A DNA stretch of 64,000 nt from Tritrichomonas musculus (taxonomy: Eukaryota > Parabasalia > Tritrichomonadida > Tritrichomonadidae), in NCBI GenBank assembly GCA_039105265.1, contig JAPFFF010000008.1, positions 620,001 to 684,000 of the forward strand, given 5' to 3'. The translations under genes were made by a program, and so were the position numbers. Shown in pieces: positions 1-64,000 of this stretch. The notes below the pieces were generated by a model. That model saw only the letters and a list, made by a program, of their open reading frames with translations. It ran no database searches and had not been told where the DNA came from. The stretch's first letter is position 1, and every line of letters begins with the position of its first letter.

Positions 1-2303
1 AAGGTAATGGTGAAGAAGAGGATGATAATCAAGGAGGTAATGAAGGTGGTGATAATGAAGGCGGTGATAATGATTCAAACCTAATTCAATATATGAATGT
101 AGGTCTACAAGCTGTAAATCAATTATCAGGTTATTTATTACATAATATTGCGAACCTAGGAAATAATGTTGCATCTCTCAGGTTCCAAAATGAAGTAGAG
201 TCATTTACACAAGAGATGTTTGATTATGAGATATATGATAATGGTTTAGATGAGATGAATAGACAATACCAGTCAATAGGAATACAAACAGAACAACCAA
301 CACGTCAACGAGAATCCTTATTTAATGATTCATATGTTTGGTGTACAGTATTTCGCATGTGGACGAGTTTTGCAGTTTATAATATACCAAATCAATTTGG
401 ATGGAGGACTAATTCTGCATTTGGAGCTCCTTGGAATTTTGTCTGGGATGTTGGACATAGGGAATGGATAGCAATAGCGCCACGTGAAGAAGATGTACCA
501 GCTGGATGGAGAATTAACCCAAAGGGAAATAAAATAGCACAAACAATAGTACAACATAATATTCATTCGGAAGGAGAAATGATTTATAATCCTGATAGAG
601 GACAATGGGAATATTATCCACCAGAAGAAAGTATTGTTGTACCAGAACAACCGGGACCTGTTATTAATATTGTTCCTGAACAAAATAGGAATGCAGTGTT
701 AAGACCAACTTATGTTTGGTCTCTTGAGTCAGGTCGTTGGGTTAATTCAATGACAATAGCTAATATGCCAAGATCACATCCAAATGATAATAATGATTGG
801 AGGCGAGATGTTAGCTTACAAGCACCTGCCAATTTTGTTTGGGACATAGACCATAGGGAATGGGTAGCTATAAGAAACAATGTTAGTGAAATGCTTAATG
901 ACAGAGATTGGAGGACAAATCGAGATATTGGAGATATTGCAGTAAGGCATTATCAAGAACAATTTTTACAAGGAATCGGCGAATTAGTATGGAATGATGA
1001 TTATAATAGTTATGTTTATCAATGTAATGAGATAAGCCCATTATCATTATCATTAGAAGATAAAAGCAATAGCGGAGCAATAGCAATACCAGACCAAATT
1101 ACAAGTACTGAAGCTTGGGATAAAATTTTAGACTGTATGGGTATCCCTGTTATTAATAATCCTAATGAGATAGATGAGAAGAATCCAGTACTTGGTAAAT
1201 ATATTATAAAGGGTGACTTAAAAGTAAATGGGAAAATAATATGTGATTCTATTCCAAGTGGAGGTACAACAACAACTGACTCCAAGTATTTTACCTTGAA
1301 GGAATCAGACCAGTTATATTTATATAGACCATCTAAGACGTATGAAGAATCCAATTATTATTGTATGAGATGGGATATAGATAAAGATTATGACATACCA
1401 CTAAATTTAGTATTTAGATTCAAAGACTATCTATTTGGTCATAACTGGGAATTAACATGGGATGGTAAAAATTGGACAGGAAATAATTGTCAAAACATGT
1501 GTACAGAAAAGATATCATACATGAACACAAATGACGGTGCGCCTGCTTTAACAATCAAACATAACGAAAGAATTGGTAGATGGATAAAAGGAACAATAAA
1601 GGAAGATTTAACTGATGATGATAATTATGCTCATATCTTGAAAGATTATCTTACCAATTGGAGGGTTGTTAAGAAAGATGGAACCATACTAAGTGAAGGA
1701 ATAACTGCAACTTTTGATTCAAGTGGTTCAGGTACTTTAACTCAAGATGGATATAAATATGAACAAGCTAGAATGTATGTTGATGCGCCAAGTGGATTAA
1801 ATGCAGATGATGGATTATATGTTTATACTGACCTAAATATTAATGGAAATATAACTGAATTAAAATGGGATTGTCATCCTACTCATTGTATTAATTCAGG
1901 TGTTATGCATACCTATGGGTCAAATCCTTGTCTCGAATCATTTAATTATCATCGAGAAAAAAGGCATTCCATTAAAATCATTGAAGGATTTAATCATAAG
2001 AATATTCGAATATATATAGAGAAAGAATTATTTGATTTTGATGTGAAAGTTAATCCATTCGATATAATTATTCAACAACAATTTTATGAAGTAGAGCCAG
2101 ACCCAAGAAAATGCACTACCATATCGACAGATTATAATATTTATTCATCAAAGATTATATGGGCTGATAATATAATGACTATGCGTCGAGATTTAAATGT
2201 TGTTGGTGGAATCACAGATATATTAGCCTATGATTATGCTTTATTGAAACAGACAGTTGATAATCTAGTTGAACAAATGAGAATTCAAGCCATGTATAAT
2301 TGA
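1..2303 (+). CDS. Fibre-like structural protein of a probable Maverick/Polinton element, 5' partial
   Basis: The frame is open from the left edge, so the gene starts outside the window; the first ATG inside is at 93. The upstream part is rich in Gly, Asn, Asp and Glu. After it comes a tandem pair of about 110-residue modules, each with an 'NFVWD..HREW.AI' core and a 'W' plus acidic end, at roughly residues 75-175 and 200-310 counted from the ATG at 93. The C-terminal half shares two blocks with the gene at 3920-6517: a Trp-rich block (LYLYRP...RWDID...FGHNWELTWDG) and a block around QQFYEV...TDYNI.SSKI..ADN. The end is helical, like an oligomerisation stalk. No enzyme motif is visible. Three co-oriented paralogous genes with coiled-coil ends suggest a virion-like fibre or spike of a Maverick-type element. 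This is inference, since no polymerase, integrase or capsid gene lies in the window. Confidence 0.55.
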   Translation, partial: GNGEEEDDNQGGNEGGDNEGGDNDSNLIQYMNVGLQAVNQLSGYLLHNIANLGNNVASLRFQNEVESFTQEMFDYEIYDNGLDEMNRQYQSIGIQTEQPTRQRESLFNDSYVWCTVFRMWTSFAVYNIPNQFGWRTNSAFGAPWNFVWDVGHREWIAIAPREEDVPAGWRINPKGNKIAQTIVQHNIHSEGEMIYNPDRGQWEYYPPEESIVVPEQPGPVINIVPEQNRNAVLRPTYVWSLESGRWVNSMTIANMPRSHPNDNNDWRRDVSLQAPANFVWDIDHREWVAIRNNVSEMLNDRDWRTNRDIGDIAVRHYQEQFLQGIGELVWNDDYNSYVYQCNEISPLSLSLEDKSNSGAIAIPDQITSTEAWDKILDCMGIPVINNPNEIDEKNPVLGKYIIKGDLKVNGKIICDSIPSGGTTTTDSKYFTLKESDQLYLYRPSKTYEESNYYCMRWDIDKDYDIPLNLVFRFKDYLFGHNWELTWDGKNWTGNNCQNMCTEKISYMNTNDGAPALTIKHNERIGRWIKGTIKEDLTDDDNYAHILKDYLTNWRVVKKDGTILSEGITATFDSSGSGTLTQDGYKYEQARMYVDAPSGLNADDGLYVYTDLNINGNITELKWDCHPTHCINSGVMHTYGSNPCLESFNYHREKRHSIKIIEGFNHKNIRIYIEKELFDFDVKVNPFDIIIQQQFYEVEPDPRKCTTISTDYNIYSSKIIWADNIMTMRRDLNVVGGITDILAYDYALLKQTVDNLVEQMRIQAMYN

Positions 2304-2442
2304 TAATGATACTGATAATGCAACAAATACTATCACAACCACTGAGCAATCATTAGAGAGAACTCATAGAGAAGTTCAGCCACAGGTTGTTACAGATGAA
2401 ACAGATGAGATTCGAACAGATATAACTGTACCACAGACTACA

Positions 2443-3900
2443 ATGACAAATACAGCTTCAACTACGATTGCACTTAGGAATCAAGTTCCTGTTATCGATA
2501 TATCTGGAATCCAGTATACCTTAGAAGATATTGCAGATATGACAAGAGCAGAACGAAATGCATTAGTTGCTAGTCATCCTGATATATTACGTATCCAATA
2601 TCATGGAAGAGAGTGGTTTAATGTTTATGATTTGTTTTATAATGACCAACTCATTATCCATAATAATGTATTTCAACGAAGGACTCTAATAAGACCAGCT
2701 GATATTGAGATGACAGATAGAATACATAGAGCTACTGATAATAATTGGTCAATAGAATGGGAAGGAACAACATACACAGCGAGAGATATTGAACAATTAT
2801 CTATGCAAGACAGATTAAATTTACCATTTGTACAAAATGGAGATATTGGATTAGAACCTTACTTGAATGACCAAACAATGGAAGCATGGATAAATATTAT
2901 TGATCATAGAGGAGAGACTATTGACCCAATTGTTGCTACTATTGATTATTCAGCACCAACAACAGCAAATATTAGTGGAGGTCAAGTACGATTTGTTGGA
3001 ATTAATTCACAGATAGAAGTTAATGCAAATGGAGTTAGATATCAACATTATGACCTTGTTGCCACAACAGATACTTGGACAGTACCAGGAACAACACCAG
3101 CAATAACAGCAAGAATGATAGAACAAATGAGTGATGAACAAAGAGGGGAACTAATGGATAATATTTATTCTCATGGTAATCTTTTAGCTTTTAATGACAC
3201 ATTAGATGAAACAACTGGTGAAGAAATAACACAAGTACTATATAATGGAAATGTAGTTGCTACAATAGATAGAAGAAGACTACATGTAATTAATATTGTG
3301 AATGGAGTGATAGAAATGTACCAACAAGATGGTGTTATAAGTGCAACTACCCAGGTTATTATGGGAGCAGTAGGTTATGTTGCTAGAAGGTTCTTACATG
3401 GTCAATGGCAGTTTGTTAGACATCATCCGGGTGATGCAGCAGCTATAGCAGGAGTAGCAGCAGAAGCATATGTAGCAAATAGAATAGGATTATTTTATAT
3501 TCCAAGTTGGTTCCGTCGTAATGATAACCCAGAGACATTAGCAGAGGAAGATGTATTAGAAAAGATTCTTGCATGGGCATATCATGAAGAAACAGATGAT
3601 GAACCTGAACTTGAAATAACAATGAAGGATGCTGATAAGATGATGGTTTCATTTGATACATGTATTAATATTGCAAAGACATATCGCGATACTTTAAAGG
3701 GTACAATAGCATTCATGTGCGAGAAAATCAAAGAGCTTGAAAATAAGTCAAGTACAAAACATCCATTAGAAGATATAGATATGACTACTTATATTACTAA
3801 AGTAGAAGTGAAGGAAATGATAGACCAGAAGGATGCATATATTGATACTCTTGAGGCAAGACTTGCAGCACTTGAAGCTAAATGCGCTAACATCGAATGA
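2443..3900 (+). CDS. Fibre-like/coiled-coil protein, second gene of the probable Maverick cassette
   Basis: A 485-residue protein of unknown function. The N-terminal two thirds are beta-rich in character, with repeated short 'T.RDIEQ(L/M)S.(Q/E)(D/Q)R' type segments near residues 115 and 225. An Ala-rich stretch (DAAAIAGVAAEAYVANRIG, about residues 328-346) could contact a membrane. The last 85 residues form a heptad-like coiled coil, similar to the end of the next gene (IKELE..., DTLEARLAALEAK). The ATG at 2443 is the first in frame, but the frame is open and protein-like (Thr, Asp and Glu rich) from about 2300, so the ancestral protein may have been longer. The stop at 3900 is 19 bases before the next ATG. 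I do not recognise a named family. Confidence 0.55.
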   Translation: MTNTASTTIALRNQVPVIDISGIQYTLEDIADMTRAERNALVASHPDILRIQYHGREWFNVYDLFYNDQLIIHNNVFQRRTLIRPADIEMTDRIHRATDNNWSIEWEGTTYTARDIEQLSMQDRLNLPFVQNGDIGLEPYLNDQTMEAWINIIDHRGETIDPIVATIDYSAPTTANISGGQVRFVGINSQIEVNANGVRYQHYDLVATTDTWTVPGTTPAITARMIEQMSDEQRGELMDNIYSHGNLLAFNDTLDETTGEEITQVLYNGNVVATIDRRRLHVINIVNGVIEMYQQDGVISATTQVIMGAVGYVARRFLHGQWQFVRHHPGDAAAIAGVAAEAYVANRIGLFYIPSWFRRNDNPETLAEEDVLEKILAWAYHEETDDEPELEITMKDADKMMVSFDTCINIAKTYRDTLKGTIAFMCEKIKELENKSSTKHPLEDIDMTTYITKVEVKEMIDQKDAYIDTLEARLAALEAKCANIE

Positions 3901-3919
3901 GAAGTTTTATTTAACTAAA

Positions 3920-6517
3920 ATGAGTGATACTACTACAAGATTTAAAGGAGATATACAGTTTAAGATAGGGGATGCTACTCGAAAAGGTAGCCAGTTATTA
4001 ACATTGGGTGACTTAGATAACTATGTACAGACAGGTCATTTATTTAATGAGGTCGAAGGTTTACCAGAAGTTGATATTAAAAATAAAAATATACAGTATG
4101 TATCATTTGAGTCTTCAACAACAACTTACAATATCCTTAAGTTTGTTAATTTGCCTGAAGACTTCATTAATAAGCTCAACGAAATAAAAACCCAGACTAA
4201 TATATTTAAGGTTGTCTTGAGGAAAAATATAGTATATGATACAAGTGGTAATTTAGTCAAGGAGTTCTACATATATGTTAAGGATGGTCAAGTATATTCT
4301 CCTTTGATAACTAAAAGTAGTAATGGATGCAGTATAAATAATAGTACCATTATGGGATATATGAATATAGCTTTTGATAGTAAACTAGACTTCAACCCAT
4401 ATACCTTGTGGCTGAATGGGGAGTTGAGCATAATGAATGAATATATAACTGATTCTTTACAGACAGAGAAGGCAATAAAGTGTTCTATAATAAAAGCTGA
4501 TAATGCATTAAGTTTACGTAAAAGCGATGTACTATACTTATATAAGCCTACATCAACTAGTCAGGTTGTGATAGAAAACAAGAAGTATTGGTTACTTCAA
4601 TGGAACATAGATACTGGATATACTATACCTAATGACTTAGAGTTTAGGTTTAATGAGTATTGTTTTGGTAATAAGTGGTTTTTATCATGGGATGGCACAA
4701 AATGGGTAGGTGATAACATACAAGGTCATATCAATGGTAGATTAGTTAATGGATTAAATAAGGAGAATGAGTATGGTGAAGATGGTACCTACATACAAGT
4801 CAAGAGGAGTGAGAGGAACATGAAACTGATTAATAAGCCTAATGACTACTCTCCTGATAACATACTACATTACATGATTCATGGAGGTAAGTGCAAAATA
4901 GACTGTTTTGTAAAATTAAAGACAGGGGAGATAGAACCTTTTTCGAAATATGGTCTAGGATATCAAACAAGTCAAGGAGGTACAAAAGATGGATATGATA
5001 TAGAAGCAATAAGGTGCTATAAGATGAATAATGCTACTAAAAAATTAGAAACTAGTGCTATTGATGAGCTCTACCTAGATATAACTCTTGAAGGTTCTAA
5101 AAATGCAAATAGGTTCTCAGTTCGACCTACTGGAAAAGAAGGCAATGGAGGAGACAAGGTATGGTTGTTCTTACATGGTGTACTTGATTCATGTGAAAAG
5201 CTTGAATATACATATGCAGCTTCGACTACTAATGACTCAAGGGATATTAAGATATATTTAGCTGATGAATATGTTGACCCAATAGATGAGGTTCATTGGG
5301 ATTCAACTACTAACCCATTCGAGTATATCATTAAGCAGCAATTTTATGAAGTATCCCCAAATCCAAATGGGGCAACAACCTTATATACTGATTATAATAT
5401 TACCTCCTCTAAGATAATAACAGCTGATAATATTACTACTATGAGGAGTGATTTAAACTTAGTTACCAATAATGTAGATGTTATTAGCTATGATGTTAAC
5501 GAAATGAACACTGTTATGGAAAGTCTAAAAGGTAGAGTCACAAGGACTGAACAAGTTACTCAACATCTGGAGGATGATGTAGATAATTTACGTATAGTCT
5601 CATGGACTGCATTAGCTTTTGGAGTTGCAGGTACTGCTGGGTCAATAGGTTCTATTGGTATGCAGCTATTTCCAGATGGTATAAGCTTTCCTACCATAAA
5701 AGGTGGAGGATTCCTTAAAAGGTTATTCTCTCATAAGTCAACCAAAGGTATGAGTGATTTGGTTAGAAATAGCATTAACTTCATGTCAGGTACTACAGCA
5801 AGAAGCATAACCAAAGATATAACACCTATAATTACCTGGTGTGAGGAAGAGTATAAGCAACTAGATGAACTACCTTTTACTGATGAGAATGATAACCCTG
5901 ATACAGGAACCTTGACATTAAGTGGTGCTATGGATATCAGCAATATGTTTAGGGACTCACTCAAGCCTTGTTTCAAGTTGTTAGCTGAGAAGGTCAATGA
6001 GCTAGAGGCAGAGTTTGATAACTACCCTACTGTGGATGAAGCTAATGAAGGTCTAGAAGTACTTATACGTAGGATAGAGACATTAGAGGGTGAAAATATC
6101 GCATTAAAAGATACTATAGCAGCAATGGAAACTAGGTTAACTGCATTAGCGAATAGATTAACGCGAATTAAGTATACATTCAGCGTACCAAATAGTACTA
6201 GCATTCGTTACCAATTCGAACAACCATTTGATGCATATGAGGCAACCCTCTATTTGACATATCATGAAAACAAAAATAACGTTACCAGTGAAAAAGAAAT
6301 TAAAATTAATATATCATTCAATGTTAAGAATTCACCTACGAGTGAATATCAATGTGAACCAACTAAGATCTGGTTAAACAATATTGAATTTCCATTAAGT
6401 AGTGGCAATTTAGTGGTCAATGCAACCGCTAATTTCATAGCGATTAATTCGACATTCTTTACATCAAATGGTATCTTAGCTGAAGATAATACCAAGAATG
6501 AGATACATTCATTATAA
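3920..6517 (+). CDS. Fibre-like protein with coiled-coil stalk, third gene of the probable Maverick cassette
   Basis: The start is placed at 3920 (MSDTTTRFKGD). A longer open frame from 3833 only adds residues overlapping the previous gene. The product is 865 residues. It contains the same Trp-rich block (LYLYKP...QWNIDTGY...NKWFLSWDGTKWVG) and the same QQFYEV...TDYNI.SSKI.TADN block as the first gene, so the two are paralogs. Then come a coiled-coil segment, a Gly/Ala hydrophobic stretch (WTALAFGVAGTAGSIGSIG), a second long coiled coil (LEVLIRRIETLEGE...) and a beta-rich C-terminal domain of about 110 residues. This order of globular head, stalk and hydrophobic patch fits an appendage or penetration protein of a virus-like element. 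No catalytic residues are visible. The GC-rich repeat tail begins right after the stop. Confidence 0.55.
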   Translation: MSDTTTRFKGDIQFKIGDATRKGSQLLTLGDLDNYVQTGHLFNEVEGLPEVDIKNKNIQYVSFESSTTTYNILKFVNLPEDFINKLNEIKTQTNIFKVVLRKNIVYDTSGNLVKEFYIYVKDGQVYSPLITKSSNGCSINNSTIMGYMNIAFDSKLDFNPYTLWLNGELSIMNEYITDSLQTEKAIKCSIIKADNALSLRKSDVLYLYKPTSTSQVVIENKKYWLLQWNIDTGYTIPNDLEFRFNEYCFGNKWFLSWDGTKWVGDNIQGHINGRLVNGLNKENEYGEDGTYIQVKRSERNMKLINKPNDYSPDNILHYMIHGGKCKIDCFVKLKTGEIEPFSKYGLGYQTSQGGTKDGYDIEAIRCYKMNNATKKLETSAIDELYLDITLEGSKNANRFSVRPTGKEGNGGDKVWLFLHGVLDSCEKLEYTYAASTTNDSRDIKIYLADEYVDPIDEVHWDSTTNPFEYIIKQQFYEVSPNPNGATTLYTDYNITSSKIITADNITTMRSDLNLVTNNVDVISYDVNEMNTVMESLKGRVTRTEQVTQHLEDDVDNLRIVSWTALAFGVAGTAGSIGSIGMQLFPDGISFPTIKGGGFLKRLFSHKSTKGMSDLVRNSINFMSGTTARSITKDITPIITWCEEEYKQLDELPFTDENDNPDTGTLTLSGAMDISNMFRDSLKPCFKLLAEKVNELEAEFDNYPTVDEANEGLEVLIRRIETLEGENIALKDTIAAMETRLTALANRLTRIKYTFSVPNSTSIRYQFEQPFDAYEATLYLTYHENKNNVTSEKEIKINISFNVKNSPTSEYQCEPTKIWLNNIEFPLSSGNLVVNATANFIAINSTFFTSNGILAEDNTKNEIHSL

Positions 6518-6544
6518 GGAGGTAGGTACGAGATTCTCGGGGCA

Positions 6545-6670
6545 GGTACCTGTGCCGTTTCATAGATGGGCGGTTGTGGGGTGGGGTACCTGTGCCGTTT
6601 CATTGATGGTAGGCGTTGAGGTGGGTGGGTGGGAATTAGGGGTGGGGCCCCTGTGCCGTTTCATTGATGG
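6545..6670 (+). repeat. Three copies of a GTGCCGTTTCAT repeat
   Basis: The core CCTGTGCCGTTTCATTGATGG (last G omitted, CCTGTGCCGTTTCATTGATG) occurs at 6545-6569 (with one change, CATAGATGG), 6585-6609 and 6644-6670. Each copy is preceded by a G run and by GTACC or GCCCC. The spacing is 40 and then about 60 bases, and the spacers are G-rich. Confidence 0.8.
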
Positions 6671-6818
6671 GGAGCAGTAGTGAGAACAAGAATATTTTTT
6701 TCTTTTCTTTTCTTTTTTCTTTTTTCTTTTCTTTTTCTTTTCTTTTATGACGAGTTCGTGTTGACGCGTGGGGTGCCAGCCCCAGCGGAAACCGACTCGT
6801 ATATACTACTTCTCGCGT

Positions 6819-6943
6819 GAATCGCACACTCGGAGGAGCAGTTACGGTGCTCGAAATGAAGGCGGGTCAGATACGAAATTCGTCGAAAATGGCCCTTAAA
6901 TGGGTAGTTACGAGCATGGAATCGCACACTCGGAGGAGCAGTT
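6819..6943 (+). repeat. 25-base direct repeat exactly 100 bases apart
   Basis: The block starting GAATCGCACACTCGGAGGAG and ending CAGTT is identical at 6819-6843 and 6919-6943. The sequence between the copies is also GC-rich. The second copy runs straight into AT-rich DNA, which makes 6943-6948 a plausible element boundary. Confidence 0.75.
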
Positions 6944-6981
6944 TTAAAATTAAAATATTATTTTAAATTTAATTTTAGAGT

Positions 6982-8500
6982 TTAATAAAATAATTTTACG
7001 TAAACATTCGGAAGTTTTTGGACAATAAGGCATGGCAGCTTATTTAAAATAAAACCTTGAGAAATAGTTGAAGATGCAAAAAAAGTATGAATCTCTCTTG
7101 GCTGAAGCTTCGGAACTTCGTTTGTATAATTTAATAATGTACCACAATAACATCTATTAGCGATAGTGAGTCTTGTATTTGTTGATGTTAATAATTGGTT
7201 AGATATATCTAGACGATTTGTTTGAATATTACCCAAATTTTGAATAGTTTGGTTAGTAAATTTATTACTTATTCCTTTTGTGGGGTCGAATGGGTAAATT
7301 CCTGTTTTTTCGAAGCTTGATTTTATCACTTCTGAACAAACGTTGTCTCATGCTTGTTTAATTGAATAAATTAATAATAAACGTTCTTTTGCTGCAACTG
7401 TTGCTAATTGATTTATTTGGCTAAAATTTTGGAAATTAATTTTTGAGCGATTAAGATGAGATTTGTAGCACGATGCTATAGTCACATCGATTGGCTGTAG
7501 AACATGCGTACATTGACTTGGTAATGTTAACAAATTGATATTATTGGCATATAAATATTCCAATACCAAACTATTAATTCTAGAATTATGATTATCAACA
7601 ATCAATAAAACCGTCTTTTTTGAATCACTAAAGCTCATATCTAATCTCAATTTTTGAATGTTGTGCGTAAAATAAATAATATAAGCAAGCCATAATTTCT
7701 GGGTCATCCACCCATTTTTTTGAGAACATATAGTATATTCAATATTTGAAAGTTCATCAGGAAGCTTTTTAACACCAGGAATAATAAGAAATGGATCCAT
7801 TTTTTGGCCATTTGCTGAAACTGTCAAAACTGTTGTCACTCTGTCTGAATATTTCGAATGAGGACAAATCGGAAATACGTGCTGATCAAGTAGGACTTTG
7901 TACTTCCTACTTGACTCTGCAGAAGTCTCGTCCGCATTCCAGATCATATTTCTTGGAGTCGAAGTTAAAATGTTTCTATGCTTTGTATAAAAAGAAGTCA
8001 TTGTTGAAACATTACAGAATCTTCGTCTAGCCTGTTCTAACAGAATTGGACTTTGTAATTTGATTTCATTGCTTTCACAAAAGTGTGTCAGCCAAGAATC
8101 TGATGGACAAAAGGTTCTTGTTCTCGTAAAATTTGTCTTTTTTTTTGGAGAAATTTGAGAAGTTCGTGACAGTTTCGATATCAGATATTGGGCTCTTAGG
8201 TATCTCTGCTCTTTGATATCCATTGCAATTTCAACAGCTTCAATTGTTTTAATGCAGTCCATCTCTGAACTTCTTTCATGCACAATTTGTATGAATTTCT
8301 CTCGGTCAACGTTACTAAAATAACCATCACTTCCTCAACAAAGCTTTCCTGGTTCCCAAAAGTTTCCTCTTATTGTATTATTGACACAAATCGAAATGTT
8401 TCCTTTGGACTTTAATCTATATTTTTCATTTATAGTTACATCTTCTAATCCTATAAGTACATCATTACAAATTTGAATTTGTACTTCTGAAAAAAAAAAA
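6982..8500 (-). pseudogene. Broken pogo/CENP-B-like DDE transposase
   Basis: The main uninterrupted segment (7348-8283) has the catalytic DDE order of this superfamily: first Asp in NADET, second in LIVDNHNS, third in the LPSQCTHVLQPIDV block. The frame continues past a TGA (codon at 7348-7350) into the typical C-terminal segment with FEKTGIYPFDP (6982-7329). Upstream the frame also continues, past another TGA (codon 8335-8337), through an open segment to a long T-rich (poly-Phe) tract, with no clear helix-turn-helix domain and no intact ATG. At least two in-frame stops and the lost N-terminus make it non-functional as written. It lies immediately right of the GC-rich tail, so either element may have inserted beside or into the other. 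Confidence 0.8.
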
Positions 8501-8513
8501 AAAAAAAAAAAAA

Positions 8514-8972
8514 AATCCAGAAAAAATCAAAACTCGTAGCTGTAATTTCTTGAGTATTCATTATTTTAATGACTGACCATGAATAATAAACGGTCTCTTG
8601 CCTAATTCAAAGAATTGTGAAAAAGGGCAGACATTCATTTTTTCCAATAATATTCAATATTTTGAATATTTAATCTTATAATTGAATAAAAATTCTCAAT
8701 TTTCCCTAAGGTAAAACTGAGTACTCCCTCAGGTTCTTCAAGAGACGGTATTGGTCAATAATAAAATTCATATCATCAATGATATGAAGTATACAAAAAA
8801 TTGATAACATCATATCAGATCTCCAAATCCACTCGAAAAACATGGCATTTTTTTATTTTATTTTCCAATAAATAAAAAAATGAAGAACATATAAAAAAAC
8901 TAAAAACTTTTGTCGACTCGTTCATCTTTAAATTGATTTTTTCTTAAAAAAACATTTTTTTCTCATTGTGCA
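8514..8972. other. Intergenic, no gene seen
   Basis: AT-rich DNA between the transposase remnant and the large inverted repeat. A run of more than 20 A residues ends just before it (about 8487-8514). A weak 11-base inverted pair (ACGGTCTCTTG near 8589, CAAGAGACGGT near 8740) may mark a small decayed element. Nothing else is evident. Confidence 0.5.
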
Positions 8973-10640
8973 ATGGGTGGGACACTCTTTTTTTGACCTC
9001 AAAAAGTTTCAAAATCTCTTCGAATTTTAGGTTTTATTTGGTGATTTTAATAAATTTTCTTACCCATTTAATAATCTTTAAATTGGTCATTGAAACCAAT
9101 CAAAAAACTTAATATTCATCGAGTTTTTTTTGACTTCACATACTAATAGATCTCTCTTCGTAAGAGATATCCTTCAAAACTACTAATACTATTTGATTTT
9201 ATACATATGCATTATACATTATAAAACATAAATATTTATAATTACTTTGTAGTTAGTCCAAAAAAGTTAATATAATAATTATTTTTAAGTTTTTTCGATA
9301 CATGATCTTTTCTAACTTTTTATTTTGTAATATTCGATTTCTTCTTTTAATGCTCAATAAAATGATATATTTTGTTTGAACATAACTTCAAAGATAAAGT
9401 TTAGTTTGAAAAATGAATTCAAAAAGTTGAATTAATAAACGGAATGATTCAATTTTCGGCGGTTAGAAAATTAATTTTAAACGATCAAACTCAATATTTT
9501 TGCTTTAAAATATATTATAAGAATAGGGAATATTATTTAAAATGAGGTTCCGCCATTTATAAAATCAAAAAATTCAAAATGACCATTTTTTACCCAAATT
9601 TTTTTTTATGGAAAATAAAATGCGATTATCTAATTCACCTTTGATGATTTTGATTTTTTAAATAGTAAATTATATGTAGCTATTAAAAATCTATCTAAAT
9701 ATAAAATAACTGGAAAAAGTCTTGGATAGCTTACACATATTGTGCATTTTATGAAATTTGAATTAAGCACTTTCATGCTATTTTTAGATATGTTAATAAT
9801 ATGATAAAACAATATTAGACATGTATTAAACTTTGATGAGTTTTTTTCTGTTGATCAAAAATTGCAAATTTGTATGTGTAAGCCATCCAAGACTTTTTCC
9901 AGTTATTTTATATTTAGATAGATTTTTAATAGCTACATATAATTTACTATTTAAAAAATCAAAATCATCAAAGGTGAATTAGATAATCGCATTTTATTTT
10001 CCATAAAAAATAATTTGGGTAAAAAATGGTCATTTTGAATTTTTTGATTTTATAAATGGCGGAACCTCATTTTAAATAATATTCCCTATTCTTATAATAT
10101 ATTTTAAAGCAAAAATATTGAGTTTGATCGTTTAAAAATAATTTTCTAACCGCCGAAAATTGAATCATTCCGTTTATTAATTCAACTTTTTGAATTCATT
10201 TTTCAAACTAAACTTTATCTTTGAAGTTATGTTCAAACAAAATATATCATTTTATTGAGCATTAAAAGAAGAAATCGAATATTACAAAATAAAAAGTTAG
10301 AAAAGATCATGTATCGAAAAAACTTAAAAATAATTATTATATTAACTTTTTTGGACTAACTACAAAGTAATTATAAATATTTATGTTTTATAATGTATAA
10401 TGCATATGTATAAAATCAAATAGTATTAGTAGTTTTGAAGGATATCTCTTACGAAGAGAGATCTATTAGTATGTGAAGTCAAAAAAAAACTCGATGAATA
10501 TTAAGTTTTTTGATTGGTTTCAATGACCAATTTAAAGATTATTAAATGGGTAAGAAAATTTATTAAAATCACCAAATAAAACCTAAAATTCGAAGAGATT
10601 TTGAAACTTTTTGAGGTCAAAAAAAGAGTGTCCCACCCAT
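8973..10640. mobile_element. 1.67-kb foldback element with inverted arms of about 765 bases
   Basis: The left end ATGGGTGGGACACTC (8973) is the reverse complement of the right end GAGTGTCCCACCCAT (to 10640). The match continues inward through the whole arms with only scattered changes, for example CTTGGATAGCTTACACATAT near 9720 against TATGTGTAAGCCATCCAAG near 9880. The unmatched centre is only about 140 bases (about 9740-9880). It contains no convincing gene. I cannot see a clear target duplication, so the transposon class is open. A long-armed foldback or Mutator-like non-autonomous element is the best guess. An assembly-made inverted duplication is less likely because the arms have diverged slightly. 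Confidence 0.75.
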
Positions 10641-11028
10641 AAATTTGTGAATTTCATTTTTTTCTTGTTTTTCGGTAATAAAATTAAAATTATATTTTAT
10701 TGATTTTATATTTATGCTACAAATATTATATACATGACGATGGACCAATTTATAATAAAAAATGATCAATATTCGAGCTTTTTTTGCATAAAATAAAATT
10801 GAATTGAAAAAGAGTTTCCTTACCTTTGTATAACTTTTAAGCAATACTAAAAAGTATCCGAAAATTTGAATTATATTTTATCTGATTTTTTATTTCTACT
10901 TTTGAATGCTTACTTGCAGATAATATTCAAAATTACTAAACACAGGTCAGTTTTTAATTGAAACATCAAAAAATTCAGAGAAAAATAAAAATAATTAAAA
11001 TAACGACAAAAACCCATATAATTATATA
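10641..11028. other. Upstream region of the acyltransferase-GlmS fusion
   Basis: AT-rich DNA with A and T runs. No gene, repeat or clear initiator motif was recognised. Confidence 0.4.
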
Positions 11029-13431
11029 ATGGATCAAATTAAGCATGGTAATCAATTTACTCTTGGAAAATCTGCCATAGTGAAGAAACCAGAATTAGTT
11101 GAAGTTGGTGATAATGTTAGAATATCGGAATTTTGCTACATATCTTCAGCTTGCAAAATTGGATCCAATTGTGAAATAGCAATTGGCGCTTCAGTTGCAG
11201 GAGGAAATGGGCATTACACGTTTACAATGGGGGATTATTCATCTCTTGCAGCAGGTGTTAGAATATGGCTTGCAAGTAATGATTATGTCAACGATCTTAT
11301 TGCTCATAATGTGCCTTATGTTAAAGAAATCGAGGGAAATGTTACAATGGGGAAATTTACCGGTATTGGAACCAATACAGTTGTTATGCCAAATAATAAT
11401 ATTCCTGAAGGCGTAAGTATTGGTGCCCTCAGCTTTGTTCCTTCCAACTTTAAATTCAAACCATGGACAGTTTATGCAGGCTCACCTATTAGAGAAATCA
11501 AACCAAGAAATAAAGAAAATATTCTTAAAGTTCTTAAATTAATTGAAGGAAAAGAAATCTGTGGAATTATTGGCTACGCAGGTAACAGAAATTGCACATC
11601 TGTTCTTCTTAAAGGACTTGAAAAACTTGAATACAGGGGATCAGATTCAGCTGGAATTGCAATTATCGATGAAAGTAAAACCAAAATTTTCAAAACTACA
11701 GGAACAATTCAAAATTTAGTAAATACAATCGCAAAATCTACAGTTAACAACTGTAATGTCGGAATTGGTCATATTCGTTGGGAAACTACCGATAAACCAT
11801 TGGATGTAAATGTTCCACCCCATGCAAGCAATTGTGGCAAAATGGCAATTGTTCACAACGGCAATATTGAAAACTATCAATTGCTTCGCAAAGAACTTGA
11901 AGAAAAAGGATCAATTTTCAAATCAGATACTGATACAGAAATGATTGTTCATCTTATTGCAGCAGAATACAATGAAACACACAATTTGTTAACCTCTGTA
12001 CAAAACGCCACTAAAAGATTAAGAGGGACATACGCATTTTGCGTTATCCATGAAGATGAACCAGAAAAAATCATTGCGACAAAAAGGTTTGCTCCTCTTA
12101 TGATTGGTATTTCAGAAAATGAAAATATTGTTGGAAGTGATATGGCAGCCATCAACCAAATTACAAACCAAGTTATTGAACTTGATGATAAAGATGTCGC
12201 AGTTATTACAGGAAATAATGTTGAAATTCGAAATGGCAACAACGATGTGATAACCAAAGAAATTACCTATTTACCTGTTCAAAATGATAATCTTCAAAAA
12301 ATGGGCTACAAACATTTTCTTTTGAAAGAAATTCATGAACAACCAAAGGTTATTGAAAGAAATCTTAAGCTTAGAATCAAAGATATCGATTCAATCGTTA
12401 ATTTCCCCGAACTTGAGAAGATCAAGCCAATTTTATCAAAAATACAAAATATTAAAATTGTTGCAGCCGGCTCTTCATTAAATGCAGGAATAACTGGAAA
12501 ATATATAATTGAAGATTTAACTGGCATTACGGTAGAAACAGCTAGTTCAACCGAATACATTTATCATAATAATACAACCAATTCATCATCATTAGTAATT
12601 GGTATTTCTCAATCAGGCGAAACAAATAATACAACTTCTTCAATTCAAATAGCAAAAGATAAAAAAGCGACAATCATTGTATTAACAAATAATCTAGAAA
12701 GTTCAATTTGCAAATTAGCCGATTGCGTTATTCCTATAAACTGTGGAACTGAAATCAGTGTAGCTGCAACCAAATCTTACACAGCTGAGCTCTTACAGCT
12801 ATATGTTTTTGCTCTTTACCTTTGTGAACTTCAAAATAAAAACATTGAAAAGGTTAAAGAAATCAAAAAAGAACTTTTAACAGTCCCATCCAAAATGGAA
12901 GAAGTTTTAAACAACAAAAGCGTTATTGAAGAAATGTCAAATCCTTTGAGTACTTTCAAAGATTTCATTTATGTTGCAAATGGAACCAATTTTGCTACTG
13001 TCACTGAAGGTTCCCAAAAGATTAAAGAAATAAGTTATATAAATGCTTCATCGTGCTTTGCAGGTGAATTAAAACATGGACCAATTGCAATGATTGATAG
13101 AAATATCGCAATCCTCACTATTTTGATACCTAATCAAATTACATACGTTAAAATGCTACAAAATTGCGCTGAAATTAAGGCGAGAAATGCTACATTGATC
13201 GCTCTTACATCTTCAAATGATGTTCAACTAAACGAATTTTGCGACTTTATTATTAGGATTCCAGAAATAAGCGAACAACTTTCACCACTTATTACAATAA
13301 TTCCTCTTCAATTACTTGCCTACTATATTGCTGACTTCCTTGGTAAAGAAATTGATCAACCAAGAAGTCTTGAAAAATCAGTTACTGCGGAAAATGATAT
13401 AAAAACTCCTCCTTTCTTTGAAGAGTTTTAA
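11029..13431 (+). CDS. Hexapeptide acyltransferase fused to glucosamine-6-phosphate synthase (GlmS-like)
   Basis: An 800-residue protein. Residues 1-160 form a left-handed beta-helix acyltransferase of the bacterial sugar O-acetyltransferase kind (hexapeptide turns, GDYSSLAAGV, ending PWTVYAGSPIREIKP). Residues 178-800 are a full-length GlmS: glutaminase domain (CGIIGYAG, LEYRGSDSAG, GIGHIRW, VHNG, SDTDTE), then two SIS domains (AAGSSLNAG, SQSGET, TEGSQKIKEISY, ELKHGP) and the C-terminal PRSLEKSVTAE. GlmS makes glucosamine-6-phosphate from fructose-6-phosphate and glutamine. Oddities: Cys178, the expected nucleophile, is not N-terminal, and the preceding codon is ATC where a separate gene would have ATG. 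The positions of E. coli His77 and His86 are Thr254 and Pro263, while Arg250, Asn277, Gly278 and Asp302 are kept. Isomerase residues (Glu667, His683, Lys783) are kept. A sugar-modifying role is likely; glutamine use is uncertain. Probably of bacterial origin. Confidence 0.88.
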   Translation: MDQIKHGNQFTLGKSAIVKKPELVEVGDNVRISEFCYISSACKIGSNCEIAIGASVAGGNGHYTFTMGDYSSLAAGVRIWLASNDYVNDLIAHNVPYVKEIEGNVTMGKFTGIGTNTVVMPNNNIPEGVSIGALSFVPSNFKFKPWTVYAGSPIREIKPRNKENILKVLKLIEGKEICGIIGYAGNRNCTSVLLKGLEKLEYRGSDSAGIAIIDESKTKIFKTTGTIQNLVNTIAKSTVNNCNVGIGHIRWETTDKPLDVNVPPHASNCGKMAIVHNGNIENYQLLRKELEEKGSIFKSDTDTEMIVHLIAAEYNETHNLLTSVQNATKRLRGTYAFCVIHEDEPEKIIATKRFAPLMIGISENENIVGSDMAAINQITNQVIELDDKDVAVITGNNVEIRNGNNDVITKEITYLPVQNDNLQKMGYKHFLLKEIHEQPKVIERNLKLRIKDIDSIVNFPELEKIKPILSKIQNIKIVAAGSSLNAGITGKYIIEDLTGITVETASSTEYIYHNNTTNSSSLVIGISQSGETNNTTSSIQIAKDKKATIIVLTNNLESSICKLADCVIPINCGTEISVAATKSYTAELLQLYVFALYLCELQNKNIEKVKEIKKELLTVPSKMEEVLNNKSVIEEMSNPLSTFKDFIYVANGTNFATVTEGSQKIKEISYINASSCFAGELKHGPIAMIDRNIAILTILIPNQITYVKMLQNCAEIKARNATLIALTSSNDVQLNEFCDFIIRIPEISEQLSPLITIIPLQLLAYYIADFLGKEIDQPRSLEKSVTAENDIKTPPFFEEF

Positions 13432-13911
13432 TATGGTATATAAATAAAAATAATCTTTCAAAACTCTTTACAATTCATTATTTTTTTTGTAATCCAACGA
13501 AATAATTCGATTACAAACAATAAAATGACTATAAAATTAGATTCAATTAATCATAAATGGTTTAAATGAAATAAAAATATATTTATAAAATAATATTAGT
13601 ATAAATTTGATTTATTTATATACTATTTTCAAAGATATACATATTTCATTAATTGATTATTTAAAAAATAAACATCAGAATTTATAATAAATTCTATAGT
13701 GATAGCATGATCGTATATACTTAAAAAGTTTATAAAATTGAATGAAATTGAGAGGTTGTGAATATGATAATAGTCTTTCAGTTAAATTACATACAAAAAG
13801 TTCGACTTTTTCTAAACTAAAGTGATTTCACTATCTAAAATTTTATAAAATTTTAGTAATATATTATTGGGTCAAACAAAGTCTTTCAAAAATATCACTT
13901 CATAATTTGAT
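13432..13911. other. Intergenic, no gene seen
   Basis: Very AT-rich spacer between two co-oriented genes. No repeat or gene remnant was recognised apart from the possible initiator listed separately. Confidence 0.4.
13895..13899 (+). promoter_or_regulatory. Possible initiator (TCACT)
   Basis: TCACT matches the trichomonad initiator consensus TCA(C/T)(T/A), with its A 15 bases before the ATG at 13912. This spacing is usual for T. vaginalis genes. The motif is short and common in such DNA. TCATA before 43253 and TCATT before the transporter at 52166 are similar. Confidence 0.3.
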
Positions 13912-14376
13912 ATGATCGCAAAGAAAATGCGCACTCAATTATCACAATGGAAGAGGATAAAGGTTATCCAAAAAGGCCAAGTTAAAGCTACTTATGAACT
14001 TAATGAAAAAGAACAATTCCAAGAAAAGTTTAAAAAGAGCAAACCACGTAACCTTCAAGATGAAATTCTTAAATTGAAGAAATCAAATTCAAATGGGACA
14101 ACTGTTATCCCCAATTCCACTTCCCAACCTCAAGTGGAAAATCACTTACAATACCAATCTCAAAACCAAACCACATCAGAATTTACAACTTCGTATTTTT
14201 CAAACTCTGATCAAAATACGAATTCAATTGATTATCAAAGTACAGAAATCAATTTATTTAATTCCATAGATTTTAATATTGAAGAAACCTATGAATTTCT
14301 TGATGTTTTTTCGTCCAATGAAGAAAATGGGTTCTTTGATATGAACAATTTTGATGAAATCAACTCTCTGTTCTGA
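13912..14376 (+). CDS. Small hypothetical protein, basic N-terminus and Asn/Ser/Gln-rich tail
   Basis: A 154-residue protein that I do not recognise. The first 60 residues are strongly basic (MIAKKMRTQLSQWKRIKVIQ), include a short helical stretch (EKEQFQEKFKKSKPRN) and could bind nucleic acid. The rest is low-complexity, rich in Ser, Asn, Gln and Thr, and ends in an acidic, aromatic segment (YEFLDVFSSNEENGFFDMNNFDEINSLF in part). This basic-to-acidic layout resembles a small transcription regulator with an activation-type tail, but that is speculation. There is no signal peptide or membrane segment. A candidate initiator stands 15 bases before the ATG. Confidence 0.55.
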   Translation: MIAKKMRTQLSQWKRIKVIQKGQVKATYELNEKEQFQEKFKKSKPRNLQDEILKLKKSNSNGTTVIPNSTSQPQVENHLQYQSQNQTTSEFTTSYFSNSDQNTNSIDYQSTEINLFNSIDFNIEETYEFLDVFSSNEENGFFDMNNFDEINSLF

Positions 14377-15421
14377 AGTTTTTCTCTTAAGAATATTATT
14401 TTAACTCAAGAGGAAAATCATAGAACATTACTCAAATTTTATATGACTTAATAAAATTTATATTGTTATTCATATTAATCTTTTTACTTTTATGTATTTT
14501 TTATGACATTTAAGAAATGGTGATCCAAATTATTTTAAATTATACCACTTTTTCAATATATATATATATATGCATCCAAACTTGGAAAAGAATAACAATT
14601 TTTTCCTTATCATTAAAGACGAAAAATGAATTGTCATTACTTTTTTGATTATTCAAAAGATTTTTTTTTGTAAAAAAAACTCAGAGATCAAAAAAAGCTC
14701 TTTTAATAGAGTGAAATAAACTTTACTAATACAGTTTCAACATACACATTAAAATATTTTTTATATTACACTTGCTTGATTTTTATGCTATTTGATAAAA
14801 GAGTTATTTCCATGGAATACTAAAATATGATTAAAAATATTTGATATTTTCATTGAAGACAACATTTTTTATGAGTAACTTATTATTAAATATAATAAAT
14901 AAAAGAAATACAATTTATAAATTTAACAAATATATAATATATAAATATATTATTCTTTAAAATCGAATTTATTTATATGTTTATTCTTGTTTTGCGAAAA
15001 TATTTTAGTTTATTTTAATGGACAAACATAATTGAAATTTTCAATACTGGATTCATCATCCTTTAAATTTTATGAGTGGTTATACAAAATTTTCATAAAA
15101 TTTTTGAAAATTAACTTGTTGAAACCTAAATGATTTTTTTTGACAAAAATGGATTATCAAAGCATAATATCAACAAATAATATATTAGTTTATTTTTGAA
15201 AATAAATTATAACAAATATAAAATAATCAATTGAAAAGTTGTTAAATTGTAAACAAATTATGGGAATAATTGAATGATTTCCCTATCCTTACCATTGAAT
15301 TTTATTTATTGAATTGAATATTTTAATTCAAATTTTATTATCTTTTTAAATTGAATATTTGTATGATTTATATCACAAAACACTTGAAATATCACTTTTA
15401 TCCAAACACTATAAAATCAAA
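14377..15421. other. 1-kb gene-free spacer
   Basis: Extremely AT-rich, with a short TA microsatellite near 14560 (ATATATATATAT) and many A and T runs. No open frame looks like a protein on either strand, and no terminal repeats were found. Confidence 0.45.
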
Positions 15422-16240
15422 ATGACAAATATCGATGCATTAGCCATGAAAGAAAAATATTCTCATTATGAGCATCGTATTGCAAAACTAGATAAAAAAG
15501 ATAATGAATTTTCAACCAAAAAGTTCCAAAAAGTAAGAAAAGACTCAAAACATAAAAATCTTCTTAAATCACTGGACAAGATTGGGATATGTTTAAATGA
15601 AAAACCAGCTGCAAGTATATCTATTGAAGATTTAAATAAAGTTTGCTTCTTACTAATAAATGATTACCATGAAGAAGATAAAAAACTTGGCGTTGGGCCT
15701 TTAAATGATGGCTACTTAGTTGCATTAAATCATTTTCGTCTTGGTTATAAAATCTATTATTTGTACAATTCACGCAGTGATGAATTCCCCATTATTCTTG
15801 GATTCCTTATTAAACATACAAAAGAGTCATTAACAGTTTTCTACACAGGAAGGGATGATAACGCAGAAGGAATTGAATTTAAGACAGGTCATATATCCAA
15901 AAGCTTCATCACTGATGTAATTAAGAGTAATTACAATGAGAAATCCCGCACAGTATTTATCGCAGATAGTATTGGCAAAGGATCAGTATTCAATGTTGAC
16001 GATTGCGCAAATATCATATCTTTTTCAGCCAAAAAACCTGAACCATGTGAATACAAAGATATTGAGCAATCACATGGTATTTTTACATATTATATTTGCA
16101 AGATTATAAGCGAATATCCCAACATCACCCCTAACGAACTTGTGGAACGATTAAACCTTTCACTTGTACGTTTCAACGAAAAATTTACATATAAATTTTC
16201 AAACAAAAAACTTGCAGAAAGTCCAATTTTCATCAACTAA
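15422..16240 (+). CDS. Caspase/metacaspase-fold protein lacking the catalytic pair (pseudo-peptidase)
   Basis: The ATG at 15422 is chosen because the open frame further upstream has no ATG. The 272-residue product has the p20 caspase fold layout: LNDGYLVALNHFRLGYKIYYLYN (helix and strand, residues 95-116), then LTVFYTGRDDN (137-147), then RTVFIADSIGKGS (176-188), then a substrate-loop-like HGIFTYYICKII (218-229). In active family C14 enzymes the second block ends SGHG and the third is DSCHSG. Here the catalytic His position is Arg144 and the catalytic Cys position is Ile184. The N-terminal 80 residues are charged and family-specific. It is therefore probably an inactive paralog, perhaps a regulator or decoy of active metacaspases. 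Fold assignment is from motif order only. Confidence 0.72.
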   Translation: MTNIDALAMKEKYSHYEHRIAKLDKKDNEFSTKKFQKVRKDSKHKNLLKSLDKIGICLNEKPAASISIEDLNKVCFLLINDYHEEDKKLGVGPLNDGYLVALNHFRLGYKIYYLYNSRSDEFPIILGFLIKHTKESLTVFYTGRDDNAEGIEFKTGHISKSFITDVIKSNYNEKSRTVFIADSIGKGSVFNVDDCANIISFSAKKPEPCEYKDIEQSHGIFTYYICKIISEYPNITPNELVERLNLSLVRFNEKFTYKFSNKKLAESPIFIN

Positions 16241-16787
16241 TATAAACTGAGTTTAAAATTTCCGTACCATTCAATTTTCTGTAGGCATATTAAAAAGCCA
16301 AAATAAATTTTTTTTATTTTGAATTTTGAGATGGATTAAAAATAAAATATTATATACTTATAAAAATAAATATACATGCTAATAATAAAATAATATTAAA
16401 TACATATAGATTAAATTTATTATATATAATAAAATATAATATATTTAACATTTTAACATCAAAATAATTATTATTATAAATGATATATGTATTTTTAATT
16501 TTTCATTTTTTCAATTAAAATTATTATTGTTTTCTCACAAATCAATTCAAAAAAGAAAATATAAATATATTCCAAAATATTGTTATGCAAATTTTAAAAA
16601 AATATTAGATCTACGATAGTATTATGCAAATATACCATGAATTAATTTTGGAATATATTTATATTATATATATTTCAGATAAAAATTAATTAAATATTCA
16701 TTATTTTGAAAGATTTATATTTTATGAAAAAATTTTTGATTCAAACTTTTTCAGTGAAAATTTTTAATTTTTTTGTCTAAAAATTTT
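16241..16787. other. Intergenic; AACTTTTTCA element before the next gene
   Basis: AT-rich spacer with no gene. At 16744-16753 lies AACTTTTTCA, 34 bases before the ATG at 16788. It resembles the element just upstream of the genes at 39715 and 30499. Confidence 0.4.
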
Positions 16788-18368
16788 ATGATAGACGTAA
16801 AAGTCAAAATACCAAAGACAAAAGCTAAAGCAGATCTAAAAATTATTTACAAAGGAAAGAATACTCTGCATGAACTCATAACATCAAAAGATGATATTAT
16901 AAAATCCCTTCGTTATTATGAAAATAAACGAAATGAAATCAATTTGCTTAACATTATATACATTGAAGAAGATATTGAGTTTGATATCTTTCAAAAATTT
17001 ATTTCCTCTATCGAGACTCAAGAAATTGATCTAAATGAAAATAATTATGAGTCGTTGTACTATCTCAGTAATAAATATGAATACTTAGAACTACAAAACG
17101 AAATCAAAACCTTTATGAATACCCGACCGGATCTCAAAAAAATTATTGATGATTACAGTAATTCATTTAAAAACGAAAAAACTGCCAATTTCTATTCAAT
17201 TGACATCATGAAAGAAGAAATAATCGCAAAAAATCTCGATGCCAGCATTTCCAGTGGAATTTTACACAAACTTCCACTTGAAATTCTTGTAAGGATTCTA
17301 AACTCGCCAAAACGTGAAATCAAAAATCATCATTCACTTTTTCAATTCATCACTTCACTTATCAAAAGTCGAATGGATTCAATCGCGAGCGAAGAAGAAA
17401 AAGAAAATCTTTCAGTTCTTCCGAGCTGCCTCGACTACGAATTGATGACTGCAGATGAGATTGAAGAACTTCTCAAAATTGAGGGAAGCATTCAAATGAT
17501 GTCGCCTAGAAATTCAATGAAAAAGATGAAGGAAATGATTTCGAGAGAGAAGGAAATGAATGATAAAATAACCGCATTGGAGGAGAAATTGGGCGGACTT
17601 GAGGAGCTGCTTCTTGGCGTGAAGGATGAGATCAGGTCGCAGAAAGAAGCCGAGAGCGAGATTGTGAAGAGTCAGGATGAGGTTTATTTGAAAAAGTTTG
17701 ATGAGTTTTCTGGCAAACTCAAAGAGCTAGAGGCTAAAATTGAGCAAGAAATTGCTAGTCGCAATTCGCAGCAAAAATTAATTGATGATCAAATAAACGA
17801 AGCAAAAGTGAAAGAAGAAGAGTTGAGAAAGAAATTGGATGAAATGAAGAATGAAAAAGAAAATGATAAAAATAACATTGATTGTTCAAATGGCGTTTTT
17901 AAGCACTTTTTTGACCAAAACCATTCAAATCCAGTTGATACTGCTTTGATAACAATAAGTGGAAACTCTTTTGATTCTTCATACCAAAAAATATTAAAAA
18001 ATATTGTTGATTCGTCATGGAAAGGTTTTTGGGCATCAGAAAATGTACCAAATTCTTATTTCAAAATTGATTTCACAAAACATTTGATTAGAATTGACAG
18101 ATACAGGCTTCGTGTTGGGGCTGGATACGATGACTACTCCTTTAAGAGCTGGGTTCTGACTGGCACCACATCAGACAATACAGAAGTCGTTCTTGATGAA
18201 GTTAACAACTCACCAGAAATCACGAGCAGTCACCAAGAAATAACAAAATCGACGCAAACTCAGCCATTTGTTCGCGCAATAAAACTTACAATGAAAGGAA
18301 AATGTGCTGATGGAGGGGATCTCATGGAGTTCAGAAACATCGAGCTTTTTGGAATTCTTAAAGAATGA
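16788..18368 (+). CDS. BTB/BACK-like, coiled-coil and F5/8 type C (discoidin) domain protein
   Basis: The first ATG in the frame is at 16788; five upstream in-frame codons begin with TTG and are not used. The product is 526 residues. Residues 20-110 resemble a BTB/POZ fold (short strands, then NNYESLYYLSNKYEYLELQNEI). Residues 145-230 resemble a BACK helix set (LHKLPLEILVRIL). Residues 250-360 are a long coiled coil (EKEMNDKITALEEKLGGLEE...). The last 150 residues are an F5/8C discoidin-like domain (SSWKGFWASENVPNSYFKID ... IDRYRLRVG ... VRAIKLTMKGKC ... FRNIELFGIL). This combination is a large expanded trichomonad family of unknown function. It has no signal peptide, so it is probably cytosolic. 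A fragment of the same domain lies at 53293-53763. Confidence 0.82.
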   Translation: MIDVKVKIPKTKAKADLKIIYKGKNTLHELITSKDDIIKSLRYYENKRNEINLLNIIYIEEDIEFDIFQKFISSIETQEIDLNENNYESLYYLSNKYEYLELQNEIKTFMNTRPDLKKIIDDYSNSFKNEKTANFYSIDIMKEEIIAKNLDASISSGILHKLPLEILVRILNSPKREIKNHHSLFQFITSLIKSRMDSIASEEEKENLSVLPSCLDYELMTADEIEELLKIEGSIQMMSPRNSMKKMKEMISREKEMNDKITALEEKLGGLEELLLGVKDEIRSQKEAESEIVKSQDEVYLKKFDEFSGKLKELEAKIEQEIASRNSQQKLIDDQINEAKVKEEELRKKLDEMKNEKENDKNNIDCSNGVFKHFFDQNHSNPVDTALITISGNSFDSSYQKILKNIVDSSWKGFWASENVPNSYFKIDFTKHLIRIDRYRLRVGAGYDDYSFKSWVLTGTTSDNTEVVLDEVNNSPEITSSHQEITKSTQTQPFVRAIKLTMKGKCADGGDLMEFRNIELFGILKE

Positions 18369-18961
18369 CTGATAAATATTCATATAATCTGTTTATTTTA
18401 TAGGGTGTTATGATATAACAGTAAAACATTTCCTGTATTGTACATCTATTTACTAACATGGGATAGTCATTATCCATAGATAAACAAAATCATTATCAAA
18501 ATTACATTGTATAAATAAAATGATTTTTTTTTTCTTATCTAAAAAACGCAAATTTGAATACAAAACTGAAAATTTTGTCACATTAAATGAAATATAATAA
18601 AATAAACCACATTAAAATCTTATTTAAAAATGTTGATATCCTTGTAATCAACTTGCTTAAAATCAATCCATTTCCCGAAAACTATACTCAACTACATGAA
18701 TTTTTAAACAAAATTTATAATCAAAAGGACATGTTATACGTTTCTGGACACTCTACACGTTTTATTTAAATTAAATATAAATTATGAACTTATTCAATAA
18801 TGTTACTCTATTTTTGGCTCCAAGCTTTTATTGAATGCAAAAAAATATAAAAAACAAACATATTTTCTTAATTTTTTTTTTACAATAGATTTTACCTTTC
18901 CATAAACAATTTTTATATAAAATACATACTATCTAATAAATTTAAAAAAAACAAATATTTC
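18369..18961. other. Intergenic between convergent genes
   Basis: The spacer between the 3' ends of the F5/8C gene and the giant gene. A 60-codon frame at 18587-18769 has plausible composition but no recognisable motif, and I treat it as chance or a remnant. Confidence 0.4.
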
Positions 18962-21900
18962 TTATTTTTGCTTTTTCTGTACAATAAATGAAATAGCCTG
19001 CGTTTTTTTGATAGCCAATCTTGTGTGATGAGCAGAAGATATATCGAACGATTCAGCGTATGATGAAAATGCTGTCTTTTTAACAGACTCAATAATCAAC
19101 GGTTTTGGCACATACAAAGAAAACTTCTGGAAATTTTTCTTTTTAATATCATTTTCACCAGAGACGAAAAACTGAGATCTTTCGATATTTCTTCTTATTT
19201 CATCTTTTGTTTGGCAAGACTTAGACTCAGTTGTTTTACTGATTTTTTGAGGCACAATGTGTGCCACTGTCAAATTGTCTTCCAAATGAAGAGTTGAAAA
19301 CAACTTCGGACGAGTTACGCGAAGGTGATAAAAAGAGAAAGTTAAAGAAGGCTTTATTTCTTTCTGTTCAAAGAACAAATTTGTGTCAACTTTCAATGGG
19401 ATGAAAGAACTTCGCGGAAGTAGTGAAAATTGAGTGATTTTGCCAGATTCTCTCAATAAAGGCGAATTAGCAAACAAACTCGTTTCTTCATATGAAAACG
19501 GATTTGAAATGAACAATCTTCTTCCCAAACCGTTTCTATTCAAATAAAACAATGAATCACTATTTCCTGCAAATTGTCCCAAAGGTTCAACGTCTTCAAT
19601 AGTAACAGTTACAAGAAGATAAACTGAATCAGATTTATCTTTTTTGTTTTCAATAGTTGAAGAAGAATTTGTTGTTTCTGTTTCTGTTTTTGTTTCTGCT
19701 TTTGTTGGTTCAATTGAAATAATTTCATTCGAGTTGGTGAGGCTGCATGTTGCCGTTCGCTGCTTAAGGTGACTGAAAACTGCATCACTCTTTGATGAAA
19801 GACGTGTTTGAAGCGAGTCAATTTGAGAAACGAGTTTGGCATTTGTTTCATTCAATGAACGAATTTCGCCGAAATGTTTCGCAAGCATCTGTTTTGTTGA
19901 CTCTTTAAAGAGTTCGAATTTACGATTCAAAGAATCAAGAGCAACTTCTTTCTTAACAACTTCTCTCTCCAATGACTTGATCTCGCCAATTTGTCTACTT
20001 ATGAGTTTCTTGCACAAATCAATGTTACTGAAAACAGGCGAATTAAAGTCAACATTTCCAATAACTTGATTTCCATTCGTGTCTTCTTCCTCTTCTTCAA
20101 TTATTTGGTCAATGCTTTTCCTTTCAGGCGGAATGAAGAATGGACTCGAACTCGTTATTGAAAGCGACTGGTCAATTCCCTCATTTTCATCATACATTTC
20201 AAACCGTTCTTGAAGCTGTTGCTGATTGTTTGAGAACTCGAAAAAGAGAGGAAATGAAGCTTTGATTTCAACATTGTTCGTCGAATCATACTGCTTCGTT
20301 GGATTCGTAGTGATTGGCAAATCTTCAACCAGCGGAACTTCAAACAACTCATTCACAACAATCTCTCTTTGAACTTTATCTTGAACTAAAACTTTTTCAT
20401 TGGAATGAACTTGTGCTTGAACTGGAACACTGTCATTGGAATGAACTTGTGCTTGAACTGGATCATTGTCATTGGAATGAACTTGTGCTTGAACTGGATC
20501 ATTGTCATTGGAATGAACTTGTGCTTGAACTGGATCATTGTCATTGGAATGAACTTGTGCTTGAACTGGAACATTGTCATTGGAATGAACTTGTGCTTGA
20601 ACTGGATCATTGTCATTGGAATGAACTTGTGCTTGAACTGGATCATTGTCATTGGAATGAACTTGTGCTTGAACTGGATCATTGTCATTGGAATGAACTT
20701 GTGCTTGAACTGGAACATTGTCATTGGAATGAACTTGTGCTTGAACTGGATCATTGTCATTGGAATGAACTTGTGCTTGAACTGGATCATTGTCATTGGA
20801 ATGAACTTGTGCTTGAACTGGATCATTGTCATTGGAATGAACTTGTGCTTGAACTGGATCATTGTCATTGGAATGAACTTGTGCTTGAACTGGAACATTG
20901 TCATTGGAATGAACTTGTGCTTGAACTGGATCATTGTCATTGGAATGAACTTGTGCTTGAACTGGATCATTGTCATTGGAATGAACTTGTGCTTGTGCTG
21001 GCTGTTGTTTATTGACCAAAGTTGTTTCGTTTTCTTTTGGCTGTATTTGGAGTTGAGAGTGATTCAAAGACAAATCAAAGTTGGTGCTCTCATGACTTGA
21101 TGATGGAACTTCAAAATAAAGATTCTTACTTTCATGGAGATCAACTTTTTGATAACTTGTAGAAAGAAATTCATTTTGATCGTCTTCAGGAACATTTATC
21201 GAATTCAGCCCTTGTCCAATCGAAAGAGTTGCTGGCCTGACATTTTGGGTTTTTGTGCTTGGTTCAATATTTATTGAATTCAGAGAGAGTTGCTCCAAAT
21301 TTGATTCCTTCTCTTTGTTTATGTCAGCAACTTCGGATGAATAGAAGTCACAATTTGGCGGCTGTTTTTGCATTGAATTCATATTTGGCTCGATATTTAT
21401 TGAATTCAAAGAAAGATGCTCCAAACCTGACTGTGGCTCTTTGCTGATGTCAGCAACTTCTGATGAATAGAAGCCACAAGATTGTGGCTGCTTTTGAATT
21501 GAACTTGCATTTGGCTCTATATTTATTGAATTCAAAGAAAGCTGCTCCAAATGTGCATTGCTTGGCTTGCTTATGTCAGCAACTTCAGATGAATAAAATT
21601 CACGCAACAATGAATGATTCGTCTGATCATCAGAAATGATTTGAACTTCTTTTTCAACCGAAATTTGCTTCTTCTGCTGATCATCTTGCGCATCTTGGCT
21701 TTGATTGTTGACATAGAAATAGTCGCTCTCTTTTGACAATGGCTTCTTACTTGCTTCTTTTTTGTCGTTTTCAATTTCAACGAAGAATGACTTAGTCTGA
21801 TCCAAGTCCAGCTTTTTATTGGACTTTTCTTCTTGACTAGCAAATTGAGTTCCTTCTTCGTTGTATTGTTTTTCAGCCTCATAAGTGCCTGGTGATATGT

Positions 21901-24900
21901 CAAAACGTCCAAAAGCGCTCGTCATTGAGAGTGATTTTTTCTCTTTGCTAGAAGAATCAACAACAGCCTGAGCAGTTACTTGTGATGCTATTTCAAAGCT
22001 GTCGTAAACAGTTCTGAATTGTTTATCTTTTGGTGAAATCTTTTCTTTCAAAGGAGATTTTATTTCAAAGCAACCGAAAACAGTGTCCATTTTTGTGCCT
22101 TTCTTTTTCATCAGTGATTCATCAGTTTGTGATTCAACACATTGCCTAGAAATTTCATCAAAAGATCGTGAATGAATCAAGCTTGCCTGATGGAATTCGC
22201 GCTCGTCATCAATTGACAAATCCAAATCACGATGCTGGCTCGATTTGGTTTGGTTGGAGTTCACAGAAAATGATCCAAAAATCATCGTCAGTGGACGCTG
22301 GTCTTTCTTGATTGTGAAAGAATCCAAGTTTTCCAAGCTTCTTGATGTTTTCATTTGAGGAACTTCATTGCTGCCATTCTCTTCAAAATAAAACTGCGAG
22401 TCACTGTTTACACTCAGTTTTGCTTTTGAAGCTTGCCTCGTTTTGATTGGTGAATTTGATTCAGGCTTGAGATAGAGTCCGCCAAAAACTTGAGTCATTC
22501 GGATCGGATTACTTTTCTCAAAACTCATCAAATTAGAAATCTCAAAATTGCTTTCTTTACTTTTATCTTGACTAGTTGACGAAACAATAACTTTTTCTTT
22601 GTTGAAATTGGAAAGCCGCTGCTGTTCTTGATTGGCAAAAATAGTTCCGTTTGAAGCCAGCTCATATTTTGTTTGCAGTCTTTCTTTATGTTCTTTCTTG
22701 CCTTGTATGGAGATTAGTGTCAGGGGCTCACTTTCTTTATAATCAACTTTTTCTATTGAATCGGATTGATCAACTTTTTGATTACTTTCTATTACTTCGA
22801 TGCTCTTACTGATTGGTTGCTTCTGGGATTCTTTTTGATTGATATTAATTGCATCAAAATGCGATGAAGTCAAATTCACTCTTTTCTCTTGTTCTTTCTG
22901 GACAGACACAATGTTAACGAGGCCACTTTGCTCAAATTCAATACTATCTCTATTTGATGGATTCATTTCAGCCTTTTCTAGTGAGTCTGTTTGATCAGCT
23001 TTTTGATAATTTCCTGTCTCTTCGATGCTCTTGTTGATTTGCCGCTTCTGGGCTTCTTTTTGATTTATATCAATTACATTAAAATGGGATTGTGTCAAAT
23101 TCGCACTTTTCTCTTGTTCTTTATGGACAGATGCAATGCTAACAAGGCCACTTTGCTCAAACTCAACGTCTTCTTTATTTGAATTGCCAATTTCAACTTT
23201 TTCAAATAAATTCGTTTGATCAACTTTTTGGAAACTATCCGTTTCTTCGATGCTCTTGCTGATTGGTTGCTTTTGGACTTCATTTTGATTTATATCAATT
23301 GTATTAAAATGCGAGTGAGCCAAATTCACGGCCTTTTCTTGCTCCTTTTGAACAGACACAATGCTAACAAGGCCACTTTGCTCCAATTCAATGTCTTCTT
23401 TATTTGAATTGCTGATTTCAACTTTCCTTGGCTCCTGCTCGAATAAGAGATGATTAGAGTATTCATTATCATGCTGGATGCCGTTTCTGTTTGCCTCATT
23501 TGTTTCAGAAGGCTGCTCTACTTCATTTGATGAGAAAATCGAAACAGGCAAACTTTCATGAAACTGCTTAGAATCGCTAGAAAAGTGAAATTCATTCACT
23601 TTTTGATCTAATTTCAAAGAAACCGATTTTCCTTCAAAATCTGAACGATCACTTTGAGTCGAATTCATTTCAGAGATATCGACCATTCTTGATATTTCAC
23701 TCAGTTCAAAGTTAGCTCGCTTGACATCAATTGGCTCCACTTCATGTAATGCTTGGCTATTCTCAAATATGCTGTAATTAGCGCTCATTGATAGACTTTT
23801 CTGTTCTGAACTAGCTTTATCATCTAAATCAGCCAGTTCATGCTTTCTGACTTCATCCTCCTCTTGGCTGATATCAAGGTTTGTTTGCGCTTCTATTGTG
23901 AAGTCCAAGTTTTGATCTCTGACAGGAATTGAAGCAATTGTTGTCAAGTCATTCATCTGGAAAGATGGATTATCTTTTTCTTTGGTTATTTCAAGCTGCT
24001 TTTGGTGAATCAGTTCCATTTTCTTTGAGTTGCCATTCGCAAACACAACCTCATCTGAAGCAAGCTCAAAGTTATTTGAAGACGCTTCTTCTTTTTGAGT
24101 GAAATTGGCAACAGTTTCAACTCCAACATTGTTGAAATGATGATTATGATCTTCATCAAAGAAATCTTGATCAACTGGTGAGCTATTTTGAAGAATACAA
24201 ACTTTTTCAGTGTTCTCCAAATCATCTTCTGTTTTAACAAAAGTTGTTGGCGACAATGATAACTCCAACTTGGATGAAACGTTTTTAACATCATCATCAT
24301 CATCATCAAGTGCCTTATTCAAAGACAGAATTGTTGTCAAATTACTGTTTTCAAATGTTGGATTGATGCTTTCAGTCTGAGTTTGATTGCTGCTCAAAAC
24401 ATCACTCGAAAGCTCTTTTTTTGGCGGAATGTTTATCTGGTCGCTTTCTTGAGATGCCATTTGATATGATTCAGGCTGGGAATTCGAAAGCTTTGCTTGT
24501 TGAACAGGCTTTTCTTTAATCAATAAAGGTGGATTTTGTTGGAACGAAAGATGAAAAGTATTTTTATTAACATTTTCATTGTCTTGCTTCATTGTAATAT
24601 CAGTGATTGTTGTAATTAAGCTTTGTTCAAATTGAGGAAGATTTTGGTCTGAATTTGCATCACAAGATTGTGAATCACTCAATGATAAAAGAGGATTGGA
24701 ATCATCACTTTGTGTTTGCGCTGTTTTCTTTCCACTTTTTGCCTTCTTTTTATGATCTTTTTCTTTATTATCATCAGTTTCAACACAAAAAGTTCCACTT
24801 GTGAATAATATGGCAACTTTATCCAATCGACTGACAGGCAAATCATCATTCGTTGTTTGAACAGAAATTTCACTTCGATCATTTGTAATATGCTCTTTGA

Positions 24901-27900
24901 GGGATTTCATTTTAGGACTGAATTTTACGTCTTTTTGTGTTTGTTTCATCTTCTTTTTGCGTGGAATTTTATCATTGTCATCATTATTAATAAAGAAGCC
25001 TTCATTTTTGCTCATTGAAAGGATCTTTTGTTGGCTGCCGTTGTCTTCTTCTGTTTCAGTCAGCTGATCAACAAGATTTGTAGGTGAATTTTGTACATTA
25101 CTTTCTGATGGTTTCTTTGTTTTAACACTTCTTTTTGCTTCTCTGGACTTGAACGATTCAGAAGCAACGACTTGGCTTTGCTCAAGATCGTTTTGAATAG
25201 AAGTATTTTCATATGCAACCGATTGAGATAACTCTTTTCTTCTTTCAAATGGTTTCTCAGTGATATTCAAATTATCTTCAACTTGATTTGAAGTCAGAGA
25301 CAACGAATTGCTTTGTTTCAACGGCGTTTTTTCTTCACCTTTTCTAATTGCACTTGTTGTAGGCTCACTTAATTCAAAATGAGGTAAATCATTTTCATCA
25401 TTTTCTGGTATTGAATTGATTGTACTCAATTCACCATTGTCAATCGTTAATGACTCATTAACAACAAATCTGGAATTGTTATTTGGAGTGCTTATTTTTC
25501 CAGATTGAATGACAACATCGTTTGGAATGTCAGCAGTGAAAATTTCACTCCTGATAAGTTCTTTTGTTGGCGAAACTGAAGAAAAGCTTGATATGACGTT
25601 CATTTCACCGGGCTCAAAAGAATGTTTTGCTTTTATTTGCTTACTTGAATGCGAACCATTAGATTTTGCTTTAGTCAAGTTGGTTGACTGTGGATCACTT
25701 GTAGAAAAGTGAGGAATTTCCTTTCTTTTTGGCGTTACAAAGTTATCTTTATTTTGTTCTTCTTTTTCATTGTCAATTGAATCTTCCTCTTCATCCTCTT
25801 CTTCATCTTCAACATTCGGAAGAGATCCAACATTTCTCTCAAATTCTTTGTTTTGTTCTTGTGTCAATTTTTCATCAAATTTAATTGAAACAATCGTAAA
25901 GATTTCACTTTCTTCAATTTTTATATTAGAAATGTCTTGATCTTCTTCATCTTCATCTTGATCTTCTTCTTCCTCAATTAGAATTAATTCTTGCTTTCGT
26001 TCTTCTAAATCTTCGTCATTTTCTGGCTCAGACTCCAATGACTTAGCTTCCTTTTCAATGACTTGAGGTGGCTTAACATTTTGAAGATTCGAAATTGTTG
26101 ATGGTTCACTTGTTGTAAATGATGGAACTTCTTTAGGCTGCTTATTTTTCTTTACTTTCAGTGAATTATGTCTTTCATTATTAGATTCAGTTTCTTTTTC
26201 ATCATTTTCAACAGTCACTTGCTCTGAAAGTGCCAATGAATGATCCTTCTGGCTTTCTTTGTCATGAGAATAGTTTATTGATGCAATTGTAATCATTTCA
26301 CTTTCATTTATACTGATTTCATTTCTCTCTTCTTCCTCTTCTTCTTCAAAATCATCAAGTGATTCAGGCGATTTTGTTATTGAAGATGAATCAGAGACAA
26401 CATCATTATAATTTCTTTCAATGCATTCAATTTGGCTTTGCTGGAGACTTTTCTTTTGTGATGATTGAGAAACAGTTGCAATCGCTGATGGTTTGCTTGT
26501 GGAAAACGAAGGAATCTTCTTTACATTTTTCACTCTTGATTTATCAGAGGATTTGGCAGGCTTTACATTGTCTGAAGTGAAGTTGTTTTCATTGTCATTT
26601 GCGTTCTCAATGACTACTTGCTCTGATAGAATTAATGAGTCCTTTTGCATTCGATCATGATAAGAAATGCTATTTATCGATGCAATTGTTGTCAGATTAC
26701 TTTCACTTATATTCAGGCCACCAAATTCATCTTCATGTTCATCGACTTCTAGAGTTTTGTCTAAATCAGGTTCTTCGTTATTTTTCTCTATCGATGAGGC
26801 TTGGCTTTGATAAAGCTTTTTCTTTTGTGATGAATGCTGTATGTGAGACAGTGATGAAGGCTCGCTTGTCGAGAAAGCAGGAATTTCTTTTGTTTTCTTT
26901 TGCTTAGCTTTTCTTTGTTTCGCCTTTGACTCATTCACATTCAATGCTTCGCTGCCTTTTTCAATCACGGATTGCGTTGATTGAGCAAGTGAAATCCTTT
27001 GTTTTTGGCTCTCGTATGGAACATAATTGACTGATGCAATTGTTGTTGGCTGACTTTCATTAATATTAATTTCATCAGAAATTTCTTCTTCCTCTTCTAT
27101 GTTTTCTGGATCTTGATCCATGCTTTCCAGCGATTTTTCTTCATAACTTGTTTCTGTTGCTGCTACTTGACTCTGATAAAGTTTGTTCTTCTTTTGCTGA
27201 GGAGAATACTGAATGCTTGCTAAAGATGAAGGCTCGCTTTGTGAAAAAGATGGAATTCGTTGTTTGTCATTTCGTTTGACTTGATGAGATTTCGTTGGCT
27301 TAGCTTGTGGTTCATCTTTTTTAGTAGCTTCAGTATTAGTGTCATTCTCAATAATGAATTGTTTAGAGAGAACAAGAGAATTATCGTGTTTCTGATCTTG
27401 ATAAGGGATGTAATTGATCGATGTTATTGTTGTTGGTTCACTCTCATTTATGTTAACTTCATTTTTGATTTCTTCATGTTCTGGTTCTTTTTGTTCTTGG
27501 TCTGATTTTTCATCATTAATGTCAATTCCGATAGAAGAGACCTGACTTTGCTGAAGCTTTTCCTTTGGCGATGAATACTGAATACTCATTATCGTTGAAG
27601 GCTCGCTTGGTGAAAACGAAGGATTTCGTTTGGCTTGATTAGATTTCGTTGGCTTAGCTTGTGGTTCATCTTTTTTAGTAGCTTCATTTCTAGCGCCATT
27701 TTCAATAATGAATTGTTTAGAGAGAACAAGAGAATTATCGTGTTTCTGATCTTGATAAGGGATGTAATTGATCGATGTTATTGTTGTCGGTTCACTCTCA
27801 TTTATATTAGCTTCATCATGTATTTCTTCATGTTCTGGTTCTTTTTGTTCTTGGCCTGATTTTTCATCATTAATGTCAATTCCGATAGAAGCGACCTGAC

Positions 27901-30499
27901 TTTGCTGAAGCTTTTCCTTTGGCGATGAATATTGAATGCTCAACATTGTTGAAGGCTCGCTTGTTGAAAACGAAGGAACTTCTTTCTTTGAAATCTTTCG
28001 CTTTATTTGATCAGCTTTTGGTTGAGTTTGATTCTTTTTATCAATTTGATTGGTTTCATTTTCAACAATAATTTGCTTTGAGAGAGCAAGTGATCCTTTC
28101 TTATGGGCTGCATTAGGAATGCTGCTTATTGATGCAATTGTTGTTGGCTCACTTTCATTAATATTTATTTCCTCAACATCAACATCATCTTCTTCAAACT
28201 CTTCTTGATTTATATTTTGGCTCGAGTTTTGTTTGTCTTTTATTTCTGTCGCTGCAATTTTGCTCTGCTGCAGTTTCTTGCTTTGAGTAGCTGGATGGAT
28301 GTTTGCGAGAGAAGAAGGTTCGCTTGCAGAAAACACTGGAATTTGCCTTTTCTTTTTCTTCTTATTCTTTGGCTGATCATTGCTTAAACCAACAACTTTT
28401 TCACTAGAATTTACTGAGCTTTCTTTCAGTTGACATTTATTTTGGTCAAATTTATTTGAGGCAATAATTTCAATTTCGCTCTCAATAATTGTTTCTTTAT
28501 CAAGCTGATCATTCTCTTCATTGTCGATGCCACTAAATGAAATTTCAGAGTTTGTATTTTGCGGACTGAATCTAATGTTTGCCATAGTTGAAAGTTCACT
28601 TGTTGAAAAACTAGGAGCATCAATACGAATCGCTTTTTGACTTCCAGACAAACTAACTTCATCACTTTTATCTACAACACTTGATGCTTGGCCTTGCTCA
28701 GGATTAAATTTAACTGATATTATAGGAGTAATATCACTCTCTTTGATATCAGCAGAGTCATTTATATTGCTTTCATTTATATTCAATGATGAACTGTCAT
28801 TTGAAGGCGAAATCTGAATCAATTTGTTGGCCTCTTTTTGAGGGCTGTATCGTATATTTGCCATTATTGAAGGCTCACTTGTTGTAAAGCGAGGAATTTG
28901 CTTTTTATTTTTCTTTTTAGAACCAGTTTCAATAGCTATTTGGTCAAGCTTTTCAAAGCACAAAATATCACTTTCTTGAACTCGTTTTTGGGCTGGTATG
29001 AAATCAATTGATTCCATTGTAGTCACATCGCTTTCTCTGATTTCTTCACTCATTGTTGACTCAGATTCAGTGAAAACAACTCCACTGCTCTTCAAGTTGT
29101 CTATTTGAGGACTGTATCGTATGTTTGCCATTGTAGATGGATCGCTAGTTGAAAAGCGAGGAACTTTGTTTTTCTTTGGAGTCACATTTAAAGATTCATG
29201 TTCATTATTTAAAGAACTTTCAAGAGTTTCATTTATTTGTTGTTCAACATCTATTGAAATAATTGTTTCAAAATCACTCTCACCGAATTTTGGCGCTGCT
29301 TTTCTGCCAAAATCAAGAAACGAAAGAGAACAAATTTCTAATTCATTATCAGAAGGAATGATTGTGTTTACACTTTTATCTGTATATTTCACGGCTTTCT
29401 TTTCAGACTTTTGCTTGATTTGATCTTCACCAAAGGAAAACGATGAAATGGATTCAATCGGACTCATTCCAAACGGTTTAACTTTTTGATTGTCTAATTC
29501 AAAAGTTTTTTCTTTGGATGAATAATAAACAGGATCACTAATTAAAGTTGAAATATCAGTTTTTGCATTTAGATCAGAATCATTTTGTTTTGAATTAAAT
29601 TGAATAGGCTCTTCTGAAAAGTTGATCGGCTTTTTGCTTTTAGTTTGTGTTTCTTTTTTAACTGAGACTTTTATATCAGATGAAGTAGGATCATTATCAT
29701 CATCAATTTCTTTCTGATCAGTGGTACTACTATTTCCATATTGTTCAAACATATCAAATGAAGAATCGAAAATTAATTTATTTGGTCTATCCATGGCATT
29801 TTCATCGTAAAATTCGATATTTTGTGTTTCTTCGATGGATTCCTGATTCATTTTGATGAGGTCAACGTTAAATGAAGATGTTTCAGAAAATTCATAATTG
29901 TAATTTAATTCTAGATCAATACATTGTCGATAAGCTACAGAATTATCTGAAATATGAAATTTAAAATCATTATTTTCTTTTTCATCTTCATTTGATTCAA
30001 GTACTTGGATATTATCTTCAAAAGGAGATGAAATTGAAGTTACAGGCGAAACTTGAAAAGAAATAGATCTGCAATCTTCTTTACCAAAAAGAATATGGAG
30101 ATTACTAAAAGAAAAATTCGGATTATTATTACTTTTCTCTGGAAGATGCAAATCTGCTTTTTCATCTGGTAAAACTGAAATCGAAAAAACAGGATTATTA
30201 ATTTTCTTGGAAAAATCTTGCGCTTCTTGCTGGTTAGGAGGGATACTAATTTTGTTAAGTTGCTCAAACGAAAATATTTTGGGTTTATTATGGTTAATAT
30301 TTAAATTTTCTGTATCGGTACATTTTTTATCTTCTTCTTTGTGAGAAATTATAACGTTTTCATTACATAAATTGGATTTTTGATCGTTATCTTTAATTTC
30401 AAAAACAGGAAAAAGATCTGAAATGAACAGATGAGCCCTGCCTTGATTTGGTTGATTTTTTTCGATATTAGGCAGGGAAGATTTGCTCCCTACCTTCAT
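18962..30499 (-). CDS. Giant 3845-residue intrinsically disordered repeat protein
   Basis: A single intronless frame of 11.5 kb, starting MKVGSKSSLPNIEKN. I do not recognise a named domain. The protein is acidic, rich in Ser, Glu, Asn, Gln and Lys, and mostly disordered. It is built from repeats. (1) A degenerate motif S-E-P-(S/T)-T-(I/M)-x-(S/N)-I-x-(Y/F) recurs more than 25 times over residues about 440-2600. (2) Three copies of a 75-residue module lie at about 2360-2580. (3) Four M-(T/D)-x-(V/I/A)-F-G-x-(F/L) motifs lie at about 2660-2860. (4) Three about 44-residue copies contain FYSSEVADI and LSLNSINIEP, at about 2960-3080. (5) Seventeen copies of a 12-residue unit lie at about 3168-3371. 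A coiled coil (about 3530-3600) precedes a C-terminal region that may fold (LLVTVTIEDVEPLGQFAG onward). There is no signal peptide or membrane segment. A scaffold or cytoskeletal role is a guess. Confidence 0.8.
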   Translation of the reverse strand: MKVGSKSSLPNIEKNQPNQGRAHLFISDLFPVFEIKDNDQKSNLCNENVIISHKEEDKKCTDTENLNINHNKPKIFSFEQLNKISIPPNQQEAQDFSKKINNPVFSISVLPDEKADLHLPEKSNNNPNFSFSNLHILFGKEDCRSISFQVSPVTSISSPFEDNIQVLESNEDEKENNDFKFHISDNSVAYRQCIDLELNYNYEFSETSSFNVDLIKMNQESIEETQNIEFYDENAMDRPNKLIFDSSFDMFEQYGNSSTTDQKEIDDDNDPTSSDIKVSVKKETQTKSKKPINFSEEPIQFNSKQNDSDLNAKTDISTLISDPVYYSSKEKTFELDNQKVKPFGMSPIESISSFSFGEDQIKQKSEKKAVKYTDKSVNTIIPSDNELEICSLSFLDFGRKAAPKFGESDFETIISIDVEQQINETLESSLNNEHESLNVTPKKNKVPRFSTSDPSTMANIRYSPQIDNLKSSGVVFTESESTMSEEIRESDVTTMESIDFIPAQKRVQESDILCFEKLDQIAIETGSKKKNKKQIPRFTTSEPSIMANIRYSPQKEANKLIQISPSNDSSSLNINESNINDSADIKESDITPIISVKFNPEQGQASSVVDKSDEVSLSGSQKAIRIDAPSFSTSELSTMANIRFSPQNTNSEISFSGIDNEENDQLDKETIIESEIEIIASNKFDQNKCQLKESSVNSSEKVVGLSNDQPKNKKKKKRQIPVFSASEPSSLANIHPATQSKKLQQSKIAATEIKDKQNSSQNINQEEFEEDDVDVEEININESEPTTIASISSIPNAAHKKGSLALSKQIIVENETNQIDKKNQTQPKADQIKRKISKKEVPSFSTSEPSTMLSIQYSSPKEKLQQSQVASIGIDINDEKSGQEQKEPEHEEIHDEANINESEPTTITSINYIPYQDQKHDNSLVLSKQFIIENGARNEATKKDEPQAKPTKSNQAKRNPSFSPSEPSTIMSIQYSSPKEKLQQSQVSSIGIDINDEKSDQEQKEPEHEEIKNEVNINESEPTTITSINYIPYQDQKHDNSLVLSKQFIIENDTNTEATKKDEPQAKPTKSHQVKRNDKQRIPSFSQSEPSSLASIQYSPQQKKNKLYQSQVAATETSYEEKSLESMDQDPENIEEEEEISDEININESQPTTIASVNYVPYESQKQRISLAQSTQSVIEKGSEALNVNESKAKQRKAKQKKTKEIPAFSTSEPSSLSHIQHSSQKKKLYQSQASSIEKNNEEPDLDKTLEVDEHEDEFGGLNISESNLTTIASINSISYHDRMQKDSLILSEQVVIENANDNENNFTSDNVKPAKSSDKSRVKNVKKIPSFSTSKPSAIATVSQSSQKKSLQQSQIECIERNYNDVVSDSSSITKSPESLDDFEEEEEEERNEISINESEMITIASINYSHDKESQKDHSLALSEQVTVENDEKETESNNERHNSLKVKKNKQPKEVPSFTTSEPSTISNLQNVKPPQVIEKEAKSLESEPENDEDLEERKQELILIEEEEDQDEDEEDQDISNIKIEESEIFTIVSIKFDEKLTQEQNKEFERNVGSLPNVEDEEEDEEEDSIDNEKEEQNKDNFVTPKRKEIPHFSTSDPQSTNLTKAKSNGSHSSKQIKAKHSFEPGEMNVISSFSSVSPTKELIRSEIFTADIPNDVVIQSGKISTPNNNSRFVVNESLTIDNGELSTINSIPENDENDLPHFELSEPTTSAIRKGEEKTPLKQSNSLSLTSNQVEDNLNITEKPFERRKELSQSVAYENTSIQNDLEQSQVVASESFKSREAKRSVKTKKPSESNVQNSPTNLVDQLTETEEDNGSQQKILSMSKNEGFFINNDDNDKIPRKKKMKQTQKDVKFSPKMKSLKEHITNDRSEISVQTTNDDLPVSRLDKVAILFTSGTFCVETDDNKEKDHKKKAKSGKKTAQTQSDDSNPLLSLSDSQSCDANSDQNLPQFEQSLITTITDITMKQDNENVNKNTFHLSFQQNPPLLIKEKPVQQAKLSNSQPESYQMASQESDQINIPPKKELSSDVLSSNQTQTESINPTFENSNLTTILSLNKALDDDDDDVKNVSSKLELSLSPTTFVKTEDDLENTEKVCILQNSSPVDQDFFDEDHNHHFNNVGVETVANFTQKEEASSNNFELASDEVVFANGNSKKMELIHQKQLEITKEKDNPSFQMNDLTTIASIPVRDQNLDFTIEAQTNLDISQEEDEVRKHELADLDDKASSEQKSLSMSANYSIFENSQALHEVEPIDVKRANFELSEISRMVDISEMNSTQSDRSDFEGKSVSLKLDQKVNEFHFSSDSKQFHESLPVSIFSSNEVEQPSETNEANRNGIQHDNEYSNHLLFEQEPRKVEISNSNKEDIELEQSGLVSIVSVQKEQEKAVNLAHSHFNTIDINQNEVQKQPISKSIEETDSFQKVDQTNLFEKVEIGNSNKEDVEFEQSGLVSIASVHKEQEKSANLTQSHFNVIDINQKEAQKRQINKSIEETGNYQKADQTDSLEKAEMNPSNRDSIEFEQSGLVNIVSVQKEQEKRVNLTSSHFDAININQKESQKQPISKSIEVIESNQKVDQSDSIEKVDYKESEPLTLISIQGKKEHKERLQTKYELASNGTIFANQEQQRLSNFNKEKVIVSSTSQDKSKESNFEISNLMSFEKSNPIRMTQVFGGLYLKPESNSPIKTRQASKAKLSVNSDSQFYFEENGSNEVPQMKTSRSLENLDSFTIKKDQRPLTMIFGSFSVNSNQTKSSQHRDLDLSIDDEREFHQASLIHSRSFDEISRQCVESQTDESLMKKKGTKMDTVFGCFEIKSPLKEKISPKDKQFRTVYDSFEIASQVTAQAVVDSSSKEKKSLSMTSAFGRFDISPGTYEAEKQYNEEGTQFASQEEKSNKKLDLDQTKSFFVEIENDKKEASKKPLSKESDYFYVNNQSQDAQDDQQKKQISVEKEVQIISDDQTNHSLLREFYSSEVADISKPSNAHLEQLSLNSINIEPNASSIQKQPQSCGFYSSEVADISKEPQSGLEHLSLNSINIEPNMNSMQKQPPNCDFYSSEVADINKEKESNLEQLSLNSINIEPSTKTQNVRPATLSIGQGLNSINVPEDDQNEFLSTSYQKVDLHESKNLYFEVPSSSHESTNFDLSLNHSQLQIQPKENETTLVNKQQPAQAQVHSNDNDPVQAQVHSNDNDPVQAQVHSNDNVPVQAQVHSNDNDPVQAQVHSNDNDPVQAQVHSNDNDPVQAQVHSNDNDPVQAQVHSNDNVPVQAQVHSNDNDPVQAQVHSNDNDPVQAQVHSNDNDPVQAQVHSNDNVPVQAQVHSNDNDPVQAQVHSNDNDPVQAQVHSNDNDPVQAQVHSNDSVPVQAQVHSNEKVLVQDKVQREIVVNELFEVPLVEDLPITTNPTKQYDSTNNVEIKASFPLFFEFSNNQQQLQERFEMYDENEGIDQSLSITSSSPFFIPPERKSIDQIIEEEEEDTNGNQVIGNVDFNSPVFSNIDLCKKLISRQIGEIKSLEREVVKKEVALDSLNRKFELFKESTKQMLAKHFGEIRSLNETNAKLVSQIDSLQTRLSSKSDAVFSHLKQRTATCSLTNSNEIISIEPTKAETKTETETTNSSSTIENKKDKSDSVYLLVTVTIEDVEPLGQFAGNSDSLFYLNRNGLGRRLFISNPFSYEETSLFANSPLLRESGKITQFSLLPRSSFIPLKVDTNLFFEQKEIKPSLTFSFYHLRVTRPKLFSTLHLEDNLTVAHIVPQKISKTTESKSCQTKDEIRRNIERSQFFVSGENDIKKKNFQKFSLYVPKPLIIESVKKTAFSSYAESFDISSAHHTRLAIKKTQAISFIVQKKQK
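20386..20998 (-). repeat. 36-base coding minisatellite, 17 copies
   Basis: The unit encodes QAQVHSNDNDPV. Copies are nearly identical in DNA, differing mainly at one base that switches GATCC-type (Asp) to GAACA-type (Val) codons. In protein order the Val-bearing units are numbers 3, 8, 12 and 16 of 17 (the last unit is degenerate, NEKVLV), which suggests growth by blocks of about four units. Because 36 is a multiple of three, the array is open in several frames on both strands. Confidence 0.95.
27252..27959 (-). repeat. Two nearly identical 354-base coding repeats
   Basis: Within the giant gene the segment around 27297-27530 (containing AQAKPTKS... and INESEPTTITSINYIPYQDQ in part) recurs about 354 bases further on with very few changes. 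It is the youngest visible duplication among the otherwise divergent SEP-type modules. Confidence 0.8.
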
Positions 30500-30696
30500 A
30501 AAAATTTTTTTCAGAAAAAGTTAGGTTACGTTTATGAATACATTTTTAGTAAAAAAACTGTAATCTATTTTTCAATTATACAAATATTATATAATACATG
30601 ATTATTTATACCAAAATAAAATAAATATATATAAATCAAAAAATAAAATATTGAGATATTAATGTAATAATAAAAAAATTCACAATTTCATAGACT

Positions 30697-32602
30697 ATGT
30701 TATCTCAATATTTTCTGAATGTTTTCAATTTTTATGAACAAAAAATTTTATTTGACTACATGGAATTGTACAAATATGTCGCTAAACAAAAAGAAATTCA
30801 TAATAGCATTTTGAATTTTATTGATAATCAGAACAGTGATTTTCAAAATTTAATAGATTTTTTTAACAAACAAAACATTTCTCAAAATCGATCAGATTTA
30901 ATGCGATTATTACAGATGATATTATTTTTATATTAAAATAACCATTGTAATTTTAACTTTTTTGACAAATTATTCGAGATTATTTCTTATCTATCAGAAG
31001 GTATCCAAACAATACTTACACCAGAAGAGCTATTTGATTTTTTTAAGGACTGTCCTCAGATTCTTGTCTTTCTCCTACAGAAAAAAATACTAATACCCAA
31101 TGATTCAATTTTCAGTCAAATCTTTGAGGAATCAGATTCGCTTGGTCGTCGCTATTACATTACTTTATATCCTGGCTATAAATTTCTTCTTAGCAAGGGC
31201 AAGCTCAAAACATTTGAAAACAAAATAATTAACAAGTTTGATAAAAATATATTATCAAATATAGAAGCAAAGCTCCTATTAGGCGAAAATGACACAGTAA
31301 TCTGCACCATAATTCGCAAAGATTTGATCCAAGACTTTGTTGTTTATGTAAATCGCACCAATTCAAATAATTCAGTAATTAAAAAGTCACTTTTTGAGAC
31401 CAATTCACTTTTGAATGAACGTAAAAAAGTGACATATTTTGAATATTCTGCATTTCATGGCTCATTGAAAATATTTCAATACTTACTTTCCAAAATAACC
31501 TTCACTCCCGCAAATAACAATTCCTTCTTCTGTAACCATTATTGATGAGAAAACATTTAATAATTGTTCTTCACTTTCACAAGTAACAATTTCTTCTTCT
31601 GTAGCCATTATTGAAGAGAAAACATTTAATAATTGTTCTTCACTTTCACAAGTTATAATTCCTTCTTCTGTAATAAAAATTGATAAAGAAGCATTTGGAA
31701 ATTGTTCTTCACTTGTTCAATTAACAATTCCTTCTTCCGTTACCGATATATCAGAGCAAGCATTTGTTAATTGCTCTTCACTTTCACAATTAACAATTTC
31801 TTCTTCAGTTAAGTTAATTAGAAAAAATGCATTTGACGGATGTTCTTCACTTAAGCAAGTTACAATCCATTCTTCCGTAACACTAATTGAAGAAAAAGCA
31901 TTTAATAGCTGTTCTTCTCTTGCACAAGTAACAATTCCTTCTTCTTTAAAAAAATAGAAAAATATGCATTCAATGGATTCTCTTCTCTTGCACAAGTAAC
32001 AATTCCTTATTCTGTAAAAAGGATAGAAAAATATGCATTCAATGAATGCTCTTCTCTTGCACAAATTACATTCCCATCTAAATTAGAAATAATTGAAGAA
32101 TATTCATTTGCAAATTGCTCATCATTGACTCAAGTAACAATTGATTCTCCAAAAATTGAAATCGGATTGTTTGCTTTTATTAAATGTTCATCTCTTGAAC
32201 AAATAAATATTTCTTCAATAAATGTTAAAATTGATTCTGGAGCTTTTTGTGAATGCTCTAAATTGACACAGATTTCAATTCCTTCATTGAAAGAAATCAA
32301 AAAAGAGATGTTCACTGACTCAGCTTTCAATTCCTTCTCATGTTAAGATAACTGGAGCTTATGCATTCAAAGATTGCTCCAGTTTGCAACAGGTAACAAT
32401 TCATGAATCAGTGACCAAAATTTTAATAGGAGCTTTCCAAAGATGTTCATCAATGCAACAGTTTTCTATTCCTCCTTCTGTGAAAAAGATTGATTCATAC
32501 ATTTTATCTGGATGCTCATCATTACAAAAAATTTCAGTTCCTTCAGCACCCAAATATAAATATTCTGGAATTGGCCCGGATGCAAAAGTTGAATTGATTT
32601 AA
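30697..32602 (+). pseudogene. Decayed DUF3447-type N-terminus joined to BspA-like leucine-rich repeats
   Basis: An ATG at 30697 opens a frame (MLSQYFLNVFNFYEQKILFD) with the N-terminal region typical of trichomonad ankyrin/DUF3447 proteins. The frame breaks near 30936 and resumes shifted (NFFDKLFEII..., IIRKDLIQDFVVYVNRTN..., KSLFETNSLL, FHGSLKIFQYLLSK) to about 31500. After another break come many BspA-like repeats of the pattern F..CSSL.QVTI.SSV..I (31540-32602), with more stops and shifts near 31545, 31950 and 32340. It is clearly a dead gene. It shows that the N-terminal module and BspA repeats once formed one protein. Signal or membrane segments were not seen. Confidence 0.85.
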
Positions 32603-33247
32603 CAAAACTTATGAAACATTTCATAGTTTTTTTTTTATTTTTTTATTTGATAGACATTTTTACTTGCACTTTTCCGAGATTTTATTCTGAAAAAGTTTGT
32701 CTATCAAATTTACTTGCACTTTCCCGAGAAAAACCTTTCAAAAAGTTAAAAGCGTAAAATAAAGAGAATAAAAAGAAATAAAATGCATTATGGATTTTGT
32801 TTTATTAAAAAAAAATAAACGAATAACATACTTAATTACATGAGAGAATCATATTTGTAGGTATATGCTATGCAAATTACTAATAATTTATATTAAAAGG
32901 ATATCACCATCTGATTTCTGGCACCAGCATTAAATTAATATCAGCTATTTATTAAATCAGAAGTCTTTGATTAAATTTATATGTCCTGCGCATTGTATTC
33001 TTTGTAAATTCTATTCTGATATGTATTATTTTTGATTGAGGAAAAAAAATGATTGTTGTGAGTTACCGTTGCAATAATGTATCATCAACATGGCATATAG
33101 TTACCATTGCATATAGTTCTGGTAAAGCTGAACCAAGATTTGTTTTTATAATTTTTAAACGTGAGACCATGACGATTAAAATGTATTCAAAATAATAATT
33201 GAAATTATAAAAAGAAAAATAAATAAAATTAATAAAAAATAAAAAAT
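32603..33247. other. Gene-free spacer with a short duplicated motif
   Basis: Just after the pseudogene a TTTACTTGCACTTTYCCGAG block occurs twice 50 bases apart (32659 and 32709). It is accompanied by an inverted pair GATAGACA (32649) and TGTCTATC (32698) and by CAAAAAGTT near 32738. The rest is AT-rich without recognisable content. Confidence 0.5.
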
Positions 33248-33597
33248 TTATTTATTATCTTGTTTGTTATTCTGTTGTTTTAACTCTTTGAAATAGATTA
33301 TACCCTTTTCGACTAACTGAATGACAGAAACTTCTTGGTTTTGAATGTAAAATCCATCTCTATCTTCAATCCTTTTAATTTTGGAATCAACATACTCTTT
33401 TATTTGTTTTTCTTTTTTGAAACGGTAATATCTCGTAATTCGTTTAAAAAAACTAATAATTTAGGTATAGTCCATTTATAATATGGATGATCTTTTAAAA
33501 ATATATCTAGTTTCTTTGGAAATCGATCTGTATTTACGTAGTCCGAACGATAAAATAGCGTGGTCAACTCTAACGAATATGCGGTGTCTTCTTCCAT
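33248..33597 (-). pseudogene. Frameshifted small protein remnant, function unknown
   Basis: From an ATG at 33597 the frame reads MEEDTAYSLELTTLFYRSDY and on to FLKDHPYYKWTIPKLLVFLNELR. It then ends at a stop near 33400. The next frame, reached by a shift in the A-rich stretch near 33420, continues with protein-like sequence (KEKQIKEYVDSKIKRIEDRD, then ...QLVEKGIIYFKEL) to a stop at 33248-33250. The two halves look like one protein of about 115 residues broken by a single-base change. The right-hand transposon begins 234 bases upstream. A sequencing error in the A run would restore a small intact gene. No family recognised. Confidence 0.4.
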
Positions 33598-33831
33598 TCA
33601 CAGAAAAAAAATGCTCGAAAAAAAGTACAACCACGACGATTATTTTTTATTCAAAAAAATTGAGAACAAAATCTCGGAAAAGTGCAAATTTCTAAGTCTA
33701 TCTTTTATTTTTTTATTTTTTTTTTTTTATGTAACATTTACATTCTTCCCTAAAAATATAAAAAAAATTACAGCAATTTTATTTTACGTTTTATTTTTAT
33801 ATTTATTATTTAAAGTTTTTCTATTTGTTTA

Positions 33832-35555
33832 CAGTAGTGTTTTTAATATGGTAACGGTATTTAAAGTGGTAACGCTTTTTTTTTAGAAAAAAAAATTTAA
33901 AAATACAAAATTTAATTTTTTTTCAACATAAAACAGAGTTTATTTAAATTAAATTATATAATAATATTTACCATTATTTATATAATATTAATCACAAGGT
34001 TGTGTATCTATCTGTCTCAAATCACCAAAGTTTTTCGTCAATCAATGAAAAAAATTAAAGCATGATTATAAACATGTACATCAAAGTAATATTTTATTTA
34101 AGAATATAAACATATTATATATTATGAGAATATTAATAATTATTAATTAAATTTGTAAAAATAAAATTATTGACTATAAAAACGAGTATATCTTTGATTT
34201 TTTGGTGACCGTTTACTTTTCATGATAAAGAATTGATTCATTTATCTATAAAATGCTGTTATTTATAAATAATATTTATAAAAACATATTTGCATTTAAA
34301 GATGTATTTAACTTATTAGAAGTCAGAGTTGATTTTCATTCAGAGACTTATTGAGAGAACTTTTTCATCATCTTTCAATTTTGTGCTATCTTTATCCCGA
34401 CAACATAACAGATTACTGAAATTACAAATTAAAAATTAGTTAAAAACTATTAAAACATATTTATATATTGATATAATGCAATAAGATAATATGTTTTGCA
34501 CAAGATAATGGTTTATCTTCATTTATTGATAAACGTCCAAAAATTATAAACGAACAGCAAAACAAATATTCAAATTTTGTTTTTTTTAGACAATTTTTAT
34601 CTCTTATGTTTCAGCATTTTATATACATATTTATTTCATTAATAAATCTCATTGATACTTTTTCAAATTCGATTTTTAAAGAAAAAATAATCATATTATA
34701 ATCATTAGATAATTCATCGTTTTTTATTATCAAAATCATTGAATTGATATAATATCGAACTAAAATTCGATATTACATCCTTTTGATTCTTTTTGGTGAG
34801 AAAGAGAAAAATTATGAAATTTTTTTGCTTACAACTATGTATTTTTCAGTTTTTGAGATCATTATAAGAAAAGGAAACTTCTAGTATAGATTATTACTTT
34901 TATGTTATTATTTTAAAAATACAGCGCAATAAACTATATATTTATATAATAAGGATAAATTGATCAATCTTCTAATTTAGGTTATAATTCAATTTAATTT
35001 GAGCCATTCAAAGCATATTCATTTGACCTATAAAAAGCATTATGCTTGAGTTAAAAGTAAATAGTACAGTAAAATAATAAAATTCTTCTAATATACAATC
35101 AAATATAAAAAGGATTTAAGGAAATAATCAAAAGCACTCATAAGAATTTTTTATTTTGTATAAACACTTATGAAAATGGTTACATTTTTTAAATAATTTT
35201 TATTTTTCAAAAGAAAGTATTTATCATTTATAATTAAATGATGAATAAATTATGAGTGATGAATAGATGCTAAACTAATTATATAAGAAAATATCAAAAA
35301 TTTTAAAAAGGTAATGAAGTAATTTGATTTTAACTTTTTCAATTGGTTGACGAAAAACTTTGGTGATTTGAGACAGATAGATACACAACCTTGTGATTAA
35401 TATCATATAAATAATGGTAAATATTATTATATAATTTAATTTAAATAAACTCTGTTTTATGTTGAAAAAAATTAAATTTTGTTTTTTTAAATTTTTTTTT
35501 CTAAAAAAAAAGCGTTACCACTTTAAATACCGTTACCATATTAAAAACACTACTG
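33832..35555. mobile_element. Non-autonomous TA-flanked transposon with inverted arms of about 230 bases
   Basis: The left end CAGTAGTGTTTTTAATATGG (33832) matches the right end CCATATTAAAAACACTACTG (to 35555) in inverted order. The match goes on for about 230 bases, through ATGGTAACGG, GGTTGTGTATC and CACCAAAGTTTTTCGTCAA. TA dinucleotides flank both sides (33830-33831, 35556-35557), the hallmark of the Tc1/mariner/pogo superfamily. The 1.25-kb interior has no protein-like frame, so it must depend on a transposase elsewhere. Its right end is only 26 bases from the stop codon of the kinase gene at 35582. Confidence 0.85.
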
Positions 35556-35581
35556 TAAAAAAGATTATGAAACCAAAACCT

Positions 35582-38500
35582 TCATAGTAAATCATATCCA
35601 AAACCTTCGTAAAAACTCTTTGTAATTTTAACAAAATGATCACTCATGATATCGTCTAAATTTTTTTGATCAAGTGATATGAATTTATTATAATCAATCC
35701 GACAAAAGTTTGTGTCATACAACAAAATTTTATTTTCAAGTTTTGCACAGGTTTTTTTGTAATTGGCATTATTTGTTAATCGATAACAGAGAATAATGCA
35801 ATATATTCTATATTTCAAATTTTTTAAGCAACTTCCATATTTCAACAATTCCTCATTAATATTCTCAACTGTTATTTGAGATACCATTTTCACAAAGATT
35901 AAGCTTAATAAAACACTTGCCCAACATACTTTTTCTGATGATTTTATGAGCAATTCAATTACTTTTTTAATATCTTTGTTAACTGATTGATCAAAATAGT
36001 AAATATGAGCCAAATTAAACATAGAAAGATGATCATTTTTCTTTGAAATTGCCTCTTGAAATAGTTCAGTTGCAAAAGTGACATTTTTTTTATACTTTAG
36101 ATAAATTATCCCAAGGTTATTTTTACAATATTGATCATTAAAAGACGATCCTTCTTTATAATGACAAATTGCTTCATCAATATTTTGTTCAATATATTTT
36201 CCTTTAAAATAAAGAGTTCCAACAACGAAATGTGCCATAATATGATTATTTTTAGAAGCAAGGAAAAAATAATCAATTCCTTTTTTAATATTTTGTGTGA
36301 CATTTAATCCTTCAAAATAAATTCTTCCTAAATAATATTGTGCAATTTTATTTCCATTATTTGCAGCAAGTGTAAAATAGTGAATAGATTTGGTTACGTT
36401 TAATGGAAGGAATTCTTCAGAGAAATAAAGAACACCTAAATTACACTGTGCATCTGAATAATTTCGATTTGCTGAAAGTGTCAAATAATGAATTCCTTTT
36501 TCAATATTTTGTTTTAAATACTTTCCATTTATATACCAACAACCAAGATTAAACTGAGATTGAGGTTCACCTTGATTAGCAGATAATGTCAAATAATAAA
36601 CTCCTTTGTTATCGTCATGAAGATATGAAAAACAAAGTTCAGAAAGATTAGCTTGTGAATGACTATGATTTTGATTGGCTGCAAGTGTATAAAAATGAAT
36701 TGCTCTATTCAAATCTTTTGCAACATAATTTCCTTTATCATAAATTAACCCCAAATTAAATTGTGCATTTGCATAATTCTGATTTGAAGCAAGATTGTAA
36801 TAATAGATTGATTTATTCATATCTCTCTGAACTAGTTTACCTTGCTCATAAAACACACCTAAGTTAAATTGTGATCTTACACATCCTTGATTTGCTGCAA
36901 GTGAATAATAATGAATTGCTTTATTCATATTTATTTGAGTAAATTCACCTCTATAATAAATCGTCCCTAAGTTAAAAAGTGCATCAATATCATGATTCTT
37001 TGCAGCAAGTTCGTAATAATGGATTGCTTTATTGATGTCTCTTGGAACAAATTGGGCTAAATGATAAATGATTCCTAGTGCATATTGTGATTTAGAATCA
37101 TTCTGATTTGCAGCAAGTGTATAAAAAGAAATTGCTTTCTTCATATCTCTTTCAACATATGTTCCCAATTCATATACTTTTCCAAGATAAAATTGTGCTT
37201 CAGCAAAACCATTTTGGGCTGCAAGTGTTAAATAAAAAATTCTTTTCTGAACGTTCATTTCAACATATTTCCCTTCATAATATAAAAACCCAATGTTGTA
37301 CTGTGACACTTCATCGTTATCATTAGCCAAGATGGTGAAATAATGAATGGCTTTATTAATGTCTTGTTTAACATAATTAGCTTCATAATAAATAAAAGCT
37401 AGATTGAACATTGCAACTCGATGTCTATTATTTGCAGCAAGTGTATAATAATGAATTGCTTTGTTAATATCAAATGGAACATATATTCCTTCTTCATAAA
37501 TATGTCCAAGTTTAAATTGTGATTCAGAATCATTCTGATTAGCTGCAAGTGAATAATAAAAAATTGCTTTTTTTATGTCAACATTTACATTTATTCCTTT
37601 TTCATATATTTCACCAAGTTTAAATTGCGCTTTTTCATGGTTCTGATTGGCAGCAAGTGAATAAAAATGGATTGATTTATTGATGTCTTTTTGAAGCCCT
37701 AAACCATTTTCATAAATATTTCCTAGAATATATTGTGACTCACAATGATTTTGATTTGCAGCAGGCGTTAGATATTGAACTGCTTTATAATAATCATTTT
37801 TTAAATCATAATAAATCAATCCAAGTTTAAACAATGATTCTGTATGATTTTTTGAGGCGGCAATTGATAAGTAAGAAATTGCTTTATTTACATTATCATC
37901 ACTTAAATAACCATTTAATATTTGATCAGCAACCATACATAAAGCATCAGAATGCTCGTTTTCAGCTGCAAGTTTGAAATAATAATTCGCCTTTCTCGTG
38001 TTTTTATGAAACATTTTTCCTTCTTCGTACAAGAATCCAAATAAAATTTGATAATTCGGATCTTTATCAAATTCAGAGATTGCAAACCAATAAGGAAAGT
38101 ACTTTTCACTATGAATATCAGCAATGGATTTAATTGTATATCCTTCATTAATTTTGCTGACTGATGTTAAAAAATTGAAATAAAAACGATCAATTAATTG
38201 TGAAATAGTTGGTCTTTTTATAGGATCAATTGAAGTGCAATCATCTACTAATTCATGCAAAGATAAGTATTCTTCATTAACATCATTTGATAATTCATCG
38301 CAAAATACATAATTTATTATCTCTCCTATTGAATAAATATCAACTTTGTTTGATATTTGACTTGAGTTAATTTCAGGTGCTTGAAAATTGATTGCTGCGA
38401 GATTTTTTGTTACAACTTGAACTTCATTTCCAGATTCATTTTTAATCATTTTATCAAAATCAATAAGAAAACATGTTTTATTATCATCAATAATAATATT

Positions 38501-39487
38501 ATTCGGTTTTAGATCACGATAGATATAACCGTTAATATGAAGGTATTCAAAAATTGTCATCAATTGAAAGATAAAACAAATTTTTTCTTTTCGGCTTGAA
38601 AAAGTTGCTTTTTTTAACGTATCCCCTTCAATGTATTCATAAACTATACAATTGGCTGCCATATATTTGCCAGAGCCGTAAAATATTGGAAAAAGTGGGT
38701 GGTGAATGTTTAAATAATTTGTGCATTCACGTTGAAAAGTTCTTTGGTTGTAAGATTCATTTGAGAAAACTTTTAATGAAAAGATTTTTTCTTTTTTAAT
38801 ATGATATACGAGATATACAAATGATAAACTTCCATCACCCAAAGTTCGCAATGTTATCATGTCTTTCTCATTAATCGATGGCATCACTTCACAATCAATA
38901 TTTTTTGTTTCGTCAAGCAAAAATTTTCTTTCAAATCTTGAATTTATATAAGCTTTTTTTATTAAATAGGCTGATATAACTTCTTTTATTGTGTTCCAAA
39001 AATTCAAAATTTGCTTTTGATTGTCACATTTTTTATTAAATTTGAGTAGAAAACTTTTTGAAAACGATTGAATTTCAGTATAAAAAAAATTTTCGTTTTT
39101 ATCAGAAATTTTTACTGGAAATTTAATTTGCTCAAGTTTTAATCGAGCAAATTCGGAAAATAAAAAGAGTGACGAACTCTGAACTTGTGAAAAAAAGCCG
39201 AAAAGTGGTTGAAATTCTGATTGTTGAATTATTAGGAGACGATTATCAAAACAGAGTAAGAAAAAGTCGAAATCAAAATTGCATTCGGAGATTTCTTCGA
39301 CATATTCATCGCAAATTATGATTTTGCTTTTAGAAATTAGTTGAAAAAAACTTGGTATTTGAGTAATATTGTCTTTGGTGAAAACATGAATAGAAATCCT
39401 CCTAACGGCATTATCTAGATTATTGTTTTCAATCTCAATAGAACGATCATTTAAAAGTAATTGAAATTCATTAGATATCTTTAACAT
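35582..39487 (-). CDS. Protein kinase-like protein with a long Sel1 repeat array
   Basis: 1301 residues. The N-terminal 200 residues are a family-specific region. Residues about 210-450 form a kinase domain: Gly-rich loop LGDGSLSFV (216-224), Lys239, YRDLKPNN (323-330), metal-binding motif DFD (343-345, not DFG), APE (370-372) and the PIKRPT end. From about residue 470 some twenty 36-residue Sel1 repeats follow (pattern A..Y.LAANQ.H..AQF.LG.IYE.G), making a helical solenoid for protein binding. Catalytic Lys and both Asp are present, so activity is possible. The Gly-to-Asp change after the metal-binding Asp is unusual. This architecture is an expanded trichomonad family, probably cytosolic signalling scaffolds. 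Compare the gene at 54261. Confidence 0.9.
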   Translation of the reverse strand: MLKISNEFQLLLNDRSIEIENNNLDNAVRRISIHVFTKDNITQIPSFFQLISKSKIIICDEYVEEISECNFDFDFFLLCFDNRLLIIQQSEFQPLFGFFSQVQSSSLFLFSEFARLKLEQIKFPVKISDKNENFFYTEIQSFSKSFLLKFNKKCDNQKQILNFWNTIKEVISAYLIKKAYINSRFERKFLLDETKNIDCEVMPSINEKDMITLRTLGDGSLSFVYLVYHIKKEKIFSLKVFSNESYNQRTFQRECTNYLNIHHPLFPIFYGSGKYMAANCIVYEYIEGDTLKKATFSSRKEKICFIFQLMTIFEYLHINGYIYRDLKPNNIIIDDNKTCFLIDFDKMIKNESGNEVQVVTKNLAAINFQAPEINSSQISNKVDIYSIGEIINYVFCDELSNDVNEEYLSLHELVDDCTSIDPIKRPTISQLIDRFYFNFLTSVSKINEGYTIKSIADIHSEKYFPYWFAISEFDKDPNYQILFGFLYEEGKMFHKNTRKANYYFKLAAENEHSDALCMVADQILNGYLSDDNVNKAISYLSIAASKNHTESLFKLGLIYYDLKNDYYKAVQYLTPAANQNHCESQYILGNIYENGLGLQKDINKSIHFYSLAANQNHEKAQFKLGEIYEKGINVNVDIKKAIFYYSLAANQNDSESQFKLGHIYEEGIYVPFDINKAIHYYTLAANNRHRVAMFNLAFIYYEANYVKQDINKAIHYFTILANDNDEVSQYNIGFLYYEGKYVEMNVQKRIFYLTLAAQNGFAEAQFYLGKVYELGTYVERDMKKAISFYTLAANQNDSKSQYALGIIYHLAQFVPRDINKAIHYYELAAKNHDIDALFNLGTIYYRGEFTQINMNKAIHYYSLAANQGCVRSQFNLGVFYEQGKLVQRDMNKSIYYYNLASNQNYANAQFNLGLIYDKGNYVAKDLNRAIHFYTLAANQNHSHSQANLSELCFSYLHDDNKGVYYLTLSANQGEPQSQFNLGCWYINGKYLKQNIEKGIHYLTLSANRNYSDAQCNLGVLYFSEEFLPLNVTKSIHYFTLAANNGNKIAQYYLGRIYFEGLNVTQNIKKGIDYFFLASKNNHIMAHFVVGTLYFKGKYIEQNIDEAICHYKEGSSFNDQYCKNNLGIIYLKYKKNVTFATELFQEAISKKNDHLSMFNLAHIYYFDQSVNKDIKKVIELLIKSSEKVCWASVLLSLIFVKMVSQITVENINEELLKYGSCLKNLKYRIYCIILCYRLTNNANYKKTCAKLENKILLYDTNFCRIDYNKFISLDQKNLDDIMSDHFVKITKSFYEGFGYDLL

Positions 39488-39714
39488 TTAAATAATTGAT
39501 CGAAACGATTAAAAACTATTGAAAATAAACCTCGATTTTTATTTAACATTATATCGAAATTTATGCATTTAATTATATTATAAAATCATATTTTATGATT
39601 TATATTATATATCATTTAAATTATATACATAATCTTCTTCTTTCCTATTTTTTTTAATGAAGAAAACCTAGTTTTCTTCTTTGAGAAAAACTATAACTTT
39701 TTGAATATTAGAAA
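39488..39714. promoter_or_regulatory. Shared upstream region of divergent kinase and BspA-like genes; AACTTTTTGAA at 39695
   Basis: A 227-base AT-rich region between divergent starts. AACTTTTTGAA at 39695-39705 stands 10 bases before the ATG at 39715. The same kind of element precedes the genes at 16788 and 30499, so it may be a core promoter motif. This is inference from three cases. Confidence 0.35.
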
Positions 39715-42700
39715 ATGGAACCGAAAATTATCCAACAGCATAATATTAGTTACGAGATAAATGAAAATGAATTAACAGCAGAGGTAACTTATTCACCAAA
39801 TACTAAAGGAACTATTTTCTTTCCACAATCAATCGAATATGAATCCCATGAATACAAGATAACCAATATAAAAGAAGGCTCGTTCAAAGATAACATAAAT
39901 ATCAAGTCAATTGAAATATCAGACCAATCAGAAATAAAAACAATTAGTAAAAACGCCTTTTCAAGATCAACAATCAGAAATCTCGTTATTCCGTCACAAG
40001 TTGATACACTTGAAGATGGCTGGTGCCATAACACTTTTAAGTTGATTTTAGTTTCAATTTCACCATCAAACAAAAACTTCAAATATCTAGATGATGAACA
40101 TCAAATCATTATTGGAAAAAGTGACACCAAAGGAGACATATTTGATACAATTGTATTTGCCAATAGAGGCATTCAACGAGCAACAATTCCAAAATTCATT
40201 AAATACATCAGACCATACGCATTTCAAAATTGCAATCAACTCAAAACTTTAGAAATTCAAAAAGATTCAGAACTTGTCTCAATTTTTGAAAAAGCTTTTT
40301 CTACCACATCAATTGATAGTTTTTTCATTTCACATAATGTTGAAAATCTAAAAGATGGCTGGTGTAAAAACATTAATAATTTGAATTCAGTTACAATTTC
40401 GCCGTCAAACAAAAATTTCCGTTATTTAGATGACGAACATCAAATTATTATTGGAAAAAGTGACACAAATGGAGACATATTTGATACAATTGTATTTGCC
40501 AATCGAAGCATTCAGCGAGCAACAATTCCAAAATTCATTAAATACATCAAGCCCTACGCATTTGAATACTGCAAAAAATTGAATGCCATTGAATTTTCTG
40601 AAGACTCAGAAATTGTCTCAATTGGTAAAAATGCATTTCGATTAACATGCATTGAAAGCATATGTATTCCATCAAGTCTTGAAGAATGGTCTGCCTATGA
40701 TTCAAATTTGAAAAAAATAACGGTTTCACCATCAAACAAAAATTTCGGTTATTTAGACGATAAACATCAAATAATTGTTGAAAAAAGTGACATCGAAAGT
40801 GACGTATTTGATACAATCGTATTTGCTAATCGAGACATCGAAAAAGCAACAATTCCAAAATTCATTAAATACATCAAACCATATGCATTCTTTAAATGTA
40901 AGAAACTTAATCAAGTTGATTTTTCTGCAAATTCAGAACTTTTGATTATAGGCAAATATGCATTTTCCCGTGCACATATTATAATGATTAAAATTCCAAA
41001 AAGTGTCATTGATATTGGTAAATTTGCTTTTTCTCATTGCGATCAACTTATAAAAGTTTCATTAGAAGAAGGATCGAACTTGATTTCATTGCAAAAAAGA
41101 ACTTTTGGAGATAATGACAATTTGACGACATTTGAAATTCCAAGTGATTCAAAATTACAAAATATTTGTAGTCTTGTATTTACTTTCAGTAAAGTAGAAA
41201 CTATCTTCATTCCAGAAAATGTTAGTAAGATTGATACAAAATGGTGCTTCTTATCTTCTCTTTTGAATGTAGTTGTTTCGCCATCAAACAAACACTTTAA
41301 ATATTTAGATGAACGACGTCAGATTATTATAGGGAAAAGTGACACCAAAAGTGATATATTTGACACAATTGTATTTGTTGATCGAAGCTCGACATACATA
41401 ACAATTCCCAATTTCATTAAATACATATATTCGTCTGCTTTTGAGAATTGTGATTATTTAAGAGGAATTAAAATTCCTGATGATTCTGAACTCGACACAA
41501 TTCCTGACTATTTTGCTAATGACTCCATTAAAAGTATCTTCATTCCACGAAATGTTGAAAGAATGAAAAGTCGATGGTGTTGTAAATCAAGTAAATTGAC
41601 TAATGTAATAATTTCGCCATTCAACAAAAATTTCAAATATTTGGATGATGAACATCAAATAATTATTGGAAAAAGTGACACCAAAAGTGACATGTTTGAC
41701 ACAATTATGTTTGCCAGTCGAAACATACAAAGAGCAACAATTCCAAAAAACATTAAACACATCAAAGGTTATGCATTTGATAATTGTGAGCAACTCAAAT
41801 CTTTAGAAATTCAAAAAGATTCTGATTTGGAAAAAATTGGCAAATTTGCTTTTAGTAAATCATCGTTAAAATCAATTATCATTCCAAAGAGTGTTAGCAA
41901 AATAAGTAGAGGTCTCTTCTTTTCATGCGACTTTCTTTCTAATGTGTCATTTGAAGAAGGATCTAAATTGCAATCACTCGGAAGTGATTTGTTCTTTTCA
42001 TGTAAAAGACTTAATGAAGTTGACATCCCTGAAAATTCATCTTTACGTGTGATTGAAAATGATATATTTGATTTTTCATCAGTTAAAACTTTGTTTATTC
42101 CAAAAAACTTAGAAATCATTGAAAATGGACTTTCGAGATTCTCCAAAATTAAAAAGATCATCATTTCACCATTAAATCCAAATTTCGGTTATTTGGATGA
42201 AAAACATCAAGTTGTTGTTGGCAAAAGCAACAACAAAGAAAAAATATTTGACACAGTTATATTTGCCGATCGAAATATCGAACATGTGTCAATTCCAAAA
42301 TTCATCAAATTCATCCATACAGCCGCATTCATGGAATGCGAAAAACTCAAAAGAATTGATATTCCTGATGATTCAGAAATCGAATCAATTGGCGAAAAAG
42401 CATTCTTTTCAACTTCTCTTGTTAATTTTAAATTTCCAAGAAAAATATGCAAATATGCAAATGAAATTTTAAGTGCATGTAGAAAAATTCGTTTCATTGA
42501 ATTTCTTGGAGACGAATTTATTGATGATGAAAATAGAAGCATTTTCATAGAACTTCAAAGTTTGATTCTTGCTTCATTTCCAAACATTCAAAGATTTTCT
42601 GTTCCATCCAAAAAAGACACTTTTAAATTTTCAGAAGATTTTACGTTGTTCATTAATCCTGGTGTTGATGTAAACTTGCATAATGTCAGAGAATCATCAA

Positions 42701-42738
42701 AGAAACATGTTAGTGATGATGACTCATACAGTGATTAA
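39715..42738 (+). CDS. BspA-like leucine-rich repeat protein with six spacer modules
   Basis: 1007 residues of LRR_5/BspA type repeats (I.IP..V..I...AF..C..L). An extra module recurs six times: SPSNKNF.YLDD.HQIIIG then KSDT...FDTIVFANR then IQRATIPKFIKYI.PYAF. The module lengthens the usual 23-residue repeat to blocks of about 100-160 residues. There is no N-terminal signal peptide (it begins MEPKIIQQHNISYEINENEL) and no C-terminal membrane anchor (it ends in an acidic DDDSYSD tail). It is therefore likely intracellular, or secreted by an unusual route. BspA-like proteins are the largest trichomonad surface/adhesion candidate family, but many members lack anchors. Repeats are well kept, so it looks like a live gene. 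Confidence 0.9.
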   Translation: MEPKIIQQHNISYEINENELTAEVTYSPNTKGTIFFPQSIEYESHEYKITNIKEGSFKDNINIKSIEISDQSEIKTISKNAFSRSTIRNLVIPSQVDTLEDGWCHNTFKLILVSISPSNKNFKYLDDEHQIIIGKSDTKGDIFDTIVFANRGIQRATIPKFIKYIRPYAFQNCNQLKTLEIQKDSELVSIFEKAFSTTSIDSFFISHNVENLKDGWCKNINNLNSVTISPSNKNFRYLDDEHQIIIGKSDTNGDIFDTIVFANRSIQRATIPKFIKYIKPYAFEYCKKLNAIEFSEDSEIVSIGKNAFRLTCIESICIPSSLEEWSAYDSNLKKITVSPSNKNFGYLDDKHQIIVEKSDIESDVFDTIVFANRDIEKATIPKFIKYIKPYAFFKCKKLNQVDFSANSELLIIGKYAFSRAHIIMIKIPKSVIDIGKFAFSHCDQLIKVSLEEGSNLISLQKRTFGDNDNLTTFEIPSDSKLQNICSLVFTFSKVETIFIPENVSKIDTKWCFLSSLLNVVVSPSNKHFKYLDERRQIIIGKSDTKSDIFDTIVFVDRSSTYITIPNFIKYIYSSAFENCDYLRGIKIPDDSELDTIPDYFANDSIKSIFIPRNVERMKSRWCCKSSKLTNVIISPFNKNFKYLDDEHQIIIGKSDTKSDMFDTIMFASRNIQRATIPKNIKHIKGYAFDNCEQLKSLEIQKDSDLEKIGKFAFSKSSLKSIIIPKSVSKISRGLFFSCDFLSNVSFEEGSKLQSLGSDLFFSCKRLNEVDIPENSSLRVIENDIFDFSSVKTLFIPKNLEIIENGLSRFSKIKKIIISPLNPNFGYLDEKHQVVVGKSNNKEKIFDTVIFADRNIEHVSIPKFIKFIHTAAFMECEKLKRIDIPDDSEIESIGEKAFFSTSLVNFKFPRKICKYANEILSACRKIRFIEFLGDEFIDDENRSIFIELQSLILASFPNIQRFSVPSKKDTFKFSEDFTLFINPGVDVNLHNVRESSKKHVSDDDSYSD

Positions 42739-43252
42739 AGGTTTTCTGATGGAACTTTATTTACAATATTTTTAATTAAATAAAATTTTATTTAATTTTT
42801 GCTCCAAAAATTTTTATATTGTATTAATAAACACTTTTAAGCCATCATTTGATCTATCCTCAATTTTTTTTAATTTAATTAATATATATATATATCATTA
42901 ATTTCCCAGACTTTAAATTAGTGGTCATTTTAGGGTAAAAATGACTAGAAAATTAATAAATCCATTTTTTAACCCAAAAATGAAATAATAAATAAATAAA
43001 TAAATTTTGAATGTAAAATGATCGTTCTTATTTCTCACATGATTATTTTTTTTAAAATAATAATTAAGCCTAACCAGCTAATTGTTACATATCTGTATAA
43101 CATAATGCTATATGAAGGTTTTTATATATAGTGCTGTTTGGTTGGCCACCATTACAAAAGCTCGAACCCTCTTTTCAACTTTAAATAGAAAAATTGTATA
43201 CATATCAGAATTATTGAAAGAAGCCTTATTAATTTTTCAAATCATAATAAAA
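42739..43252. other. Intergenic, no gene seen
   Basis: AT-rich spacer with a TATATATATATA run near 42885 and an AAATAAATAAATAAAT run near 42985. In-frame codons upstream of the acetyltransferase (from 43112) read poorly and are treated as leader. Confidence 0.45.
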
Positions 43253-43756
43253 ATGGATAACAAAGAAATATCTTTCATCCCAGTTGAAAAAAGTGAGTTA
43301 GAAAAATTCACGAATGATATGGTTGACTCATTTGCTGTTTCAGTTCATGAAAATCATATGCCAGATTCATTAATTCCACCAAGATCAAGTATCCAAGAAT
43401 CCTTTGATGACCCACACTCAGAGCTCTACCATATATGCTTAAATGACGAAAAAATTGGAGGAGTTATATTAGTTATTGATAATGAAACAAATCATAACCA
43501 TTTAGATCTTCTTTTTTTATATAGTGGAAGAGATAATAGAGGTTTAGGATATTCAATCTGGAAATCAATAGAAGCTAAATATCCTAATACAAAAATTTGG
43601 GAAACAGCCACTCCATATTTTGAAAAACGAAATATTAATTTTTATATTAACAAATGTGGATTCCATGCCGTTGAGTTTCTCAATAAATATCATAAAGATC
43701 CAAATCATCCAAATGATGAGGATGAGTTTTTCATATTCCAGAAAGTCATGAAGTAA
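43253..43756 (+). CDS. GNAT-family N-acetyltransferase
   Basis: The start is chosen at 43253 (MDNKEISFIPVEKSE), since the 47 residues upstream in the same frame do not look like part of the domain and a TCATA initiator-like motif lies just before this ATG. The 167-residue length is normal for a single-domain GNAT. The acetyl-CoA loop is seen as GRDNRGLGYSIW (R-x-x-G-x-G/A type), followed by the C-terminal signature YFEKRNINFYINKCGFHAVE. Closely similar proteins are common in Firmicutes and related bacteria, so lateral transfer is plausible. The substrate (small amine, aminoglycoside or protein) cannot be told from sequence. Confidence 0.85.
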   Translation: MDNKEISFIPVEKSELEKFTNDMVDSFAVSVHENHMPDSLIPPRSSIQESFDDPHSELYHICLNDEKIGGVILVIDNETNHNHLDLLFLYSGRDNRGLGYSIWKSIEAKYPNTKIWETATPYFEKRNINFYINKCGFHAVEFLNKYHKDPNHPNDEDEFFIFQKVMK

Positions 43757-45214
43757 ACATATCTTTTCTAAATCAAGGTTTTAATTAAAAAACAAATATT
43801 GTTAAAAACCTTATAAATATTTTTAAAACGTGTAATCCCGAATCTAATGGAAATTTTAGAAATTGTATTTTTAAATGATCCCGAAAAATATTATTAATAA
43901 TAATGGTAATTAAGAATTAATCCTTTATCTAATCAATTTTCCAGCTTTTTATTTTATTGGTATTTTTCAAGCTGATTTTTTTTTATTTTGGTAGAAATAA
44001 GCAACATGAAACATGGTAAATTCACTAAATGGAAGCGAAAGAATGCCAATTTCTGGATTTTTCAATAGAAATTCAACTGCTTTTGGATTTTTTTTTTTCA
44101 TGAATTGCATTTATTAAAAAAGTATTATTTTTATCCCTCTTATAATCAATCTTAGGATATATCATAAACTCACGTGTGAAGAAGCCTGAAGGATTATAGA
44201 ATTTTTTGATGATTATTTGGTGAATTTTTCAATGTTTTAGAGTAAGTTTTCATCGACAATGAAGACGAGTTTCACCATTGTGTTTTCAGTCAAATTAGTA
44301 AAGGAGCTACTTTATTTGTACACAAGTTTATTGATCATAGAATCGATGAATCTAAATTTCTCTATCTATATCTCAATATAGAATAATATCTTTTTTTAAA
44401 ATTCGCTTTGAATCCTTACATTAAATGATTCTGCCAGGAAAAAAATAATTTAGCAACACCAAAATATTTTAATAATGAAAAAAAATATAATGTTTTAATA
44501 ATAATTCCACATTTCTACAATCTTTTAATGAAATAAAACATTATATTTTATTCCTCGATTTATCAGTTGTTGAGTCTTATATCATCTATTCTTTATTTTT
44601 CGCATAAAATGTTTCAAAGTCTTGAAATAACTATTACTTTGAAGGTAGTTTATTGAATATATCTTTGTAAAAAGAAGTTAAAGAATTATCGATTGGAAGC
44701 TACACAATTTTCAAATAGTTTTCTTCTCAAAATATGAACAATTGAAAATTGTATTACTCCATTTAAAATCAATAATAATAAAAAATATCTTTTTGATTCT
44801 AATCATTTCAAAAATATAAATTTAAACAAAAGATAAAATATTTTATGAACGTTATTTAATAATATTTTCACTCAAAAAATAAAAAACAAAGATAAAATTC
44901 ATATAGATTATTCTTTGACTAATCCTACAATCATATTTATTTTGTGTAAAATATCTTACATTCCGCTATTTAAATAAAAAGTTTTTTTATTTTTAATTAA
45001 AAGGAAGATTTTATGCATTCAATTTAACATAAATTTTTGAAATATTTATTTTATTTTCAATTATATCATTTATAAATTATTCAAAATTGTTTTGTAAATA
45101 AAAAAGGATAAGGTATCTTTTAATTTTTGAATTAAGTATAAAAAATTGAAAAGAAGATAATGAATTTTTTAATGTTCTTTTAATGCAACTCTTATTTCAT
45201 TTTAATAATTCATC
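43757..45214. other. 1.46-kb spacer with gene remnants
   Basis: No intact gene. A minus-strand ankyrin-like scrap is listed separately. On the plus strand, 44250-44390 reads NEDEFHHCVFSQISKGATLF and a little more in an otherwise closed region, probably another remnant. AAATATAATGTTTTA (near 44482) and its inverted copy (near 44536) could form a hairpin. Confidence 0.4.
43972..44115 (-). pseudogene. Ankyrin/DUF3447-like fragment
   Basis: The minus strand reads KKNPKAVEFLLKNPEIGILS then LPFSEFTMFHVAYFYQ before a stop. The preceding INAIHEK segment lies in another frame across a T run. The pattern (AV.FLL.NP...F...HVA) fits an ankyrin-type repeat as found in expanded trichomonad families. It is too short and broken to be a gene. 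Confidence 0.3.
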
Positions 45215-45754
45215 ATGAGCCAACAAGAAATCACTGAGCAACATCCCAAGAATAACAATTTAAAATTGTACAAGTCTGAAGTTAAGAAAATTGTTGCTAA
45301 AGCATTAGGCACACAACTTCCAACTGATGCTGATGAACCATCAAATACCTTTGAAAATCACAAAGAAATCAAAACAGTTTCTTATCAATCAGTTGAAGTT
45401 AAACAAAGTTTCAAATCTGAATCAGTAACTATTCAAAATGGAGAAGTCGTCAATCAAGTAAATGTAAGTGCTGAAAATGCATCTAAAAAAGAGAAATTTG
45501 AAAATCATGAAAGTATTGAACATCAATCAGGAGGAAATGAAAACAATGGAAACTTGGATTTATATAAATTGCGAGTTAAGAGAATTGTTGCAAGAGCCCT
45601 AGGAATAGAAACTCCAAAGGAAGATTCTGAATCTTCCAGCGACTTTGAAAACAAAAACCAAATCAAATCTAAGAGTAATGATCTTAAATTGAAAAATGAA
45701 AATGAGCCAAGCGAAGATAATCAAACAATTATGAAAGTTGAATCATCCGATTAA
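45215..45754 (+). CDS. Small hydrophilic protein with a duplicated LYK..VK(K/R)IVA(K/R)ALG motif
   Basis: 179 residues, not recognised. The motif NLKLYKSEVKKIVAKALGTQ (about residues 14-33) recurs as NLDLYKLRVKRIVARALGIE (about 112-131). Each copy is followed by a Pro/Asp/Glu/Ser linker and a FENHKEIK or FENKNQIK segment, so the protein is an internal tandem duplication of about 97 residues. The motif is an amphipathic basic helix, perhaps a peptide-binding or docking element. The rest is disordered and acidic. There is no signal peptide. Confidence 0.6.
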   Translation: MSQQEITEQHPKNNNLKLYKSEVKKIVAKALGTQLPTDADEPSNTFENHKEIKTVSYQSVEVKQSFKSESVTIQNGEVVNQVNVSAENASKKEKFENHESIEHQSGGNENNGNLDLYKLRVKRIVARALGIETPKEDSESSSDFENKNQIKSKSNDLKLKNENEPSEDNQTIMKVESSD

Positions 45755-46534
45755 ATTTTTTAGTAGTAAATTTATTATAGAAAAACAAAATTTGAAATAT
45801 TTTTTAAGATTTTAAAATGGACACAATTTTATAAGCATATAATAAAATTTCGTCTTTTTTAATCTTGAAACTTTCCTATTTATTCAAATATTTTTCATAA
45901 AAAGCCAATCAATAAATTCTAATGCTTTATATTTGAGACAGATCAAGTGAAATATCATGTAATGTCTCAAGTTTAACATTATTTTGATAAAATGGCATAT
46001 CAATAGCTTCGCAAATATAAATTTTATATCAAATTTACAAGGTATCTAACTTACAAAGTTTGAGAAATCAAAGGAACACGGGTAACCATTTTTTGTATGT
46101 TAAAAAGCTTTAAAAATGCTTTTATATCTTATATATCTTATTTATATCATATTATTTTTTTTTTCAATACTCATTGGAAAGCGAAGTAAAATAAAAAGAA
46201 TTTGACACCAATATTTGAAAAATAAGATTAGAAAATATCTCAGTATATACACAAAATTATGGAAATATTTTCATTAAAATAATATTACGATATGGTATTA
46301 TTTATTATATAAAAACATTAAAAGAGTTTCCTATTTTTGTCTAAGAAAATATCCATTTTGGTCATTTTGCCAATAATTCTACAAAAATTCTACAAAAATG
46401 ACAAAAGAATAGATATGATTACAAATCCAGTATGACTTGAAGTGAGCCATGAAAAACTAGTTTTTTAAAATAAAAAAATTAAAGTAAATCATATCAATGA
46501 ATATATTCATTTCTGGGATTTTGACTTGGTTTGA
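45755..46534. other. Intergenic, possible minus-strand remnant
   Basis: AT-rich spacer. On the minus strand near 45930-46020 a short open stretch reads CEAIDMPFYQNNVKLETLHD before a stop; it may be a gene fragment. Nothing else was recognised. Confidence 0.35.
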
Positions 46535-47524
46535 TTAAATAATGGAATTACCAACTTCTTCATTTTTTAATTCAATAAGACTAGGAAATTCTTTAAAAAA
46601 AGGATGATTTAATGCTTCTTTGGCTGATATTCTTTTTGATGGATCAACTTCGAGCATTTTATATAACAAATTCCCCAAGCTTCTTGAAAATTTCTTTCCA
46701 AAGCTGAGCTTTTTAGTTGTAATTTTCTCTTTGATAGCATTAATATCATCATCTTTTGAAATTTTAAAAGGGAGCACATAACGTGAAAAAGAATAAATCA
46801 TTACACCAAGCGACCAAATATCAGCTGCCATGTCATGATCTTGAATTTTTAAAATTTCTGGTGCCATATATTGTAATGTTCCACATAAGCATTTAATTTT
46901 TTCATTTTCTCTTAATTGAACTGAAAATTCAAAGTCTGTCAAAATAATATCTAATGGATCTTGATTTCTTACTAAAAAATTTTCTGGTTTAATATCATGG
47001 TGTACTATTCTTTTATCATGAATGTTTTCCAATATTAACAAAATTTTGTAAAATATTTGAGGTTTAATTTCTGGTTTATGCAATTTGATTACATTTTTAT
47101 AAAAAAAAGACTGAAGATTAGGACAATTGTAATATGGCATGATTGTAATCATAAATGTTTTTTGATGTTCTTTTATTTCTCCATTTTCTATATCTTTCTT
47201 GACATTAATTTCTTTTATGATATTATGCGTATGATTCAAAATAAAATAATTATCTTTTAACTGATCTAAAACTTGCATTTCACAATAAATATTTGATATA
47301 TCATTGAATGTTTCATATTCCCTTATTTTGATAAAATATTCTTTTCCACTTTTTGGATTGAAAGCTTTATATGTTTGATTTCTGGTTTGATAATTGAGTG
47401 ATGATTTTATTTCAAATTCACCTATTGTATCTTTTGGCAAAAATATAGGCTGATATAAATTCCTCATCATTTTATGAACTAGATGGTGTTGGAAAATTTT
47501 TGAGAGGGCAGAAATTAATTTCAT
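46535..47524 (-). CDS. Serine/threonine protein kinase, CAMK-like, with altered motifs
   Basis: 329 residues, a lone kinase domain. Lys66 (YFIKI) and Glu82 are in the expected N-lobe places. The catalytic loop is HHDIKPEN (175-182), the metal motif is DFE (197-199), then GTLQYMAPE (215-223) and DIWSLGVMIYSF, ending DPSKRISAKEALNHPFF. The fold and C-lobe match CAMK-type kinases. Departures: no recognisable GxGxxG loop, HRD is HHD, and DFG is DFE. Catalytic Asp177 and metal-binding Asp197 are kept, so activity is possible but may be weak or regulated differently. The actual start could be one of the Met residues at 19 or 20. Confidence 0.85.
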   Translation of the reverse strand: MKLISALSKIFQHHLVHKMMRNLYQPIFLPKDTIGEFEIKSSLNYQTRNQTYKAFNPKSGKEYFIKIREYETFNDISNIYCEMQVLDQLKDNYFILNHTHNIIKEINVKKDIENGEIKEHQKTFMITIMPYYNCPNLQSFFYKNVIKLHKPEIKPQIFYKILLILENIHDKRIVHHDIKPENFLVRNQDPLDIILTDFEFSVQLRENEKIKCLCGTLQYMAPEILKIQDHDMAADIWSLGVMIYSFSRYVLPFKISKDDDINAIKEKITTKKLSFGKKFSRSLGNLLYKMLEVDPSKRISAKEALNHPFFKEFPSLIELKNEEVGNSII

Positions 47525-48109
47525 AGATATTTTAAAATTGAGAGAAGCTGTTGTTTATTCAATTATTTACAAGAGAAATATTATTTCCCCAATCATCTGA
47601 AATCATTAAAAACTATAAGAGGAACTGAATTAGCATATAAAACTTTTTGTAAGGATATTCAAATAATTGAAAGAATTTGAATGCTTTTATAAAAAGTCTC
47701 ATTTGCTTATTCAGTACCCTATAAGAGGCTTTTGGGATCTATCTAAGCTTAAGTTTGATTCTTTAACATACTTTTCTCATAAAAACTAATATATAATTAA
47801 ATTAAACAAGTCTGGTACTTTATAAAAAAAAATAAATCTAAATAATCAGCAAAACGAAAAATTTTCTGAATACTCTCATTCTTTCTGAATTTTTTTCTGA
47901 ATACTTTCAGAAAATTTAATAGACATTAAAATCTTCAGAAAAAATTGTGAAAATTTTAGAATTTTACAAATTCCACGTAGCACTTTTTGAGAGCTCGGCT
48001 CTCAAAAAGTGAGGAGCGGAATTTGTAAATCTCTGAATTGCTTTCACTTTTTGAGTTTTTCTCCCTCAAAAAGTGAACCATTCAAGAGATTTTAGAATTC
48101 TTTCCTTAT
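47525..48109. other. Shared upstream region of divergent kinase and PARG genes
   Basis: The 5' spacer for two divergent genes. Its right part holds the double hairpin described separately; the rest is AT-rich with no gene. Confidence 0.4.
47966..48075. repeat. Double perfect hairpin upstream of the PARG-like gene
   Basis: CACTTTTTGAGAGC (47981-47994), a 3-base loop TCG and GCTCTCAAAAAGTG (47998-48011) form a perfect 14-bp stem. An outer 9-bp stem ACAAATTCC (47966-47974) / GGAATTTGT (48018-48026) encloses it. A second hairpin follows: CACTTTTTGAG (48045-48055) and CTCAAAAAGTG (48065-48075). A diverged copy of the whole block lies at 50588-50687. The ATG is 35 bases downstream. Confidence 0.85.
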
Positions 48110-48970
48110 ATGAGTTTTCAGATTCGCAACTTTAGCGAAAACGAAATAAATTGCCTTGACATTCCAACAAAAGAATGTTTTACTGCTTGCCAACAAGGGC
48201 AATATTTTAACGAAAAAAAAGAAAAGGTTGCAATTTCTGGTATTAAAAACTGTTTAGAAAAAACCAAGTTTTACAGTGACAAATATGTATTTCAAGTTCC
48301 TCCTCTTAAAAAAAAGGAAAAAGGCAACATTGAAATCAGAAATGAGTCAACACTTAGAGCCGCGTATCGAATGAAAATTTTGGAAAATAAAGAAAATGTT
48401 TGCGCCCTTAGCTTTGCAAATGCTTTTAAGCCAGGTGGAGGTATTCTTTATGGTTCATGTGCACAAGAAGAGACTTTATGCCGCTCATCTGCTTTATATT
48501 ATTCTTTGATTCAAGAAAAGCCTTCTCAATTTTACGTTTATCATAACAAAAACGCAGATACACTTGGTAATGCAGCTTCTGATTGCATGATTTATACGCC
48601 TGACTGTCCAACTTGGATAGTTGATAATAAGAAATTAGAAAAACCTTTTCTAACATCTTATATTACTTCAGCCGCAGTCAATAACACTTCTGACAGAAGC
48701 CAAAATGTAATTAACGAAATCTATGAAAAAAGAATTGGGAAGATTATTGATTGCGCAATTGAAAATGGCGTTAAAAACCTCGTTTTGGGGGCATATGGAT
48801 GTGGCGAATTTTGTAATGATCCATATGAAATTGCACTGTTATTTGAGAATTGCTTAGTCGGAGATGAAAAAAGATATTATTTTGAATCTATTTCTTTTTC
48901 TATTCTTGGATCCAATACTGATAACATTGATGCGTTTTCTGATGCATTTGATCTTCCAATAACTCCTTAA
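48110..48970 (+). CDS. Bacterial-type poly(ADP-ribose) glycohydrolase (DUF2263/TIGR02452 family)
   Basis: 286 residues. The PARG signature is intact: FANAFKPGGGILYGSCAQEE (102-121), with the GGG loop and the catalytic Glu pair after Gln119. ITSAAVNN (185-192) and LVLGAYGCGEFCNDP (224-238) complete the macrodomain-like ADP-ribose pocket. Enzymes of this kind remove ADP-ribose chains from proteins. The short, single-domain form is the bacterial and fungal type rather than the long animal PARG, so lateral acquisition is plausible. It has no targeting signal. The gene lies downstream of a double hairpin. Confidence 0.88.
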   Translation: MSFQIRNFSENEINCLDIPTKECFTACQQGQYFNEKKEKVAISGIKNCLEKTKFYSDKYVFQVPPLKKKEKGNIEIRNESTLRAAYRMKILENKENVCALSFANAFKPGGGILYGSCAQEETLCRSSALYYSLIQEKPSQFYVYHNKNADTLGNAASDCMIYTPDCPTWIVDNKKLEKPFLTSYITSAAVNNTSDRSQNVINEIYEKRIGKIIDCAIENGVKNLVLGAYGCGEFCNDPYEIALLFENCLVGDEKRYYFESISFSILGSNTDNIDAFSDAFDLPITP

Positions 48971-50218
48971 AATATCATATTTATTAATATATTGCAAACT
49001 GCTAATGATAACGAATAAACTAAAATGTATCTCAAAAAAAAAATGTTTTTATTTTCTCAAAGTTTAAAATAGCTATGATAAGAAATAATTATTTTATCAT
49101 TGACTTGAATAAAGCAACTTTTTAGACAAATGAAAGTTTTAAAAATTTAATAATTTCATATTGTTTGACTTAGAATATTTAATTAGACTTTTATTCACCA
49201 ATCAGTTTCTAATCTATCAATTCATATAATATCATAGATCAGTAATTGATAAAAATCATGACTAGCTTTTGATTTTAAATTTTAACCAAATTATCATATT
49301 TTTGATATACTCAAAAATATTTAAACGTTTTATATTTGTGAACATATTGTTATCAAGAATTGAATATAAAACTGAGTTATTTTTGTGAACACTTTCCTTT
49401 TCAACATGTAAATTTTCACAAATTTCAAAATTTATCAAAAATGATCCGAAAAGGTCATATATTGCTTGGATTATTAAATTTAAATCATACTTTTCTATTT
49501 TTATATTCATGAATAACATTTTTATTTCTTTACTTCTAAGAAGACATATTCATATTGCCTGTTAAAATGAAATGTTTCTTTTCCAGATTTGTCATTATTA
49601 ATTTTCACATCAAAAAATTGTATTAAATTGGATTTGATATATTTTAAGTGCTTCTTCAATAAATATTATATTCACATTATTTATATATTTGAGGATAACA
49701 TCAATAAATGAACTCAGATAGACATATTCGCTATACAAATTAATTCCGAAATTTTATACGGACATTGAAAATCAAAATTGCGATTTTTCTCAAAAAAGTT
49801 AATATAAACAATTATAATTTTTCTATTATTCATTATACAATATTAAATGTAGAAGCTATATATATGATTTAATTTGGAAATGATAATTGAGATAATCTGA
49901 TATTTCAATTTTATTTTTTCATCTTCAGCTATAGAAAAAATTCTAAAATTCCAATTTTTTGGTTGGAATTCTATAACTAAAATTCCAATTTGAATATCGG
50001 TATGTTTGCATTTTTTATAAGAGAAATGATGAAATTTCAAACTATGATTGCTTACCAGTCACAAATTCATATTTAACATTCTTTCGTCTCTTAAATGTTC
50101 AATAATCTTACTTTCCTGATTATAGAAAAGTTTAATTACAATTAATAGTAAATCTAAAAATAAGATTTATAGCTCTATACTCTTGATGTAAAATAAAATT
50201 TTTAAATAATTATTCTTC

Positions 50219-50249
<31 letters not shown>

Positions 50250-50587
50250 AATAGTTAATGAATAGCCATTAATTACTAGTCATGATACTTTTAATGAATT
50301 ACATGCCATGAGACTGTTAATCTAAATGAATTGTAATTAATTGCAATTCATTAACTATTCCCTTTGATTTTTTCCCCTTACTTTTTTATGATATTATTTC
50401 TCTTTTAATTTATATAAAAATGTCCTTTCTTTGATTCATGATATTTAAAATTAATAATATTACAATTAAAAATCAAATTGAATTTTTAAAAGGCAATAAA
50501 GGGAAAACATGCCAATTATAACCTTTTTTTCATAACCAATACAGTTTATTTATTTTCAAAATAAACAATCTTACAAAATCTATAAAT
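48971..50587. other. 1.6-kb gene-free region
   Basis: AT-rich. An 85-codon minus-strand frame at 49262-49519 and a 65-codon one at 49843-50040 carry no recognised motif and are probably chance or remnants. An A run of more than 20 bases ends at about 50242, just before a small foldback repeat. Confidence 0.4.
50251..50359. repeat. Small foldback repeat (26-base arms)
   Basis: Left arm ATAGTTAATGAATAGCCATT plus AATTAC (50251-50276) pairs with the right arm ending CATTAACTAT (50334-50359), with two mismatches. The loop is about 57 bases. It stands next to a poly-A run and may be a miniature element. Confidence 0.6.
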
Positions 50588-50687
50588 CACTTTTTGAGAG
50601 TAGTTATATAAAAGTGAGAAATAGAATTCGTAAATCTCTGAATTGAATACACTTTTTTTTTTAATTCCTCTCCCAAAAAGTGTTCAT
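50588..50687. repeat. Diverged copy of the double-hairpin block
   Basis: Same order as 47980-48075: CACTTTTTGAGAG, then GAATTCGTAAATCTCTGAATT (as GAATTCGTAAATCTCTGAAT), then a T-rich CACTTTTTT and CCCAAAAAGTG. Here the stems are no longer perfect. It lies downstream of the transporter gene's 3' end. Confidence 0.65.
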
Positions 50688-50909
50688 TCAATGAAATTTA
50701 TTAACTTTTACTTCATTCAAAAAGTTAAACTCAATCATTCAAAATTTTTGAATCAGAAAAACCATTTTCAAAAAGTTAGACTCAATATTTCAAAAAAATG
50801 AAAAAATGCCAAAAATAAAAAATAAAACAAAAAAACATTTGTAGAATATAATTATTAATTAAGATTTAAATATTTAATTCTAGAAATTAAAATAATTTTA
50901 AATACTAAA

Positions 50910-52166
50910 TTAAAGTGAAGTTGGTTTGCTATCTGAATCTTCATCTTGTTGATCTGAAACTGCATCTTCAGAAACATCAGCTTTAGGTTCTTTGACAACA
51001 AATATACCAAAGAGAACACTAAGAACACAAATAACAAAGAAGAAAAGCATTGCACCGAACATTTTCAGTGATTTCTTCATTTCTGGGAAGACCATAACGA
51101 TGATGAATGCAAATATCCAGTTAGAAATAACGCAGACTGTGTTTGCTGCTGGACGAACGTCTGCTTCGAATAATTCTGAAACAATGAACCAAGGGATAGG
51201 ACCGAGACCAAGACCAAATCCAAGTTGATAAAGGAAGATACAGATTAATGGAAGAACTGTTGACCAGCCGAATTGTTCATTCAGGGCCATGATGAGACAA
51301 CCAGCTGCACAAATTCCTGATGATAAAAGCCATACAACTTTACGACCTAATTTATCCATCAAGAGAGAACCGATGAAAACTGCGATTAATTGTGAAACAA
51401 TTGAAATACCTGATTGATAGTTTGGATCTAAATTCAAACCTGCAGCTGCAAAAATATCAGTTAAGTTTGTTAAAATACCATTAATACCACAGAATTGTTG
51501 CATAAACATCATAACAACACCAATCATTAAATTTTTGAAATATTTCATTTGGAAAACAGAAACTTTGGGACCTCCTTCTTCCATACCAACTCCTGCATCT
51601 GGTGATTCTGGAATGAACCATTGCAATACTGCTTGCAGAACACTTGCAGCTGCACCAAAATAATTGTATCCCATATAATCAATGAATGGACCAAGAAATG
51701 ACCATAAAGCTTGTCCAATAACGATTCCAATTTGGTTCAATGAACCAAAGAAACCAGATGTTCCTTCAGGTGCAAGTTCGACAAGGTACATAGCACAAAT
51801 TGAGCTATAAGAACCAATGGTTATACCACATAATGCACGGCCTACCCAACCACCATAAATGCTAACTTTTGTTAAACAGTTTAATAACCATGAAGCACAA
51901 CCAAAACATGAGATAACGAACATTGTATTTCTTCTTTTACCTTGAAATTTATTCAAAAGGAACTTGGTGCAGAATGGACCAAGAGCTGCTGCCAAGAAAG
52001 CAATTGATCCATAAAATGTCCATTGGAAATCTGTGTCTTTTAAATGGTGTAATGTACGAATATCTTGACCGGTTGGTGAAGTGTAAATACCGACATTACC
52101 GTTAATCATTGATCCAAGCATGATAACGAAAGCGTGCCATAAAGCAATTGAGCAAATTCCAGCCAT
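50910..52166 (-). CDS. Major facilitator superfamily sugar transporter
   Basis: 418 residues of alternating hydrophobic helices, somewhat short for the sugar porter family (usually 450-550) but with its landmarks: GRALCGITIGSYSSICAMYL and VELAPEGTSG in the N half, PESP before the central loop, QQFCGINGI (QQxxGxN sugar-binding motif) in TM7, and DKLGRK (D-x-x-G-R-K/R) between TM8 and TM9. GPIPWFIVSELF matches the TM10 signature. The C-terminus is an acidic, Ser-rich cytosolic tail. It probably takes up glucose or a related hexose at the plasma membrane. TCATT initiator-like motifs lie within 30 bases upstream of the ATG at 52166, and CAGAAAAAGTTT lies about 90 bases upstream. Confidence 0.92.
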   Translation of the reverse strand: MAGICSIALWHAFVIMLGSMINGNVGIYTSPTGQDIRTLHHLKDTDFQWTFYGSIAFLAAALGPFCTKFLLNKFQGKRRNTMFVISCFGCASWLLNCLTKVSIYGGWVGRALCGITIGSYSSICAMYLVELAPEGTSGFFGSLNQIGIVIGQALWSFLGPFIDYMGYNYFGAAASVLQAVLQWFIPESPDAGVGMEEGGPKVSVFQMKYFKNLMIGVVMMFMQQFCGINGILTNLTDIFAAAGLNLDPNYQSGISIVSQLIAVFIGSLLMDKLGRKVVWLLSSGICAAGCLIMALNEQFGWSTVLPLICIFLYQLGFGLGLGPIPWFIVSELFEADVRPAANTVCVISNWIFAFIIVMVFPEMKKSLKMFGAMLFFFVICVLSVLFGIFVVKEPKADVSEDAVSDQQDEDSDSKPTSL

Positions 52167-52712
52167 TGCAATTTAAAATAATGAAGAATGATTTTTCATT
52201 ATTATTTGTTTTTTAAAATCCTATTCAAAATTGAATAAAGAACAATACGTGCGCTAAACTTTTTCTGATCTTATCTCAAAGATTGCACCCACTGAAGAAA
52301 ATTGATAACAAAAATGTCCACATTATTTTTCATTTAATTTTTAATACATTCATCTTATATTTTAATTAATATTTATGATTCAAGAGTTTTTCTTCCATTT
52401 ATTTTTTTGATTTCTATTTCAAAAAGTTCCATTCCAAAAAATGTTGAATTCAATTTTTTAAATTTATGTTGAATTTTTTTTTCTGTTCTAGTTTTCAGGA
52501 TATCAAACAAGAGTGTTCCTCTTTTTCTTATGAATAATTGTATTTTTTTGGAAAATCTGTTTTTTCTTGATTATGAAAACTCCTGAATTTATAGGATACT
52601 TATCATTCATCTTTATGTTTGATTTGTATTTATTCATTCTTTAGAAGATGTAGTAATGATTTGATTCATCTTCTAAAGAAAAAAGGTTAAATCAAGCGTA
52701 ATTTTTTCTCTA
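52167..52712. other. Intergenic upstream of the transporter
   Basis: AT-rich spacer holding the transporter's upstream region. AACTTTTTCTG/CAAAAAGTT-type words occur near 52258 and 52422. No gene seen. Confidence 0.4.
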
Positions 52713-53160
52713 TTGGATGCTTTTCTACGATTTGTTGTCAAGAATTGCATATCTCTAAAAGAATTATTACTTCCCTCTTCTTTAAAGAGGAGCAAAAGCA
52801 ATGCTTTAATAAGATGCAAATCATTTGTTAATATTCCATTTCTAGCATCAATAACTAAAATTGAAGGCCGATACTTTGAAGGATGCTCATCATTATGGCA
52901 GGTAACGCATAAATGTTCTTCATTAACACAAGTTACAATTCGATCAAATTGGATTGAATTTGGTGGAATAATTTATACCAATTCTTTCTTCTGTAGTTTT
53001 AATTAAATCCAATGCTTTCATGTCATGAACTTCACTTAACAATGTTATCATTCTGAATTCATTTAATAATTGCTTTTATTCGTCAAATATAGCCATTCCA
53101 TGTTCATTTAGTTCAATTAGAGAATGCGATTTCATTATAAGATGAATTACATTTCTAATA
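52713..53160 (+). pseudogene. BspA-like leucine-rich repeat fragment
   Basis: A frame without ATG reads CISLKELLLPSSLKRSKS..., IPFLASITKIEGRYFEGCSS, LTQVTI before stopping at 53006. Traces of the same repeat continue in other frames (NSFNNCFYSSNIAIP) to about 53160. No start, no end and several shifts: a dead fragment. Confidence 0.7.
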
Positions 53161-53292
53161 AAACGAATACAATGATAGGGAAGTTAAATTATTGATTTTT
53201 CATCCCATCATTTTGACCATTTGGAATATTTTTGAACTTTAAATGCTTGCTAATCTTTGATTAAGAGAGGAAAAAATGAATTTTTGAAATGA

Positions 53293-53763
53293 AATAATTT
53301 AAAAGGAGTCTTTGCTAAACTTGTTAATGAATGCGAAAATAGAGATCCACATACGTGTCCCGTAATCATTTCTTCAACAAACTTCGATTTTAATAGCTTC
53401 TATTTGATTGATCAAACCGACAATATTTGCACTTATGCACGAGAAAAGTCTTGGTTCCAAGTTGAATTGACTCGTGGAACAGCAATTCTTAACAGATTTA
53501 GACTCAAAAGATCTAATCCTTTCAAAATGAGGAATTATAAAATTATTTGCACAGATGATTTGAATAAACCTGAATCAGACTGGAAAACATTAATCGAAAT
53601 TAACGAGAAAACTGAAAATGAACACAAAGTTCTCGATATTTATGAATTTGCTCATCCAAGTCCGCCAGTTCGATTTATTAAGCTCATTGCAACAGGACCA
53701 TATTGGAATAATGATTTGCGACTTAGATTTTATCATTTTGATTTATTTGGTACTTATTTCTAA
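53293..53763 (+). pseudogene. Fragment with an F5/8 type C domain
   Basis: The frame opens after a stop at 53290-53292 with no ATG and covers only the C-terminal domain: GVFAKLVNECENRDPHTCPV, then WFQVELTRG, LNRFRLKR, RFIKLIATG and a final FYHFDLFGTYF. It is the same domain as residues 375-526 of the gene at 16788, but the BTB and coiled-coil parts are missing. The domain itself is intact, so the truncation may be recent. Expression is unlikely without a start. Confidence 0.75.
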
Positions 53764-54260
53764 GGTTTGTAAATTATAATCTCTGAGTTGGAATTTCTTT
53801 AATAGCAATAATAAATGATACTTATGTATATTTTCAACTATAATTGAATCTATTTTTTTCATATTGATTAAACAAGATTATATATTTTAATTTAACAATA
53901 TTGAATTAATGATTTTAATGCCGAATTTCATTTGAACTCTAGAGTTCAAAATTTTATGATGATCAAGGTAAAAAATAATGCAAATATTCAAAAAACTTGA
54001 AATCATGCTTTTTCATTATTTTGATTTTTTTCTCAATATTTAGATGATTTTCATTAAAGATTTTAGTTCATTAATTATTTTTTTCCAATATGAAGCATAT
54101 AATATATATTTTATATATATTTTTAAATATATATGAAATTTATTGAGATAATTATATATTAATTTTATTTTTTTTTTTTTATTCAATTAAACAAAGTTTC
54201 GCGTGTAAAAAATAAATCATTCAATATTTGAAATAAATTCTTAGAAACCGTAAGTTTACA
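53764..54260. other. Intergenic, no gene seen
   Basis: AT-rich spacer before the kinase gene, with TATATATTTTATATATATTT-like sequence near 54100. A TCATT word lies about 40 bases before the ATG. Confidence 0.4.
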
Positions 54261-57200
54261 ATGGATAAGATCCAAGAGTTTGATTTAAATCGCTTTAAAA
54301 TTATAAAAACAATTGGAAAAGGGCAATTTGGCGTTGTTTCATTAATATTCAATGACAAAACAAACCAATATTATGCAGCTAAGGAAGAATTAAGTAATGG
54401 TAATGACAAAAATACATTAGAAATTGAAATGAGAACATACTCAAGAGTGAAAAATCCATCTATTTTAGAATTTATAGGTTATAGTCCTCGAAATTTTAAT
54501 TTTGAAGCCAATCTTGTTTTAATAACAAATTACATGGAAAATGGTTCACTTGAAAAAATGACAGATAAAGCTCGACATTCACTAGCGCCGCATAGATACA
54601 CAAGTACATCCAGATATATAATTTTATTAGGTGTTGCTCTTGGAATGAAGTATCTTCATTCACGTGGCATAATTCATCGAGATTTGAAGCCAGCAAACAT
54701 TCTACTTGATTCCAATTTTTATCCAAAAATTTGTGATTTTGGCTGTTCAAAAATATCAGACAAAGAATTAGCAAGAATTTTGATGAATTCAGAAATTGGA
54801 ACACCTTTGTATATGGCTCCTGAAATTTGTTCAGGAAAAGGCAATTATAATTATAAAGTTGATGTTTATGCTTTTTCATTTGTTGCTTATGAATTGATTA
54901 CAGGAATTTTACCATTTAATGGTAAAATTAAGTCTTCATTTAAATTGATAGAAGATGTTTCAAATGGAGTTCGTCCTGATTTATCAATGATTAATGATGT
55001 TGATATAAAAAGTTTCTTAGAAAAATGTTGGTCATCAAATCCACTAGAAAGACCATCTTTTCTTCAAATTGTTGCTGAAATAATGCAAGATAAATTCAAA
55101 AATTATTTTGATGTTAATGAAAACGAAGTAGAAGATTATCTTGATTTGTTTGATGACGATCTGAAAAGTTCAAATTCAAAGGATGCCTTAGAAATTAAAA
55201 AAATGGCAGATGAAGGTGATTTATATTCAATATTTCAATATTCATATATGCTTTATTATGGTAATGGAACTGAAATAAACAGAAAAGAATATGTTAAATA
55301 TTTAAAAATGGCAGCAGATAAAGGAGATGTTTATTCAATGTATCAATATGGAATTGTATTAATTAATGGTGATTATATTCCAATTGATTTATACGAAGCA
55401 GCTCGTTATATTAAAAAAGCAGCTGATTTAGGAAATGCCGAAGCAATGTTCAAATATTCAGCAATGCTCTTTAATGCTAAAGGAATGCCTAAAAATGAAA
55501 AAGAATCTTACAAATATTTAAAGATGTCCGCAGAAAACGGAAATATTGAAGCAATGAATATATATTCAGTTAAAGTGGGTAGAGGAATCGGATATCCACA
55601 AAATAAAAACGAAAGAAATAAATATATGAAACTTGCAGCTGATAAAGGAAATCTTGAATCTATGTTCTTTTTTGGTGAAATTTTATTAAAGGGTGATGGA
55701 ATTGAGATGAATAAAAAAGAGGCTGTAAGATATTTTAAAATGAGTGCAGATCGAGGTTTTCTAAGTTCAATGTATAAATATGGTAAAATGTTACTTAATG
55801 GAGATGGAATAAAAGCAGATTTAAAAGAAGGGAAACGATATTTACAACTTTATCAAAATAATGGATGTAAAGATATAAATAGTGAATTTAAATTAATTGA
55901 GTTTTTTGAAAATGGATGTAAAAATAAGACCTATGATGAAATTAATCAATTTATTAATAGCTTGGGTGGAAATATAGATTCATTAATACTGAATTTGGCA
56001 GAATTAATAACTAATAATATAATTGATTTCGAAACATCTATAAAAATTTTGAAATTTTCTGCTGATTCTGGAAATGTTAACTCAATGCTAAGTTATGCAT
56101 TTTATTTATTAAGATTAGAAGAAAACATGAGTGGGAATCAATTCATGGAAAATTTGTTCTTCAAAATAAAGAATGAATTGCCAAATATATCAACTTGTAT
56201 TGAACCTGCTCCAGGAAATCACAAAGCAAAAAAAGAAGCTGCTAAATATTTAAAAATGGCAGCAGATAAAAATGATGTTAATGGATTACATTTTTATGGA
56301 TTACTATTATTTAAAGGAATTGGAATGGAACAGAATTTTGTTGAAGCATCTAAATATTTTAAAAAAGCTGGTGATTTAGGTGATGCTTTTTGTATGTTTA
56401 TGTATAGTATTCTGGAATTAAATGATTTTGGTTTTCAAAAAAGCAAAAAAGAAGGGCTTAAATATCTGAAAATGGCAGCAGATAATGGTTATGTTAGAGC
56501 AATGATTGAATATTCACAAATTATGATTGATCAAAATATATGTTCTCTTAATGTAGATGAAAGTTTGAAATATTTGAAGATGGCAGCTGAAAATGGAAAT
56601 ACAGAAGCATGTCTTAAATTAGGCCGAATGTATTATCAAGGTGATTTAGTGTCAATTAATAAAAAAGAATCGATTAAATACATAAAAATGGGTGCCAATT
56701 TAGGAAATTCTGAAGCAATTCGATTATATGGCAACTTTTTACTAGATGGTATTGGAATTGAACAAAACAAAGAAGAAGGTATTAGTTATATTAAAAAAGC
56801 AGCTGATAATGGAGATGTTGTTGCAATGCTCGATTATGGAAACTTATTATATGATGAAAATTATAATAATATGATAAGTTTCAAAGAAGCATCTAAATTT
56901 TTGAAGCAAGCAGCCGAACTTGGAAATCCTTTTGGAATGATTGGATATGCTGATACACTATTAAAAGAAGAAGAATCTGAAAATAATGAACAAGTTGCAT
57001 TGGGATATTATAAAAAAGCTGCAGAATTAGGAAATTCAGTTGGAATGGTAAAATATGGCGATTTATTGATGCAAACGAATCAAAATCAAACTGATCAAAT
57101 GGAATCTGTTAAATATTACAAACTTGCAGCTGATAAAGATGATACATATGGAATGTTAAGATATTCTGATGAATTATTCAATGGAATATTAATTCAAGCC

Positions 57201-57845
57201 AATAAAAAAGAAGCTATTAAATATTATAAAAAATCAGCTGATATGGGAAATACATTGGCAATGATCAAATATGGTGATTTATTAATGATTGGAGACAATG
57301 TTCAAATGAATAAAAAAGAAGCAGTAAAATATTATAAAAGAGCATTTGATTTAGGTTTTGATCTAGGAATGATTAAATATGGTGATTGTTTAATGGCAGG
57401 GGTTGAAGTTCAAGAGGATCAAAAAGAAGCTGTTAGATTATATAAAATTGCTGTAGATAAAGGAAATACTGAAGGAATGATCAGATATGGAGATTGTTTA
57501 ATGAATGGCAAAGGAATTAAAATTGATAAAAAAGAAGCTGTTAAATATTATAAGCTTGCAGCAGATCATGGCAATTCTTTCGGGATGATTAAATATGCTG
57601 ATGAATTAGCAAAAGGAATTACAATTCCAAAAGATTTACAAAAATCAATTAATTATTACAAAATGTCTGCAGATTATGGAAATATTGAGGGAATGATATC
57701 TTATGGTTTATTATTGATAAAGGGAAATAGGTATATGCATACATTTGATAAGAAAGAAGGATATAGATATATAAAAAAAGCCGCATTTTTAAACAATTTA
57801 TATGCTCAAGTTTTATATTTTCTTTATTATAATTCATGTCATTAA
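54261..57845 (+). CDS. TKL-like protein kinase with a long Sel1 repeat array
   Basis: 1194 residues. The kinase domain (about 10-285) has all key parts: GKGQFG (19-24), Lys41, HRDLKPAN (139-146), DFG (159-161), APE (186-188) and CWSSNPLERPSF (256-267). This matches trichomonad TKL-type kinases. A short acidic linker follows. From about residue 310 to the end, some twenty-four Sel1 repeats (A..YYK.AAD.GN..GMI.YGD.L..G) form a solenoid. One non-Sel1 insertion lies near 540-640. The kinase looks active, and the repeats probably recruit substrates or partners. It shares its layout with the gene at 35582, but here the metal motif is canonical. Confidence 0.93.
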   Translation: MDKIQEFDLNRFKIIKTIGKGQFGVVSLIFNDKTNQYYAAKEELSNGNDKNTLEIEMRTYSRVKNPSILEFIGYSPRNFNFEANLVLITNYMENGSLEKMTDKARHSLAPHRYTSTSRYIILLGVALGMKYLHSRGIIHRDLKPANILLDSNFYPKICDFGCSKISDKELARILMNSEIGTPLYMAPEICSGKGNYNYKVDVYAFSFVAYELITGILPFNGKIKSSFKLIEDVSNGVRPDLSMINDVDIKSFLEKCWSSNPLERPSFLQIVAEIMQDKFKNYFDVNENEVEDYLDLFDDDLKSSNSKDALEIKKMADEGDLYSIFQYSYMLYYGNGTEINRKEYVKYLKMAADKGDVYSMYQYGIVLINGDYIPIDLYEAARYIKKAADLGNAEAMFKYSAMLFNAKGMPKNEKESYKYLKMSAENGNIEAMNIYSVKVGRGIGYPQNKNERNKYMKLAADKGNLESMFFFGEILLKGDGIEMNKKEAVRYFKMSADRGFLSSMYKYGKMLLNGDGIKADLKEGKRYLQLYQNNGCKDINSEFKLIEFFENGCKNKTYDEINQFINSLGGNIDSLILNLAELITNNIIDFETSIKILKFSADSGNVNSMLSYAFYLLRLEENMSGNQFMENLFFKIKNELPNISTCIEPAPGNHKAKKEAAKYLKMAADKNDVNGLHFYGLLLFKGIGMEQNFVEASKYFKKAGDLGDAFCMFMYSILELNDFGFQKSKKEGLKYLKMAADNGYVRAMIEYSQIMIDQNICSLNVDESLKYLKMAAENGNTEACLKLGRMYYQGDLVSINKKESIKYIKMGANLGNSEAIRLYGNFLLDGIGIEQNKEEGISYIKKAADNGDVVAMLDYGNLLYDENYNNMISFKEASKFLKQAAELGNPFGMIGYADTLLKEEESENNEQVALGYYKKAAELGNSVGMVKYGDLLMQTNQNQTDQMESVKYYKLAADKDDTYGMLRYSDELFNGILIQANKKEAIKYYKKSADMGNTLAMIKYGDLLMIGDNVQMNKKEAVKYYKRAFDLGFDLGMIKYGDCLMAGVEVQEDQKEAVRLYKIAVDKGNTEGMIRYGDCLMNGKGIKIDKKEAVKYYKLAADHGNSFGMIKYADELAKGITIPKDLQKSINYYKMSADYGNIEGMISYGLLLIKGNRYMHTFDKKEGYRYIKKAAFLNNLYAQVLYFLYYNSCH

Positions 57846-58260
57846 AACAATAATATCTATCATCAATGTCTCAATAAGTGCACCATCTTGAAATGGATAA
57901 AAATACTCAATTCATTCCGAGAATTACTATTGATATTAATAAAAAATTAAAAAGCGCATAGAGGTTATTAATTAAAAATTGTTAGCATTATTTATTGTTT
58001 CTCAATAAACCTATGGCAAGCCATTTTTGGACCGTAGTACCAACACTACGCTGATATTCTTTTTTATGAGTGATATTCTCCAATTCTACCAAGCGGGATA
58101 TGTTAATGATTTACCACTAGCTTCAAAGTAGTAAATATATATGGCATTGCATACCGTTAGAAAATAAAATCAGTATAAAAATGTTCATAATAAAGAATTA
58201 TGAATTGTTTATTCGAAATTGTGATTATTTAAACTTAGATTTTCTTCAAACTCCTGCTTA
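57846..58260. other. Intergenic, unexplained higher-GC patch
   Basis: A patch at about 58010-58130 (GGACCGTAGTACCAACACTA and on) is richer in G and C than its surroundings. I could not fold it into a tRNA or match it to a known RNA. The rest is AT-rich. Confidence 0.35.
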
Positions 58261-58357
58261 TTAATTTTTTTCCACTATAAATTCATCAGTTTGCAATCTT
58301 TCTAATATTTTTTGAAATGTTGGACAAACTGATGGTTTAATTGAACAGCAATCAGGA

Positions 58358-59232
58358 TAGGGGGTTTAACCGTTCGTAAACTGTCAGAAAATAAAAAAAG
58401 TAAGATATTTCATAACAAAATTGATATTTATACTAAATATATTTAATAATTATTAATTAAAATCTCAAATATAAAATCCGTCTATAGGAACCTATAATTT
58501 TGATGAATAATAAAATTCAATAGTGCACTATTCAATTAATATGAAATAATGCTATTCATTTTTTTCATTGTAAACTAAATAAAAATACCAAATTATGATC
58601 AAATTAATATTCTAGATAAAAGAATGATATAATTATAGAAAATATTTTCTAAATATTAAAGTTTTTTGGAAAATTTGCATTATTTGATTAATATATAAAT
58701 AATTAAAGATTTATTAATATATAATGAATTTTCATTACATTTAATTTTTAAATATTTTTTTATTTTATTTCAAGAGCACTTTTTCTTCAAGATATTTCCA
58801 GAGATTTGGAAAAATTATAAATTCATTAATGAAGTGATTTTGAATTCTTGACTTCATTAATAAATTATAAATTCATTAATGAAGTGATTTTGAATTCTTT
58901 ATTTCATTTACTTTTATTATTATGGTTCATTTTCTATTTTGCTCTTCCAATTAGTATTTTAATATTATATTTTAAAAAATATAAATGAAATAGGCTATAT
59001 TTTGATAGATATTTTTATAACTATATGTAATTTTAACATTTGAAAAAGTTTTTATCTCTCAGAAAAATAAAAAATGAATTTTTTAATGTTAGTATATATA
59101 TTTTTTAATACTTAGAGTATTTATATAAATAAATATTAATATAGTATAATAATATCTTATTTATTTAATGAAATCTATCTTTTTTAATCTTAATGAAAAT
59201 TTTTGACACTTTACGAACGGTTAAACCCCCTA
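58358..59232. mobile_element. Non-autonomous transposon, TAGGGGG termini, about 9-bp target duplication
   Basis: Left end TAGGGGGTTTAACCGTTCGT (58358) is the reverse complement of the right end ACGAACGGTTAAACCCCCTA (to 59232). The pairing extends to about 30-36 bases with two mismatches. CAATCAGGA flanks both sides (58349-58357 and 59234-59242), a 9-10 base target duplication typical of Mutator-like elements. The 875-base element has no gene. It is inserted in a decayed kinase gene. Confidence 0.85.
58813..58909 (+). repeat. 50-base tandem repeat inside the transposon
   Basis: AATTATAAATTCATTAATGA followed by AGTGATTTTGAATTCTT occurs twice with a 50-base period (from about 58813 and 58863). 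Confidence 0.85.
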
Positions 59233-59289
59233 TCAATCAGGATGAGATTAGGAAATTCTAAATGTATATTATTTCCTTTCAAAAATATG

Positions 59290-59395
59290 AAAAAATTGTT
59301 GTGTAGTAATATCCATCAAATATAATATTTTGTGTAACCAGTTCATAAACCAAAATTCAAAAAGCATAACTTTTTTTACTACACAACAATTTTTT
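59290..59395. repeat. Small foldback repeat with perfect 20-base arms
   Basis: AAAAAATTGTTGTGTAGTAA (59290-59309) and TTACTACACAACAATTTTTT (59376-59395) are exact inverted copies around a 66-base centre. It may be a miniature transposable element or a 3'-region hairpin near the IBP39-like gene. Confidence 0.8.
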
Positions 59396-59569
59396 TTTTA
59401 ATTCTATAGAACACAATTAAAAAAAAAATCATTTTTCTCTTCAGGAAAAGTTTGCCAGCTCCATCTTCTTGCTTTGGACATTGGTTTGACAATTTTTACA
59501 TAGACCTTTAACAACCTTAAAGAAAATAATAATAAAATAATAATAAGTTCGATTTAATTATTTATTATA

Positions 59570-61021
59570 TTAAAAATCATCATCATTATTCTGACTATTA
59601 AACTGAGACACTAGCTGTGAGTCTGGTGTATTGAGGGCCCAGTCATAATTCTGACTATCACCATTGTTATCGATAGCACTAGTGCCAGCGCTATAGCTAA
59701 TATCGGCGTTGTTGTAGTAATAGTCAGTATCTCTTTGTCTGTTTTTAATATCCTCAGCGTTCACGTATTTAACCTGAGGTTCCTTCTTGCCATTCATGCT
59801 CAGCTGCTCTGGTATGTACAAGTTCAAGTCAGTAAAGATCATATTCAAAGTTGTATAGTATTTTTCACCATCATTGAAAGTTACTGAGTATCTCTTTGAC
59901 TCATCGTCAGGGATCGGATTGTGCTTAATATGAATTGCATTGATTGTGCTGGGAGATTCTGTATTAACGAGCAACGTGAACATGTTTGGCGTCTGTGAAG
60001 GAACAAGAAACCAATCATCTTTCCTTTTCTTACTCAATTTTTTAACGGCCTGCTTTTTGCTCTCCATGAACCAACTTTGAAACGACTGGCAGTCTTGTTG
60101 CATGTACATATTAATTACGGAGATCTCATAAAGTACAGACGCCATGTTGAAGATGTCGCTGTATCTTATGAAAAACTTGACAAATGAACTGAAAAATATT
60201 GTGTCAGAAATTTGCGAATCTTCAGTGTTTTGTAAAAGTAGCGATTCTAGGTTCCTTTGGTATTGGAGAAGAAATGGTTCTGAATCTGAATTGATATCTT
60301 TGCCGATGATAATTGAAACAACAGTCTCGATATCGGCTTCTCCCGATTGAATTTTTGAAAGCCAAATTTTTGTAACGCATTGTAGGAACTTGAAATAGTA
60401 GTTCTCGTCCTCGCTTATGGCGTAGAATAGTCGAGCGATTTCGTATAATTGCGAGAAATCGTTTTTGAGTAGTTCGATGGTTTCATTAGGGAAATGTAAT
60501 CCTTTGTTATTTAAATTGGTAGAAGGTGTGGCGACATTGGCGGAGGTATCGGTTGAATTGGATTGTTGGATATTGTCCATATCTGGTAAAATTGAATTAA
60601 TTGTTTGATCTAATAATTTTATCTGATCAACTTCCTTGAGAGTTGAGTCTTTCGTAAAAAATGGACTTGTCGAGTATCGCTTTTTCCAGTGTCGAGTTTC
60701 TTGGATTGTTGGAAATTCTTTTCTGAGATCATTATTATTACTTGAAATAATTTTATATCCATGATCCCTGAAATTTGTATTTATCGAGTTAGATTTGAGA
60801 TCAAGGAATTTTGCAAGCTTTTTTGAATTAGAAATAAAATGTTTTTTGTCTTTACACCAAGAGGCTCCTAATTCATCCATCTTATCTGGATGAGATTCTA
60901 CAAATTGGAGAATATAAAAAACTTTTGAAGCAAATTTTACTCGTGAACGTGATTCGCTGTTGGCTACAATTTCTTTAAGCTCTTCAACAGTCTGAATTTG
61001 TTGAGGATCCTTTTTAGACAT
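59570..61021 (-). CDS. IBP39-like initiator-binding transcription factor
   Basis: Start at 61021 (MSKKDPQQIQTVEELKEIV); a longer frame from 61072 only adds 17 unlikely residues. The product is 483 residues. Residues about 20-135 match the initiator-binding domain of trichomonad IBP39: KFASKVFYILQFVESHP, LGASWCKDKKHFI, LDLKSNSINTNFRDHGYKII and then a KKRYS basic end. This winged-helix fold reads the TCA(C/T)(T/A) initiator and guides RNA polymerase II. The longer C-terminal part (helical, then Asn/Asp/Ser-rich, with NPIPDDESKRYSVTFNDGEK) is not recognised. It shares a 152-base upstream region with the next gene. Confidence 0.8.
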   Translation of the reverse strand: MSKKDPQQIQTVEELKEIVANSESRSRVKFASKVFYILQFVESHPDKMDELGASWCKDKKHFISNSKKLAKFLDLKSNSINTNFRDHGYKIISSNNNDLRKEFPTIQETRHWKKRYSTSPFFTKDSTLKEVDQIKLLDQTINSILPDMDNIQQSNSTDTSANVATPSTNLNNKGLHFPNETIELLKNDFSQLYEIARLFYAISEDENYYFKFLQCVTKIWLSKIQSGEADIETVVSIIIGKDINSDSEPFLLQYQRNLESLLLQNTEDSQISDTIFFSSFVKFFIRYSDIFNMASVLYEISVINMYMQQDCQSFQSWFMESKKQAVKKLSKKRKDDWFLVPSQTPNMFTLLVNTESPSTINAIHIKHNPIPDDESKRYSVTFNDGEKYYTTLNMIFTDLNLYIPEQLSMNGKKEPQVKYVNAEDIKNRQRDTDYYYNNADISYSAGTSAIDNNGDSQNYDWALNTPDSQLVSQFNSQNNDDDF

Positions 61022-61173
61022 TATGCAAAATTGTGTTGATAAATGGCTCGAGAAAAAATAATATTCTACCATTTATCATCTCAATTTTTTAAAAAATTCT
61101 GCCTTATATACCAAATTTGCCTAATAAAAATTGAATTATATATTGAATAATTTTGCAAATTGTTTATTAACAA

Positions 61174-61797
61174 ATGAGAAGAATAAAACACAAAGAAGCC
61201 AGTATTCTTTTTCTTATAGATGCAACAAAATGCAATAAAGATAATTTGAGATCTATTTTTCTTGAAGTTGAAGATACTGCATTTGATTTTTATGCAACCA
61301 AAAGGTCTTATCATTTTTCTTACTCTTCAATTTGCTACACAGATGAAGGACAGCCTTTAATAAGGGATTTCGATGATAATATTGAAGAATTTTCTAATTC
61401 TCATGATGAAAAAATTGATTTTATCAATAACTTGCCAGGCGAGCCAATAACTACCCCAATTGATTATTCCAATCTTCTCATGACTTGCTACACAAATTTA
61501 CGTGAAAGAGAAGGCAAAAAAATTATCGTTTGGATTGCCTCGAGGCCAGCACTCGGGGAAAGATTCTGTGGAGAAGTTGGCCATCATAAAGAAGAGGAAA
61601 AATTCGTGCATATACTTCAGGATTTTTTTAAAGATGTTGATTTCTTTTGCTTATATCTTAATGAAGGAGCACAAAAAATGTTTGATGAAATGCAGTCAAT
61701 ACATCAAGACAACAGTAACAATCAATTTGTTATATATGATTTTGGAAAAAGAAGATGGTTAGATACAAATTTTATAACAGATTTGCTTAATGAGTAA
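61174..61797 (+). CDS. VWA-like domain protein, degenerate MIDAS
   Basis: 207 residues, a single domain. ASILFLIDATKCNKDNLRSI (residues 9-28) has the first strand, Asp and helix of a von Willebrand A fold. The later strands KKIIVWIASRPALGERFCG and DVDFFCLYLNEGAQKMFDEM (114-166) fit its core. The metal site DxSxS is replaced by DATKC, so metal binding is doubtful. Related small VWA proteins sit next to alpha-kinases in other protists, but none is near here. There is no signal peptide. It is divergently arranged with the IBP39-like gene. Confidence 0.6.
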   Translation: MRRIKHKEASILFLIDATKCNKDNLRSIFLEVEDTAFDFYATKRSYHFSYSSICYTDEGQPLIRDFDDNIEEFSNSHDEKIDFINNLPGEPITTPIDYSNLLMTCYTNLREREGKKIIVWIASRPALGERFCGEVGHHKEEEKFVHILQDFFKDVDFFCLYLNEGAQKMFDEMQSIHQDNSNNQFVIYDFGKRRWLDTNFITDLLNE

Positions 61798-62146
61798 ATA
61801 ATATTTTTATATTCAAAAGACGTTAAGCTTTTTTAATAAAAAATGAGATTAAAAATAAGGATAAATCGTATTTGCCAGCAGAACTCAGTCAATTGTTGCC
61901 ATCAGAGGTCAATTTTGCAGCAGTGGTCAATTTTTTACCCTTTTATTAAAAAAAAAAAAAAAAAAAAAGCATTAGATTGCCGCGTAAAATTTAAAGAATG
62001 TAGAATCGAAAAGGATTCAACAGTTATATAAAGGGATGCAAATTTTTTTTAAAAAACTCTAAATGGAAAACACATTTCTCTAGAAACTTTATATTTAAGT
62101 TCAATTTCTATTATATCAAATCAACTATAAACCATATTAAAATATA
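61798..62146. other. Intergenic; poly-A run
   Basis: Contains a run of about 20 A residues near 61949-61968. A 62-codon frame at 61843-62031 crosses the run and is not a gene. Nothing else was seen. Confidence 0.4.
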
Positions 62147-63606
62147 GTTGGTGGACATAATTATGTTTTTGGGACATAATCATGTTTGCTCAACTTTTTG
62201 AATGGTACACAAAAATAAAACACATTTTTCTCAATACTTTTTAAAGATAATTTGATAATATTATATGCTTTATTAATGTATTTTATGTACATCATTATTT
62301 AATTAAATGAGCTATTATATTTGTGATTTATATGAAATTTTGCCATTAATGTAAAAAAAAGCCAAATGCTTATTTTATTCTCAATAATTGAAACTTGGGA
62401 TTTAATAATAATATCATTAATTCATAATCAGTAATGATATAATTTTATCAGATAATTGATATCTAAAAACTTTCATATAAGAAAATTTTGATGCACAAAA
62501 TAAAGTTAAAAATCATATCACTTTTTTGTTTTTTTCCAATAAAAAATAAAAACTTTTAAATTTTTATTTAAATATTTGATATAATGCATATAGTACAATG
62601 ATATTGAAAGAATAAAATTGGCGGTTCTACTCAAGATCTATTACCTTAATGAAAAAGAGTAACTTCTGAAATAACTTAAAAAGACTTTCAATTTTAGACA
62701 TTGAGAAATTATTTTCATTATTTTAATAGTTCTTCTATACTTACCTAATATTTATTGATTAATTGCTATTTTTAATGCTATTATAATAGAAAAAAATAAA
62801 AAAGTGAAATTTGTATATTTCTTAGAAAAACCTGAAATCTTGATGGGCAACAATGATTTTTAGAGGATTAATAATATATTTCATTGTATGTGTTATCAAA
62901 TAATGTAATTCTGAAATCATATCAATTATGCATGAGTGATTTATGAATGATTTTGAATGAAAAAAAAGAAAAATGAAATTTTTCCAAGATTGATTCTTTT
63001 TCAACCATATTATTATATTTAATATATTATATGCATCATATAGATGATTAATACTGCATCTAATTTGAAATAAAATAAACTCATTTTTCAAAATTAGTAA
63101 TTTTGTATGAATGATTTTAGTCATATTTTGAAAACACTTTTTCTTTTTATATAATTATTATTTCAATAAATTTTTTTCTAAAATATAATATATACATTAT
63201 ATTCTAAAATAATAACAATGTTAGAGCAAATAAAAACAACCTTTTTTTTATGGTAAAAGTATGAAATGTGATATGAAATGAGTTTTTTGAGTAGTGAAAT
63301 GAAAATGAAACCATTTTTTCTAATTATCTATTTTATTTCAATAAATAATAATGATACATTTTAATTATAGATAAAAAGTAAATTATAATTTTTTTCAAAT
63401 AATAAAAAAATATTCAGAAATTAAAAATTCGATATCATATTTTTGATCAAATTTAGTTTGATAAAAGTGAATGAAAATCTGGGAATAGAATGTATCCAAT
63501 ATGATATTAATTGTTCTACAATTGTTTTTTTAAAAGTCCAATTTGAATATATAGAAATGATGTGAAAACATAATTATGTCTCTAAAACAGAATTATGTCC
63601 ACCAAC
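62147..63606. mobile_element. Non-autonomous TA-flanked transposon with paired palindromic end repeats
   Basis: Left end GTTGGTGGACATAATTATGT (62147) pairs with right end ACAGAATTATGTCCACCAAC (to 63606), apart from one base. TA lies on both sides. The inverted ends reach about 45 bases and each holds two GACATAATNATGT words, which are themselves near-palindromic and look like transposase sites. The interior has no convincing gene; a 100-codon minus-strand frame at 62822-63124 carries no motif. It is consistent with a Tc1/mariner-type non-autonomous element of 1.46 kb. Confidence 0.82.
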
Positions 63607-64000
63607 TATATATAACTTTCAATACTTTAAAATAGAATTTCCTATTTAGGTTGAAAACTTGTTTTTTTAATAGATTCAGATAATGATAAAAAAAAATTGT
63701 ACCAATAGCAGGAATTAATTTAGAAATAGGAGGGAAAATTATCTTTTTTAAATATTTAAAATACAAGTGTCTGATAAATAGTATTTAAATTTCAATTTCA
63801 AATTGGCAATTTATTCTATTACTGGTTTGAATTAAGATCATGACAAACTTTTGGATTTCAAAGGAGAGGAGGCAGATTTTATATTCAAAAAATCATTGAA
63901 AAATTTTACAAAAAATTTTGAAAAATTTTAATAGGTCAAATTCAAAAGGTCAAATATTATTTAGATTTTCTCTCAAAAAAGAAAAACAGAATACAATATT
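63607..64000. other. Right-end AT-rich DNA
   Basis: No gene, repeat or remnant recognised to the right edge of the window. Confidence 0.4.

Follow-up and report, generated by a model that had tools for sequence, protein, structure and literature searches.

The stretch of Tritrichomonas musculus DNA analysed here (64,000 nucleotides, hereafter the window) carries on its plus strand, at positions 11029..13431, a single reading frame from ATG to TAA that consists of 800 codons plus stop and contains no internal stop codon. T. musculus, a protist, lives as a commensal in the gut of laboratory mice. The first 176 residues (11029..11556) form a hexapeptide acyltransferase, with a Hexapep match at residues 25-54, and residues 7-163 match the solved hexapeptide acyltransferases 3vbi-3vbp (best E value 2e-21, phmmer), which are filed as galactoside O-acetyltransferase and which we take to be AntD, an amino-sugar N-acyltransferase. 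Compared with these enzymes the acyltransferase half is distant, and it is joined to GlmS. The fusion point, set by reading the codon and comparing the bacterial junctions, is the ATC codon of Ile177 (11557..11559), followed directly by the TGT codon of Cys178 (11560..11562), the aligned equivalent of Cys1 in E. coli GlmS. From this cysteine to residue 788 the protein matches the GlmS model TIGR01135 over the full model length (625.1 bits against a cut-off of 418.05), while the score with the model of SIS-domain GlcN-6-P deaminases (NagB-II, NF046059) is 134.2 bits, far under the cut-off of 430. This half is composed of a glutaminase domain (approximately residues 178-417; 11560..12279), located by sequence matches and by 1xff_A aligned over residues 178-417 of the structural model, and an isomerase domain of two SIS units (approximately residues 421-788; 12289..13392); the translation continues for 12 residues past the C-terminus of GlmS (13393..13428). 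The fusion of both enzymes and the isoleucine codon before the cysteine, both read from this DNA in an earlier note, are thus borne out, and so is the trichomonad host that it assumed. Likewise, as the note had it, Cys178 lies within the encoded chain, so that removal of the initiator methionine does not expose the catalytic cysteine as the N-terminus.

Elsewhere in the window, the product of 59570-61072 on the minus strand bears a transcription-initiator DNA-binding domain (IBD, PF10416), and a DDE_1 endonuclease-like ORF (PF03184), likely a transposase remnant, lies at 7348-8283, also on the minus strand. Two long adjoining ORFs without any Pfam match lie at 2443-3900 and 3833-6517 (plus strand), and one open frame of 3845 codons spans 18962-30499 (minus strand).

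The same frame is present in P0002, an 800-aa database entry (source tag 'lgn') with the same ...GKEICGIIG junction. P0002 differs from the window protein at four residues (209, 284, 397 and 557), and since the junction is identical despite these differences, a read error at codon 11557-11559, raised beforehand as grounds for doubt, is very unlikely. P0002 was the sole match at E<=0.001 for residues 1-185 among 663 candidates, in a search confined to proteins of similar length that share 5-residue words with the query, which remote fusions could therefore escape. Between 11501 and 11700 the sole ATG is located at 11669 and is out of frame, so that a stand-alone GlmS would have no AUG to start from close to the cysteine. 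The TCAYTW motif occurs once on the plus strand between 10601 and 11700, at 10654; its lack near Cys178 says little, because the gene's own start likewise has none nearby. It is therefore barely credible that the cell has no fusion at all, whether because of an assembly or base error or because GlmS is translated from a message and a start of its own: the fact that the two genes are separate in bacteria speaks for such a reading, but the junction in P0002, the lack of an in-frame ATG near Cys178 and, with little weight, the position of the TCAYTW motif speak against it. Bacterial contamination is unlikely as the source of the gene, because its GC3 values (0.21, 0.23 and 0.21 for the acyltransferase, glutaminase and isomerase parts) fall inside the range of 0.15-0.37 across the 19 window ORFs examined, and it is embedded in a contig of 6.2 Mb, at about 0.63 Mb. 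No account of this fusion was found in the literature searched, which was mostly open-access.

Both halves were described from the outset as bacterial-looking, and each indeed groups with bacterial sequences. The acyltransferase half as query yielded 289 proteins; among 120 of these 289, the best are stand-alone proteins of 176 aa with 84-85% identity, and the relatives reach at most 85%, placing this half in the bacterial hexapeptide acyltransferase family, for which no named member with an assayed substrate was found. In a genome collection we detected 13 acyltransferase loci; identity was 66-84% in 12, and in nine of these 12 (L007-L014 and L017) glmS follows directly as a separate gene. 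In both L007 and L008 the acyltransferase stop codon TAA is followed by one base and then GTG TGT GGT; the two genes overlap in L009 (TAATGTGC) and in L014, glmS starts 12 bases downstream of the acyltransferase in L010-L013, and the gap in L017 is 2 bases. L015, L016 and L018 have no glmS beside the acyltransferase. A wider set of 36 loci, partly overlapping the first (at least 7 of the 36 repeat places of L007-L014), gave glmS as the next gene in 21 of the 31 loci located by motif, one of the 31 being too short to tell; L071-L073, L094 and L098 were not located in this way. In bacteria, where the note proposed to look for the two-domain order, the two halves are thus separate neighbouring genes, a feature beyond the reach of the sequence-only note. 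The neighbours match the fusion in their products and gene order, but are two genes with their own stop and start, and their GlmS retains the pocket residues. To our knowledge this is new: the halves are adjacent separate genes in bacterial metagenome-assembled genomes, the majority of which are titled Alphaproteobacteria. Among all 12 loci this title is given for L009-L011, L013, L014 and L016-L018, the other titles being 'bacterium' (L007 and L008), 'proteobacterium' (L012) and 'Lactobacillaceae' (L015).

In phylogenetic trees both halves were grouped with L007 and L008, the GlmS half together with P0123, P0126 and P0127 as well, and support was 100 in each case. Among 104 stop-to-stop stretches of at least 80 codons in L007-L010, matches to the 64-kb window were solely inside the fused gene, and a scan of viral contigs gave no relative. 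The simplest donor would be the two-gene stretch. Since the halves are adjacent genes in bacteria, we infer transfer of a bacterial gene pair, which then became fused at its border. Ile177 may derive from the lost glmS start codon or, because the acyltransferase of L009 ends in ...GEI, from the final acyltransferase codon. 

Among the bacterial loci some irregular borders were observed. In L102 (G035:C65), the acyltransferase stop is followed at once by the opening codons of glmS (MCGLIGYIGNNAVA), which lead directly into the closing codons of that gene (LGREVDQPRNLAKSVTVE), indicating either an internal deletion of glmS or an assembly slip. The acyltransferase frames of L016, L100, L101 and L107 end in ...CAE, like those of L014 and L103 with an overlapping glmS; no glmS start was found in these four, which may be what is left where an overlapping glmS was lost.

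The two halves have evolved unequally, the acyltransferase at the usual rate and GlmS with acceleration in both of its domains. Identity to L007 is 83% for the acyltransferase half and 62% for the GlmS half of the fusion, the corresponding values for L009 being 80% and 68%. Relative-rate tests on three pairs each, which did not draw on the tree of that analysis with its partly fixed topology, gave chi-square values of 0.9, 0.2 and 1.0 for the acyltransferase, 3.9, 19.9 and 4.6 for the glutaminase, and 22.0, 16.0 and 30.2 for the isomerase. Except for one substitution (I56V), all of the 50 acyltransferase sites conserved at 99% are kept, the mean loss at these sites in 120 other members being 0.31 and the maximum 3. 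The acyltransferase is the most constrained part of the protein.

For the GlmS half, sites conserved in 126 bacterial GlmS sequences are altered in the fusion at 12 of 73 positions in the glutaminase domain and at 26 of 116 in the isomerase domain. By a family-only count the fusion differs at 14 of 79 and 38 of 145 sites, and the counts are similar or higher for E. coli GlmS (13 of 82 and 47 of 155) and for the two other GFATs of the host (17 and 23 of 79; 50 and 65 of 145); for this reason we limited the comparison to sites also common to these three enzymes (universal sites below), and the case for an altered pocket is built solely on the sites they share.

At universal sites, the fusion is altered in 6 of 47 positions of the glutaminase domain. 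Five of them belong to the 13 sites of the glutamine pocket, Q-loop or R-loop, namely Y28S in the R-loop (Ser205, 11641..11643), A75E, H77T and G78D in the Q-loop (E. coli residues 73-81; 11776..11802) and H86P (Pro263, 11815..11817), while only one of the 34 sites elsewhere is altered (I100N, adjoining Gly99); Fisher's test gave p 0.004 for a pocket set that was picked after the changes had been seen. Tyr28, Ala75, His77, Gly78 and His86 are shared by the bacterial relatives, E. coli GlmS and both other host enzymes. Human GFAT-1 is reported to hold glutamate in a pocket of Arg95, Trp96, Thr98, His99, His108 and Gly124 (PMC7000685), which by our reading correspond to E. coli Arg73, Trp74, Thr76, His77, His86 and Gly99. 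Three of the seven universal sites of the C-tail (E. coli residues 600-608; 13366..13392) are also altered (N600S, A602E and V607A). The channel tryptophan of hGFAT2 is described as packing on Tyr35, Arg33, Leu675 and Ala676 (PMC7948480), by our reading E. coli Tyr28, Arg26, Leu601 and Ala602, and the fusion has other residues at two of these four positions, Tyr28 and Ala602. In contrast, none of the ten universal residues of the isomerase active site is altered, Lys485, Glu488, His504 and Lys603 all being retained, while 7 of 44 universal sites elsewhere in the isomerase domain are changed. Isomerisation is attributed to Glu488, His504 and Lys603 (PMC9272926). Compared with GlmS/GFAT enzymes, the fusion therefore keeps the isomerase catalytic residues but departs from the family in the internal cysteine, in the conserved pocket with the Q- and R-loops, and in the C-tail with its channel gate (Ala602 region).

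These substitutions also bear on the proposal that the chain is cut before the cysteine. As a precursor cleaved between Ile177 and Cys178, autocatalytically or by a host protease, the protein would give rise to two working enzymes. Autocatalytic removal of a propeptide before the catalytic cysteine is described for GPATases (PMC7056826), the primary product of which has residues before that cysteine as does the fusion; however, the GPATase propeptide is short, whereas the fusion has a 176-residue enzyme in this place. Cys1 and several core residues (Arg26, Arg73, Trp74, Thr76, Asn98, Gly99, Asp123 and Thr606) are retained, as a working glutaminase needs, which argues for cleavage and against loss of the glutaminase. 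Nevertheless, if the glutaminase were set free and functional, the residues around the pocket should have been retained, but five universal pocket or loop residues and three C-tail residues that both other host enzymes keep are altered here. We know of no glutamine-using GlmS with such an altered pocket. Cleavage is thus less likely, and the precursor is in our estimate quite improbable. Among the options named in the note, a loss of glutamine use agrees better with these changes, and ammonia may or may not take its place.

A predicted structure of the fused protein was of middling quality (pLDDT 71.3 and pTM 0.52; most of the acyltransferase half is below 70), for which reason it was left unused for the surroundings of Cys178. 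The structure comparison spanned residues 178-782 and barely covered the acyltransferase half. A control model of the donor GlmS reached 81.0 overall, with values below 50 at 475-509. The R- and Q-loops of the fusion (201-205 and 253-256) are below 50 and those of the control are not, but both models are low in the C-tail, and we give this difference little weight.

The acceleration of both GlmS domains, and not of the acyltransferase, would also be expected if the acyltransferase alone were at work and the GlmS half were a passenger becoming a pseudogene. All four differences between P0002 and the window protein lie in the GlmS half, one of them at the universal Gly32, which is lost in P0002; this distribution (4 of 624 against 0 of 176 residues) is not significant. 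However, the frame is unbroken and contains no stop codon, whereas about 23 would be expected without selection (at least 13 in each of 30 runs), the isomerase active site is retained at all ten positions, and universal GlmS sites are altered more rarely (16 of 109) than other site classes (24-31%). We consider decay of this half unlikely.

Taken together, the protein most likely combines an acyltransferase with a sugar-phosphate module that derives from GlmS but works independently of glutamine, rather than being a GFAT. In the course of events that we regard as probable, a bacterial unit of hexapeptide acyltransferase and then glmS would have passed from a gut bacterium close to those of L007 and L008 into the lineage of T. 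musculus, and a small change at the border would have deleted the acyltransferase stop and the glmS start, giving one 800-residue protein. Because Cys178 would then no longer become the N-terminus with a free alpha-amine, glutamine hydrolysis would have been lost; the glutamine pocket, the lid loops and the ammonia-channel tail would have been altered afterwards, while the acyltransferase and the sugar-phosphate isomerase site were retained. The module may bind Fru6P or GlcN-6-P beside the acyltransferase, and its predicted activity is Fru6P/Glc6P isomerisation or ammonia-linked GlcN-6-P chemistry. A form of GlmS without glutaminase could still perform the former reaction, since hGFAT2 is reported to isomerise Fru6P to Glc6P without glutamine (PMC7948480); isomerase activity is not assured, because the isomerase domain is accelerated too. 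More specifically, the GlmS half could be a glutamine-independent isomerase, an ammonia-using synthase or a GlcN-6-P deaminase that shares one sugar with the acyltransferase, an idea that we put forward tentatively. The suggestion that one polypeptide aminates and then acylates one sugar remains in this range of possible functions. Hexapeptide acyltransferases are trimers and GlmS is a dimer, so that the fusion would need a larger assembly, perhaps of six chains.

The host has other enzymes for the route of amination and acetylation. Besides the one copy of the fused gene found in the host genome, there are two GFATs with Met-Cys starts, on contigs C11 (690 aa, MCGIF) and C30 (608 aa, MCGII), and a GNA1 on C11 with 34% identity to yeast GNA1 and a match to solved GNA1 (E value 9.3e-27). 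T. musculus pseudocysts are reported to stain for chitin (PMC10944700), the synthesis of which would consume UDP-GlcNAc; no connection with the fused gene was seen.

For the bacteria, we considered the acyltransferase as a substitute for a missing acetyltransferase half of GlmU, and rejected it since no complementary pattern exists: in the order of G004 the acyltransferase is carried by just 42 of 125 genomes, and by five of the six genomes with a separate C-terminal half of GlmU. In this order 120 of 125 genomes match GlmU at an E value of 1e-20, with one above the full-length cut-off, GlmU being nearly always the uridylyltransferase half alone and a separate C-terminal half being present in six genomes. 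In the putative donors G001-G003 no GlmU exceeded the cut-off, and in the family of G001 the acyltransferase was matched in 6 of 11 genomes.

Beta-lactam synthetase derives from an amidotransferase and retains a glutaminase domain that is idle, but it belongs to the asparagine synthetase family and involves no gene fusion. SIS-domain GlcN-6-P deaminases (NagB-II and GlmD) differ from the fusion, which still bears the glutaminase fold and scores far lower with NF046059. In Trichomonas vaginalis, a bacterial fragment of 27 genes (PMC4082486) represents joint uptake by a trichomonad followed by unequal fates, as here, but its abstract mentions no fusion, while the present case concerns two genes that are fused. 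The surprise is limited in so far as both the transfer of genes into trichomonads and the fusion of genes have precedents.

The locus illustrates a route from neighbouring bacterial genes to a single eukaryotic protein, and offers a view of what follows for an N-terminal-nucleophile enzyme once its nucleophile has been buried by fusion in a new host; before and after can be compared, because the separate gene pair persists in bacteria. The pattern of altered pocket and channel tail, with the isomerase site and the partner kept, yields clear and testable predictions. If the reading in which both halves share one sugar is true, a protist would have gained a new bifunctional amino-sugar enzyme out of two neighbouring bacterial genes.
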